In this document: piece after piece, positions 1 to 64,000 of the stretch
How the letters are laid out: each line of letters starts with the position of its first letter
Numbering within the stretch: the first letter of the stretch is position 1
Source of the DNA: Alopecurus myosuroides
Lineage: Eukaryota; Streptophyta; Magnoliopsida; Poales; Poaceae
Direction: 5' to 3'
DNA length: 64,000 nt
Assembly: GCA_028641055.1 (NCBI GenBank)
Contig: CM054063.1
Span: 179,868,756 to 179,932,755 of the forward strand
Notes under the pieces: model-generated
The model's input: the letters and a program-made list of their open reading frames with translations, nothing else
Databases searched by the model: none
Told to the model about the DNA's origin: nothing
Position numbers and translations under genes: made by a program

Positions 1-1958
1 TTGTGAGCAATGGTTAGCTTTTCAAACTCCTCGGTTAGTTTACCATGACCAACCCCAAACTCTACTTTATCCTTTTTAGCCTTTTTATATTTAGCAATAG
101 CAAGATCACGTTCCTTAATGATTTTAGAGACAAGTTCATTATGAGTGGTTTCAATAGTTTCAAGTTCATCCTCTAGAGAAACTCTACCATCATGCTCTTC
201 CTCAAGAGTCATTGAGAGAGATGCAATTTCATCCGCATCCCTTCTCTCAATCTCACCTTTCTTCTCAAGGGCCTCTTGGGCCTCTCCCAATTGCCTCATG
301 AGATGCTCAAAGTACTTCTTGGTCTCCCCTTGCATGTTAGACATAAAACGGTCCAAGGAGGCTCTTTCCTCTTCTTCTCTAAGACAAGTAATATGTTCTA
401 GTTCACTAGGGGTCTTAGAGTTAGGAGAGGATGATACCTCCGTGGCCTTAGCCATGAAGCACTTGGCATCGCGTTGAGGAAGATTTTCATTGGGGGATTC
501 AAAGAGAGATGACGAAGATGGAGTGGAAGCAATAGCTAGAGCGGCCACTTCACTTGTTGTTTCTTCTTCTTCATCACTCCCGGAATCATACTCCTCTTGA
601 GTCAAGAGCACAAACTTGGTAGGGGTCTTCTTGTTGAAAGGTTTCTTCTTGAAATGAGGTTTCTTGTATTCAACCTTGGATTTGTCCTTGCGGATTAGCT
701 TGCCGCTATGGTTCTCTCTATTCTCATAGGGGCACTCCGCAATGAAATGGTACTTGTCTTGGCAATTGAAGCAAGATCTCACTTTTTGAGCCCCATCATT
801 ACCATAACGAGACTTGGTCTTCTCCTCAACAAACTTCTTGCCTTTTGGGGGATTGTTCCAAAACTTTTGCACGGTGAGAGCTATTAGATCCTTTAGGACG
901 GGATCATATTCTTGTTCCTTCAATGGAGGCAATGCTTCTTCACCATCTTCATCATTCTCAACTTCTCTTGTCAACACCTTGGCCTTCAAAGCAACGGAAG
1001 CTCCTTGATGCATTCCAATGGCCCTAGCACGGTTGTCAAGAGCATACTTGGTTTGCACTTTGTAGGAGCTCAACTCTTGCATGACTTGGGTAGAGGTCAT
1101 GGTGGAGAAATCATGTCTCCCTTGAATGCTCTTCATATCCGTGCCCTCGAAAGGCATCACGGCAATTATGAACTTCCTCTTGATCCAAGCATCATCAATA
1201 TGTGTTGCACCCGCATTAGAGAAAGCGGTGGCAAGAGATTTGAGCCTCCGATACATGTCAACGTGATCTTCTCCATCACGCATGAAGAATCCTTCGGCCT
1301 CATTGGTCAAGGTGTCATAGCGATTTATTTGCATGCTTTCATTCCCAACAAACATGACGACAAGGGCATCCCATGTCTCTTTGGCGGTGGAGAAGTGTTG
1401 AAGATGCGGCATGTGATTGGGGCCCACGGCTTGATGAAGGATGGATAAAGCGGTGTAATTGAGTTGGCAATCCACAACCTCTCTTCTTGTGAGATTCTTG
1501 GGATCATATGGCTTGTATCCATCACGAGTGATTCTCCAAAGATCTATACAAGAAGAGTTCAAGTGAGTCTCCATGTAGTATTGCCATTCACGAAAAGAAT
1601 ATGCATCAATTTTAGGTGGATCTCCCCTAGGAATTATATAAGGAAAAGGGATGGGAGGATCGGGAGAATAATGGCCTTCAACGGCATGATATCCTTCCTT
1701 TCCATTCACACCCTTCTTAGCGGATTGTTCGGCGGAAGCAGTTTTAGGTGGTTCACCATCAACCCCAATCTTGGCACCCTCCGTTTCCGGAGGGGATGAG
1801 TCGACCACCTCCGGTTCCTTGGCTTTGAGGAGTGTTGTCATGAGTAGACGCAACTCCTCAAATTTAGTGTCTATGGATGAGGTCAATGATTCTCTCAAAG
1901 CATTGAGATCATTCATGGACACATTTCCTTCGGACGGAGCGTCATCCTCATCACCCAT
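1..1958 (-). CDS. gag: SIRE/Maximus-type Copia Gag, cut by window edge
   Basis: This frame encodes the Gag protein of a Copia retrotransposon, which packages element RNA in cytoplasmic particles. It opens at an ATG at 1958 on the minus strand and is open to position 1 (652 residues seen), so it is truncated only by the window. A canonical CX2CX4HX4C zinc knuckle is visible (Cys396, Cys399, His404, Cys409; near 730-773). Residues from about 115, starting PPKIDAYSFREW, look like the UBN2-type gag domain. After the knuckle come a basic stretch, an acidic serine-rich stretch and, from about residue 510, a long E/K/L-rich coiled coil. The start lies 41 bases inside the primer-binding site, as expected for a Copia gag. 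The plus-strand frames over this region are shadows. The family name is an inference from LTR and primer site; the Gag call is firm. Confidence 0.9.
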   Translation of the reverse strand, partial: MGDEDDAPSEGNVSMNDLNALRESLTSSIDTKFEELRLLMTTLLKAKEPEVVDSSPPETEGAKIGVDGEPPKTASAEQSAKKGVNGKEGYHAVEGHYSPDPPIPFPYIIPRGDPPKIDAYSFREWQYYMETHLNSSCIDLWRITRDGYKPYDPKNLTRREVVDCQLNYTALSILHQAVGPNHMPHLQHFSTAKETWDALVVMFVGNESMQINRYDTLTNEAEGFFMRDGEDHVDMYRRLKSLATAFSNAGATHIDDAWIKRKFIIAVMPFEGTDMKSIQGRHDFSTMTSTQVMQELSSYKVQTKYALDNRARAIGMHQGASVALKAKVLTREVENDEDGEEALPPLKEQEYDPVLKDLIALTVQKFWNNPPKGKKFVEEKTKSRYGNDGAQKVRSCFNCQDKYHFIAECPYENRENHSGKLIRKDKSKVEYKKPHFKKKPFNKKTPTKFVLLTQEEYDSGSDEEEETTSEVAALAIASTPSSSSLFESPNENLPQRDAKCFMAKATEVSSSPNSKTPSELEHITCLREEEERASLDRFMSNMQGETKKYFEHLMRQLGEAQEALEKKGEIERRDADEIASLSMTLEEEHDGRVSLEDELETIETTHNELVSKIIKERDLAIAKYKKAKKDKVEFGVGHGKLTEEFEKLTIAH

Positions 1959-1998
1959 ACTTAAACTCTTAGGCGGTTAAGCCCGATAGAAGAGCCGA

Positions 1999-2011
1999 GG
2001 CTCTGATACCA
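1999..2011 (-). other. Primer-binding site, initiator Met tRNA type
   Basis: The minus strand reads TGGTATCAGAGCC, the usual complement of the 3' end of plant initiator tRNA-Met. It sits two bases inside the LTR end at 2014 and fixes the element's orientation as minus. Confidence 0.9.
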
Positions 2012-2013
2012 AT

Positions 2014-3438
2014 TGAAAGTATAGTATGGGCACCTAGAGGGGGGGGGGTGAATAGGTGCTACGGCAAATTTTATTTTTTCTCAAATTTAGGCTTGACAAG
2101 AAAGGTAAATTCTCTAGATAGTGCAACTAGTGATGAATTTACCTATATGACAAGACAAGCAATCAATGCAACAAGTACAAGTAAGTAAAGAGAGGGAGGA
2201 ACGAGGTAACCGATGGAAGCACACGGAGACACGATGTATTTCCGAGTTCCTCCTTTTTAGGGGAGTACGTCTCGTTGGAGGGGTGTGAGCTCGCCACAAA
2301 GGCCTACTCAACGCCACTAAGGCTTCACCCTATTCTCCGATGAACTTCGCCACAAAGGCCTAGTTCACCTTCCACTATAGAACCCCTTTGAGGCGGGGAT
2401 CAAATCCTTTACAAACACCTTGGGGCACACACCCACAACTTAATTGGGGGCTCCCAACAACTCTTGAATCACCAACTAGAAACAAGATGCCTAGGTTCTC
2501 CACAAGAGGAAACCCTAGGCAAGATCCCTCGAGCTAGAGAGGGGGAAATGAAGAACGGGTCGGTGAAGATGTAGATCGGGGCCTTCTCCTTCAATCCTCC
2601 AAAGATCTTCAAGATTGGGTGGAGGGATTGGGAGTTATGAGGGATTTGGTGAGTTCTTAAATGCTCATCAATGCTAAGGGGAAGAACTAGATCTTGAGGA
2701 AGAAGAGGAGGGCTATTTATAGTCCCTCCTCACAACTAGTCGTTGTGCAGGAAAAAAGGTACCGGAATATCCGGTCCAAGTTTGGACCGGAATATCCGGT
2801 TAGTTTGCTCCACGCAGAACTGCAGTGCTGGACCGGATTATCCGGTTGATCTGAAATAATCCGGTACAAATAATCCGGTAGATGCCAGTACGCAAATCTT
2901 CTAGTCCTTAGCCATTTCTCCACTTCCTCAACTGCAACCGGAATATCCGGTAGATATGAAATATCCGGTACAAATAATCCGGTTGACTCCAGTAGCTCAA
3001 AACTTCCAGTCCTTAGCAGTTTTTCGCAGCAACCGGAATATCCGGTCCGGGATGAATAATCCGGTCCAAATAATCCGGTTGACTCCAGTAGCTCAAAACT
3101 TCAGTCCTTAGCAATTTTCCGCAGCAACCGGAATATCCGGTCCAGGATGAAATATCCGGTCCGAATAATCCGGTTGATTCCAGTATGCAAAATTCTCAGT
3201 CCTTAGCCATTTTTGAGCTCCTTTCTCAGCAACCGGAATATCCGGTCCAGGATGAATAATCCGGTCCGAATAATCCGGTTGAGTTCTGTCCCAAAAACCT
3301 CAGGCCAAACTTCACCGACTTTTCAGTGCTCGATGCCGATGTTAAGTATAACACCTGCACACTAAACACCTCGATAAATAATGTACTTAGTATTGTTAAC
3401 TAACACACAAAACACTGGGAAAACGAAATGCACTTTCA
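2014..3438 (-). repeat. 5' LTR of the SIRE-type Copia element
   Basis: The 1425-bp LTR is bounded by the perfect inverted termini TGAAAGT (2014-2020) and ACTTTCA (3432-3438). The proximal end contains the CACCTAGAGG...GTGAATAGG block common in SIRE/Maximus LTRs of grasses. The five bases outside the distal end are cttaa; the partner LTR is left of the window, so the target duplication cannot be checked. The distal half holds the palindrome array listed separately. Confidence 0.85.
2757..3290. repeat. Tandem array of ATCCGG palindromes in LTR
   Basis: About five to six units of roughly 95-105 bp repeat in tandem. Each carries the palindrome ACCGGAATATCCGGT followed by one or two half-palindromes of the form ATAATCCGGT, then a spacer resembling GACTCCAGTAGCTCAAAAC and TCAGTCCTTAGC. 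Full palindromes start near 2761, 2786, 2834 (variant with GATTATC), 2938, 3034, 3128 and 3234. The array makes up more than a third of the LTR. Confidence 0.85.
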
Positions 3439-3628
3439 CTTAAGCGCGTGACCCGTAAAGGCTCGATAACACACAGTCATGTTCTGGTACTTACCAAAGA
3501 ATAACCAACAACGAGAATATGGACTTCCATGATGGCTCCCGTGTGTTCCCGAAGAACAAGGGAACCTTATAAGTTACTCATTGAACTTATTCCCTTAACT
3601 TCACTTACCAACAATATCACGAGGTGAG
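3439..3628. other. Unassigned segment between two elements
   Basis: About 190 bp separate the Copia LTR end from the first recognisable Athila-like LTR bases. I see no ORF and no clear terminal signature. It is either flanking DNA into which the Copia element inserted or part of another degraded element. Confidence 0.4.
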
Positions 3629-3674
3629 ACAAACATGGAGCATAAAAAATTATAGATAAGTTTGAGACGTATCA
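3629..3674 (-). repeat. Truncated 3' LTR stub of Athila-like element no. 1
   Basis: Read on the minus strand, the stub begins TGATACGTCTCAAAC and matches the start of the 5' LTR at 18161 with a few substitutions for about 46 bp. The similarity then stops abruptly. A full LTR should be about 1.33 kb, so this is a truncation or recombination breakpoint. Confidence 0.7.
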
Positions 3675-6248
3675 GCATCGCCAAGCTTAACTTCTGCTCA
3701 TCCTCGACTAGGTAAGTGATAACAAAATAATTTTTGAGGTGACATGAAGCCAACACAAATCTTAATCAACATTATGTAAAAGCATTGCAAGCTGAGATCA
3801 AAGTACTTTAACAAATGCATGATTAATATTATTTGAATTAATGTAAACTTAGCAACTATGTTGCACATGAAAAGTAACACAAATAAATGACAATGAATAA
3901 TGAAGAATTGAAAGTGATACATTTGTTTCAATCATAAAGAAAAACACAATAAGGTGGCATCCAACTTGTCCTTCGTGTGGTAGCAAAACATAAATACCAG
4001 GATACCTTCAAAGTTTAAATGGTGACTAGATACAAATAATTTGAGAGCAAGTAATATCATAGTCACGAATCGATCAATAATAAATTTTGGGACTATGCAC
4101 ATTATACTCAGAATGACAACTATGCTCTCTTAACTAGTGCATAAAGTAAGAAGATGAAGACTCGACATAAAATTAAAAGGAAGGCCCTTCACAGAGGGAA
4201 GCAGGGATTACTCATGTGGTAGAGCTTTTTATTTAATAAAACAAAGATATTGAAAACAACTTTTTAGAGAGGTGTATGTCTATGTCAACGAATGGTAATG
4301 AAAAACTTATCATAATCCATGTCAAGCAAAGTGTTTATTTTGAGAGTGGCTTCCATTAGCATTTTTAATTTATTGGTTGGCATTTCCCCCCACCTTTCTT
4401 TCGCAAACCAGGGCTAGCCGTATCCATGGGCACCCACTAGCTTTCATCAAACCATGTTGAAGTGCCTTTTTTATTAGTTTGAATTCATATAATTTGGCAC
4501 CAGCTCTCGGTGAATTAAGACGAGCACAGATTCCATATTCATCGGGTAAAATAATGAAGAAGAACTTTGCTTGACATAAACCATAATAAATTTTAAACTA
4601 CTTCCTCATGAGCTAAAACAGGAACACAAAACAGGTTAATAATTTTTAAGGTTTAAAGGTAGCACACGAGAAATTTACTTGGAGTGGCGGTGAAATACCA
4701 CATATAGGTAGATATGGTGGACACATTTGGCAAACTTTGTTTTTTGGGAGTTGGATGCATGACTAGAGCACATACTCAGTATAGGTGAAGGCTAGCGAAA
4801 GACTGGGCGCGACCAACTAAGAGAGCAATAACGGTCATAATCATGCATAGCGAAAGAACATCATTAATCAAAGCATGAAGTGATATTACAAGTAAAAAAC
4901 TAAATGATCATCAAGGCTAGAGGTGCCTTTGTTTGTAGTCATAACATGGTGTCAGCATGCGCCAAGTCAATCCAGATAAATCATTCAAAAGAGAAATACC
5001 ACCATACTATGCTTCAATATGAGAAAACAACACATGATTTAATTTCAATGGAACATTAAGAACTCTCAGTTATTTGAGACTAGTCATGATACATCATAAA
5101 TAAATAAGCACACAATTAAAATAACATCTAACATTACATGCCAAAGTCTAAGCCACAACCAAAACAAGTTTCCTATTGCACCATTATAAGCATGAAACAT
5201 TTTACACTTTTCCAATACCAATCAACTTATTTGAAACAACTCTCAAAGAAAATAATCATAAAAGACAAGAGAGCTAATCATATATAACTGAATCAAACCA
5301 ACAAGCTCTGAAAAAAATTCGAGTGAAAAACAAGAGCTAAACGCATTAGTAGCAAAAAATGAACACTCAAATGGAGCGTGTCTCTCTCGAAAATAAAATT
5401 GCTAGGATCCAACCAAAAGCTAAAACAAAGAAAAGAAAACAAAACTGAAAGCAAAATAAACTGAAAGCAAAATAAAATGATGCTCCAAGTATGATGTGAA
5501 GCAATAAAAATATAGTGATTTGAAAGAAATCTGATATTTCTTTGATGAAGAAGATGATGCCTTGGGCATCCCCAAGCTTTGACGCTTGCACTTCTTGAAT
5601 ATGTCTTGGGGTGGCATGGACGTCCCCAAGTTTTAGCTTTTGTCCATCCTTCATCTCAGCACATCATACTTCTCTCCCTACAATTGAAAACTTCCTCCAC
5701 TTAAAACTTCTCGCAATCTTTGTTAGCAACGTTAGTGAATCAAAATAATAAATCTACTTGGTTCAGTTTCAACAGAATTCTAACACTCAATTTAAAATAT
5801 TATCTACTGTCACAACTTCTTTGAAAGTTCTTGCCCTCAAAAGAACATCAAAACAAAGAGATTGAGAGTCAAATGCAAATATTGGCAGAGATCTGTCAAA
5901 ACATAATAGTTGGTAAAGATGAATTTTTTAGAAAATCTTAAGTTAGATAACAACCTGGGACATGTTTATATTTTTTTCAAAGCAATCCGACGTTCTGGCT
6001 GAGAGAAATAATGTATTTGGTGTCAGCCCAGAAATCTGCTTCAGAACAACAACTTCCCAAATCGCACTACCTCTCTATTAGAGGTTAATCTTGGCACAAA
6101 AATGAACTAAAAAGTATAAGGAGCGGTTTCTATAGAGGCAACAACTTCAAAGACACAAAAATAACAAAAGAAAACAGAAGAAAACAAAAAGGAAACAAAG
6201 GAAAACAAAAGTGGGTTGCCTCCCACAAGTGCTTTTATTTAACACATT
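3675..6248 (-). other. Long non-coding 3' internal region of Athila-like element no. 1
   Basis: This AT-rich stretch starts with the polypurine-type sequence CTTAAGCTTGGCGATGC in a decayed form on the minus strand (plus 3675-3690). It has no convincing coding frame. It resembles the equivalent region of element no. 2 (about 42408-44500), for example the shared block around 4690-4790 and 43490-43590. Copies of the AAGCTTGGGGATG-like motif occur near 5566-5578. Confidence 0.65.
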
Positions 6249-7700
6249 TTAGCTAGTTAAGGTGTTTTTAAAATAAGCACATAAGAACAAGAATTGAAAC
6301 ATAATAGTAGAGGGAATCAAGAAGCAAATATAAATCACATTTAAATCTAACCCACTTCCTATGAAAAATAATATTGTAAAGAAATAACTCATTGAAGCAC
6401 AAAGGAACTTGATTCTTATTACGGTCCAAAATAGTGGGATCAACATTAGATAAAGTCACGGTCTCTCCAAACCCACTTTTGAAAATATTATCATAAGATT
6501 GAACAAACTTGTGGAATTAATACTACCTAAATTCATGGAATCTCCAAACCCACTTGCATCATTGTAATCATCATAGATAGGTGGCATATTATAATCATAA
6601 TCAATTTTCTCCTCCAAGTTAGGTGAGCTAAGAGGTTCATTTTCAGTTATTATATCATCATCATAAGCATTTGGGCAATTATAATCGCTAGCAAAATAAT
6701 TTTAAAACATCACATTATAAATAGCAAAGTTATTTTCAAACCCATCATCCCCAAGCTTAAAACTCTTTCCATATCATCATTAGAAGGAACATGGGTATAT
6801 CTAATAGCATAGCAATTATTAATATCACCATTTTGAGAATTGGTGCCAAAATAGTTTCAAGATTATAAGTAATATCATTATTGTCCCAATCATGATCATC
6901 AAATTCAGTAGTAGGCATAAAATAATCATCTTCAATGGTGCCTACAGAATTAACATCACAATAATAACCAATATAAAAATCATGTATATCATCTTCAATA
7001 TTAATTTTTGAATCATACTCACTAGGAATAACCATGAGAGGAGCAAAATGATTAGGGGAAGGTACCATATCCTCTCCCTTTTGCCTCCTCCTCCTCCTCA
7101 TCTTCTTCTTCTTCTCCTTAGCTGCCTTAGGAGAGAGTGGTGGGAAAGGAAGCTTCTCCACGTACTCTGATTTAACATTAGAAACAATAGGAGAAACTTG
7201 GGAGATTTTCTCCCTTTCGTTAGTGGCAATAAAATAAACATTCTTCCTTTCATAATTTGGTAAAGTTCCATTCTTTCTAATATTTTATATGTGAGTATTT
7301 TCATGGCAATTATCAACATAATAAAAGTGGCATCCCTGCAAAATGTTCTTTATCCCCAAATTATTCATGTCTAACACAGAGGTTTTTCCTAATAACTCTT
7401 CACACCCCAAAAATAATGTAAGTTCATCATAAAGATCAGAGGTGATCATGTCACCACAAAGGGATTAATGATAAGTATAATCATTGGAAATTAAAGTGCC
7501 CTACTTCATTGAAAAGATCACAAATAGAAGGATAGTGGTCTTGCACTTTTTCAGCAAACATTTAGATCAATATTCCATATGCTAGTTTTTCATGCTTATG
7601 CTGCTTACAATAATTATCTTCTTCAACCCGAGTACTTTCACAAGGTCTACACACTCCACAAAAGTTAACATGCTTATATAAGACATTATTTTCAGAAACT
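6249..7700 (-). pseudogene. Degenerate PPIYDD-type protein with membrane segments
   Basis: Several broken minus-strand frames (for example 6249-6459 and 6757-7161) keep parts of the protein that is intact in element B (51778-52545). Shared pieces are an SPNLEEKIDYDYN-like block followed by MPPIYDDYND (around 6575-6640) and a HRKWVRFKCDLYLLLD block near 6330-6365 followed by hydrophobic residues. The upstream part is very acidic with a lysine/arginine-rich patch (near 7085-7120). In-frame stops and frame changes separate the pieces, so no full protein can be made. Proteins of this kind occupy an accessory slot in grass Athila-like elements. An env-like role is only suggested by the hydrophobic end. 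Confidence 0.55.
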
Positions 7701-7920
7701 GGATCATGTCTATTGCAATCACTATCAACTATTTAACTTTCTTTGCAAATGTCTTTAAAAGGTTCATGATACTTGGTCCAATTATCTTTAGGAACATTGA
7801 TATGAGAAGCAAAAGATTTGCAAAAATAAACACCTATTTGAGAATCAAGTCTAAACTAAGCACTAAGTTTATCAAAATTATCAGTTTCAACAAAGGACTT
7901 AATGCAATCGTACTCATAAT

Positions 7921-8594
7921 CTATACATGTTTCTTTACTTTTGTTGATCTCCCAATATTTAGCCTTTTTTGAATCCTTTCAATAAGATCCCATTTAACAT
8001 AAACTTTCTGGTTCGTAAAAGAACCCATATAAGAAGAATCAAGCATATATTTGTCTTGACGAGAAAGCCTTGCATAAAAATTGTTAACAATAATTTCATT
8101 TGAAAAGTTATGATTGGGGAATTTAAGCATTAATGATTTAAGTCTTCCCCAAGCTTGAGAAATTCCCTCTCCGTCACGAGGCCAACAGTTATATATATAG
8201 TTCTTGTCTTGATGCATTTCCTGAAGAGGATAAAATTTAGAGTAAAAGAGAGATATAAGATCCTTATAATCCAATAAGTGAGATTCATTTGGGATCTTAT
8301 TGAAAGGATACCAATCCCGTGTCTTATCTTTAAGTGATAAGGGAAATATTTTCCTCATGATTACTTCACCTGATACACCTGAAATTTTAAATAACGTGCA
8401 CAATTTTTAATATTAAGCAGATGCACACTTGGATGGACTGATCCATCTCATGCATAACGATTATTCATAACACGATCGATTATCCCCATAGGTATTGTAA
8501 AAGGAACAATTTCAGTAGGCGGAGGACCTTTCTCTACCACATGAATGATTGAGGGGTCATTCCTAAACAGCCAACTAATAGTAGAGGTTTCCAT
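7921..8594 (-). pseudogene. gag: Athila-like Gag remnant
   Basis: A minus-strand ATG at 8594 opens a frame (METSTISWLFRNDPSIIHVV...) that reaches an in-frame stop after about 48 residues. Coding resumes in 7921-8403 as a 160-residue frame with recognisable retrotransposon Gag features: IMRKIFPLSLKDKTRDWY, then a region with LLDYKDLISLFYSKF and a DGEGISQAWGRLKSL motif. These correspond to the KLFPFSLRGKAKEWLLSLP and SWDDL blocks of the Gag in element A. There is no zinc knuckle, as is common for this lineage. The first part is broken by a stop and a frame change near 8400-8450. Confidence 0.65.
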
Positions 8595-8737
8595 AATAAA
8601 TCAAAGTAACAAACATAAAAAAAAGAACAAAAGATGAAACAAGAAACACGTAAAAATAATCCTAACTAGTGAAAATAAAAACAAGAAACAAAAAGAAAAA
8701 ATTGCAAGATCTAAAGAGATACCTTCAAGAGCTAACC

Positions 8738-8755
8738 TCCTTGGCAACGACCCTA
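8738..8755 (-). other. Decayed tRNA-Asp type primer-binding site
   Basis: The minus strand reads TAGGGTCGTTGCCAAGGA where intact Athila-type sites read TGGCGCCGTTGCCGGGGA (as at 51685-51702). It sits ten bases from the LTR end at 8766, the same spacing as in elements A and B. Several substitutions suggest an old copy. Confidence 0.6.
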
Positions 8756-8765
8756 GAAAAGAGCT

Positions 8766-9253
8766 TGATGTCTACTACACGCTGCAACTCTTGTAGACTA
8801 TGTTGGGCCTCCAAGCGTAGAGGTTTGTAGGACAACATGAAATTTCCCTCAAGTGACTAACCCAACGTTTATCGAACTCAAAGAGGTATAGGTTAGATTC
8901 ATCCCTCTCAAGCAACCCTGCAATTAAGATACAAGAAGTATCTTGTGTCCCCAACACACCTAATACAATTATAAATTGTATAGGTGCACTAGTTCGGCGA
9001 AGAGATGATAAAATATGGGTAATATGGATGGGAAAAAAGGTTTTGTAACTCTGTAATTAAAATGGCAGCAAGCAAACAAGTAGTAATTTAACGGAAAGAA
9101 AAATATATAGCGACGGTGGAAAACAAGGCCTAGGGATCATACTTTTACTGATGATCACTTTCAACAACATTAACATAATTTAACACAAGATATTTCCTCT
9201 TACAATATGAAAGATAGATCAAATAGGATAAGAACCGCGTAGGGCTACACAAG
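8766..9253 (-). repeat. 5' LTR of Athila-like no. 1, inner part
   Basis: This 488-bp piece begins with TGATGTCTAC on the plus strand and contains the block GTTGGGCCTCCAAG, which also occurs near the start of the solo LTR at 22155. It is interrupted at 9253 by element A and continues at 17318. Confidence 0.8.
9249..9253. repeat. Left target-site duplication of element A (acaag)
   Basis: The five bases acaag precede LTR start TGATGC and recur at 17313-17317 directly after the right LTR. This proves the element boundaries and its insertion into the older LTR. Confidence 0.9.
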
Positions 9254-9557
9254 TGATGCATGTAAAATGCATAGATGAATTTTGCATATTTTCACATGGT
9301 TTTCTATTACATATTGCATCATATAAGGGTATAATTCAATGTTTTATAGTATTTTGGGGTTAAATTACAAAGTCCCCCAACTTTTATGGAAATAACCCTG
9401 CCTGTCAGAAACCCTGTTTTCTATATTTTTGATGTTTCAGGGGGCAAACTGCCGCGAAATCACCTGAAAATCTGCGGGGGTCATTTTCTTGGAAGGAGAA
9501 GACTTGCGGGCGAAGGATCCACAAGAATTGGGCAAAGAGGCAAAAAAGAGGACCCTC

Positions 9558-9584
9558 CACGCGGCCAGATTCCTTGGCCGCGTG
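9558..9584. promoter_or_regulatory. Perfect inverted repeat upstream of the LTR TATA box
   Basis: CACGCGGCC and GGCCGCGTG form a perfect 9-bp stem around an 8-base loop. The same hairpin is at 15949-15975 in the other LTR and at 50573-50599 in the otherwise different LTR of element B. Confidence 0.8.
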
Positions 9585-9662
9585 AGAGGCCCCCTTTTGG
9601 CCCCTGTGGCCCCAATTCCTTCCATCTTCGACTTACCGACCCCGTCTTGACCTAAAACCGAC

Positions 9663-9670
9663 TATAAAAA
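9663..9670 (+). promoter_or_regulatory. TATA box of element A 5' LTR
   Basis: The sequence CTATAAAAAGG is conserved in the 3' LTR (16053-16062) and matches TATATAAAGG in element B (50679-50687). It is followed by a GC-rich leader. Confidence 0.65.
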
Positions 9671-10930
9671 GGGTCCCCCGTACCCTTACGGAGGGGAGGG
9701 CCGCCGAAACACCAAAACAGAGACCAAAAGTTCCAGATTGGAGGGGGAAAACTCCGGCGGGGCGCCGCCGGTGTGATCTCCTACCCCTCCAACGTCATCT
9801 CCATCGACATCTCCATGAAGAGGGAGTAGTCTACCCCAGGGCTATGGGTTTGTGGAAGTAGCACTTGTATCTCTTTCTCTATGTGCTTCACTAATTAGAT
9901 CCGTATGAGCTGCCTCACATGATTACGGGCACTGTTGTAATTCCTATGTGGTGGATATTTTCTATGAGTTATTGAATCTGAGTTTGCAATTGTTTCTCTT
10001 GAGTTATTTGACTAGATGTATCTTATGTACCCCGTTCTTATTTGCTAGCTTTGATCAATCTAGTTCTTGAGAGCGTGTGTGGAGTGATGGGTGCATTAGT
10101 TGGAGTAACGGGGGGTGGCTAGTGCTGTGAAAGTGACAAAGTTCAGCGATCCACTTAGGTTTTGTTAAACCTTTCTTAGTTACCTCACTAGGGATAAAAA
10201 GGAGTACCTTGTTACCGGGGATTTGAAGTGACACTAATCAATCTCCATGACTAGATCTAGCAAGTTCTTACTTCAACTTCATGTCACATTGCTTAAAGCT
10301 ATACTCTAGTTTTTCCTTAATTATCGAGGTGTTATGATTTATTTCGCATCTTGGTGGAGTATAAGAGGGATCAATATGACCGTAGAGATCTCTATGCTAG
10401 GACGTGATGCCCATATGAAAGTACTCAATGTTAACATGTTATTGTAATCTCACATGTAGTTCTTTATGTCCATCGTCTACTTTATTTGAGAGAATGCAAG
10501 TGTGAAACCATGAACCCCGGTCCTATTTTAAATATAAGAAAACACTCTAGTTACTTTACTTGCATCTCCAATTCGAATTTACATTATCTCCATCACCACT
10601 TGCATCACAAAAATACAAAAACAATCCATTGCATATTTATTTTCTCATTTGCATTTAGTAGTAGATTTAATTATTGCACATTTACTTTCAGTTTTGCATT
10701 GCAATTTAGAAGTCTCACACCTTGTGCTTGACAACCACTTGGTGAGGTTGAGGGCACAAAATTCTCTACTTTTTTGCAGGATCCTGGAGGAAGCTTGGAA
10801 TACAACTGCTGAAATACTGGCTCCCCAAGAGTTCGATATAAACCCTCGAGTCACCCTCGTGGGGAAGAAGGCTTGCCACTAGCTACACACTCTGCACTTG
10901 GAGTCTCAACCTAGCCATCAAGCGTTTTTC

Positions 10931-10948
10931 TGGCGCAGTTGCCGGGGA
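10931..10948 (+). other. Primer-binding site of element A
   Basis: TGGCGCAGTTGCCGGGGA lies ten bases after the LTR end. It differs by one base from the Athila-type tRNA-Asp site in element B. Confidence 0.8.
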
Positions 10949-11267
10949 GACATAGGTGAAGGAGTTGTCCAAGGGAGCTCACAAAAAGTCTTCATCACCA
11001 ACAAGGTGTGCAAACACCTAAGCTTGGGGAGGTTGCACCTACGTGAGTACCGTCCTTTCTATCTCCACCTTCTTTCAAGTAGATTGTTTTGTTTCTTGTC
11101 TTGTTTTTGTTTTTGTTCTTGTTTTTGTTTTGTCTTGCATATTTTATTTTAGTTTGCATTTTAGTTTTGCATTTAGTTATCTATATTATTTTAGTATTTC
11201 GAATTTGCTTAGTTACTTTACTTTTGTTTTGCATAAAAAAATTAAAAACTAAATAAAAACTGTTAAA

Positions 11268-13031
11268 ATGGGTGATAGAACTAAATTAAGTGACTACACA
11301 AATACACCCAATGACCAATTCATTGCTAGGCCAATTACTACACCTAAAATACAAGCTGAAAGCTATGAAGTAAGTCCTATTTTATTGAATTTAATTACTA
11401 GAGAGCAATTTGGTGGTAGTGCTATGGAGGATGCCTCTATGCATCTTCATGATTTCATGGAAATATGTGATATGCAAAAATTTAAAAATGTGGAAAGTAG
11501 TGTTTTAAAACTGAAATTATTTCCTTTTTCACTTAGAGGAAAGGCTAAAGAATGGTTACTTTCACTACCTACAGCTAGTATAAAGTCTTGGGATGATTTA
11601 AAAGAAGCTTCCATTAAGAAATATTATCCTCCCGTTAAAATTTTGCAAAATAGGAATAATATCCTCTCATTTAGGCAAAATGATAATGAACATGTAGCCA
11701 TGGAATGGGATAGAATTAAATTAATGCTTAGAACATGCCCATCACATGGAGTAAATGAATGGACCATACTACACTTTTTTTATAATGGTCTAAACTACAT
11801 GTCTAGAAATATACTTGATTCTGCTGCTGGAGGTGCCTTTATGAGTAAAACTGTAGGAGAGGCTAAGAGCATATTAGAAAGCATATTGCAAAATTATAGT
11901 CAATGGAATACTGAAAGAGCACCCAATCCCACTAAGAAAATAAACTCCATTGAAGAAACCAATGATTTGTCTTCTAAAATGGACACTATTCTTGCTTTTA
12001 TTAATAAACAAAATATGGAGAATGTGCCTTTGCAGGAGCTAGTTGGTAGTAATTCTGAAGGTGTGGATGTTAATTTTGTTAGGAATTATGGTAGCAATGG
12101 TTTTGGTAATGCTTACAATTCATATAGTAAACCTCCTTATGTGCCAAATAAACCTTTTGTTCCATATCCTAATGCTAATGAAAATAAGTGGAAGCCTTCT
12201 AGTGAAATTTCTGAATTTAATAAATTGCTTATGGAACAAGTTGCTAGTCACAATGCTATGATACATGAGTTAAATAAGTATATTGCATCCATTAGTAGTG
12301 ATATTAAAGGATTGCAACTTCAATCTTCGAATTTAGATAAAGCATTGTCAAAATTAGCTGATAATCAAGCAACTCTATTAAGCATGTCAGCAGGAAAGCC
12401 ACAAGCACAACCTAGTGTAGGAATGAATTCTATTACTATTGCTGCTCCTATTATTGAAAATATTGATCATATTTCTGAGAATACAAGTGAGCATGTCCCT
12501 ACTAGCTTAGAAGAAACTTTGAATGAAATAGTGAAGTACCCTGAATATTTACTTCCATATATGTCTTATCTTGCTTGTAAAGATGAAATTAGTCCTCATG
12601 AATCAAGCATGCTAGCTAAATTAGAGAGTAAAGTAGAGGAAATTATGATGCTTACTGAAATTAAGGATCCATTGCTTGATTTAGGAAAAAGTAGTTTGCA
12701 AGAACTTATTGCTACTCTACAAAAATTTGCTAGTGATCCCACTATAAATGTTAATCAACCTGGCTTTGGATCTTATATTGCTAATCATGTCTTGCAAGAA
12801 AAAATTTCTAGGTACAAGAATGAGGCCATGATACCTCCTAAGCTTGGGGATGCATGGATCCCCAAGGTGCTAGTTTCAATTGGAAAAGAAATTCACCATG
12901 CTATGTTAGATCTAGGTTCTAGTGTATCGGCACTCTCTAAAGAATTATATGAATTGCTAGAACTAGAAAATTTAGAAAAGTGCTCAAGTGAATTTGTCCT
13001 TGCTGATAACTCTACTAAACATGCTGTATGA
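11268..13031 (+). CDS. gag: Gag with start of aspartic protease, element A
   Basis: The 587-residue frame encodes an Athila-type Gag. Residues about 80-210 are the retrotransposon gag domain (KLFPFSLRGKAKEWLLSLP, then SWDDLKEASIKKYYPP and a helical region ending near EAKSILESI). Residues 230-400 are low-complexity and coiled-coil-like, and no zinc knuckle is present. Near residues 545-560 the protease begins with HHAMLDLGSSVSAL, where DLG takes the place of the usual catalytic DTG, as in many Athila elements. The frame ends at a TGA (13029-13031) inside the protease; coding similarity continues in the same frame beyond it. The ATG at 11268 follows an A-rich leader and starts with MGDRTKLSDY. 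The Gag part looks intact. Confidence 0.85.
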   Translation: MGDRTKLSDYTNTPNDQFIARPITTPKIQAESYEVSPILLNLITREQFGGSAMEDASMHLHDFMEICDMQKFKNVESSVLKLKLFPFSLRGKAKEWLLSLPTASIKSWDDLKEASIKKYYPPVKILQNRNNILSFRQNDNEHVAMEWDRIKLMLRTCPSHGVNEWTILHFFYNGLNYMSRNILDSAAGGAFMSKTVGEAKSILESILQNYSQWNTERAPNPTKKINSIEETNDLSSKMDTILAFINKQNMENVPLQELVGSNSEGVDVNFVRNYGSNGFGNAYNSYSKPPYVPNKPFVPYPNANENKWKPSSEISEFNKLLMEQVASHNAMIHELNKYIASISSDIKGLQLQSSNLDKALSKLADNQATLLSMSAGKPQAQPSVGMNSITIAAPIIENIDHISENTSEHVPTSLEETLNEIVKYPEYLLPYMSYLACKDEISPHESSMLAKLESKVEEIMMLTEIKDPLLDLGKSSLQELIATLQKFASDPTINVNQPGFGSYIANHVLQEKISRYKNEAMIPPKLGDAWIPKVLVSIGKEIHHAMLDLGSSVSALSKELYELLELENLEKCSSEFVLADNSTKHAV

Positions 13032-13283
13032 CAAGTAAAAGATGTTATGATTGAATTGCACATGACTTTCGTACCCGTTGATTTCATTATTATGGATACG
13101 GGGGATAAATCCCCTAGTCCTATTATTTTGGGTAGACCTTTTCTTCGTACTACAGGTGGAATCATAGACTCCAAGGAATGGAATGTCAAGTTTAAGTTCC
13201 CTAACAAGAAAAGCATGGAGCACTTCCCAAGGAAGAGGGGCACGCTGAAGAACAAGCTCCCTCATGAGCTTTATCCCTCTTGA
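13032..13283 (+). pseudogene. C-terminal half of aspartic protease, behind an in-frame TGA
   Basis: The frame of the upstream Gag continues after TGA 13029-13031. It shows typical retropepsin C-terminal features, FVPVDFIIMDT and the flap-distal motif IILGRPFLRTTGGIID, then a basic tail and a stop at 13281-13283. A single C-to-T change turning CGA into TGA would explain the break (inference). Nothing resembling reverse transcriptase follows. Confidence 0.75.
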
Positions 13284-15644
13284 TTATCAAGTAAGTAAAG
13301 CCTAGCTATATGGCTATAAAGAAAGCGCTTTACGGGAGGCAACCCGGTTGTTTTTGTTTGGATTTTCCTAGTGTCCTCATTATGTCTCAAGAGATTAGTT
13401 TTTTTGTTTTAATTCTGGAGTTTTCAATAAAGAGTCAAGTAAACCCATTTGGACTTATAAGTTGTTATCCTAGTGCATGAAATTTTTGTTTCAGCACGAG
13501 TCTGCTCACCGTATGATTTTACATTTTTTATTGGTATGTCGGATTGAGCTAATTTTTTAGTATGTTCTGCAACTTTTCGTCCTCTGTAAGAACAAAAATT
13601 GGCTTAATTTTTTGACGAGTCTAGTTTAGGGAAAAACGTTCGTTTGTCTGCTGCTGCTTTTCTGGACAGATTCTGCCTTCTTTTGTTTTATGCACTCTTT
13701 GGGCTTGGGAATCGAATTCCATGATTCTTTCAAGCAAGAGAGTGAACATACAACATAATGAACCTTATTGTATATCTACTGGAGCATTTTATTTGGAATT
13801 TTTCACATCAAGCATGTGATTTGTTTGTCCTTGCTAATCTCACCCTACAGAAAAAGAATGGGAGAAACATGTTTTGTGAAGTTTTTTCACAGGGAATAGA
13901 GGAGCTGCGCCTCAAGACATATAAGAATGGTGAAAGCCATAAGCTTGGGATGTTATGAACACCCCACTGGAGCTACACTCTTTTGGTTAGCACACGTCTA
14001 TTTTCTGTTTTTCTAAGCAAAGCATTTATCGTAGAGACTTGAAACGTCTAGTTTTTGTTTTTATTTTTGTTTTGATAAGACCACCATCATTTTATATGAG
14101 ATTGAGCTACTGGAGTTTGGGGTTGGAATGTATTGGATTCTAGTATTATGACTTGGAATAGGGATGCCATGGTTGATTTGAAGAGCTACATATGTTTGCA
14201 TGATTTATATGCTTTTTATGTGTAGAAATTTGCAATAATGTTGTCTTGAGCTATCTCTTATTCATGTCCTTGATGTTAATTGCTGGTTTATTTAGTTTGT
14301 CATGAAATGAGTAGTTCTATGGACATATGCATGCATAGTAGCTGGTCAACTATCTCCCTCTTGCTAGCCCAAAAATTTAAAAATTCCAACAAGTAAAAAC
14401 TTGTTTCCAACACTCCTTAGCCAAGTATTTCCAGTGAGTCCACCATATCTTCCCATTAGCTTCATTGCTATTCCGAGTATGTTCACCATGTTATTGTGTT
14501 ATTTATGTTCTAAATTAAGATATTCACTTTATTAATTTTCATGGGTTGAACTTGGGATAGGACTCTCACGAACTTTTGAAGGCACACTTTACTTTTTATG
14601 CATCTAATAAACATGACCCCATAATGGGAGCCACAAGTTTTGCGTTTGACAAGTGTGTGGTTGGGAGCTAGCTATAAACGTGTATCACTGAAAAGCTTTC
14701 AACATTTCACAAAAAATTTACATTTGGCTGATATCATGTACTTTTGTTTTTGGACTCCTGCCATGCCGAAATGAAATAGAGGAATAGTAAGTTTTGATGA
14801 GTAAGTATCTATATAACTAGAGAAACGCATTGGGCCGCTAACCCAAGCCATGCTTTATCATGGTGGAAATTTACTTACAGCATGAGTGACTCTACAACAC
14901 ATCCTATAATAAAATAAGAAGTTGTGCATAATAGTGAATGAAAATAAAAAGGATGATGAGTCTACTCCGTTTGTTCATCTTGTCATTGTAACATGGGCTT
15001 GTTTCCATGTCATGGGGCAAGAGGTACCTCTTTGCGGTTATCTATGATGTCATTAATACTTATTATGATTGTACAAAGCTTATTAGGAATCATAAGTTGA
15101 GTAATCATGGAGTAGGTTTTCACACTCACGGGGCATGAGGCTTTCAACCACCTTGTCATTCTCATTACTTCAATACTCACAATTTTAAGATGCTAGTGAC
15201 AAAGGGGCAATGAGAGTCCTAGATCAATGGATACCACATTTCAATTAGTAATTTTAGTTGAATAATTTAGAGGCTAAATAAGACTTGATCATGTTTTACC
15301 TCTACCTAGTTTTCTCCAAAGTGTCCACCATATTTTCTATTCTCCATTATGCTATTATTTGACCAATATAGGATTTTATTTTTAATTTTGTGTATGCATT
15401 TGGTCCATAGTTCTTTTATTTCATTATACACTTTGTGAACTTTCATGAAGCATCTTTGCTTGCATATTTGATATTTCTTACAACATGAATTGTATATTGC
15501 TACTCATTTCTAGTATTAATCATTTGATTATATGTAGCATGAATAATCCTCCTTGATATCCCATGATTGTTTCAGTATGCAAAACCCATCTTAGTTTTAT
15601 CACCTTCATACTCGAGGACGAGCATGGGTTAAGCTTGGGGATGT
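13284..15644 (+). other. Long non-coding 3' region of element A
   Basis: This 2.36-kb AT-rich stretch has no convincing gene. It opens with a block containing GCTATATGGCTATAAAGAAA and GCGCTTTACGGGAGG. It ends with the polypurine tract AAGCTTGGGGATG at 15631-15643, just before the 3' LTR. It is nearly collinear and near-identical with 53380-55741 of element B. A one-base-shorter copy of the polypurine motif lies at 13941. Confidence 0.8.
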
Positions 15645-17312
15645 TGATGCATGTAAAATGCATAGATGAATTTTGCATATTTTCACATGGTTTTCTATTA
15701 CATATTGCATCATATAAGGGTATAATTCAATGTTTTATAGTATTTTGGGGTTAAATTACAAAGTCCCCCAACTTTTATGGAATTAACCCTGCATGTCAGC
15801 AACCCTGTTATCTATATTTTTGACGTTTCAGGGGGCAAACTTCCGCGAAATCACCTGAAAATCTGCGGGGGTCATTTTCTTGGAAGGAGAAGACTTGCGG
15901 GCGAAGGATCCACGAGAATTGGGCAAGGAGGCCCAAAAGAGGACCCTCCACGCGGCCAGATTCCTTGGCCGCGTGAGAGGCCCCCTTTTGGCCCCTGTGG
16001 CCCCAATTCCTTCCATCTTCGACTTACCGACTCCGTCTTGACCTAAAACCGACTATAAAAAGGGTCCCCCGTACCCTTACGGGGGAGAGGGCCGCCGAAA
16101 CACCGAAACAGAGACCAGAAGTTCCAGATTGGAGGGGGAAAACTCCGGCGGGGCGCCGCCGGTGTGATTTCCTACCCCTCCAACGTCATCTCCATCGACA
16201 TCTCCATGAAGAGGGAGTAGTCTACCCCAGGGCTATGGGTTTGTGGAAGTAGCACTTGTATCTCTCTCTCTATGTGCTTCACTAATTAGATCCGTATGAG
16301 CTGCCTCACATGATTACGGGCACCGTTGTAATTCCTATGTGGTGGATCTTTTCTATGAGTTATTGAATCTGAGATTGCAATTGTTTCTCTTGAGTTATTT
16401 GAGTAGATGTATCTTATGTACCCCGTTCTTATTTGCTAGCTTTGATCAATGTAGTTCTTGAGAGCGTGTGTGGGGTGATGGGTGCATTAGTTGGAGTAAC
16501 GGGGGGTGGCTAGTGCCGTGAAAGTGACAGAAGTTCAGCGATCCACTTAGGTTTTGTTAAACCTTTCTTAGTTACCTCACTAGGGATAAAAAGGAGTACC
16601 TTGTTACCGGGGATTTGAAGTGACACTAATCAATCTCCATGACTAGATCTAGCAAGTTCTTACTTCAACTTCATGTCACATTGCTTAAAGTTATACTCTA
16701 GTTTTTCCTTAATTATCGAGGTGTTATGATTTATTTCGCATCTTGGTGGAGTATAAGAGGGATCAATATGACTGTAGAGATCTCTATGCTAGGACGTGAT
16801 GCCCATATGAAAGTACTCAATGTTAACATGTTATTGTAATCTCACATGTAATTATTTATGTCCACCGTCTACTTTATTTGAGAGAATGCAAGTGTGAAAC
16901 CATGAACCCCGGTCCTATTTTAAATATAAGAAAACACTCTAGTTACTTTACTTGCATCTCCAATTCGAATTTACATTATCTCCATCACCACTTGCATCAA
17001 AAAAATACAAAAACAATCCATTGCATATTTATTTTCTCATTTGCATTTAGTAGTAGATTTAATTATTGCACATTTACTTTCAGTTTTGCATTGCAATTTA
17101 GAAGTCTCACACCTTGTGCTTGACAACCACTTGGTGAGGTTGAGGGCACAAAATTCTCTATTTGTTTGCAGGATCCTGGAGGAAGCTTGGAAGACAACTG
17201 TTGAAATACTGGCTCCCCAAGAGTTCGATATAAACCCTCGAGTCACCCTCGTGGGGAAGAAGGCTTGCCACTAGCTACACACTCTGCACTTGGAGTCTCA
17301 ACCTAGCCATCA
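15645..17312 (+). repeat. 3' LTR of element A
   Basis: The 1668-bp copy of 9254-10920 has about 35 differences by eye, including one small indel. It ends GCCATCA and is followed by acaag (17313-17317). The hairpin (15949-15975) and TATA box are kept. Confidence 0.9.
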
Positions 17313-17317
17313 ACAAG

Positions 17318-18161
17318 CACACCTTAAATTTCATGTTCCCGTCAATGGACAAACACCACAATTTATCTCTTGAATAGCCTCTATCTAATACAAACATAAC
17401 ACCCACATTGTCACCTTGGCACTATGAAGATTATACTCAACACAAACATCAAGAAACCTTATGATTCCATAATACAATTCAACAAAGCACAACATAGCCA
17501 CTACATAATGGACGGGAGACATCGTGGATTCAACTATATTAACATGGTTCACGATCACAATCTAGAGCACATCATGGGAGAGAGAGAGATAACCCTCAAC
17601 CCCGAGGAGGGACTACTCTCGCATCATCGTGGGAGGCTGCAGCATCGATGGAGATGGCTCAGGGGGCACTTCCCCGTCCCGACAGGGTGCCAGAACAGGA
17701 ACTTATGTCCCCTGAATTAGGGTTTTTGATGGCGGTGGAGCTCATATGCGTTTCTCGAAAACAAATCCTCTGGTATGGCTCCGAATTAGGTCAAGAGAGA
17801 TTTATGGGCAAAGGGGCGACACGAGGCGGTGCTTGAGGCCTCCAGGAGCCCTCCCGGCGCGGGCTAGGACCAAGCTAGGGGAGATCGCAGCCGGCAGGCT
17901 CCTGGGGGCCTGTGGCTCCCCTCTGGGTGTCCTTCTGGCTTACAGGCTCTTCCTGTGAACAAAAGATGCTCGTAAATTTTCAGCCAATTCCGAGCACTTC
18001 CATTTTTTTGACCTTTTCTGCAATTCACAGCAAAACAGACACAATCTAGAATTGGGCATCTTGTTAATAGGTTAGTCCAATAAATGATAGAAAAAATAGG
18101 GAAAACATGTAAAAAACAAGCATGGAGCATCAAAAATTATAGATACGTTTGAGACGTATCA
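17318..18161 (-). repeat. 5' LTR of Athila-like no. 1, outer part
   Basis: This is the continuation of 8766-9253 beyond element A. On the minus strand it begins TGATACGTCTCAAACG at 18161. The five bases beyond it are gctcc. It belongs to the same broad family as the solo LTR at 22155-23567. Confidence 0.8.
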
Positions 18162-18640
18162 GCTCCGCACATGGGCGTTATTGTTAATAGTACGCCGACT
18201 TGTATGGAGGCGCTATGTCGTGAGTCATGGATATCCGACTGTTCTTCCGCTTGGTCTTTGTTTGCGAGAGGAATTACAGAGGAAAAGGAAAGGAACTCTG
18301 GGTCATAACTCTCCTGATTGGGGTGTTATGTTGTTCAATAAAATGTCCCAATCGGAGGCATTATGACTTGAAAACTAACTTCCCCAACTTATTCTATTGT
18401 GTTTTGTAGGGAAAAGAAGGTGCTAAATTTTTTTTGTAACTCGTAGCACGTTAAGAATGACAAATTCATGTTATTTGCACAAACACAAAAAAATACAGAA
18501 GTTCATAACATTAGTAGAACGTCCGGATATCACATACTCTATTAGACTACAATGTTTAAAATGAAATCCACATAATGGAGTGCATGCCATAGTTCACTCT
18601 TAAGTACATAATGAACAATTCAGATAGCTACTGTCTCGAC
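18162..18640. other. Flank of the MULE, no gene assigned
   Basis: The stretch lies between the Athila-like LTR and the last coding sequence of the MULE. A short plus-strand frame (18181-18366, 61 codons) contains LCLREELQRKRKGTLGHN, but I do not recognise it. It could be the end of a captured or older gene fragment, or chance. The remainder is AT-rich and may be the 3' untranslated part of the MULE gene. Confidence 0.35.
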
Positions 18641-18641
18641 C

Positions 18642-19062
18642 TAGGTCCCTTCCTCTTTTTCATTCCTCTTGTAACTGAACTCTTGTTCCACTTCCTTCTC
18701 CCTTGCAAGTCTAGCCTCGTAAAGCACCCTATCCCTGAAAATGTGCTCCCTAGTTTGATTTTCCGCCTCCAGTGCCCATAACTTCTTCGTCCGCTCTTCA
18801 AAATCCTTTTGACGTTGCTTCGCCGCCTGTTCGAGCTTTTGACCTACGCCATTGGTACGACCAGTACTATTCCTTCATATTAAGATTTCTTGCCCTCTCC
18901 GCTTCTTCTTCCTCCCTCTTCTTAAGCCCAAGTTTAGCTGCATCTTGCTCTTTCACCTTCCTCAAACCAACTTCCAACCAGCCCTGCTTCTCACCTTCAT
19001 CGTCTGAGTCGTCCTCCCACTTCAATGTTGCCTTGTTGGGTTGAGAAGCCGCCACACCTATG
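18642..19062 (-). pseudogene. C-terminal coiled-coil exons associated with the MULE
   Basis: The minus strand has a possible acceptor (TTTTTTTTCATAG at about 19061-19073) followed by an open frame starting VAASQPNKATLKWEDD. It runs through a charged, coiled-coil-like stretch (KKREEEEAERARNLNMKE) to a stop near 18867. Further charged coding-like sequence with LEAENQTREHIFRDRVLYEA follows at about 18645-18830 in another frame. It lies downstream of the GRG tail of the transposase, so it could be its last exons or a gene fragment carried by the element. Function is unknown. Confidence 0.45.
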
Positions 19063-19270
19063 AAAAAAAATTCAAAGTAAAACTTAGTATGGAGACAACA
19101 CATGAGCATAAAAATAATAAAAAAATGTAGAATAATATTATTTACCTTAACACCACCCTCTACCTCTACGTTTAGGCCTAATCGGTTTTTTTTTACTCTG
19201 AACTAGTGCCCCAACCCTCCACGTCTATTCACAACCTAACCATATCCTCCATCACCGCCATTATTAACTA

Positions 19271-20392
19271 TTATGTACTAGTTACTCCACCATGACCGCT
19301 TGTACCACCTCCGTTAACAATGGGGTCACCATGTCTGTGGGCCCTCCCAAAACCAGTACAAGTTCGACCACCATGGCCCCGGTCATGACCTCCGTCACCG
19401 CTTGGACCACCTCCATCAACATTTCCTCCACCAGAAGGAGCACCATCACTATTTAGTACACCACATATGTGGGCGCCAACATTTTCGCGGCCACTTTGGC
19501 CACCACCTCTATCACCATTCCCACAGCCACGATCTTTGCCACCTTCGGCATTTCCACCGCTCACACCGCCATCTTCACCGTTTCCTTCTCTATGCCCGCT
19601 AATATTTCCGCGGCCACTTCGGCAACCACCTCTACCACGACCACCATTGCCATGGCCGCGACCATGTCTATCCTTACCATTTCCACTGCTCGCACCGCCA
19701 TCTTCAGCATTTCCTTCTCCGTGTCCGCTAACATTTCTGTGACTACTTCGACCACCACCTCTACCATGACCACCATTGCCACGGCCGCGACCATGGCCAC
19801 CCTCCGCATTTCCACCGCTCGCACCACCGGCAACAACATTTCCTTCTCCATGGCCACTAACATTTCCGCGGCCACTTCGGCCACCACCTCTACCATGACC
19901 ACCATTGCCTTCAACATCATATTCTTCTCTGTGGCCGCCAGCTCCACCTCTCCCACCACTATCGTCAACATTTTTTCTTCGGCCACGCCCCAAAACACTT
20001 GTATTGCCACCTTCTTTGCTTGTACTTGTACCATTTTTTCTCTTCCTTGTTGTACCACTAGTACTATTACCCTCAGAACCATAAGTCGGTGGGTTCTCGC
20101 TTTCACGAGGGTCGCAGAAATGTTAGTTGCCCCATGTGGGGAAAATACCACCACCCCAATCATCCATGTCATTCTTGAACCGCTTTGTTTGGAATCTTCC
20201 AACTTTCTTGACCTTAGTAGCAGGATCAGGGTATAGCGAGAGTCCGTCGTAATCTAGCCAAACCGATTGGTCTAGGAAGGGCTCGAACCTCCCTGCCCAT
20301 GTGGCCTTCACAGTTTCAATGGCATAATATCCTATACTAATATTACTTGAGGACTCGTAACCTACATGTCTCTTACGACCCGCTTTGATCAC
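19271..20392 (-). pseudogene. MULE transposase C-terminus with GRG-repeat tail
   Basis: The frame at 20123-20392 continues directly from the SWIM zinc finger (residues beginning VIKAGRKRHVGYESSS) and reads through a typical post-SWIM region to a TAA at 20123-20125. The same frame then stays open from 19993 to 19271. It encodes about 240 residues rich in Gly, Arg and His, with three to four imperfect repeats of about 42 residues around GGHGRGGGRS and VSGHGEGN. Because both parts share one frame, the GRG tail belongs to the transposase and is separated only by one nonsense codon. Such tails are common in grass MULE proteins and may bind nucleic acid (family knowledge). Confidence 0.7.
19470..19960. 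repeat. Minisatellite coding for GRG-rich repeats
   Basis: Imperfect tandem units of about 126-129 bp encode the repeated GRG-rich segment of the MULE tail. The plus-strand frames here (for example 19469-20236, rich in Thr, Ile and Ser) are products of the same repeats and not genes. Confidence 0.65.
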
Positions 20393-22154
20393 GTGTGCAC
20401 ATGGGAGATGATATATGGTTGGTCTATAGCATGAACACTCGCCGGTTGTTAGATTAACCTTGAAAGCCCCGCTTCCATACTGGACACCACTTTATGTGAT
20501 CCCACCTTGCTCGATGACTTGATAAATCAAATTTGTGTTGTCAAATTCTTCTACCTATACCGTGTATTCCTTGTAGGTCTAGTACGTCATCCAACTGTCG
20601 ATATTTTTTGGGTACTTGAACATCTTTTTGGCCTTGTTGTTCCCAACAATTAGCTTCTCCATTTTCTCACTATATTTCAGGAAGTATTCATTCATCTTCA
20701 AAAACATATATTCCACTATTGCTGACACGGGCAATGCCCTTAATCACATTGTTGAAACATTTGGCTATGTTGCTTGTCATGTCACCGTACCTCATGCCGA
20801 GGTGGTCATAGGCTCGCGACCATTTTTTCATGTCTAGCATGTTCCCTGTGAGGAATTATTTGCCTCCTAGTTTGGCAGCAGTGAATATTTCATAAAATAT
20901 TTTCACGAAATGACGAGCGGTGAAGGCAAGGCAACAATCTAGGAAAAAAATCTACTATCTCCTTGCTTTTACATGCCATGTAGAAGTTCGAGATAAAATG
21001 TCTCATGCACCACCGATGGTGAACATGGGGTATCCTGGAATTTCAACTTCCACGTCATTGAGTATCCCTTGGTGTCGGTTCGAGATGATGCAAACCTCTA
21101 TATCACGTCCAATTATCGTAGTCCTCACTAGGACAAGGAATCACTCCTAGTTCTCATTGTTCTCTATAGACACTAGTGTGAATGCCAACAGTAGCAACTG
21201 CTCACCACCATCGTGCCCTACCGCCGCCATGATTGTGCCATTGTAACTACCGGTGAGAAATTTACTATCCATGAACAAAAAGGGTCTAAGGTGCTTTAAA
21301 GTCTTTATGCAAGGCCCAAACTTCTAGAATGAACGTCCAAATATCTGTAAACTTTTACCTTTGTGCATCATTCTTTCTGAGCCAAAGGGCTCAACCACAT
21401 AGGTCATATCCGGGTTTTTCTGTGGTCATCCCTCCCAACAACATGGATATGCGGTTGTTCGACTCTTCCAAGTATCCATACAACATTCTGAATGCGGCTT
21501 GCTCGACCTTCCATGCCTTACCATACTTCACCGTGTAGCCATATAGGTCAAACACATACTTGATAACGGTTTTAATTGGACACGTTGGTAGGATCTTGAC
21601 CATTGATCTTATTTTCTGCCCAATGAACTCGGTGCTCAATTGGCGGTGATCATTCTTAGAATTGTCCTAGTCGATATTCTTCAGGGCATATCGATGCGTG
21701 AAGAAACATTATGTTAGCTTCAATTGTGGTATTTTCTTAGGTCCACCCTTTTTCATAGGCCTTGCACGGACAGTCCATAGACAATGATCCTATTCAAATA
21801 TGACTTGGTAACGGACCTTCTCGTCCGAGTACTTAACACTAAGTTCTCAATGATGCTTCAATGAGTAGTCATTTATCCATTGTTTTAGTTCTTCCAAGCA
21901 TGAAAATATGCTTGCTTTACCGACCCCATGATTGTTTAGCTTGTTTTCTTGATTCGAATAAGACCCTTGCCTAAGATTTTTAGTGGTAACACAATCAACA
22001 ATAGCCTTACGTGCAAGTCTTAGATCACAAAACAATGATGTCTGGTAATCCCGGCTAAATGCTTGCATAAAGGGACTTGCTTCCTTAACCGCAGACCACT
22101 CTCATCAATTTCCTCTTCCGAGCCTTCGTAGTCCGAATCCATTGTACATGCTCA
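20393..22154 (-). pseudogene. MULE transposase core (DDE domain and SWIM finger), inactivated
   Basis: Minus-strand protein similarity identifies a Mutator-like transposase, which cuts and pastes DNA with a DDE nuclease fold. Visible parts are an N-terminal MuDR-like block (DLRLARKAIVDCVTTKNLR, 21970-22030), the first catalytic-region motif FMDSKFLTGSYNGTIM with AVGHDGGEQLL (21195-21280), the ISNRHQGILN motif (about 21065-21085), a block with YGDMTSNIAKCFN (about 20750-20790), and a SWIM zinc finger (CSC...PCAH, 20393-20450). It is broken: a TAG (21147-21149) and a TGA (21141-21143) stand where relatives have Trp, the usual SDRH aspartate is Asn (21078-21080), further stops lie just upstream of the SWIM motif, and there are frame changes. 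Its N-terminus continues right of the solo LTR. Confidence 0.8.
22150..22154. repeat. Target-site duplication gctca of the solo LTR
   Basis: gctca at 22150-22154 is repeated at 23568-23572 immediately after the LTR, giving an exact 5-bp duplication. Confidence 0.88.
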
Positions 22155-23567
22155 TGATGTCTACGCACACTTATATTCTCGTAGACAGTGTTGGGCCTCC
22201 AAGTGAAGAGGTTTGTAGAACAGCAGCAAGTTTCCCTTAAGTGGATTACCCAAGGTTTATTTAACTCAAGGATATAGAGGTCAAAGGTATCCCTCTCAAG
22301 CAACCTTGCAATTACGATATAAGAAGTCTCTTGTGTCCCCAACACACCTAATACAATTTTCAGTTGTATAGGTGCACTAGTTCGGCGAAGAGAGAATAAA
22401 ATACAAGTAATATGGATGATTGTAAGTGATAATAGCAATCTGAAATAAAAATGGAAGCAAGCAAACATGTAGCAGAATTGATTGTAAACGGTGTTTCAAT
22501 GCTTAGAAACAATGCCTAGGGATCCTACTTTCACTAGTGGACACTCTCAACAATGATAACATAATTAAATGCATAAATATCTCTCTTCACTATGCTACTC
22601 CGAACCACTCTCCGTTCGGATAACAAACACCAATTCATTGCGTAGGGCTACAAAGCACACCTTAAAGTCCCATTCCCATGTCTAGTTAACCCCACACTGT
22701 CAACTTGAGAGTCCTAGAAGGTACTAGACAAACACCAAAATTTCATAGGGTCATCCAACACAAGATATAAATATCATGCTAAACCACACAGTGCACACAC
22801 TACCATAATTACACCGTGATCAAAGTGTCTACGGAGATCTCATAACAAAACCAGTTGAGTAGCATAACAGATGAAAAGTAACATATACTTATTCAACTAG
22901 ATTACAAAGCTCACGATCACATAAAGATCACACCATGGGAGAGAGAGATGAAACACATAGCTAGTAGAGCCTTGAGCCCCGGGGGAGAACTACTCCCTCC
23001 TCATCATAGGAGACAACAACGACGATGAAGATGGTGGTGGAGTCGATGGAGATGGCTCCTGGGGAACTTCCCCGTCCCGGCAGGGTGCCGGAACAGAGAA
23101 TTCTGTCCCTCGAAACTTGGGCGGTGGCGGTGGAGCTATGAAACTTTTCGTGGAAAAAGGCTGATATCCTTAGGGTTTGTGCATCGGGGGGCATATATAG
23201 GCGAAAGGGCGATGGCAGTGGGTGCCCGAGGGGCCCACACCACCCCCAGGTAAGGCCAGGGGCGCACCCGCACCCAGGCATGGTGTGGGGCCTCTCGGGC
23301 CCTCCTCCAGGTCTCCTTTGGACTTCCTTCACCCTCCGGGAATTCTAAGACTTCCGGCTTTTGAATCGTCCAATTCTGAGAATATATCCAGAACAACTTT
23401 TCTGAAACTAAAAACAGTAGAAAACATGAACTGGCTCTGTGGCATCTTGTCAATAGATTAGTCCCGGGAAATCGATAAAATGCCATAAAGTGTAAGGAAA
23501 ACATGTAGCATATGGCATGAAAACAACATGGAACATCAGAAATTAAGGATACGTTTATGACGTATCA
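22155..23567 (-). mobile_element. Solo LTR of an Athila-like element
   Basis: A single LTR of 1413 bp runs on the minus strand from TGATACGTCATAAACG (23567) to GTAGACATCA (22155), with an exact TSD gctca on both sides and no internal region. Solo LTRs arise by recombination between the two LTRs of one element (established mechanism). A TATATA stretch at 23194-23199 is a plausible promoter. The block with GGCGAAAGGGCGATGGCAG is shared with the LTR at 40830-42407. It interrupts the MULE transposase gene. Confidence 0.9.
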
Positions 23568-23572
23568 GCTCA

Positions 23573-24198
23573 CAAGTACGTGATGGCGTGGTCCATTTCC
23601 TCTTCGAAACAATTTGCTTCCACATCTCCAACATTATGGTTATAGAAGAAATGTTCCTTCGATCGCCCTCGCCCTCTTCAAGCCATTATCACCCCGGGGC
23701 TCATCTTCCTCGGCATGACTCTCGGGCTCATCATGGCCACCATCACCGTCATCGTAGCCATCACAATATCGTTATTGTTATAGAGGCTCAACAGTTGTGT
23801 CAAAGGAGGTTGGCTCATCATTTTTTCATACACTTCGGCCTCCTGGTCGACACGTGCCTCATCCCGTTCAACCCGGCTACTCCCTTCACTTGGACATGCT
23901 TCGGGTTTTAAATTAATCTGCACTTGATCACCAACATTCTTTGTGGCAAACAACTCAAATGATTTGTCTTGTGAGTCTAGGACAACCGCTTTGTAAGCTT
24001 CCCAATGACTCTCCGAGTCGACGGGCATCATTTTCCACCAAATGAAATGGTTGTGGGAAACATTGCACCTCCCTTGCAAGTTAGCTACATCATTTTTGTC
24101 CGTCCAATTCAACTCACTTTGGAACTTTTCCACAACATCACGAAATGTTGGACAAGAGTCAAACAACATGGATATCTCGTACTGGTCTTGATAATCAA
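23573..24198 (-). pseudogene. MULE transposase N-terminal region
   Basis: The minus-strand frame 23678-24169 (MLFDSCPTFRDVVEKF..., GRCNVSHNHFIWWKMMP, then SHWEAYKAVVLDSQDKSF) is the N-terminal domain often found before the MuDR transposase domain in grasses. It runs into an acidic low-complexity stretch. A change of frame near 23760 gives better acidic coding (GHDEPESHAEEDEPRG), so a frameshift is likely. The reading frame continues without a break across the Tat element: removing it and one copy of the target site makes 39323-39373 join in frame. Confidence 0.72.
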
Positions 24199-25075
24199 TG
24201 TCGGGGGGCTACCCCCGAGTAGGGGTAAGGCAGGTGGTAAAATGAAGATCAGGATGCTATTTACCGAGTAGGCGGCTACCCGGATACCCTCTACCCGGTA
24301 GTTTCTATTCAGTCATAAGTATTGAAGGCCAAAAGAAGATAAGGAGAAAGATTATAATCGTCCGGGTAGCGGTCAGGTGGTCCGAGTAGATGGGCTGCAA
24401 TCCTACTCGGGCAAGAAGTCAATGGAGCCGTTCTGACAAGATCACGGAGATCCCGCAGCCGTACAGGTGTGCGGTTCAACTTACGGAGCGCATGATTACC
24501 CGCGCGACGGAGTGGCTATAGTGAGGTAGGCGTCTGTCATGTCCTGTCACTGACAGAGGGGACAGGACATGTCGAGGGGCCTACTCTGTGTGACTGACAG
24601 GGGAGACAGGTCCTGTCAGCCGAACAGCGCGGCGACTTCCCGCACCCGCGTCAGCGAGAAACCGAAGGCGTGCTCTGCGCCACTGTGGAGATGTTGCATC
24701 ATCGTACCTTTTATTCTTTGTTTACTCGGCTGGGCACCAGTACATAAGGTGCCCTGCCCCCTCCTGCGTGAGGGACGTTACGCGAGAGAGCATTTATTGC
24801 ACGAGCAAGTGTTAGCAGTAGAGAGAGCAGAGAGTGGCTACTCGGCTGAGAGGCAACTTTGTACTGTGGCTACTCGGATATTATACATACAGAGAGATAG
24901 GCAGGAGTAGGGGTGTTACCTCCACATGAGGGCCCCGAACCTGGGTAGTTCTTGGTGTTTGCAGTGTTTTCTGAGCGCGTCTACTCGACGTGCGATCCCT
25001 CCCCGGATACCTACAGCGCCCATCGGCCCCAAACTCAAGCCATCCCATGGCATCTGTCTTTATTCATCCACGACA
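24199..25075 (+). repeat. 5' LTR of the complete Tat element
   Basis: It begins TGTCGGGGGGCTACCCCCG and ends CCACGACA. The TATA position reads TACATAAG (24741-24748) where the 3' LTR keeps TATATAAG, so the promoter that should drive the genomic RNA looks weakened. Confidence 0.92.
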
Positions 25076-25077
25076 GT

Positions 25078-25094
25078 TGGCGCCCACCGTGGGG
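25078..25094 (+). other. Primer-binding site of the complete Tat element
   Basis: TGGCGCCCACCGTGGGG starts two bases after the LTR. The identical 17-mer is at 56558-56574 in the second Tat element. I do not name the tRNA with certainty. Confidence 0.8.
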
Positions 25095-27590
25095 CCAGCA
25101 GTGGCGCTGGCTGGGGTTCATATTCGGACGGGACCGATTTCTGCTTCGGGAGAGCGCGTGGTAGTGGCCTTGCCCACAGATTCGGCTCTTTTGATTTTGT
25201 CACCGACAACGCCCGTGATTTCGGCGGCAGGCCCGTGCCAGCAGGCGGCTCGTTGCTTTCCTTCGGTGCGCATCTGGTCTACGTCGCCACCACCGTCATC
25301 CGCGAGTTCCCGAAGGAGGTGCTCGTCGCCGAAGATCCTCCTGCTGTACTGGCTGCCCGCGGGAAGCCTTCTGGCTGCTCTACGGACGGCGTGGAGGTGA
25401 TGATGACAGGACCGGCTGTCGATGCCGGGAAAGGCACGGCCGCTACCGCGGAAGTCATCGAGGAACCGGCTTGCGCAAGGGTCCACAAGTCCTACGACAT
25501 GCCCCGGAACATTCCGGGTTACGTGGCTCCTTCCACCGAGCAGCTGGGCATGCCGCCTCCCACCGACCTCGCGCTCATAACGTTAAGGGCACAACTCGAG
25601 CAGCAGCGTCAAGCGCTACGCGGGGAGGCCCTGGAGCTGGAGAAGGTTAGGCTTGAGCTTAAGCTAGCTCAAAACGAGTACAACAGAGCACATGGCTTTA
25701 CTCCCATTTCTAGGCCGCCTAGCAAGATAGGCGTTATCCGCCACAACTTAGGCGCTGAGCTAGCTAGAGATGGTAGGGCTGCTAGCCAAACTGCTAGTTT
25801 GAACACTGTTACTAGGCCCAAATATAGCTCCCCCGCCAAAACTCTTAGGGCTGTAGAGGCAGTTGCTGCTGAGTTACCGCATCTCACTAGTGACACGCGT
25901 GCTAGGCAGCAAGATAGGTTGAATGAGCTAGTGCTAGAAGCTGGCAGGCAGAACGAAGAGTTCCGGAAAGCCAATCCGGGAGCTGGTGCTTCTCAGGTTG
26001 TGCACTCGCAATGCGGTCAGATCTATGGATCAGGCCTCATCGCCGCTTCCTAGCAGTGAGAGGGACCAGAGTGTGAACTCTGGGAAGAATAAACAGATGC
26101 AGGTGTACGACCCGGCTGCCACCGTAAAACAGCACGATGTGGCCCGGCAGCCCGGTCAGAAACACAACTCTGCAGGAGCAGGCTATCAAGCCACTAAAGC
26201 TCACAGCAAGGGGCAATGAGGAAACCGCGCGGGAGCATCGCGGCATCATGCTGCCAACCTGGTCCAGCAGAGAGTGCGGCAGCCAGCTGCTGTGCAGCCG
26301 CAGGCAGTGGTGGCAGTGGCCAACCCGGTTGTTCAACCCGGTCCCGTGCCGCAGGACCGCTACGACGATGGGTACTCGACAATGGAGATGGTCGGGTACG
26401 CTGACCCAAGAAACATCACTGATCGTTTGGGTGACCACATGCTGGAGCCCAGTGACGCAAGATACAAGTTGGACCGGATTAATCGGTCAGCACAGATGGA
26501 GACGAGGGGGCCACCCGGCCCAGCTTGTTTTGGCAACCGCATCATGGGAGAGTCTTCTGTGAACAAGTTCCAGCTGGCTAGAGGGACCAAGTGCTATGAC
26601 GGCAGCACGAAGCCGGAAGACTGGCTAAGTGATTACGTTACCGCTGTGCACATTGCAGGCAGCAACCGGAGATGGGCCGTGAGATATGCTCCCCAGATGC
26701 TGGAGGGCCCTGCCCGGATCTAGTTGAACAACTTGCCGAAGGACAATATTAACTGCTGGTTGGACTTCTCGGAAGCCTTCATCAGCAACTTCACCAGCAC
26801 ATACAAGAGGCTGAATAGGCCGCAGCAGCTTTCAGCTTGCAAGCAGCGAGAAGAGGAGACTGACGGAGAGTACCTTACTCGGTGGAGCACACTAAGGAAC
26901 ACCTGCGAGGGTGTGGACGAGTCACAGGCAATCGCCTGGTTTGCTCAAGGCTGCAGGCATGGAAGCATGTTGTGGCAAAATCTGCAGAGAGAGATGCCGA
27001 GTACGCTCGCCAAGACGATCAAGATAGATGATATGTATGCACTCGGAGACCCTACTCGGCCTTTACTCGATGCATTCGAGCCGAGAAGGAAGCACCATGA
27101 CGGCGGCAGACGCCAGGATTTCCGCAACAAGCGCAGAGGTGACCGCCTCGATACTCGGTATGATGCCAAAGAAGTGAATGCTGTGAACCAAGACCCAGCG
27201 GCTGCTGGGAGTAGCCAAAGGAAGAAAACTGCTGGAGCCCAATACGGGCAGAACCAGAATCAGGGCCAAGGCATCAAGAAGCCATACAGTGCTCCCCAGC
27301 AGGGTAGCGGCAACCCGGATGCAGGAGATGCTCAGAGATTTGTCTTTGCGAACATGAAGGTCGGGCCATGCAGGTTCCATACTCGGCATCCGAGTAGGCC
27401 AACCAACCACACTACCCGGCAATGTAGCTGGTGGGACCGCATCAAGAGTGAAGGTTTTGGTCAGCTGCCCCCTCCTCCTCCTCTGCCGCCTGCGAATGCC
27501 AATGTGCAGCCTATTCGGGCAGCTGCTCCCAGGCCGGCAGTGAATCCGAGAAGGGAGAACGTGAACCAAGTGGCTCAGGGAGCCAACCGC

Positions 27591-27642
<52 letters not shown>

Positions 27643-27692
27643 GGAACAACTACAACAACAACAACAGGAACAACAACAACAACAACGGCAAC
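27591..27692 (+). repeat. AAC microsatellite coding poly-asparagine in Gag
   Basis: A run of 17 AAC codons (27591-27641) is followed by shorter AAC blocks broken by Arg, Tyr and Gly codons, giving more than 30 Asn in about 38 residues. The opposite strand gives a spurious poly-valine frame. Confidence 0.9.
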
Positions 27693-27773
27693 AACGATGG
27701 TGGAGATCGCAACCAGTACCAGGAGCATCATGAGAGCTACATGGTGTTCACCACCAAGCCAGACGACAAGTAG

Positions 27774-28553
27774 TTGCTACACCGGCGTGCGATGGAGGTG
27801 AATGCAGTGATCCCATTTGTGCCTCATTATCTGCTCTAGTGCGAGCAAGAGATTACTTGGTCCAGAGCCGATCATCCCAAGGTGATGCCCAATCCGGGTA
27901 CCTATGCTCTGGTGGTAGATCCCACATTCCTGGGGACCACGAAGAATGCCAGGTTCAGCAAAGTGCTGATTGATAACGGCAGTAGCATCAACATCATGTA
28001 CCGGGATACCCTGGAGAAGCTCGGCCTTGCCGAGAACATGCTGCTACCCAGCAGGACCACTTTCCATGGCATTGTGCTGGGAGTGTCCTGCGCTCCGATC
28101 GGCCGCATCTGGGTAGATGTCCTATCCGGCACCCGGGAGAACTGTCGCACCGAGTGCCTGCAGTTCGAAGTGGTTGATCTTCAGAGCCCCTACCATGCTC
28201 TACTCGGTAGGCCTGCGCTCACCAAGTTCATGGCCTCAACCCATGCAGCCTATCTGAAGATGAAGCTACCTGGTCCCAATGGAGTCATCACCATCTCGGG
28301 TGATTACAAGCGCTCCTTGGAGTGTGCGTCTGCTGGTTCTCTGCTGGCGGAGTCCATGGTCATTGCTGCTGAGAAGAAGAAGATACATGAGGTGGTTGCT
28401 ATGGCTCAGGCAGCGCAAGTCGGTATGGATGGCATGCCGGGTACTCAATATGGAGCAGCTTTCCAGGCCTCCCAGGAAACCAAGAAGGTGCAGGTGGACC
28501 CTGAGTTCCCAGATCGTGTTGCCATCATTGGCGCCGGGTTGGGAGAGAAATAG
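27774..28553 (+). pseudogene. Aspartic protease region of the complete Tat element
   Basis: In the same frame as Gag, after TAG 27771-27773 and a second TAG at 27838-27840, an open stretch from 27882 encodes 223 residues. It contains the retropepsin motif KVLIDNGSSINIMY (DNG in place of DTG) and ALLGRPALTKFMA. It ends at TAG 28551-28553, followed without frame change by the RT leader ESELIHFLREN. A TAG at the equivalent place is present in the second Tat element. Confidence 0.78.
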
Positions 28554-30839
28554 GAAAGCGAGCTCATCCACTTCCTCCGTGAGAATCGGGACGTCTTCGC
28601 ATGGTCTAATGAGGACTCGCCGGGTGTCCCGAGGGAGTTGGTTGAGCACTCGCTACATGTGCGTCCTGACGCCAAGCCAGTTAAGCAGGCTATGCGCCGC
28701 TTTGGTGATGAGAGGAGGAAAGCTATCGGTGATCAGATCACCAAGTTGCTGATAAGCGGATTCATCATGGAGGTGCTGCATCCGGATTGGCTAGCCAACC
28801 CGGTTCATGGTTGAGAAGAAGAAGGAGGACCCCAAGGCCGAGACTGCATGGCGCATGTGCGTGGACTACACCGACCTGAACAAGGCCTGCCCCAAGGACC
28901 CATTCCCGCTACCCCGCATAGATCAGGTGATCGATTCCACTGCCGGGTGTGAACTTTTGTCTTTCATTGATGCCTACTCTGGTTTTCACCAGATACCTCT
29001 TAATCCGGCTGATCAAATAAAGACTGCTTTCATTACCCCGTACGGGGCTTATTGCTATCGTGTCATGTGCTTTGGGTTGCGGAATGCTGGGGCTACCTAT
29101 CAGAGATGCATGCAGAAATGCTTGCATGATCAAATTGGCAAAAATGTGCAGGTGTACGTAGATGACATTGTCATCAAAACGAAAGAAACACATACTCTGC
29201 TTAGTGATATTGAGGAAACTTTTGCTAACCTGCGCAAGTACAGGATGAAAATGAATCCGACTAAATGCACCTTTGGCGTCCCGGCTGGCAAGTTACTCGG
29301 CTTCTTGGTATCCAGTCGGGGCATTGAGGCCAATCCTTCAAAGATAAAAGCTATAGAGAGCATGTCTTTGCCGAGATCACTGAAGGATGTGCAAAAGTTT
29401 ACCGGGTGCTTGGCTTCTCTTAGCCGCTTCCTGGGAAGAATGGGTGAGAAGGCCTTGCCTCTTTACCAGCTCATGAAGAAGAGTGATAAGTTTGTCTGGA
29501 CATCGCAAGCCGATGTGGCCTTCAGAGAACTCAAGACCATGCTGGGTAGCGCACCCATCCTGGCTAGCCCGCTACCCAAAGAGCCAATGTTGATGTACAT
29601 TGCAGCAACCAACCGGGTAGTCAGCGTGGTGATAGTGGTGGAAAGAGAAGAGGAAGGCAAGAAGGTGCAGCGGCCAGTGTATTATCTCAGCGAGGTGCTA
29701 TCCAGCTCCAAGCAAAACTACCCGCATTACCAGAAGATGACGTATGGCGTGTACCTGGGTGCCAAGAAGCTCAAGCACTACTTCCAAGAGCATCCCATCA
29801 CAGTGGTGAGTACTGCTCCCATCTCGGAGATCATGGGCAACAAGGAAGCAAGCGGCCGGGTAGCCAAGTGGGCAATCGAGCTAGCCGCGTACACTCCTCT
29901 GTACGCGAGAAGAGAAGCAATCAAGTCACAAACTCTGGCAGATTTCTTGGTGGATTGGGCCGAGATGCAGTATGATCCTCCCTTGCCGGAAACCAACTAC
30001 TGGAAGATGCATTTTGATGGCTCCAAAGTGAAGGAAGGCCTTGGTGCTGGCGTAGTGCTTACGTCACCCAAGCGAGATCAACTCAAGTATGTGCTGCAGA
30101 TCCATTTCAAAGCATCTAACAATGTGGCCGAGTATGAGGCATTGGTACATGGCCTGAGGGTAGCCAAGGAGATTGGGGTGCAGCGTATCGTATGCTATGG
30201 CGACTCGGATCTGGTGATTCAGCAAGTATCCGGCACCTGGGATGCCTTGGATGCCAACATGGCGTCCTACCGGTTTCTGGTGCAAACCATGACTGGATTC
30301 TTTGAAGGGTGTGAGTTCCATCACATACACCGAGCTGAGAATGATGCAGCTGATGAGCTGTCCAAGTTGGGGTCTTCTCGGCAGTTCATCCCGGCTGGGA
30401 TTGCCTTGGAGCATTTGAGAAAGCCATCCATCAAGCCATCCCCCAACTCGGAATCTATCTTTGTTCCATCTCTGCCAGGAGAGGAAGCTGTGCCCATGGA
30501 GATTGATTGGGAGGCTGCAAAAGAGAACCCGGGGACTGTCGTCTCCAACCCGGGGACTGGCACCTGCAACCCGGGGACTGCTCCATTCAACTCGGGGACT
30601 GTCGCATTCATTGAGGGGATCATTTCTCAGTACACGGGGACTCACGGACTCGCCCCCAACTCAGAAGAGGTCTTGGTAGCTGATCCAATGGAAGTGGACG
30701 AACCAGTGTTTCCCACACGGGAGACACCGAGTTGGGCTATGCCCATATTATCCTTTCTAACGGATGGCACATTGCCAAGTGACGAGGTCACAGCCAGGCA
30801 GATACAGAGAAGATCCAAGGGCTACACAATCATCAACAA
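28554..30839 (+). pseudogene. pol: Reverse transcriptase and two RNase H domains, Tat element
   Basis: The RT leader (28554-28800) runs from ESELIHFLREN to a one-base frameshift near 28805. The large frame 28807-30915 (702 codons) then holds the RT fingers and palm with FIDAYSGFHQI and the catalytic YVDD (29154-29165), followed by a Gypsy-type RNase H (about residues 255-380, YYLSEVL). A second, archaeal-type RNase H starts at MHFDGSK (about 30007) with YEALVHGL and the GDSDLVIQQ motif. Two RNase H domains in tandem are a hallmark of Tat. The linker to integrase contains five NPGT-like repeats. Coding changes frame again near 30840. It would copy genomic RNA into DNA in the particle. Confidence 0.85.
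30528..30642 (+). repeat. Five CGGGGACT repeats in the RNase H-integrase linker
   Basis: The octamer CGGGGACT occurs five times (about 30530, 30551, 30572, 30593, 30635), encoding repeated PGT. The same octamer stands in the polypurine tract at 38435 and again near 32062, 32482 and 34562. Confidence 0.8.
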
Positions 30840-31997
30840 GTGCTGCACAGAAGGAGTCCTACTGGCGTGCTGCAACGCTGCGTTGAGCCAGAGGAAGGAG
30901 AAGAAATTCTTATAGAGATACACCAAGGAGAATGCGGACATCACGCCTCTTCTCGGGCTCTGGTCAACAAGGCTTTTCGGCATGGCTTCTTTTGGCTCAC
31001 TGCCTTGAAGCAAGCTGAAGATATAGTGAGAAAGTGCAACGGCTGCCAGAGATTTGCAAGTAAGATTCATATGCCAGCTTCCGAGTTGAAGACCATTCCC
31101 ATTACTTGGCCGTTTGCTGTTTGGTGTTTGGATATGGTGGGTCCTTTCAAGCCAGCTAGAGGCAACATGACTCATATCTTGGTCATGGTTGACAAGTTCA
31201 CCAAGTGGATTGAGGTCAAGCCTATTCGGAAGTGTGATGGAGTCACAGCTGTGAGTTTTCTGAAGGATGTCATTTTGAGATACGGCTATCCGCACAACAT
31301 CATCACTGATAATGGTACAAACTTTGCTGAGGGTGCATTTGCAAGATTCTGCAGAGAGAAGCGGATCCGGCTAGATGTTGCATCTGTTGCGCATCCTGCC
31401 TCCAATGGGCAAGTTGAAAGAGCAAATGGCATGGTCCTATCCGGGATAAAGCCAAGGCTGATTGAGCCATTACAGCAAACCCCTGGTTGTTGGCTGGACG
31501 AGTTGCCAGCGGTGTTGTGGAGTCTAAGGACTACCCCTAACCGATCAACCGGATACACACCATTCTTCCTGGTATATGGAGCTGAGGCCGTGTTGCCCAC
31601 TGACCTAGAGCATGACTCGCCCCGAGTAACCCTCTACACTGAGGCGGAGGCGAGAGAAGCTCGAGAAAATGACGTTGACCTGCTAGAAGAAGCAAGAGAG
31701 TTAACTCTGTCACGTTCAGCCATTTATCAGCAAAATCTGAGGCGTTATCACAGCCGGAAAGTAAACCCAAGGGTTTTCCGAGAAGGAGACATGGTCCTTA
31801 GGCTCGTGCAGCGCACGGCCGGGATGCACAAGCTATCCCCTCCGTGGGAAGGGCCCTTCATTGTGAGCAAGGCTCTGCACAATGATGCCTATTACCTAGT
31901 TGACGCACAGGCACCCCAGAAGAACAGGCCGGATAAAGCTGGAGAGGAATCTAAGCGCCCCTGGAATGTAGCTCTACTCCGCCGTTTTCATTCATGA
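30840..31997 (+). CDS. pol: Integrase of the complete Tat element
   Basis: The 385-codon frame carries an HHCC zinc-binding module (IHQGECGHHASS...CNGCQ, residues about 28-72). The catalytic core follows with D in WCLDMVGPF (about residue 97), D in ITDNGTNF (about 156) and E in NGQVERANG (about 193), so the DDE triad is complete. The C-terminal part has GDMVLRLVQR and WEGPFIVSKAL. No chromodomain is seen, as expected for Tat. It is out of frame with the upstream RNase H by one base, so it is probably not made as part of a polyprotein here. Confidence 0.85.
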   Translation: MLHRRSPTGVLQRCVEPEEGEEILIEIHQGECGHHASSRALVNKAFRHGFFWLTALKQAEDIVRKCNGCQRFASKIHMPASELKTIPITWPFAVWCLDMVGPFKPARGNMTHILVMVDKFTKWIEVKPIRKCDGVTAVSFLKDVILRYGYPHNIITDNGTNFAEGAFARFCREKRIRLDVASVAHPASNGQVERANGMVLSGIKPRLIEPLQQTPGCWLDELPAVLWSLRTTPNRSTGYTPFFLVYGAEAVLPTDLEHDSPRVTLYTEAEAREARENDVDLLEEARELTLSRSAIYQQNLRRYHSRKVNPRVFREGDMVLRLVQRTAGMHKLSPPWEGPFIVSKALHNDAYYLVDAQAPQKNRPDKAGEESKRPWNVALLRRFHS

Positions 31998-32647
31998 GAA
32001 AAAAGTTGTATGTATCTCCTCAAACCGAGTTAAATTCTAGTCGGCACTCCGAATTCAAACTCGGGGACTGCCCTTGTCCAAATTTGCTCTGTGTTGTTCT
32101 GTTCTGTTTTACCTTGCCTACTCGGTTGCCTTACTTAGAATTTCATAAGCATATCTAGTAATGTGTTTAAACCCAAAGGCCAACTCTTCGACTCTGCTGC
32201 TGTCCGCAACCCGGCTTCATGGCAAGCAAGAGAACAAGCCAAAGGTCAATAAGCACATGAAAAATTGCTAAGGAAAAGAGAGGTGTAGCAACCGAGTAGG
32301 GTGTTCTTTACTGTTTCTGTTGTCTTTTTTCGGTTAAGTGGTGGGCAGCGTTACCATGCAATTTTCTAAGTGGCTAAGTATCTGAAACTTGAACTTTGAA
32401 ATCTTGTGACTCGACTACCAAAAAGCCACAAGTGGCAGGTAAGAGCAAAGACAAAGAGAACAAGTGAATGAAAAATGCAACTCGGGGACTTGCATTGAAA
32501 CGCAACCCGGCATTGAGCCAGAGTTGCTAAACTGTTAACCAAATAAAATTGAGTAGCAAGGAACTTAAGACTTAAACTTGTTCGATACATATGCGCCCGG
32601 CATCCCGGGGATCTGATGAGATTGTCTGGAGATAAAGTTTGCAGGAG
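31998..32647 (+). other. Region between integrase and the antisense gene
   Basis: There is no coding frame of interest in this 650-bp stretch. It has two CGGGGACT motifs and is the likely site where sense and antisense transcripts converge or overlap. Confidence 0.55.
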
Positions 32648-35600
32648 CTATGCAGCAGTGGAGGCAGTATCAGTGTTGGCGTTGGTAGGCGCTTCCGGCT
32701 CGGAGGCAGCAGTGGTTGCGATAGGCTCGACTGAAGGAGGAGTCGTAGTTGTAGCGATGGGCTCTGATGCAGTGTTGGAGGCCTGAGTAGCTGCAGTGTT
32801 GGGAAGAGGGTAGAGCTCGCCAGTCGCGGTCCCAGTAGCGCCCAGCTCCAGAGCTGGATCGTTGATCACCATCTCGGTGGTGACGGTCTCCTCCTGCGCA
32901 GCGGATTGCGACTGCTCAGTCTCCAAGTTGGCTCCCAACCCGGATTCCTCTGCAGTGCCGTGCTGCTCAGTCTCCTTCTGCTCAGACTCCTCGTTCTTGG
33001 CCCCTTCCTCCTCCATCTCCTCATCATCCTGGTCCTGGTCTTTGCCGCTTTCGTCCTCGAACTCGGCCTCTCCCTCGTCTTTGTCACCCTCAACATCTGT
33101 ATCCGGCTCGGTGGGGCCGTCGATGTACACGCTGGTGTCGGCGTAGGAGGCAAGCTCATAGGCTACTTCCTTCCGGCGGGAGACGCACGCGGGGCGTTTG
33201 GTCCACTTGGATCATTGCGCCGAGTGCCTATCCTGTCGAGATCCAGGTTCTCGTACCAAGACAGAATGAAGTGAAGTAGCTCATCGGCGCCTGCCCGAGC
33301 AGCGGAAGCGCGCCACTTCTTCAACTCCACCTTGACCTGGTCCAGGTTGGTGGCGATCTCGCGGAAGGTCTCCGGAACCTCCTTCTCGGGCCAGAAGAGC
33401 TTGTGCAGCTTGATACCAGTAGACACCATGGAGGTGCCCAGGCCCTTGAGGGAACGGATTTGTGTCTTGAGGTTGAGGAGGTGATCGCTGATGCTGGATG
33501 TGTTGTCGATATTCAGACCAGAGGCGGCCCTGGCCTGCCTTGCCTTGTCCACAGCAGGTACACTAGCGGAACGGAGTTCCGGGAAGATATCTGCATAAGG
33601 ATCTGAGTTGGATCAGAAACAGTGACCGAGAAGAAGTGAAACCGGTAGAAGAAAGCAGAGAAGAAAAAGACAAGAGAAGCAAGGAGTAGCGGTAACTCAC
33701 ATTCCATGTCCACCACCAGGCCTCCCAGCTTGACCTTCCAGTCCTCGGCGTCTTGGAGATGCTTGTCATGGACGCGGCGCGAATCAGTGATTTGCGCCTC
33801 GAGATCTTGGTTCCTTTCCTTGAGCATGGTGTTTTCCAGCTCGAGTGCTCGCTTCTCAGCAACGACAGTCGCTTCAAACTCCTGCTTCTCGCGGACGGAG
33901 TTGATTGCGGTTTGGAGTGCAGCTAAGAGATCAACTTGGAGCTTCTCAAACTCTGTCCTCTCGGCAGCGCGCTCCTTCTCAATCTCGGCTTCCCGTGCCT
34001 GCACTTGCTGGTGTGCCTCAGCTGGTGTGAGGCAGTTCAGATGCTGCTCCCGGAAGTTCTTATATTCTTCTGCGAGAAGAACAACACCATTGAGCAGGGT
34101 AGCCAGCAGAGAGAAGGCAAATACAGAGAAGAGAGAACAGAACTCACCTTCCAGAGAAGAGATTTTACTCTGCGCGGAGGCAGCAAAAACCTCACAATCT
34201 TGGTGTCTTTCCACCAGAGCTTTGAGCTCGCCTACAGAGAAGAAAGCAGTTGAGCAAAAAGCAAAAAACGGGCGTAAGTACAAAACGCACAAACCGAGAT
34301 GCTAAAAGCTTACCTTCAATTTCAGAGAGCTTGAGGGTGCGGTCCAGAGCCTGCTGCTCCATGGCATCCCTGTCTCTCTTGTCAGCCTCCAGAGATTGGT
34401 TTCGTTCTCTGGCTTGGCGGTGATTCCAGAGAAGCTGACGGAAAACTTTTGTCCTTTTTTGGACGCTATCCTGCAGGGGAGAAGGAGAGAGTATAAGTTT
34501 TGGAAGATTTGGCCCGAGTAGATTTCAACTCGGTTGTGCCTCATCTACTCGGCCCGAATCTCGGGGACTGGGGTAGTGACTAAGAGAAGAGAAAGAAGAA
34601 ATGGCAACTCGGAAAATTCAAAATGGAGAGGGACACTTACCACATAACTTTGCTCGATATCTTCAATATTCTTGCGCAAGACGAACAGCTTGCCGGCCAG
34701 AGTGCTGCAAGGGCTGGCCACGGCCATGCCAACAGGACCAATGTCGGCCTTGTTCCAGTCTGTCCGGTAATGGTCGAGCTTGCCCAACTCGGCACCATCC
34801 GAGGCGTGGTTGCCGTACACCTTGCTATCCCAGGCCTTCTCGACGTGGCCTACCCGGTCCAAGATGGCTGCAATGCCTGCTTCGGGTAGCTCCTCGTCGT
34901 CCTCGCCGCGGGAAGAGAGTTCCTTAATGACCAAGGAGTCTTTCTTTCCCTTGGACTTGGAGAGGCTCGCGGCTTTGCGTTCTTTGAGAGCGGCTAGCCG
35001 CTGATCCTCCTTGGACAATTGGATTTGGTGGCGCTGCTGCAGTTCTGTCCAATACTCGGGATACTTGCGCTGCCCGCTGGCACCAGCACCAGCACTCAGC
35101 TTCTCGACAGGACCAAGGGTAACCTCGGAGGGAACCAGGCTGATGTTTGGGTTAGGCGGTGTCTTGTTCTGAGTAAGCGTCAGCTGGGTGCTCTTGGTCG
35201 GTTATCCGGGTTGTCCGCCTTGCGGCTTGGAGGGCAGCGACGCCTGTCCAGCCTGTGAGGCGGCGCGTCTTGGCTGCGTCCGGGTTGGTTCAGCACCCGT
35301 CTTGGTAGTCTTCTTGGTGCTTGGTGTGGGGGTTGACCGAGAAGGCGGAGGAACTGTTGGAGGTGCTTGGAAGGCTGGCTGAGATGGAGGTGGCACCTGT
35401 TTGGCAGGTGAAGGTGCCTTGCGAGTTGGAGGCGCCTTTGCTTGGTTGGCGGCAGCGGCGTCCGGCTGCACCACATACTCGCGGGAGGCCTCCTCCACGG
35501 AGTCCCCTGTGCTCTGCACGGCAGTGGGATCCTCGGTGTGCTGCGCGGCAGCAGCGCCCGCTGCTCGGCAGCGGGCTTGGGTTGTTCTGCAGCATTTGTC

Positions 35601-37725
35601 TCGGGCTGCTGCTCGGTGGTGGCGTCTGGACGCTCCACGGCCGTGGTGTCCTGCTGTTGCTCGGCAGCATGTTCAGCGTCTTCCCCAGCTGATGCAGCTG
35701 GGGGAGTTGGCGGTCTCTCGCTGTTGGCAGCATCTTGGGCAGCCTGCTGCGCTTCAGGCTGCTGCTGCTCGGAGGCGTGGTCGGTATCATCCCCGGCGCC
35801 ATCGTTCTCGGCGCCGAGATCTTGCTCTTCGTCAATAGGGGAGGACGCACGCGTCCTACCCTGCGGTTCCTGGTTTTCATCATCATCGAGAGCTCTACGA
35901 GCTGCTCTCGGGGCGCGGTTGTTTTCTTCTTGGGACGAGGTGCAGCAGTGGCATCAACGTCGAGAGCCTCACTGGAAGAAGAAATAGAGTCAGAAGGGAA
36001 GCGGAAAAAGGAACAAGGGAAAAGCACAACAGAGAACCAGGGTATACTCGGAAGCACTTACCCGTCCATGGTAGGGGCGCGTTTTCGGCGGCCGGTGGTG
36101 ACTTTGATTGCTGGCTTCTTCTTGGTCCTCTTGGGAGGAGGTGCCTGTGCACCACTGCCAGTCCTTTTCCGAGTAGTAGGAGCAGCCACGGACACCGGAA
36201 TCGCGTCCACGGGCTCCTCTAACTCGTCCAACTCAGGCTCCTCTGCAGAGAAGAAGGGAGAATTCAGAACAAGCAAAAAAGAAGGGAAGCAAAGCAGACT
36301 GCGAGTAAGCGGAAAGGTGAACCAAGTCACCTTCTTCATCTTCGGACCAATCCCGAATAGAGGCTTCAGCACGGGATTTACCTTCCTGGCCGGCGCGTGG
36401 AACGCATAGGGTGGCTTGGACGTCATACGCCGTGGCGTCATCCTCAGTTCTGTCATCTTGCCAGTTGGCCTCAAAGATTTCATTGTCCTCTTCTCTCTGG
36501 CGATTGATGTGCTTGTTGGTGCAAGCAAGCACAGTGAGTTGAGTTCTCGGATAAGAAGTTCTACTCGGAACAAGCGTGCAAACATAAAGCACATTAAGCT
36601 AAGTGGTTCTACTCTGGATAGCGTGCAAACACAAAGCATATTAAGCTAGTGAGTCTACTCGGAACAACATGCAAACATAAAGCATACAAAGCTAAAGGTT
36701 CCTACTCGGCATAGCATGCAAATACAAAGCATATAAAGCTAAGAGGAGTTCTACTCGATGTCAATCACAAGTAATAAGGGTGCGGAGAAGAGCACTAACC
36801 TGGGTAATCTTCTTGGTGCGGCTATACGGCACGAAGCCGTATGCCCAGTTCTCGGTGAGCGTGGTCTGCATAATAGACCTGGCCCAGATGGCCACCTCAG
36901 CCTTGCTGAGCTCGAAGGTCGTCGTCCTGGTACAATCCCGAGGACCTCCCATGTAGCACATCTTATGTGCTCGGTCCTGGAGCGGGAGTACCCGGCGCGA
37001 GATCCAGCAGGCGATTGGGTCGTCCTGAAGGAGCCCTTCGGCCGCCAACTCGGTCAAGCGCTTCTCGACCTGGACGACGTCTGGCACGGTCTTCTTCGGG
37101 TCGTATCCCTAGTTCTGCCCGGTGGGCAGCGCATTCACAAACTTAGGGAGCCCTATCCGGTCTTCGGCGGGCTTTCCCTTCTCGGCGGGAATGTTCTTCA
37201 CGTAGAGGAAGCCGCGCTGCCACTTGCGCACGGTATCCAGCCCGAGTACTCTCGGGTGGTGTCCGGTGCGGCGCTGCAGCATCATCGCACTACCCGTCTG
37301 GGTCTTCGTGCGGGGAACGAGAGGATTGTTGGGATTGGGCACGCTTTGTTGACGGAGGAAGAAGTAGCGTGCCCAGGTTTGAACTGTCGGGTAGACACCC
37401 AGGAAAGCTTCACACACGGTGGCGTGTGTGGAGAGCATAACTATGGCGTTTGGTGGAAGGTGGTGCGGCTGGAGGCCGAAATGGCGGAGAAAGTCCGAAA
37501 AGAACTTCGGAGATGGGAAGGCCGAAGCCGCGTTTGAAGTGGGAGAGGAATACCACGTACTCGTCCTTTTCTGGTGCCGGGACGAGCTCGGTGCCGGGAG
37601 GCCGGCAGACAACGCCGGGGAGGGACTCGGCGGGTGTTCACCAGCCACTGGCAGTCTTCGGCGGTGACGTCCGAGCCCTCCCAGCCGGCTCGGGCGGGAA
37701 CCGTCTCGTCTCCGTGCTGGTCCAT
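32648..37725 (-). CDS. Eight-exon antisense gene of the Tat element (Transposase_28-like)
   Basis: Minus-strand exons by my reading: 37725-36800, 36496-36331, 36242-36062, 35971-34641, 34470-34314, 34231-34148, 34069-33701 and 33602-32648. All seven introns (78-303 bp) are GT-AG with donors such as GTAAGTG and GTGAGTT, and reading phase carries across the junctions. Total coding is about 4.2 kb (about 1390 codons). Exon 1 (LRHFGLQPHHLPPNAIVML, TYMGGPRDCTRTT-like blocks) resembles the plant Transposase_28 (putative gypsy-type transposon) family. Exons 3-4 are basic then Pro/Ala/Gln-rich, exons 5-7 form a long coiled coil, and exon 8 ends very acidic. Lesions: two one-base frameshifts in exon 1, TAG near 37111, a frameshift near 35900, TAA near 35202 and a frameshift near 33165. 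Function is unknown. A role in trafficking or regulation of the element is speculation. Confidence 0.78.
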
Positions 37726-38445
37726 GGAAGCGAGGTTGCTGTTGGAGAAGAAGAGCTCGTCGGAGTTGAGGGCGAGGATGACGGCGGTGGCGCGCCGAGA
37801 TTCTTGCTCTCAGTTCTCACGGTGGGGGCGCGGTGAGTACTCGCGGTGGCGCTGTGCTCGACGGCGGCGACAGAGGCGATGGGAGCGCGAGATTGGAAAG
37901 TGAGGAGGAAAGAGAAAAGGTAGGCGGCGCAGGGTATTTATCTCTCCCCGCGAGCTGCAGTTACTACTGGATTGATCGTGGCCAGAGATCGTGCGGCGTG
38001 GGTTAACTGCCCGTTAGAAACGCACACAGCGCAATACGCGCACGTAACGGGCGCAGTTAATCCCACGTCCTGGATCGTGGCCTTTCGAGTACTCGTTCGA
38101 GGTGACCTAACGGGCTGTGGGCCCTGGGTGTAGTGATAGGCGCGTGGCCTGCTGCTGCGCAGGCACCGAGGCGTCAAGGGCTTGCGCGTGTGACGCGTGC
38201 CCCACGGTGACACGAGAAGCTGGATTCGATCTGGACAGCGCGGGATCGCGTTGAAAATTTCACCAAGGTAATTTACTCGGCGCAGAAGGGATTTCTCCAA
38301 TAAGCGTGATGGGGAAGTTCGAGTAGGAGTTATGGGTCAGGGTTGAAGTGCAACTCGGCCTCATTCTTTCAAAGAAGACAATTTGGTTTAAGCTGGCAGA
38401 GCCCTACGAACAAGTTCGCTGGACTCTACCAGCTTCGGGGACTAA
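37726..38445. other. Antisense-gene upstream region and polypurine tract
   Basis: This GC-rich 720-bp stretch contains the probable promoter and leader of the antisense gene; a TATTTATC-like sequence lies near 37936. It ends in the polypurine tract GCTTCGGGGACTA (38432-38444) directly before the 3' LTR. A minus-strand frame 37638-37820 has no recognisable product. Confidence 0.5.
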
Positions 38446-39322
38446 TGTCGGGGGGCTACCCCCGAGTAGGGGTAAGGCAGGTGGTAAAATGAAGATCAGG
38501 GTGCTATTTACCGAGTAGGCGGCTACCCGGGTACCCTCTACCCGGTAGTTTCTATTCGGTCATAAGTATTGAAGGCCAAAAGAAGATAAGGAGAAAGATT
38601 ATAATCGTCCGGGTAGCAGTCAGGTGGTCCGAGTAGATGGGCTGCAATCCTACTCGGGCAAGAAGTCAATGGAGCCGTTCTGACAAGATCACGGAGATCC
38701 CGCAGCCGTACAGGCGTGCGGTTCAACTTACGGAGCACATGATTATCCGCGCAACGGCGTGGCTACAGTGAGGTAGGCGCCTGTCATGTCCTGTCACTGA
38801 CAGAGGGGACAGGACATGTCGAGGGGCCTACTCTGTGTGACTGACAGGGTGGACAGGTCCTGTCAGCCGAACGGCGCGGCGACTTCCCGCACCCGCGTCA
38901 GCGAGAAACCGGAGGCGTGCTCTGCGCCACTGTGGAGATGTCGCATCATCGTACCTTTTATTCTTTGTTTACTCGGCTGGGCACCAGTATATAAGGTGCC
39001 CTGCCCCCTCCTGCGCGAGGGACGTTACGCGAGAGAGCATTTATTGCACGAGCAAGTGTTAGCAGTAGAGAGAGCAGAGAGTGGCTACTCGGCTGAGAGG
39101 CAACTTTGTACTGTGGCTACTCGGATATCATACATACAGAGAGATAGGCAGGAGTAGGGGTGTTACCTCCACACGAGGGCCCCGAACCTGGGTAGTTCTT
39201 GGTGTTTGCAGTGTTTCCTGAGCGCGTCTACTCGACGTGCGATCCCTCCTCGGATACCTACAGCGCCCATCGGCCCCAAACTCAAGCCATCCCATGGCAT
39301 CTGTATTTATTCATCCACGACA
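38446..39322 (+). repeat. 3' LTR of the complete Tat element
   Basis: The 877-bp partner of 24199-25075 retains an intact TATA box TATATAAG (38988-38995). The flanking ataaa pairs with atcaa on the left side. Confidence 0.92.
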
Positions 39323-39382
39323 ATAAATCTCTTCTTTCGAAAACTCCACAAAGTCAACATGATGAACATTCATGCTTTTTGG
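39323..39382 (-). pseudogene. First coding part of the MULE transposase
   Basis: Minus-strand ATG at 39373 begins MNVHHVDFVEFSKEE, which joins in frame with 24198 onward once the Tat element is removed. The next insertion (Tat-like LTR at 39383) lies only ten bases upstream of this ATG. Confidence 0.65.
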
Positions 39383-40829
39383 TGTAATACCTTCGGGGGT
39401 CCGCCGATCGTCGGATGCGTGAGATTGGCCCGTCATATTGGACGGTCTTGATTGAACGAGTTCCAGTCAACTGCCCCCGGGGGGATGGCGCCCTGGGAGC
39501 GCGTCCGCCCCCTGGCCTTCCGTCACAGGAAGGAAGCAGCGCGTGGCGCATCGTTGAAGGGTGGTGGTTACACGTGGATGGCGGTCCCTCTACCTTCCGC
39601 CTCCACGCGAACTCTCCATAGAGCATAAAGTACGTGTGTGAACCCCGCCACGGGAAGTCACAGAGGGGCCATGGAAACAAAGAGAGTAATAGAGGGAGAG
39701 AAGAAGAAGAAGAGCAAAAGAAAGAGAGAGCGAGATAGTACTCTCAACACTACAACCTTGTCTCGGTAAGATAATTCTAGATCAGACATGCAGGATGTAG
39801 GGATCCAACTCGCGATGGCCTGAACCTTGGTAAAATCCGTGCTCGTGTGTTGTGCCTTTGACTCTCCCTCTATCCCCAATTCCACCAACCTAGGAGAGAC
39901 GGTGCAGGAGTCTCCCTCGCCCACTGTCGAACAAATCAGGGAGTTGGACGTCGGTCACTCCCGGTGTCCGTGTTTCGACACGCGACATCTGGCGTGCCAG
40001 GTAGGGGGCACGTGAGCTTCTGCATCATCTGCGAGCTGTTCTGCTTCCATGGAGTCATCACGAGGTAGATCTGCGGCCCGAGGGTCGGCCCTTGGAGGTT
40101 CACACCACCAATCCCCCGCCACCGGATGCCCCGGTGGGCGTGGCGAGCGAGCACCCCCAGATCTGGGCGATCTGGGGGCTGAGGTCTTCGACCGTTCGGG
40201 GGAGGACAGAGCGCTGGAGGCAATGTGAACCATGTTGCGCAACCCTCCCCCGGTGGTGGAAGGATACATGCCATCTCAGTCGTCGCTTGATGGATTCATT
40301 TCCATGGCGGACTACATTTTGCAGTGTCGAGGTGCCGCCCCGGTGACCAGGTGGCAACTGCCCTCATCAGGACGTGGATCCTCCCAGTGGGCTACACCTC
40401 CCGAGAGATCTGAGCCTGACCCCGATAGGGGCCAACAAGCAAGAAGGCGTTGCCGCCCACGGAGGATGGGCGGCCCCTTCGGTCTCGGCGATAGCGCATC
40501 GAACCCACCTCCGGCTACCCTCAACGACCTTTGTCGTTTGGTCTAGGGGCGTGGGGAATCCCTCTGCCGGTTCGCGGAGCTTTTTTGTCGGATGGCGTGC
40601 TGGGTGCCCACGGCCCGAGAAGACAACATTGTCCTCGTCTTCATGGGAGGCACCTGTCACCCATTTCTGGAGAGAGAACTGAAAGCCAGGGTCATCCGGC
40701 AGACGGAGGACCTCTAGCAGATCGTTGAGCGCCATGGCACTAGAGGAAGACGCGGGCACGCCAACCGGAACTCTGTTCGACTCTTTTGAGTCCAAACAGT
40801 TCACCGGCTACGACTGCGACAGAGAGGAA
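39383..40829 (+). mobile_element. Fragment of another Tat-like element
   Basis: A probable LTR at 39383-39987 (starts TGTAATACC, ends CGCGACA, 605 bp) is followed at 39990 by TGGCGTGCCAGGTAGGGG. That motif is a primer-site type seen in other grass Gypsy elements. The internal part up to 40829 is GC-rich and only weakly coding: plus-strand frames starting at ATG 40050 and 40231 are broken by stops, and a minus-strand frame spans 40367-40804. I cannot decide which strand was coding. It is interrupted at 40830 by Athila-like element no. 2; the rest must lie right of the window. Confidence 0.55.
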
Positions 40830-42407
40830 TGATGGAGTGTAGTTGACACTCTCGTTGGTAAACCCCAAGAAAAAGGTTGTGAAGAGTGCAGCGGCAAGTT
40901 TTCCCTCAGAAAAAAACCAAGGTTGAATCGAACAGTAGGAGGACAAGCAATCTCTAAAGGTTGATGCAGCTGAGATGGCAGGGTGCACTACCGGTTCAGC
41001 AGCAACATGGAACCTACACAACACAATCAAATAACTTTTCCCCAACGAAGCAGTGAGGTTGTCAATCTCACCGGTTTTGCTGATAACAAAGAGGTTAAAT
41101 GTGTGGTGTGGAAAACAATAGTAGCGGTGTGAAAATAATGGAAGCAGTGTGAAAGCAGTGGAAACAGTATGTGTGTATTGTAAGTATGAGAAAATGGACC
41201 GGGGTCCACAGTTCCCTAGATGTGTATCTCCATAAAAGATAGCTAACATGCGTGGTGAAAACATTACAGCTGGGTAATTGACATATAAAGAACATGCATG
41301 ACATAAAGATTACTATGAGATTCATGCGGGCATTACAAAAAAAATACATAGATCGTCATCCAACTTCATCCATGACTAATAGTTTACCCTTCGAATATCA
41401 TCCGAACAAACGTTGGGTATTAAGTTGCAAGCAACGGATAATCCTAGTAAGCAAAGTGTGTAATGTAAACAATGTAAACGAAGTAAACATCGTTGTTTTC
41501 TCCCTAATGGCAATAGACATCCTCCATCTGTCATGTTTCTATCACTCGAGCATAGATGCAAAGGAGGCATGAACCCACTATCGAGCATAAATACTCCCTC
41601 TTGGAGTCACTGGCATCTACTTGGCCAGAGAATCTACTAACAATGGAGATCATGCAAGATCATAAATAGCGTACACATGAAGATAACATGATAGATTGAT
41701 AATCAACAGACATAGCATTCAATAATCATCGGATCCCAGCAAACACAACATGTAGCATTACAAATAGATGATCTCGATAATGTGAGGCAGCTCACGAGAT
41801 CTAAACAGGAGGCATAAGGTGGAGAGTACAACCATCTTGGTACTGCTATGGACCCATAGTCCAAGGATGAACTACTCACGCATCACTCTGGAGGCGGGCA
41901 TGGTGGTGTAGACCCCTCGGATTATGAATTCCCCTCCCGACAGGGTGCTGGGGAGAGCTTCAAAACCCTCCCGATCTCGGGTTGACGATGACCTCGGGTT
42001 TTTCTCGGGACGAAGTGGTAAATTTTTAGGTTTGATGTATCGGGGGGATAAATAGGCGAAAGGGCGATGGCAGTGGACACCCGAGGGGCCCACACCAGCC
42101 CCAGGCGCGTCCAGGGGGTACGCCGCCCTATGGTGTGGCCCCCCTCCGGGCCTCTTCGGGACTCTGTGGAACCTTCGGTAATTTTAAGAATTCCGGGCTT
42201 CGAATTTTCCAATTCCGAGAATATTTCCAGAACAACTTTTCTGAAACTAAAAACAGCAGAAAAGATGGAACTAGCTCTGTGGCATCTCGTCAATAGGTTA
42301 GTCCGGGAAATCGATAAAAATGGCATAAAATGTAAGGAAAACATGTATCATATGGCATGAAAACAACATGGAACATCAGAAATTATAGATACGTTTATGA
42401 CGGATCA
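40830..42407 (-). repeat. 3' LTR of Athila-like element no. 2
   Basis: This 1578-bp LTR begins TGATGGAGTG on the plus strand and ends CGGATCA. Its first 1 kb corresponds to 46158-47164, with differences every few dozen bases, so the element is older than elements A or the complete Tat. The distal part shares a block with the solo LTR (around 42055-42110). Confidence 0.8.
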
Positions 42408-45400
42408 ACATCCCCAAGCTTAGTTCCTACTCGTCCTCGAGTAGGTAAACGATAAAAACACATAATTTCTAAGGTGACGTGCTACCAACGTAAACTTGAT
42501 CATCTAGATTGTAAAAGCATAAGCATAGCTGAGATCATAAAAATTTAACACAAGCATGATAAATATAATTCTAACAATACAGCATAGCAATCACCTTGCA
42601 TCATGATAAGTAACACAAACAAAAGATCCTGAATAATAATGCACTCGAAATCTATACGTTTATTTCAAGCATAGAGATAATGTGGCAAAGTGATATTCCG
42701 CTTGTCCTTAAGAGTGGGGCAAAACATAATTGCCAGGACACCTTCAAAGTTCACGAGAAGACTAGAACAAATGATTTGAGAACAAAAAATAACAAATCAT
42801 GAATCAATTAATAATGTTTCTGGGACAAATGCACATTAAACTCAGAATGGCAACCATGCTCTCTCAAGTGTGCATAAAGTTAGAAGATGGAGACTCAACA
42901 TAAAAGTAAAAGAAAGGCCCTTCGAAGAGGAAAGCGGGGATTACTCGTGTGCTAGAGCTTTTATTTTGTTAAACATAGGTATAAAATGGTTGACACTCCT
43001 CCCAACCTTTCTTACACAAACCATGGCTAACCGAATCCTCGGGTGCCTGCCAACAATCACATGCCATGGAGGAGTGTCTAATTTTGAGAGAGGTGTATTC
43101 TTATGTCAACGAATGGTAAACAGAAAATACAGTACATCACAAGCCAACTAGACTTCACAAGAGCGTCTCCCATAGAAGGACGCATCTGGGTAGAAGGTCA
43201 TCCCTCTTTCTCTTGTTTTTACACAATTATGCTTTGACTGATAAATCAGGGGCAAAAATAGTGAAGAGAATTTGTTGTATTACTTTGGGGCTGGGAACCC
43301 CGATGCTAGCTCTTCTATCAGTTGGATAGGCGGATGAAGCCACTAGTCCAGGGTGTGAAAGTCCAATCAACAAGTGAGATTAAGATTCTCTATTTACGTC
43401 CTCATGAGCTAAAACAGGAGCACAAAACAGGAGTAATTTTGAGGGTTTTAAAGGTAACACATGAGCAATTTACTTTGGAGTGGCAGTTAAATACCACATG
43501 TAGGTAGGTATGGTGGACACATTTGGCAAACTTTGGTTTTGGGGAGTTGGATGCACGAGTAGAGCTCATACTCAGTACAGGTGGAGGCTAGCAAAAGACT
43601 GGGAGCAACAAATCAAGAGAGCAATAATGACCATAATCATGCATAGCGACAAAAACATCATTAATCAAAGCATAAGTGGTACTACAAGTTCAAAAACTAA
43701 ATGATCATAGAGGCTATAAGTTACTGGTTTGTAGTCATAAACATGGTGTGAGCATGCGCCAAGTCAACCAAATAAAACATTCAAAGGAGAACACCACAAA
43801 TTTATGCTTCAAAATGACAAGAACAACTCATGATTCTTTCTAAGGCACATTAAACACTCTCAGCTATTTGAGACAAATCATGCTACAAAAATAATCACTA
43901 GGCTTTAGAATTAAAATAGCATCTAGCATGACATGAAAAAGTCTAGCCATAGTCTATACAAGCTTTTATTTGCACTGTTATAAGCACGAAAACCGTACTA
44001 CTGCTTTCCAACACTAAGCATTTCATAATAAACAAAAAACTCTCCAAGAGATGCAGCTATGAAACAAGAGACTACTAACACAACTCTAATAAAACTAACA
44101 ACTCTAAATAAGAGATGTAAGAAAAACATGAGCTAAACAGGAAATTTGCAGCAACTAGAAGAAAAACTAAGAATACGAGCATAGCAAGTATTCAAATGAA
44201 AAAGCAGAGCGTGTCTCTCTCCAACATAATGCCAGGGTCCAACTATATTATTGCAGAAAGGAAAACAGAAGAAAACAAAATAAAAACAAATAGACGCTCC
44301 AAGTAAACTTCATACGATGTGACCGAATAAAAATATAGTTTCACTAGAAGTGACCTCATAAATTGTTGATGAATAAGGGGATGCCTTGGGCATCCCCAAG
44401 CTTAGATGCTTGAGGCTTCTTAGAATTTGCTGGTATGAACCACGGGGTCATCCCCAAGCTTTGACCTTGCACTCTTCTTGATCACATTATATCACCCTCT
44501 TCTTTGACCCTTGAAAACTTTCTTCACACCACACTCAAAGAGTAATTCACATTAGAGGGTTAGTGCAACAATAAAAAATTCATGGGTTCTGCATGGGCAC
44601 AAGTGCTATTGATATTTTAAACATTATCTACAGCCACTGATGTTTTGTGAAGCAAATAAATCCACTTGACATCGTAAAAGAGCAAATGCAAGAAAAATGG
44701 CAGAATCTGCCAAAACCAGAATAGTCTGTAAAGACGAATTTTTCCGGGCACTTACGTTGCTCAGATCGAAAAACTTAAAGAACAAAAAAGTTGCGCAATT
44801 AGCTGAGTAATAAGCACACACAAAAATCCAGATCATGTTGATCTTTCTGGATTTTATACGATTTTTTATGGTGCACAGAAGAAATCTGTTTCCTGCGTAG
44901 AAATCCAAAACCAACTCCAACTTTCGCCAGAAACTTTACTTGGCACAACTAAAACATGAAAATAAATATACAAAGGAGTTGCTACAGAAATATACAACCT
45001 CTTGACTCAAAGAAAACAAAGAAAAACAAAGCAAAAATAAAACCATGGGTTATCTCACAAGAAGTGCTTTTCCTTAACTCCTTTTAGCTAGGCCCAGAAA
45101 AGTGGATTCACGCGTTTTCAAGTGAAGAAGCATCCAAATTGTTACGAGGCTTATGTTTACCTTACTTACCCTTATTCTTAATTTTAGGGAACTGATGGTC
45201 TTAGCATGGTTTTGGAGTGAAAGTCATGGTACCTTCCCCATATCAATAGTTGCTCCTAAGAGCTTCAGCAGGGATCTTCCAAGGGTAATTTGGCCCTCAG
45301 CTATCCCAAGATAATCAGTGGAGACCATTCTTTCTAGGATTTTTGTAAATATTCCCTCAGCTATCCCAATGGGAAATATAGTGGTGTTATTAGTGAGATG
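42408..45400 (-). other. Long non-coding 3' region of Athila-like no. 2
   Basis: The region begins at the polypurine tract (plus CATCCCCAAGCTTAG at 42410) and is AT-rich without coding potential. It parallels 3675-6248 of element no. 1. Further AAGCTTGGGGATG-type motifs lie near 44390-44402 and 44450-44462. Short frames such as 44624-44920 are not supported. Confidence 0.6.
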
Positions 45401-45403
45401 TAT

Positions 45404-46074
45404 TTATTCTCCTCCCTCAGAAAGTCTCCAAGTATTCAATGATTCATAAATTTCTTTAGGCATAAGGAAAAATTCAGACATAATATCACAACGAGCATGA
45501 AAAGTTTCAACATTAATAGAAACCTTCACAGTAGGGATTATATTTGAGGCTTCTGAGTTTATTGGGACATAATCAAGGTGTTCACTAATCCGATCATGAC
45601 CTTCATTTAAGCAAGAAACATGCGACTCACGAGTATTCAATCTAGCATAAATACATGCAAAGGCTTTATCAGAGCTACTAGGTGAGTTGTAGGTTGCAAT
45701 TAATTTTTTTATGGCATTAAAAGCTTGATCTCCATCACAATGAAGGAAATCTCCTCCCACCACAGTATCCAAAGCACATCGATAGCAAAGAACAAGAACC
45801 AAGGTAAAAACTACGCATAAACATGCTTAGAGTCATTTTAGGTTCAATTTTGCAATCGGAATTAAAAAACTCTAGACCAAGATTCCTTGAAACTCTCATC
45901 ACTCTCTTGTTTGAAAGTGAAGATCATTTCCTCATGTGACATGGTAATAGGAACAGGGGTACTCATTTTAACAAGGCTAAAAACATGATTAATACTAAAA
46001 CTAGAATAAGAACTAATGTTTTTTTGTTTTTGATAAAGAGAAGCAAACAAGACAAAATAAAATAAACTAAGCAA
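45404..46074 (-). pseudogene. gag: Broken Gag of Athila-like element no. 2
   Basis: The frame 45862-46074 gives TMSHEEMIFTFKQESDESF, and a shifted frame 45404-45802 gives VVGGDFLHCDGDQAFNAIKK with KAFACIYARLN. These are parts of an Athila-family Gag. Near its end FHARCDIMSEFFLMPKEIYE looks like the start of a decayed aspartic protease, lacking the catalytic aspartate-glycine motif. A frameshift lies between 45800 and 45870. The product would be only about 220 residues, so internal sequence has also been lost. Confidence 0.6.
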
Positions 46075-46132
46075 AACTAAAACAAAGTAAAGAGATTGGA
46101 AGTGAGAGAGTCCCCTTCAGAAATTCTCTTCC

Positions 46133-46150
46133 TCGCCGGCAACGGCGCCA
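46133..46150 (-). other. Primer-binding site of Athila-like element no. 2
   Basis: The minus strand reads TGGCGCCGTTGCCGGCGA, one base different from the site in element B. It lies seven bases inside the LTR end at 46158. Confidence 0.8.
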
Positions 46151-46157
46151 GAAAACT

Positions 46158-47164
46158 TGATGGAGTGTAGTTGACACTCTCGTTGGTAAACCCCAAGAGA
46201 AATGTTGTGAAGAGTGCAGCGGCAAGTTTTCCCTCAAAATAGAAACCAAGGTTGAATTGCAAAGTAGGAGGAAAAGCAATTTCCGAAGGTTGATGCAACT
46301 GAGATGGCAGGGCGCACTACCGGTTCAGCAGCAACATGGAACCTACACAACACAATCAAATCACTTTGCCCCAACTAAGCACTGAGGCTGTCCATCTCAC
46401 CGGTTTTGCTGATAACGAAGAGGTTAAATGCATGGTGTGGAAAACAATATGAAGACAATATGAAAACAGTAGCAGAAGTGTGAAAATAGTGTGTGTATTA
46501 TTAGTATGTGAAAATGGACCGGGGTCCACAGTTCACTATAAGTGTCTCTCCATAAAAGATAGCTAACATGCATGGTGAACAAAATACAGCAGGGCAATTG
46601 ACAAATAAAGAACATGCATGAAATAAAGGTTACTATAAGATTCATGCGGGCATTACAACAAAATACAGAGATCCTCATCCAACTGCATAATCCACCCTTT
46701 GAATATTATCCGAACAAACGTTGGGTATTAAGTTTCAAGCAACGGATAATCGCAGTAAGCAAAGTATGTAGTGTAAACAATATAAACGAAGTAAACATCG
46801 TTGTTTTCTCCCTAATGGCAACAACACATCCTCCATTCGTCACGTTTCTGCCACTCGAGCACAAATGTATAGGAGGCATGAACCCACTATCGAGCATAAA
46901 TACTCCCTCTTGGAGTCACTAGCAGCTACTAACAACGGAGAGCATGCAAGATCATAAATAACATACACATGAAGATAACATGATAGATTGATAATCAACA
47001 GACATAGCATTCAATAATCATCGGATTCCAGCAAACACAACATGTAGCATTACAAATAGATGATCTCGATCATGTGAGGCATCTCACGAGATCTAAATAG
47101 GAGGCATAAGGTGGAGAGTACAACAATCTAGCTACTGCTATGGACCCGTAGTCCAAGGATGAAC
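46158..47164 (-). repeat. 5' LTR of Athila-like no. 2, inner part
   Basis: The LTR starts TGATGGAGTG and is collinear with 40830 onward up to the bases tgaac (47160-47164), where the Copia LTR begins. The continuation lies beyond the window. Confidence 0.78.
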
Positions 47165-48491
47165 TGTTGGAACGCGTAGAGATAAACAAAAACTTTTATA
47201 CGCAGTACTTCCAAGATCTAGCCGAGGTAGAAGGCCACGAGGATTACCACTAGACGCGTAGGTGCGGATTATCGATGCAGCGCGTCGATATAGTGTAGTC
47301 CCACGATCCGATCCAGCCGATCCAATCCCGCGAACGTCGAAGTGCTGAACGTACAACACCTCTGTCGGTATCCACACGTACGAGGAGGAGCTCCGACGGC
47401 GGACTGCTAGGTCTGGTGTGACGGATGGACTGAGTGGGGTTAGGGTTCCCAACGCATGGGGGTAGAGTAACGTCCCCACTGGGCAACCTGCGCCCCTCTT
47501 TATATAGCGAATGGTAGTGGGCTTCACAACACTTGTGGCACATTCCCTCTGTGAGTCCGACACACAAACTCGGTCCATTTCCGGTTCGGGTCCAACCCGA
47601 CCAATACATTTGCTCCCGCTCTTAAGTGTGCGACCCTGCAGGCTCATGGCGACTTCGACACGATTGGAGTCCGACTCCCAATCGATCAATCGGTAGTGGC
47701 TCCTAGTAGAAACCGCCGACTCCCAAGTCCCATTGAGTCATGACGACATTCCTTCCAATGTGACTTTCATCTTAGTCCCTTTTGCCTCACGATATACCTT
47801 GTCGAACTATAGGCGATTTATCGTCATCCCTTAATAGCTCAACTATCTTCTCGGTCCGTGATATATGATTCATCTGACTAACTCTTAGTCAACAGACTCA
47901 GTTAACACTTAACCGAGTTGCGCATGGCCATGCTTCCGGAATCATATCACTCGGGAGGGCCTAGAGAATATCTCTCCATTCGGAGGGGCAAAATCCCATC
48001 TTAATTATCTACATCACGCAGCTTGCTTCTCATTCGACCCGAACTTTGCCTTTATAACTGCCTTGTCACATAACATCGTTTGACAGAACCTAAGTCGTTG
48101 ATCCACATCTCGGATTGTGCGACAACCTCAGGTCTAAGGATTACATTGATTGAGACATGAAATGACGACTTGCTCATTGCATCTCAATATGGGTCAGTCT
48201 GACTTGCTAAACTCTTTAGCCAAGTCTGTGAACGTTGGAATGGCATCGCCATGCCCATGACAAGTGGAACCGAGTCATCAGACAACACTCACATTAGTCT
48301 AGGGTGTGTGTCCAGCACAACCTTGATGACCAAGGACAATTTAGTATGAACAACATGAATACATAGTTCCACAATCGAATCACATATTCAATGACATCTA
48401 TCAGATGTTCAAAACAAGGGCGACTTAATAACTTTATGAATACATTGGGAATTATATCATACATGATTCCCTCTAGGGCATATTCCCAACA
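47165..48491 (-). repeat. 3' LTR of the Angela-type Copia
   Basis: The 1327-bp LTR has perfect short inverted termini. The polypurine tract GTGCAAGTGGGAGAC stands immediately upstream on the minus strand (plus 48492-48506). Confidence 0.85.
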
Positions 48492-48526
48492 GTCTCCCAC
48501 TTGCACTAGAGTCAATCATCCTGGCA

Positions 48527-50278
48527 TCATATGCCTAGGCATCGAATGCCCATACCTCTCATGTGCGCCTCATGCTTTTGCTGTGGTAGCGCCTTTGTCA
48601 AAGGATCTGCAATGTTTGCATCCGTGTGTACTTTTCATAACTTGATATCACCTTGTTCGACAAACTGGCGAATGAGGTAGTAACGCATGAGTATATGTTT
48701 GTTCTTCTGGTGTTGTCTAGGTTCCTTGGCTTGTGCGATAGCACCATTGTTGTCACAATATACGTCCAAAGGATTGGACGCGCCCTGAACCACACCAAGA
48801 TATATCAGGAGGTTCCTGATCCAAACAACTTCCTTTGCAGCCTCAGAGGCAGCAACATACTCAGCCTTTGTCGTAGATGCAGACACGGTATCTTGCTTGG
48901 AACTCTTCCAGCTCAAAGCCCCTCTGTTCATTACGAACACGTATCCAGATTGCGAACGAGAATCATCTGAGTCGGTGAGATAACTCGCGTCCGTGTAACC
49001 CTTTACATTGAATTCCTCATCACCTCCATAAACTAGGATCATTTCCTTAGCCCTTCTCAAGTACTTAAGAATGTTTTTAACTGCTGCCCAGTGGGCTTCG
49101 CCAGGGTCAGCCTGGTATCTCCTCGTTACACTTAGAGCATAGGAAACATCTGGCCTAGTAATAATCATGGCATACATGATGGATCCGATTGTCGAAGCAT
49201 ACGGGATCACACTCATCCGACTTTGCTCATCAGTCATCGAGGGACACTGAGTCTTGCTAAGTTTTATACCATGGGACATCGGTAAGAATTCCTTCTTAGA
49301 CTCTTCCATTTTGAATTTCTTCAAAACTTTGTCCAGATATGTACTCTGACTCAATCCAATGAGCCGCCTTGATCTATCTCTATAGATCCTGATTCCTAAT
49401 ATGTAAGTTTCCTCACCCAAATCCTTCATTGAGAAACTCCTTTCCAATGATTCTTTGGTTTATTGCAACATCATGACATCATTTCCCATCAGTAATATGT
49501 CATCCACATATAATATTAGAAAATTTACTTTGTTTCCACTAAACTTCTTGTATAAACAAGAATCATGATCGCTCTTGATGAAGCTAAACGATTTGACTAC
49601 CTCATCAAAGCGAATGTTCCAACTCCGAGATGCTTGCTTCAACCCATAAATGGATTTCTGAAGTTTGCATACCTTGTCAGCATTAGACGGATCGAAAAAA
49701 CCTTCAGGTTGTATCATATACACGTCCTCAGTTAAATTTACATTAAGGAAAGCCGTCTTGACATCCATCTGCCATATTCATAGTTGAAATAGGCTGGTAT
49801 GGCTAACATGATCCGAACTGATTTAAGCATCGCTACTGGCGAGAAGGTCTCGTCATAGTCAACTCCTTGAACCTGTCGGAACCCCTTCGCGACAAGTCGT
49901 GCTTTATAGACGGAAATATTTCCATCCATATCAGTTTTCTTCTTAAAGACCCATTTTCACTCGACGGGTCTTGCACCGTCAGGCAGATCAACCAAATTCA
50001 AAACTTGGTTTTCATCCATGGACTTTAACTCGGATCTCATGGCTCCAAGCCATGACTCGGAATCAGATCCCACCATCACTTCCGAATAAGTTGCCGTCTC
50101 ATTACTAACTAACAGTAAAACATCACGAGCATTTTGTAATCTGGCAGATCTCTGTGGTTCAGGTGTTGTTACCGGCGTAGGTACCACGACTGGCTCAGCC
50201 TCCAAGGCCCCCGTCGACTCGCCCCTAGCTGGTTCCTCTCGAATTTCTTCGAGTTGCACTGTGCTCCCACTGACTCCC
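48527..50278 (-). pseudogene. pol: Copia reverse transcriptase and RNase H, broken
   Basis: Minus-strand pieces in order: the end of the integrase/RT linker (49957-50278), the RT start (GNISVYKARLVAKGF, DYDETFSPVAMLKS), the RT palm with MDVKTAFLN (49768) and catalytic YVDDILLMGND (about 49483-49515), then RNase H (48635-49447; GYTDASY, SWKSSKQDTVSAST, KAEYVAASEAAKE and VYCDNNGAI). The final DPLTKALPQQKHEAH stretch ends at TGA 48527-48529. Damage: TGA 49954-49956 and TGA 48635-48637, each where relatives have Cys; TAA near 49460; and a frameshift near 49770. The N-terminal half of pol and gag are beyond the nested insertions. The enzyme would copy the element RNA. Confidence 0.85.
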
Positions 50279-51674
50279 TGATGCATGTAAAATGCATACA
50301 TGAACTTTGCATGTTATTAATTGTTTTTACTACATATTAGCAACTTAGATTCATGTTTTATAATGATTTGGGGGATTTTCTAAACAATCCCCCTTCTTTT
50401 GGTTCTAACCCTGTTTTTCCAGAAAACGTACTTTTTAGTGTTTCAGACTTTCCGGGAGCTTCGGGACTCCAAAAAGGGCAAGGCCAAAGAGCAAGGTTCA
50501 GAATTTTTGAGACGAAGACCATGGGCCAAAGTAGAGGGCCAAAAGGCCAACCAGGTGGCAAAGAGGACCCTCCACGCGGCCAGATTCCTTGGCCGCGTGA
50601 GAGGCCCCCTTTTTTCCCCCGTGGCTCCGATGCCGTCGATCTTTCTTCTCCCGAGTGTCTCGTGACCTAAAAACGACTATATAAAGGGTCCCCGGGCCTT
50701 TTCGAGGAGGAGGCGGCACCGAGAGACGAAACCACGAAACAGAGAGACAGAAGGCTGCCGCGGAGAAGATCGGAGGGGGGAAACACCGCCGGGATCACCC
50801 CCGGAGGGCTCCACCCCCCTCCGGCGTGTTCATCATCAACATCTACAGCAAGATCAGCTCCATCTCTCCACTGTAATCTCTTGGTAAACACGATGTATGA
50901 TGCAATACTATATTCCCTTGATGTATTGTGTCTCCCCGTCTATGTTTGAGTAGTGAATTGTTCTTGGCAATGGTGAAATAGTTCGTTGATTGGTTGCATA
51001 CAAGTTTGTTATCTTCTATGATTGTCTCTATGTACAATATATGAGTGCATGCATATGTTGGAGAATGCATGTAAGGTGATCACCGGTAGCATAATGGAGT
51101 GGTGGTGACTTGGGAGTGACAGTAACCTGAGACCGAGCCACAAAGTTAAGTTATTGGGGGATATATATAGGGGACCTTAGAACGTAACGCTATGGTGTGA
51201 CTTTATGTCTTAATCAATCTTGTGCAGTCATTTACTTGGCCACATGATCCATCATAAGGGGTTGTAGATCATTTACTTGACTATACCTATTCATGGCTCC
51301 TTCCTAGAAGAAACAACTAAGACTAAAACATGTGCTTCACTAATTGTGACAACCACACGAACGAAACACCTATTGCTAGAACACTTGCTCCCTTGAGATA
51401 CTTGAGATATTTGCTGCTTTCTACTTGTGAAACTTTCTTAGAAACTTGCATTTTAAACTTGCTTCACTAGTTACTAGACAAACCACACTCCACGTCACTT
51501 GCTTTTAATTAATTAGTTCCTTTTAGTCAAACTTATTGCTTTGCATAAACAGCCATATAAGAGGGTTATAGGGCTTTAGAGAATAGATAGCTTACCTTCA
51601 GCTCCTCGTGGGTTCGACACTCAAATACTGATCGAAAGGTATTACAATTGATCTCCTGCACTTGGGAGTCATCA
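50279..51674 (+). repeat. 5' LTR of element B
   Basis: It starts TGATGCATG, ends GAGTCATCA, and has the shared hairpin at 50573-50599 and a TATA box at 50679-50687. Only parts match the LTR of element A (the first 20 bases and the hairpin-to-TATA block). Confidence 0.85.
50573..50599. promoter_or_regulatory. Hairpin upstream of TATA, conserved with element A
   Basis: CACGCGGCC and GGCCGCGTG with the same 8-base loop as at 9558-9584. It lies about 80 bases before the TATA box at 50679. Confidence 0.75.
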
Positions 51675-51684
51675 AGCACTTTTC

Positions 51685-51702
51685 TGGCGCCGTTGCCGGG
51701 GA
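51685..51702 (+). other. Primer-binding site of element B
   Basis: TGGCGCCGTTGCCGGGGA is a standard Athila-type tRNA-Asp primer site, ten bases after the LTR. Confidence 0.88.
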
Positions 51703-51777
51703 GCGTTGTGCTAAGCTTTTATTCTTGTTTGCATTGCATACTAACATATAAACCTAAAACACAAAAAAAATTATAAA

Positions 51778-52545
51778 ATGGAAAACAACCAAACAATTTT
51801 AGAACTGTATAATATCTACCTTGAATTAGGACATGAAGTGTTTGAGGAGAAATTCAAAAATTATTTGCACAACAATCATATTTGTGGTAGTACTAATTCT
51901 TTGAACACCTTTATTGCTAAGGAAAACCTTGAGCTTGGGGAAGTTTCTCTTGATGAATATGATATTTTTAGTCCTCCTACTATTGAGGATAAAAATGATA
52001 TACTTGCTGATTCTATGGAAAGTTTTATGCTTGGGGAAGTTGGTTTTGATGAGCATGATATTTCTAGTTCCCCAAGCTTGGAGGATAAAATTCACTTTGA
52101 TGATGCTATGCCTCCTATATATGATGATTGCAATGAAAATTATGAATGTTTAACTCCCACTATCACTAATGAGGATTTTACTTATGTGGAGAGTAGTGAT
52201 TCTTTTATGCATGTGGCTCGTGATAAGAATGTTTTATGTGATATTCATATTGTTGAATCTATTCATGATGCTACTGAAAATTATTATGAGAGAGGGAAAC
52301 ATGGTTACACATATTTCAACAATATTAACTTTCCCCTCTTTATGCTCAAATTATTGAAGTTGCACTTGATCTACCTTTCTATGCTTGCTATTATGTGCTT
52401 GTTTTATTTGTTTCATTACAAAATGCTAATGCATAGGAAATGGGTTAGACTTAAAAATAAATTGTTTAATATTTTTTTGGTGTGTTCCTTATGCTTTAAT
52501 TTCCTCTTCGGTTTGAGCACACATTTATGTCTTTACAACATGTAA
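51778..52545 (+). CDS. Accessory protein of element B, acidic with C-terminal membrane segments
   Basis: The intact 255-codon ORF starts 75 bases after the primer site, in the place where gag normally sits. The first 45 residues (MENNQTILELYNIYLELGHE) look helical. Residues 55-100 contain a duplication: LGEVSLDEYDIFSPPTIEDK and LGEVGFDEHDISSSPSLEDK. Then follow MPPIYDDCNE and a Tyr/His-rich stretch. From about residue 188 two hydrophobic segments (FPLFMLKLLKLHLIYLSML and a second near NIFLVCSLCFNFLFGL) flank the basic HRKWVRLKNK, predicting a membrane hairpin. It is not a Gag, protease or polymerase. Related pieces occur as a pseudogene at 6249-7700. The intact frame amid decayed neighbours suggests recent selection (inference). 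An env-like function is possible but unproven. Confidence 0.65.
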   Translation: MENNQTILELYNIYLELGHEVFEEKFKNYLHNNHICGSTNSLNTFIAKENLELGEVSLDEYDIFSPPTIEDKNDILADSMESFMLGEVGFDEHDISSSPSLEDKIHFDDAMPPIYDDCNENYECLTPTITNEDFTYVESSDSFMHVARDKNVLCDIHIVESIHDATENYYERGKHGYTYFNNINFPLFMLKLLKLHLIYLSMLAIMCLFYLFHYKMLMHRKWVRLKNKLFNIFLVCSLCFNFLFGLSTHLCLYNM

Positions 52546-55500
52546 AATGCCTTTACCTACTGTTATGTATCATTTAGTTTAAGATTTTCATTTTTAAAAA
52601 AATTTGGGAAAGTAAATGAGAAGGATGAGTAATGGAGAAGTTGGGGTCGACCTTGAACATGTGTTGTTCATGCCAATGAAACCATTGCAAAGTCTCTATC
52701 ATTAAAACTTTTTTCAAACCTAAAAAAATAAAAATATTAGTTCACTACTGTAACATCACATTTCTGTCTTATTTCTCATCTTAAATGGCAAGAATAATCT
52801 TATATGAGAGATAGGATTAAACAATAGTAATTAGCTGTCAAGAAAACAGATTCCTGAATGCGAAAAATGTTTAAAATCACTGAAGTGAAATTTTGACCTG
52901 GTAATTTATGAAATCAATATTTATTTATCACTACATATTTCATTAGTTTTAACTTTTCTGATTTGAGCAACTTAAGTGCCTCTAAAAATTCACTCTTTAC
53001 GGGCTGTTCAGTTTTTGGCAGATTATGTCTTTATTTTGCATTGCTCTCATTACTTGTGTTTTGTGTGGTTCTTTTGATCAAGGAGCAATGAAAAACTGTA
53101 GTAACAGTAGTTAATATTTAGAATAAACTCATGATGTGTCTTTGTTGTACCTATGTGGATTTTATTTATGGAGGCACTAACCCCTCTAATCAAGTTTTAT
53201 GTTGAGATTTGTGTAAGAAGAATTTTTCAGGAGGAAGAGTTGAGTGAGATGAACAAAGGTCAAGAGGGAAAACCAATCAAGCTTGGGGATGTACCCCTGG
53301 GCTCACCCTACATGTATCAAATAAGTACAAGAATCCAAGCTTGGGGATGCCGAGCCACCTCACTCCAACCATCATGATGTTAAGTAAGTAAAGCCTAGCT
53401 ATATGGCTATAAAGAAAGCGCTTTACGGGAGGAACCCGGTTGTTTTTGTTTGGATTTTCCTAGTGTCCTATTGCTGTCTCAAGAGATTAGTTTTTTTTGT
53501 TTTAATTCTGGATTTTTCAATAAAGAGTCAAGTCAAACCCATTTGGACTTATAAGTTGCTATCCTAGTGCATGAAATTTCTGTTTTAGCACGAGTCTGCT
53601 CACCGTATGATTTTACGTTTTTTATTGGTATTTCGCATTGAGCTAATTTTTTAGTATGTTCTGCAACTTTTCGTCCTCTGTAAGCACAAAAATTGGCTTA
53701 ATTTTTTGACGAGTCTAGCTTAGGGAAAAACGTTCGTTTTGCTGCTGTTGCTTTTCTGGACAGATTCTGTCTTCTTTTGTTTTATGCACTCTTTGGGCTT
53801 GGGAATCGAATTTCCATGATTCTTTCAAGCAAGAGAGTGAACATACAACATAATGAACCTTATTGTCTATCTACTGGAGCATTTGATTTGGAATTTTGCA
53901 CAGAAAGCATGTGATTTGTTTGTCCTTGCTAATCTCACCCCACAGAAAAAGAATGGGAGAAACATGTTTTGTGAAGTTTTTTTCACAGGGAATAGAGGAG
54001 TTGCGCCTCAAGACATCCAAGAATGGTGAAATCCATAAGCTTGGGGATGTGATGAACACCCCACTGGAGCTACACTCTTTTGGTTAGCACACTTCTACTT
54101 TCTGTTTTTCTAAGCAAAGCATTTATCGTAGAGACTTGAAGCGTCTAGTTTTTGTTTTTATTTTTGTTTTGATAAGACCACACCCATCATTTTATATGAG
54201 ATTGAGCTACTGGAGTTTGGGGTTGGAATGTATTGGATGCTAGTATTATGACTTGGAATAGGGATGCCATGGTTGATTTGAAGAGCTACATATGTTTGCA
54301 TGATTTATAGGCTTTTTATGTGTAGAAATTTGCAATAATGTTGTCTTGAGCTATCTCTTATTCATGTCCTTGATGTTAATTGCTGGTTTATTTAGTTTGT
54401 CATGAAATTAGTAGTTCTATGGACATATGCATGCATGGTAGCTGGTCAGCTATCTCCCTCTTGATGGCCAAAAATTTAAAAATTCCAACAAGTAAAAACT
54501 TGTTTCCAACACTCCTTAGCCAAGTATTTCCAGTGAGTCCACCATATCTTCCCATTAGCTTCATTGCTATTCCGAGTATGTTCACCATGTTATTGTGTTA
54601 TTTGTGTTCTAAATTAAGATATTCACTTTACTAATTGTCATGGGTTGAACTTGGGATAGGACTCTCACGAACTTTTGAAGGCACACTTTACTTTTTATGC
54701 ATCTAATAAACATGACCCAATAATGGGAGCCACAAGTTTTGCGTTTGACAAGTGTTTGGTTGGGAGCTAGCTGTAAACGTGTATCACCGGAAAGCTTTCA
54801 ACATTGCACAAAAATTTACATTTGGTTGATATCATGTACTTTTGTTTTTGGACTCCTGCCATGCCGAAATGAAATAGAGGAATAGTAAGTTTTGATGAGT
54901 AAGTATCTATATGACTAGAGAAACGCATTGGGCCGCTAACCCAAGCCATGCTTTATCATGGTGGAAATTTACTTACAGCTTGAGTGACTCTACAACACAT
55001 CCTACAATAAAATAAGAAGGTATGCATAATAGTGAATGAAAATAAAAAGGATGATGAGTCTACTCCGTTTGTTTGTCTTGTCATTGTGACATGGGCTTGT
55101 TTCCATGTCATGGGGCAAGAGGTACCTCTTTGCGGTTCTCTATGATGTCATTAATACTTATTATGATTGTACAAAGCTTATTAGGAATCTTAAGTTGAGT
55201 AATCATGGAGTAGGTTTTCACACTCACGGGGCATGAGGCTTTCAACCACCTTGTCATTCACATTACTTCAACATTCACCATTTAAGATGCTAATGATAAA
55301 GGGTCAATGAGAGTCCTAGATAAATGGATACCACATTTCAATTAGTAATTTTAGTTGAATAATTTAGAGGCTAAATAAGACTTGATCATGTTTTACCTCT
55401 ACTCAATTTTCTCCAAAGTGTCCACCATATTTTCTATTTTCCATTATGCTATTCTTTGACCAATATAGGATTTTATTTTTCATTTTGTGTATGCATTTGG

Positions 55501-55741
55501 TCCATAGTTCTTCTATTTCATTATACACTTTGTGAACTTTCATGAAACATCTTTGCTTGCATATTTGATATTTCTAACAACATGAATTGTATATTGCTAC
55601 TCATTTCTAGTATTAATCATTTGATTATATGTAGCATGAATAATCCTCCTTGATATCCCATGATTGTTTCAATATGCAAAGTCCATGTTAGTTTTATCAC
55701 CTTCATACTCGAGGACGAGCATGGGTTAAGCTTGGGGATGT
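52546..55741 (+). other. Long non-coding 3' region of element B
   Basis: The first 830 bp are specific to B; two AAGCTTGGGGATG copies lie at 53279-53291 and 53337-53349. From about 53380 the sequence follows element A closely to the polypurine tract at 55728-55740. A further motif copy is at 54037-54049. No coding frame is convincing. Confidence 0.75.
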
Positions 55742-56015
55742 TGATGCATGTAAAATGCATACATGAACTTTGCATGTTATTACTTGTTTTTCCTACATAT
55801 TACCAACTTATATTCATGTTTTATAATGATTTGGGGGATTTTCTAAACAATCCCCCTTCTTTTGGTTCTAACCCTGTTTTTCCAAAAAAACGTACTTTTT
55901 AGTGTTTCAGACTTTCCGGGAGCTTCGGGACTCCAAAAAGGGCAAGGCCAAAGAGCACGGTTCAGAATTTTCGAGACGAACACCATGGGCCAAAGTAGAG
56001 GGCCAAAAGGACAAC
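55742..56015 (+). repeat. 3' LTR of element B, truncated by nested insertion
   Basis: The first 274 bases match the 5' LTR start at 50279 with few differences. The match is cut by LTR start TGTCGGATATATACC at 56016. Confidence 0.85.
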
Positions 56016-56555
56016 TGTCGGATATATACCAAATAGGGGTATATCGGATGGTAGTCTAAAGTGCCGGATTGCCCGGGTGGCCCAAAGGGTAGTGGGCTAC
56101 GGTCCATTGGGCGGCCCAGTAAGCTGACGCACAGAAGCCGGATTCTAGAAGAAACCGGATCACGGCCCATGTGATCTGGCTTGGAATAGAAGGCGGATTC
56201 CTTACTTTCCAAGTTAATAGTTCTCGTAGTCTTCTAGGTTTCCTACTCTGTATGCCCTAACCCGGTATTATATAAAGCCGGACGGGAGATATGATAGAGA
56301 GAGAAGAAGATATAGGCTAACTCGCCGGGAAGTTGATCCTCAGCGAATAGCTAAACAGAACCTCACATTGTACTTGTATACACAGGATTTAGACCTGAAT
56401 AGTGAGTTTGCAGGAGTAGGAACGCCGTATAATTACGACGTACCGAACCTGGGTAAATCCTATGTTTTCGTCCTTAGCGCAACCACGTTTGCCCACGTCT
56501 CTACCCGTAGTCTCATGGAACCCCCGTCTATGAAAACTACTACGATGTCTCGACA
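56016..56555 (+). repeat. 5' LTR of the second Tat element
   Basis: The 540-bp LTR has a TATA box TATATAAA at 56269-56276. An ATG at 56542 near its end opens the Gag frame through the primer site. Confidence 0.88.
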
Positions 56556-59096
56556 GTTGGCGCCCACCGTGGGGCTGACGGCGTCAGGCGTTAAATTTCG
56601 ATCTGGGATACTTGGCGGAATCGGCAGTTCCATAACCGTCGGAAGCCTGGAGTTCGACGACGATGTTGGACGCTTCCTCGACAATGGATCTTACATACCG
56701 GCGCGAAATCATCTGGTAACTGCCTGCGTGTTACCGATCGGATCTACAAATATCTTTATCGGACTAACTGCAGAGGCCATGGGGTTTTGCGGTGGAAGAA
56801 AATTTTTACCACCCGCCCTATACCCAGTCGAAGACGACTATGATACCGGGTTTTGCTCAGATCGCCGACAAAAAAGTGATTCACACTTTATCGGTATGGT
56901 GCAATCCGAGGTCGCCGAAAACACGGCTGAAAGTAATCCTGTGCAAGAGGCTGAAAACAGCAAACCCACTACAGAGGTGGAAGATCCGACATCCGCCAAT
57001 CCAGCGATGAACTCGGAAGCTGACTCTGTGCTAGCCGCCATTGAGGCGAGATTAGAGTCAGAAACCGGATCAGATGACTTTGATTCCGAAGACGAAGACG
57101 TGGACGCCTTCGAAAGAAAAGTTAAATCTTTTCAGGAGGGATTCCATGAAGTACTAATGGCGAAACCGGCTGAAAACACGGACGCCGACAGTCAGGAAAG
57201 CCCTAGAACTCCTCCGCCAGAGGAAGAGAGAGAAGATGGAGAAACTTCTCCAATATTCCCCAATGTCAAAGAATTGACAGAGGATGAACCTGCCAAAAAG
57301 CCTCCCTGTTACAAGAAAAAGCACAAGGCCGCTAAAAAACTCCAATACAAACTCCGGAAGAAGAAATTGGCTGATCTAGCTGATGAAAGCCCGGAAGTAG
57401 GAGATGCAAGCGGAACAAAACTTGCGGAGAAGAAAACAAAAGAAATCCTTGTTCCGCCAATAAGAACAAGAAGAACAAGAGTTGCTACAAACACCAGTGG
57501 GATTGCACGAACCCCCTGAAGTGCTAGAAGCCAGGAGACAAGCTCTCGAAAGGCAACAGCAACATCTATTCAGAACTCGTGAACCTCCAAAAAACCCAGG
57601 ATGACATCAAGATCATGAAGGAAGAAATCGAGGAGTACGAGAAAAAGAATAGATCCGCCTTAAAACCTACAAGGTTACCCGGAATCGTAAGACCGGAAGT
57701 ACTGCTGCCAAAAGAAAGGTTTCACAACCCATCTTGGCAAAAGCAGGTAAACGGCAAAGATGCCAGAGGCGAACCAATATACAAAACCGCAGCAGAAAAC
57801 GCGGAAGCAGCGTTCGCCATCCTCAACAACGATATGTACTCAAACGGTGAAAAACTTTAAGGGGTGTATGCTTTCCTCGGAAAAGCATTGCAACAACAAC
57901 ACCGGGGGCAAGAGCGATAAGGGAGGCTGCATGACGACTCCACCCTATGCAAAACAGCTACTTGCGCCGCTGGAGCACCTGGATCGGAGGAGCCGAGAGA
58001 TCCAAACAAGAGGAAAACAGATCCGAGAAAAGACAAGAAAAATCCCGATAACAGGGATGAAGCATCTAGAACCGGATCCCATCTCCCGAAAGGTGGACTT
58101 AACCCCCATGATCGGGAAGAAAAACACCGGAATGACGGCAAAGCAATGCCACCTCCGAGAAACCCAGCTGAAAAAGCCGGAAGACAGGGTATACCTCACA
58201 GGCGTGAGAGATCTCGGACACCCCCCAAGGACAAGGAAAGATACAGGAGTAGAACTCCACCTCATCCAAAGGGGCGTGATACCGGAAGAAACAGAGATGA
58301 TCCCGGAAAAGCGCGTCCGCGCAACAATGGAAAAGAAAGGAGTAGATCCCCTTATGTCCATTCAGCCGGCAGGTACTCCGCACACATGGATAGGGCAGAA
58401 AGAGACGACTTATACTTTGGACCTAAGTGCTTCACAGATAGGATCCGAAGGATAATCCTGCATTCTGGTTTTGCCAAAGTTGGTCCAATGTACGAAAAAT
58501 ACACCGGTAGTACAAACCTGGATACCTGGCTCTCAGATTACTATACAGCCGTCCAGATTAACAATGGGACAGACCTGGAAGCTGTAAAGTTTCTTCCCCT
58601 AATGTTACTGGACGGAGCCAGAGATTGGATTAACGGATTACCTTCCAGAACTGTCGACAGCTGGGATGATATGGCTCGAGTATTTACTCAGCATTTCCGG
58701 GGAACCTACAAACGCCCGAATAGCATCAACCAGCTAAACCGTTGCACCCAATTTGAAGACGAACCATACGTGGATTTTATCTCAAGATGGACTACAATGA
58801 AGAATAGCTGCTCTAGAGTAACTGACGTACAAGCAATGCATGCTTTCGTCAATGGCCTAAAACCCGGACTTGTACCGTTCATGGTTGGTTCCAAACAGCA
58901 CAAAGATCTCGGATCTATGCTTACAACCGCCAATGAACATGCTGCAGCCGAAGACGACATCAGAGCTAGAGGAGGCAGTATCGACACACTGATACAGGCC
59001 AAAAAGAATCATCGCCCTGAGAAAAAAGGAACTCCAGACGCAACACAAAAGCCCAAAGAAGTTAACATAGCCTTTGGAAGTGAAAAAGGGGAATAG
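56542..59096 (+). pseudogene. gag: Gag of the second Tat element, frameshifted
   Basis: From ATG 56542 (MSRQLAPTVGLTASG, reading through LTR end and primer site) the frame is open to 57519 and encodes an acidic N-terminal region with lysine-rich end (KKHKAAKKLQYKLRKKK). Coding then shifts frame: 57579-57860 (QDDIKIMKEEIEEYEKK coiled coil), then 58146-59096 with basic RS/RP-rich linker and the gag domain (LDTWLSDYYTAVQINNG, VKFLPLMLLDGARDWINGL, TYKRPNSINQL, YVDFISRWTTMKNSC). This domain aligns with the Gag of the complete Tat element. The end at 59096 is a TAG reached by a one-base slip in a G run; coding continues in the frame of 59074. Confidence 0.78.
56558..56574 (+). other. Primer-binding site of the second Tat element
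   Basis: TGGCGCCCACCGTGGGG, identical to 25078-25094 of the complete Tat element. Confidence 0.82.
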
Positions 59097-60192
59097 GTGG
59101 GAAGGACGCAGTTCAGAACCAATCAATTACACCAAGGAAGAATGGGAAAAGATTAAGTCGGAACCCTGCGTCCACCATTCGCAATTTGGGAAACCCACCC
59201 ATACCAACGCACAATGCCGGCTGAACAAGCATATGAAAGGCAGTGCAGGATCCGGAAATAAGGGGAAGAATTCCAAAAGGAAGTTTTCCAAGCAAAAGCC
59301 AGAAGCTGAGAAAGAAGACAGTGAATCAGACACTGACGAAAAAATCCAGGAACAGCAGCGAAAAGGCGAGCCCAAGTTTCCGAGAGTTGACGGAGAGTGT
59401 GCCCTAACTTTCCTGGCAACTCCATCATCAAAAGTGGCAAAAAGAACGCTTCGAGAAATAAACGCAGTTGTTCCGGCAACTCCGAAATTCTTGAAGTATT
59501 CAAACACACCAATCACCTGGGATCAGTCTAATCATCCCGGGAATATCCCTGAACCCGGCACGCAAGCTCTTGTTGTAAGTCCTATTGTCCAGAACACTAG
59601 GCTAAGAAGAGTGCTGATGGATGGAGGATCCAGCATTAACATAATGTACCTGGATACACTGAGGCATCTGAAAATCTCCGAGACCCAGCTCAACCACAGC
59701 AACATACATTTTCACGGCATTGTTTCTGGCAGGCAAGCACGATCCCTAGGAGAAATTTCCCTAGATGTCACTTTCGGAGAAAAAGATCACTTTCGTCAAG
59801 AAAAAGTATCCTTCGAAGTGGTGCCGTTCGAAATCGTGTATCATGCGATACTCGGACGTCCAGCTTTCGCCAAATTCATGGCAAGATCATGTTATATCTA
59901 TAACAAGCTGAAGATGCCAGGGCCAAAAGGAGAAGTAATCACCATATCGGGAGACTTCAAGTTGGCAAACAAGCTGGAAAAAGAAAACGCCCTTTGCGCT
60001 GAGAAAATCATAGCAAAGGAAGAGTTGAAGGAGCTGGCCAAAGAGGTATCGCCGACAGAAATGCCGGCAGGAAAAGAAACCCGGAAGCCAGCAGATAGCT
60101 TCAAGGCCTCCGAGAACACAAGACAGGTAATCCTAGATCCCAACGATCCGACAAAATTTGTCGTGGTGGGAACTGGGATGACCGACAAATAG
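59074..60192 (+). CDS. Gag C-terminus and aspartic protease, second Tat element
   Basis: The 372-codon frame begins with a Cys/His finger (CVHHSQFGKPTHTNAQC, near 59165-59215), equivalent to the one in the complete Tat Gag. After an acidic linker come protease motifs RRVLMDGGSSINIMY (DGG in place of DTG) and AILGRPAFAKFMA. It ends at TAG 60190-60192, followed in the same frame by EGELIKFLREN, the RT leader. The protease part is uninterrupted. The start shown is only where the frame opens, since it is downstream of a frameshift from gag. Confidence 0.75.
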   Translation: MEVKKGNRWEGRSSEPINYTKEEWEKIKSEPCVHHSQFGKPTHTNAQCRLNKHMKGSAGSGNKGKNSKRKFSKQKPEAEKEDSESDTDEKIQEQQRKGEPKFPRVDGECALTFLATPSSKVAKRTLREINAVVPATPKFLKYSNTPITWDQSNHPGNIPEPGTQALVVSPIVQNTRLRRVLMDGGSSINIMYLDTLRHLKISETQLNHSNIHFHGIVSGRQARSLGEISLDVTFGEKDHFRQEKVSFEVVPFEIVYHAILGRPAFAKFMARSCYIYNKLKMPGPKGEVITISGDFKLANKLEKENALCAEKIIAKEELKELAKEVSPTEMPAGKETRKPADSFKASENTRQVILDPNDPTKFVVVGTGMTDK

Positions 60193-62210
60193 GAAGGCGA
60201 GCTCATCAAGTTCCTCCGTGAGAACTGGGATATTTTTGCTTGGTGTCCAGCTGACATGCCAGGCGTACCCAGGGAACTTGCTGAGCACCAACTTAAGGTG
60301 ATTGCAGGCTCCAAACCCGTCAAACAAGGTCTCCGTCGATTTGACGGAAGAAGACGGAAGGCTATCGGCAAGGAAATTATCTGGCTTTTAGCAGCAGACT
60401 TTATCGAGGAAGTTATACACACCGATTGGTCCGCAAATCCGGTATTAGTACCGAAGAAAGATACTACTGCCCTTAGAATGTGTATAGATTACATCGGCTT
60501 AAACAAATTGTGTCCAAAAGATAGGTTTGCGTTACGCGAATTGATCAAATAATAGATGCCACTGCAGGCTCTGAGCTCTTATGCTTTTTGGATGCATATT
60601 CCGGGTACCATCAAATACGCATGAAAAAGGAAGATCAAATTAAGTCTTCTTTTATAACCCCTTATGGGACGTACTATTACATAACCATGCCATTTGGCCT
60701 GAAGAATGCAGGTGCCACCTACCAGCGTTGCATGCAACGTTGTTTGCATAGTCAGATTGGCAAAAATGTCCATGTTTACATGGACGACATTGCTGTCGTA
60801 ACCAAGGAAAAAGATACACCCCTTGAGGATTTACGAGAAACCTTCGAAAATTTGCGCACTTACAAGATGAAGTTAAATTCATTAAAGTGCGTATTCGGGG
60901 TTCCCTCAGGAAAACTTCTGGGTTTCATCGTTTCTCATAGAGGAATAGAAGTTAACCCAGAAAAGATCAAAGCAATCTTAAACATCTCCAAACCTACGTG
61001 TGTAAAAGATGTCCAAAGATTGACGGGTTCCGCTGCAGCCGTCAGCAGATTTATTAGCCGGCTGGGGGATAAAGCCTTACCACTCTACAGGTTGCTGAAA
61101 AAATCCGACAAATTCGAATGGACAGAAGAGGCAGATGCAGCATTAACCCAGTTAAAAGAAACTTTGATGAAAGCTCCGATTTTGGCATCCCCAAAAGACG
61201 AAGAACCTATGTTATTGTACCTTACGGCTACAAAACGGGTTATCAGTGCAGTAATCGTTGTGGAACGAAAGAAAGACGAACAGAGCATACCAGACCAGCA
61301 TCCGGTATATTATATAAGCGAAGTTTTCTCTGAGTCCAAACAAAGGTATCCACACTATCAAAAACTGGCATATGGCGTATTTTTCGCATCCAGAAAACTT
61401 CGCCATTACTTCCAAGGACATTCCATAACAATGGTATGCAAAGCACCACTAGGGGATATAATAAACAATGCGGAGGCGACTGTCCGAGTAGCCAAATGGG
61501 GCATCGAGCTAGCAGCCTTCGACATTAAGTATCAGCCCAGGACGGCAATAAAATCCCAGGTTTTGGCAGATTTTGTCGCCGACTGGACGGAAGCAATGGA
61601 GAAAACACCAATGCCGTAGTCCGAGTACTGGATCATGCATTTTGATGGATCCAAGATGAAGGAGGGCACTGGAGCTGGTGTAGTTTTAAAATTCCCTAAA
61701 GGAGGCACAATGGAGTATGTATTACAAATACACTTCAACGCCAGCAACAACGTGGCAGAATACGAAGCTTTGCTTCATGGCTTGCATATTGCAAAAGAAA
61801 TAGGGGTCAAGCGTATTTTGTGCTATGGTGATTCAGATTTGGTACAACATCAGCTCAACCAAACTTGGGACGCAAAAAGCCCTATAATGGCCGAATATCG
61901 GAGAACGGTGGACGAGTTCGCCATTTGTTTCTTCGGATTCGAAGTACTCCATGTTAAAAGGGAGGAGAATTGGAACGCGGATGCGTTAGCCCGCATGGGA
62001 TCAGAAAGGGTAAAAATCCTACCACCGGGTGTTTTCGTCCAACATTTATACGAACCATCGATAAAAGGTGGAGATGTTGATTATCCTCTGGCTTCCGAAT
62101 CAATTGAAGTCATGCTCGTTAACCCGGATTGGACAATCCCATATATAAACTTCTTAGTTAATCAGAAGTACCCGGAAGGAGCAGATGAAGTCTTGCAAAG
62201 ACAAATCTAG
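60193..62210 (+). pseudogene. pol: RT and two RNase H domains, second Tat element
   Basis: The RT leader and fingers (60193-60545; ENWDIFAW, RRKAIGKEIIWLL, MCIDYIGLNKLCPKD) end in a frameshift near 60541. The frame 60588-61619 holds DAYSGYHQI, the catalytic YMDD (about 60778-60789) and a Gypsy RNase H (YYISEVFSESKQRYPHYQK). After TAG 61617-61619 the same frame continues (61635-62210) with the archaeal-type RNase H: MHFDGSKMKEGTGAGVV, YEALLHGLHIAKE, YGDSDLVQHQ and a DALARMG end. It stops at TAG 62208-62210. Thus one frameshift and two nonsense codons separate the domains. Confidence 0.85.
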
Positions 62211-63425
62211 CGTCGATGCAAAGGATATACAGTAATTAACAATTGCCTGTATAAACGCAGTACTTCCGGAATTTTTCTGCGATGTATTTCACCAGAAGAA
62301 GGACGAGAAATCCAGCAAGAAATCCATGCCGGAGATTGCGGACATCATGCTCAATCAAAAAGCATAGTCAAAAAAGCATTCCGTGCCGGGTTTTTCTGGC
62401 TAACAGCCAAGACAGATGCTGAGTACATAGTAAATACATGTGAAGGATGTCAATATTACGCCAAGCAGACCAATATGCCAGCCCAAGCACTCAAAACTAT
62501 CCCCATTACATGGCCCTTTGCGGTCTGGGGGCTAGATATGATGGGACCATTCAAAACTGCACGAGGCAGACTTACACATCTACTTGTAGCTGTGGACAAA
62601 TATAGCAAGTGGGTGGAGGCTAAACCCATCAAAAAGCTTGACGGTGTAACTGCCAGAAATTTCATCATTGACGTAGTCATGAGATACGACGTTCCACACA
62701 GCATAATAACCGACAACGGGACAAATTTCTCCATTGGAGAGTTGGCAAAATATTGCCGACAAACGGGAATTCGCCTAGATCTCGCATCTGTGGCACACCC
62801 GCAATCCAACGGACAGGTTGAAAGAATGAATAGCTCAATCCTGCAAGGAAAACGTCCAAGACTCGAATCTCCTCTCCATAGAGCAGCTGGAGAATGGGTA
62901 GAAGAGCTACCTTCCGTGCTTTGGAGTATTCGAACAACACCGAACAGGTCAACAGGGCAAACCCCGTTTTTCCTAGTTTATGGTGCGGAGGCAATCCTTC
63001 CAACGGACATGATCCATGATAGCCCAAGAGTGCAAGATTTCGATGACTCGGATGCCGAAAAAGCACGACAGGATGCCGTCGATCTCTTAGAAGAGGAACG
63101 AGAACTTGTGCTTCAACGATCCGCCATCTATCAGCAAGGTTTACGACGTTTTCATAGTCGGAAAATCAGGCATCGTTCTTTTAAAGAAGGTGACCTAGTG
63201 CTAAGATTGGTGCAGCAAAGAAAGCACAAACTGACCCCAGTATGGGAAGGACCATTTGTCATCAGTAAAGCCATGAAGAATGGATCATATTATCTTGTTG
63301 ACATTCGCGATACGGAAGATGATCCCGGGAAGCCGAATCGCAAAAGAAAGAGAAAGATAGATGGTGAGCTAGGAGAGACAAAAAGGCCCTGGAGTATCCA
63401 ACAGTTACGTCCCTTCTATACTTAG
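62211..63425 (+). CDS. pol: Integrase of the second Tat element
   Basis: The frame is open from 62211, upstream of the first ATG at 62475. It contains the HHCC module (IHAGDCGHHAQS...CEGCQYYA, about 62320-62460). The core follows with D in WGLDMMGPF, D in IITDNGTNF and E in NGQVERMNS, so all three catalytic residues are present. The C-terminal part has GDLVLRLVQQR and WEGPFVISKAM and ends RPFYT at 63425. It closely matches the integrase of the complete Tat element. No chromodomain is seen. Confidence 0.85.
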   Translation, partial: RRCKGYTVINNCLYKRSTSGIFLRCISPEEGREIQQEIHAGDCGHHAQSKSIVKKAFRAGFFWLTAKTDAEYIVNTCEGCQYYAKQTNMPAQALKTIPITWPFAVWGLDMMGPFKTARGRLTHLLVAVDKYSKWVEAKPIKKLDGVTARNFIIDVVMRYDVPHSIITDNGTNFSIGELAKYCRQTGIRLDLASVAHPQSNGQVERMNSSILQGKRPRLESPLHRAAGEWVEELPSVLWSIRTTPNRSTGQTPFFLVYGAEAILPTDMIHDSPRVQDFDDSDAEKARQDAVDLLEEERELVLQRSAIYQQGLRRFHSRKIRHRSFKEGDLVLRLVQQRKHKLTPVWEGPFVISKAMKNGSYYLVDIRDTEDDPGKPNRKRKRKIDGELGETKRPWSIQQLRPFYT

Positions 63426-64000
63426 TTCAATTCTATGTAAACATCTTTGAGATCATGAAATAAAGTTGTCGGAATTCTTATATCCATGTTTTTTACAAGT
63501 TTATTATTGTTCAAAACATGATTCCACCTTATCTATTTCCCAATGATCTCACAAAATACTCAATGTTAACCCGAATTGTGCCTGCGTGCTCGGTGTTTAA
63601 AAACTGAATGATTTTCAGCCTACCTAAGGCTAAAGGAAACTCGGATTGTGCCTGCGTGCCCAAGTTTCATTCAAAAAATTCCTTACGGTTCTCTAAGCAT
63701 TATCTGATTGTTTGTGTGTTGGGTCACTGGAGCTAGTTAGTAAAAATGCCCTTAGTATGATCCATGTTTCCGAGTTTAAACTGATTGGTTTCACCCAGTA
63801 ACTCGGCATGACAATTCATAATACTATTGAGCTATTTCAAACACTAAGGACAGTTAAAACACATAAGCCAGAGAACTTAGAAGATAAAGGAATATAAATA
63901 CCCGGAAAACTTGCAAAGGATTTCATAATTAAACTACAAAAGGCGGAGTACTTGTTTATACAAAAGGATAGAAGAATTACAATATAAGTCTACATTGTAA
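63426..64000 (+). other. Region after integrase, second Tat element
   Basis: There is no gene in these 575 bp. A short phrase, TTGTGCCTGCGTGC, is repeated (about 63577 and 63645). By analogy with the complete Tat element this corresponds to the gap before an antisense gene, which would start to appear beyond the right edge. Confidence 0.45.

Follow-up and report, generated by a model that had tools for sequence, protein, structure and literature searches.

Antisense ORFs with a Transposase_28 (TRP28) domain have already been published for the Retand (TatVI) retrotransposons, where they are presented as uninterrupted ORFs (Vicient 2025, PMC11963269; Neumann 2019, PMC6317226). The first of these papers reports such ORFs in 97% of Retand clusters and lists, for antisense ORFs of at least 600 bp, matches to TRP28, Smc, polymerase III gamma/tau and other domains; in the second, a survey of single ORFs recovered TRP28 from just 23% of the Retand elements, and the extra ORFs of gypsy elements were sorted into 314 groups. 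The maize element Grande is described as having an antisense gene, gene23, with its own upstream promoter and a nuclear protein product (Gomez-Orte 2013, as summarized in PMC7264820 and PMC11963269). Plant LTR retrotransposons are described as mostly intronless, Ogre and EVADE being the exceptions named in PMC12786077. The intron passage of PMC6317226 concerns Ogre, the word “intron” does not occur in the main text of PMC11963269, and an open-access literature search found no description of introns in the antisense TRP28 gene.

The window analysed here, 64,000 nucleotides from the grass Alopecurus myosuroides, contains a 15.1-kb Tat/Retand-type LTR retrotransposon with an antisense gene between pol and the 3′ LTR. 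Our main reading, to which we give a probability of about 0.9, is that this is an intron-bearing accessory gene of the element whose transcript is predicted to be spliced into one protein. A sequence-only reading of the window had proposed an antisense TRP28 gene of several exons within a Tat-type element, and the proposal is supported by the PF04195 match, the plus-strand pol domains, the presence of the introns in 20 of 20 further full-gene copies, and codon-structured selection. The parts of the host element are as follows.

24199 to 25075, plus strand: 5′ LTR, TGTCGG...GACA, 877 bp by eye
26724 to 27773, plus strand: gag ORF piece (PF03732 Retrotrans_gag, 3.9e-07)
28807 to 30915, plus strand: pol ORF with RT and RNase H (PF00078, 3.4e-30; PF17919; PF17917)
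30840 to 31997, plus strand: integrase ORF (PF00665 rve, 4.9e-14)
38446 to 39322, plus strand: 3′ LTR, 877 bp by eye

The LTRs are 97.383% identical over 879 aligned bp, and a search for a target site duplication of 4 or 5 bp found flanks of ATCAA and ATAAA, equal at 4 of 5 bases. The Tat/Retand lineage is recognised in part by an additional RNase-H-like domain (aRH) that follows RNase H and precedes integrase (PMC6317226). Here RVT_3 (PF13456, 1.2e-17) occupies residues 403-520 of the RT ORF, past RT_RNaseH (257-362), with integrase in the next ORF; from its place it is probably the aRH domain. A second trait of the lineage, an extended internal region where TRP28 is coded in antisense between pol and the 3′ LTR, is likewise seen: here that region (25076-38445) measures 13,370 bp, exceeding the maximum of 12,869 bp given in the text of PMC11963269. 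The label Tat/Retand-type describes a probable lineage, as judged from domain order and the antisense TRP28 region.

On the minus strand, from 37725 to 32648, the gene resolves into eight exons and seven introns, all with the GT-AG ends that had been claimed. Intron phases were worked out by hand.

36800 to 37725, minus strand: exon 1, Transposase_28; two frame changes and one stop in the window copy
36497 to 36799, minus strand: intron 1, GTTAGT...CAG, 303 nt, phase 0
36331 to 36496, minus strand: exon 2, acidic
36243 to 36330, minus strand: intron 2, 88 nt, phase 1
36062 to 36242, minus strand: exon 3, basic clusters with likeness to a nuclear localisation signal
35972 to 36061, minus strand: intron 3, 90 nt, phase 2
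34641 to 35971, minus strand: exon 4, first part Pro/Ala/Gln-rich; two frame changes and one stop in the window copy
34471 to 34640, minus strand: intron 4, 170 nt, phase 0
34314 to 34470, minus strand: exon 5, coiled coil, 157 nt
34232 to 34313, minus strand: intron 5, 82 nt, phase 1
34148 to 34231, minus strand: exon 6, coiled coil, 84 nt, the same 84 nt as in the distant family L062
34070 to 34147, minus strand: intron 6, 78 nt, phase 1
33701 to 34069, minus strand: exon 7, coiled coil
33603 to 33700, minus strand: intron 7, 98 nt, phase 1
32648 to 33602, minus strand: exon 8, conserved C-terminal domain, then acidic tail; one frame change in the window copy
37935 to 37941, minus strand: TATA-like ATAAATA with a pyrimidine-rich stretch after it, upstream of the gene and outside the LTR

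The three junctions of exons 5-8 are all phase 1, and the exons sum to 4,169 nt (5.1 kb genomic) against about 4.1 kb of pol ORFs (27882-31997); both points had been anticipated. Some doubt attaches to where exon 2 begins, as an alternative AG, also in phase, lies 15 nt upstream. Intron 1 ranges from 242 to 352 nt across 20 copies and contains a tandem repeat of about 90 bp. With five frame changes and two in-frame stops, distributed over exons 1, 4 and 8, the window copy is a dead pseudogene of the antisense gene. This broken state was missed in the sequence-only reading.

The exon-intron map is conserved in other copies of the element. All counts of copies and relatives given here are lower bounds, since only the best-scoring candidates were scored: the best 40 or 150 of thousands of places in the genome searches, and about 7,990 candidates sharing the most words in the protein searches. 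All seven introns are kept in 20 of 20 further full-gene copies, and none of these has lost one. At the splice sites of these copies, GT is kept in 133/140 cases and AG in 134/140 (267/280 together). The corresponding rates are 81.1% and 83.6% for the remaining GT and AG dinucleotides of the gene, and 82.0% and 86.0% for the subset within introns. For introns 4-7, scored in these 20 copies and 9 more (29 in all), the figures are 110/116 and 107/116 against 83.0% and 84.7%. None of the 28 splice dinucleotide bases has a shared variant (present in at least 3 of 19 sequences), and private changes amount to a singleton at 9 of the 28 and a doubleton at 1. An intronless copy was sought with a spliced exon 5-6-7 probe, and among the best 40 of 1,459 candidates there was none: the probe matched exon by exon only. 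In each of the 21 sequences, the spliced gene yields a longer ORF than any found unspliced. Over exons 5-7, the joined exons stay open throughout in just 10 of 21, and the unspliced open run is the longer in 4 of 21. The 3′ part of the gene is present in at least 29 other copies; of the 29, 23 have a best match extending to window position 32,108 or lower, some 100 bp short of the integrase ORF end, and as the copy loci end near that position, the linkage reaches the integrase-ORF neighbourhood, with pol itself outside the loci.

These observations bear on the most obvious rival, that the region holds several independent unspliced antisense ORFs, each a gene of its own, one with TRP28 and others with coiled-coil or low-complexity products. 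Separate antisense ORFs of at least 600 bp with differing domains are what Vicient 2025 tabulates (PMC11963269), and in the window there are indeed minus-strand ORFs of 150-260 aa, one of which passes through introns 6 and 7. Intron 6 has no in-frame stop and can therefore be read as coding from a single copy (ORF 33513-34292). That reading was rejected: 15 of 29 protein relatives span the place with 0-2 extra residues. Lolium and Festuca protein models span all seven junctions, with 11, 7, 12, 11, 15, 15 and 15 of the 29 proteins spanning junctions 1 to 7 and 0-12 extra residues at the joins; these proteins are gene predictions by other groups, and three of them (P0009, P0013 and P0027) seem to keep introns. 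At the end of exon 1, the donor-like V is present in 22 of the 26 scorable proteins among 35 from the databases (P0030-P0064; 9 of the 35 are unscorable, being without the landmark motif, and many of the proteins are close relatives), while in the remaining 4 it lies one residue later in 2 and is absent in 2. In two families too diverged for DNA alignment, most of introns 4-7 recur in the same place and phase, introns 4-6 in L062 and intron 7 in L063. Since independent ORFs account neither for this, nor for phases that agree at each join, nor for splice dinucleotides kept above background, nor for exons 5 and 6 (157 and 84 nt), which fall far below the published ORF cut-off, we consider them very improbable. 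Seven loci tried as further relatives (L001-L007) were set aside as another TRP28 group; over short stretches they share 23-36% identity with the protein relatives. Contig C1 has, at 541.7-543.7 Mb, a cluster of several ORFs with TRP28 domains that belong to another group.

Selection on the frame was assessed at codon positions, on the branches of the copy tree and from indels. Shared variants fall on 189 of 2605 sites at codon positions 1+2 (7.3%), 125 of 872 in introns (14.3%) and 242 of 1302 at position 3 (18.6%), while private variants hardly avoid positions 1+2 at all. In a 21-sequence tree, dN/dS is 0.26 on internal and 0.46 on terminal branches (odds ratio 1.79, p=1.4e-13), compared with internal-branch values of 1.31 and 1.55 in frames +1 and +2. 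Two long-branch sequences, L041 and L054, were left out of the shared-variant codon counts and the alternative-frame dN/dS; including them leaves the sign of the branch contrast unchanged. One long-stem subfamily may supply part of that contrast, which for the first part of exon 4 alone is not significant (p=0.06). Against the frame also stand introns treated as codons, with internal-branch values of 0.55-0.97, and the other-strand frame that shares third positions, with 0.34 on internal branches (odds ratio 1.58). Relative to the window, the 20 copies have 214 indels over 4,169 exon bases (2.6 per kb per copy) and 178 over 909 intron bases (9.8 per kb per copy); introns 5 and 6, with 5 and 1, lie below exon 1 per kb. 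The sequence-only reading would take equal rates of introns and exons across copies as counting against the gene, and in a crude form of this comparison, the pooled counts, they are near equal (shared variable sites 12.9% in exons vs 14.9% in introns, private 28.6% vs 21.6%), with shared variation ranging from 3.7% in intron 5 to 38.6% in intron 2. We set the pooled rates aside as a test, because base make-up differs between exons and introns and most changes are private; it is the codon-position, shared/private and indel comparisons that separate the two. Since shared variants avoid codon positions 1+2 and private ones hardly do, these alignments show that selection acted on the predicted protein before insertion and that decay followed.

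It follows from the codon-position-specific selection that the protein mattered in the propagating lineage. Hence an antisense transcript working purely as RNA, by dsRNA or siRNA regulation of the sense genome, the possibility raised in a 2020 review (PMC7264820), is improbable to about the same degree as independent ORFs, though an RNA role in addition to the protein is possible. Least probable of all is that a host gene was recently captured, or a second transposon nested in reverse, in this single element: the cluster on contig C1 means that TRP28 may exist as a host gene too, and an ancient capture is possible, but the at least 29 other copies with the 3′ part of the gene, 23 of 29 reaching near the integrase ORF end, and the 97% of Retand clusters with antisense TRP28 ORFs (Vicient 2025) argue against a recent one.

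We therefore return to the spliced accessory gene. Its transcription would start from a promoter of its own inside the element, for which ATAAATA is a candidate: at each of the seven positions, 90% or more of the copies with a base at that site keep it, only mildly above a flank mostly kept at 80-90% or more. The antisense transcript would be spliced at the seven introns and, where frames are intact, translated into a protein of about 1,390 residues. The packaged sense RNA would hold the introns as reverse complements, unread by the spliceosome, and it is because this RNA carries reverse complements alone that the introns would survive retrotransposition. The sequence-only reading had offered this explanation, and it fits both the absence of intron loss among the copies and the exon-wise matches of the spliced probe.

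The predicted protein runs from an N-terminal TRP28 domain in exon 1 (E=3.1e-15; 56.6 bits against the curated cut-off of 26.2, in line with the suggested PF04195 similarity) through a linker with basic clusters and a coiled coil to the conserved C-terminal domain, after which the acidic tail that had been pointed out is present in exon 8 (25% D+E, 4% K+R). The heptad contrast of the coiled coil is modest, being reached by 9 of 300 shuffles. A profile of 29 relatives matched 11 chains of solved structures at E 0.0028 or worse, all within profile positions 680-887, which is the coiled-coil stretch. Exon 1 as query gave nothing of note among solved structures (one match, E=0.27), and in IMG/VR viral contigs no relative of exon 1 was found, 10 stretches having fitted a pattern and 0 being confirmed. 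The basic clusters, the coiled coil and published statements on relatives faintly suggest an accessory factor that acts in the nucleus, associates with itself, binds DNA or chromatin and aids the element's expression or integration, an idea we hold tentatively and at somewhat less than even odds.

Judging from one grass genome and grass protein models, we lean slightly towards the view that, throughout the Retand clade, the antisense TRP28 region is a single ancient gene of many exons rather than a collection of loose ORFs. If so, the published antisense ORFs and their Smc, polymerase III gamma/tau and checkpoint protein labels would be exons of one gene. The introns may also explain why the single-ORF survey found TRP28 in so few Retand elements and so many extra-ORF groups (PMC6317226). 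As the introns could not be removed from genomic RNA, the protein would be made only from chromosomal copies, from antisense RNA passing through the nuclear spliceosome, and few sets of intron-bearing genes that have come through reverse transcription would be larger than this one. A seven-intron gene that has survived many rounds of reverse transcription breaks the mostly intronless picture of plant LTR retrotransposons, and its exon coordinates can now be used for testing antisense RNA, protein and function.

Outside plants, HBZ of HTLV-1 is a spliced gene. Like HBZ, which is named in PMC11963269, the present gene is an antisense gene of a retroelement with a nuclear regulatory protein, here putative, but HBZ starts from the 3′ LTR (PMC7264820) and the candidate promoter here is internal. 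Cer1 of C. elegans offers, as an analogy, another accessory nuclear protein (again putative here) from a spliced RNA of an LTR retrotransposon, though in PMC12786077 it is not described as antisense. Closer at hand, maize Grande gene23 is also an accessory gene that lies in antisense between pol and the 3′ LTR (PMC7264820, PMC11963269). Ogre and EVADE share the presence of introns in a plant LTR retrotransposon, but theirs belong to sense transcripts (PMC12786077, PMC6317226), whereas the seven introns here are antisense and would be invisible to genomic RNA. The nearest match is Retand (TatVI) itself, with its long region between pol and 3′ LTR, antisense PF04195 ORF, tandem repeats in that region and Smc-like similarity in further antisense ORFs; unlike in the published Retand maps, the pieces are here exons of one gene with mapped junctions and predicted splicing, and the tandem repeat is placed in intron 1.

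The antisense gene lies within a Tat/Retand-type LTR retrotransposon with an internal region of 13.4 kb between the LTRs, on a part of the 3.57-Gb assembly placed on contig C7.

24199-25075, 5′ LTR, about 877 bp, limits set by eye
Plus strand, gag, PF03732
Plus strand, RT, RNase H, a second RNase-H-like domain and integrase, from domain matches
37725-32648, minus strand, Transposase_28 (TRP28, PF04195) gene
38446-39322, 3′ LTR, about 877 bp, limits set by eye

The LTR pair is 97.383% identical over 879 aligned bp, and at a grass rate of 1.3e-8 substitutions per site per year, this divergence puts the age of the element near one million years. Its five-base flanks are equal at 4 of 5 positions, and an internal repeat of the gag ORF (27584-27695) encodes a long asparagine run. 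Direct repeats at 23298-23567 and 42137-42407 (81-88% identity, 18.8 kb apart) stand on either side of the element and suggest a nested insertion. Another pair (40899-41873 and 46228-47165; 87-94% identical in pieces, 5.3 kb apart) probably represents the LTRs of another, older element, and a second gypsy pol at 60184-61843 shares 63% identity with the pol region of the studied element.

The stretch from integrase to the 3′ LTR accommodates, on the minus strand, eight exons separated by seven GT-AG introns (78-303 nt; phases 0,1,2,0,1,1,1), just as the sequence-only reading had it, down to the kept phase and the phase 1 junctions of exons 5-8. Its assignment to a Transposase_28-like gene is borne out by a PF04195 match in exon 1 (3.1e-15). 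Basic clusters follow in exon 3; exons 5-7 form a coiled coil, with a modest heptad signal plus matches to coiled-coil chains, and exon 8 holds a conserved domain and then an acidic tail. What that reading missed is the state of this copy: with five frame changes and two in-frame stops, it is a pseudogene. Intron 1 contains a ~90-bp tandem repeat (36560-36741) and varies from 242 to 352 nt among 20 copies; published Retand tandem arrays may be partly intronic.

The exon map was compared with other copies in the same genome, found with the DNA of introns 4-7 and their exons as probe. The best 40 of 5,193 candidates were scored, the window included, at 85-100% identity, giving 20 full-gene stretches and, once 9 further loci are added to those, 29 partial ones. 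No intron loss was found: all seven introns are present in 20/20, and introns 4-7 in 29/29; nor did a spliced probe find an intronless copy in the best 40 places scored. Splice dinucleotides are intact in 267 of 280 cases across the 20 copies (217 of 232 for introns 4-7 in the 29), against a background retention of 81.1% for other GT and 83.6% for other AG in the gene (82.0% and 86.0% within introns). Indels number 178 in 909 intron bases, 81 of them within the repeat-bearing intron 1 and only 5 and 1 in introns 5 and 6, and 214 in 4,169 exon bases, a count that includes the window's own lesions scored against every copy. Lengths that are multiples of three are commoner in exons (63/214) than in introns (29/178; p=0.003). 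The longest spliced ORF exceeds the longest unspliced one in all 21 sequences (maxima 1,031 vs 320 residues); joining exons 5-7 gives an uninterrupted frame in 10 of 21, and in 4 the unspliced run over that stretch is longer.

Equal rates of exon and intron change had been named beforehand as evidence against a gene, and pooled substitution rates do hardly differ, which by that crude criterion would count against it; a clear pattern emerges once variants are sorted by codon position and by how many sequences share them. Variants shared by at least 3 of 19 sequences affect 7.3% of codon positions 1+2, 14.3% of intron positions, 18.6% of third positions and 0 of 28 splice bases, whereas singletons are spread almost evenly (22.4%, 21.9% and 25.8%; splice bases 9/28). 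Across a 21-sequence tree, internal branches have a dN/dS of 0.26 and terminal branches one of 0.46 (odds ratio 1.79); with two long-branch copies excluded, the values are 0.25 and 0.41. By segment, the odds ratio reaches 4.5 in TRP28 and lies at 1.4-1.9 in the remaining four, of which one is non-significant (p=0.06). As controls on internal branches, shifted frames give 1.3-1.6 and introns read as codons 0.55-0.97; the opposite-strand frame with the same third positions gives 0.34. The shared/private contrast and the branch dN/dS together argue that the protein is maintained in the mobile lineage, and that copies decay after insertion.

Protein relatives follow the spliced exons. A protein collection was searched three times, with about 7,990 candidates scored each time, yielding at least 64 proteins; the first 29 of them, all named Lolium or Festuca, served as the junction set. 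Several of these database models align over long stretches spanning spliced exons (for example P0019 over spliced bases 1669-3603 and P0024 over 1678-3600), and their matches are fragmented in unspliced DNA. Of the 29, the numbers crossing junctions 1-7 are 11, 7, 12, 11, 15, 15 and 15, and none adds more than 12 residues at a junction. By eye, P0009 (junction 2) and P0027 (junction 7) carry an extra stretch at the intron place, a reminder that the relatives' models are predictions; these stretches would fit introns at the same places. A phase 0 GTN donor that is read through yields V, and among the 35 later proteins (mostly nameless; sources ena, jgi and lgn), V stands at the predicted place in 22 of the 26 whose exon 1 end could be scored. 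An intron-like stretch is read through in P0032 and absent from P0005 and P0009.

Loci of more distant families in the same assembly retain parts of the map. In L059-L061, exon 1 shares 21-29% identity with the protein relatives and the DNA does not match the window gene; by eye, each has a GT donor (GTAAGT, GTAAGA, GTGAGT) at the position corresponding to the end of exon 1. L062, whose DNA matches the gene in three short segments, retains intron 4 in phase 0, both outer edges of intron 5 in phase 1, the 84-nt exon 6, and the donor of intron 6 in phase 1; the acceptor of that intron is ambiguous, the intron 7 donor lacks GT, and this gene copy is also broken. L063, with no DNA match to the window gene, retains intron 7 (phase 1), by eye. 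Where the window has intron 5, L062 has an extra 54-nt exon (1482-1535, gene strand) with GT-AG introns on either side, ending like exon 6 (ITKISALE), which looks like an exon duplication within the coiled coil of this related family. TRP28-domain ORFs of a different group, 326-543 residues with open frames, cluster on contig C1 at 541.7-543.7 Mb (L002, L003, L005, L006 and L007), and L001 at 509.3 Mb resembles them; these may be genes of the host or domesticated copies, and may point to where the antisense gene came from.

The sequence comparisons establish the exon map, its conservation and the selection on the protein. Antisense transcription of the gene would start near a candidate promoter, ATAAATA (37941-37935); the copies conserve this motif, but they also conserve the sequence around it well. 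The antisense RNA would be spliced, and the introns would escape removal because the sense RNA carries them reversed. According to a review, Grande gene23 is transcribed antisense from its own promoter, and antisense transcription is reported weakly for Retand (PMC7264820); the Grande protein is reported to be nuclear, and TRP28 is predicted to bind DNA (PMC7264820, PMC11963269). A nuclear accessory role for the encoded protein is our best guess, if one held at slightly under even odds. Retand antisense TRP28 ORFs have already been described (PMC11963269, PMC6317226, PMC7264820, PMC12786077, PMC5599236, PMC8365987), and literature searches within open-access PubMed Central turned up no description of introns in the gene; as far as those searches show, what is new here is the introns of an otherwise known antisense TRP28 gene.
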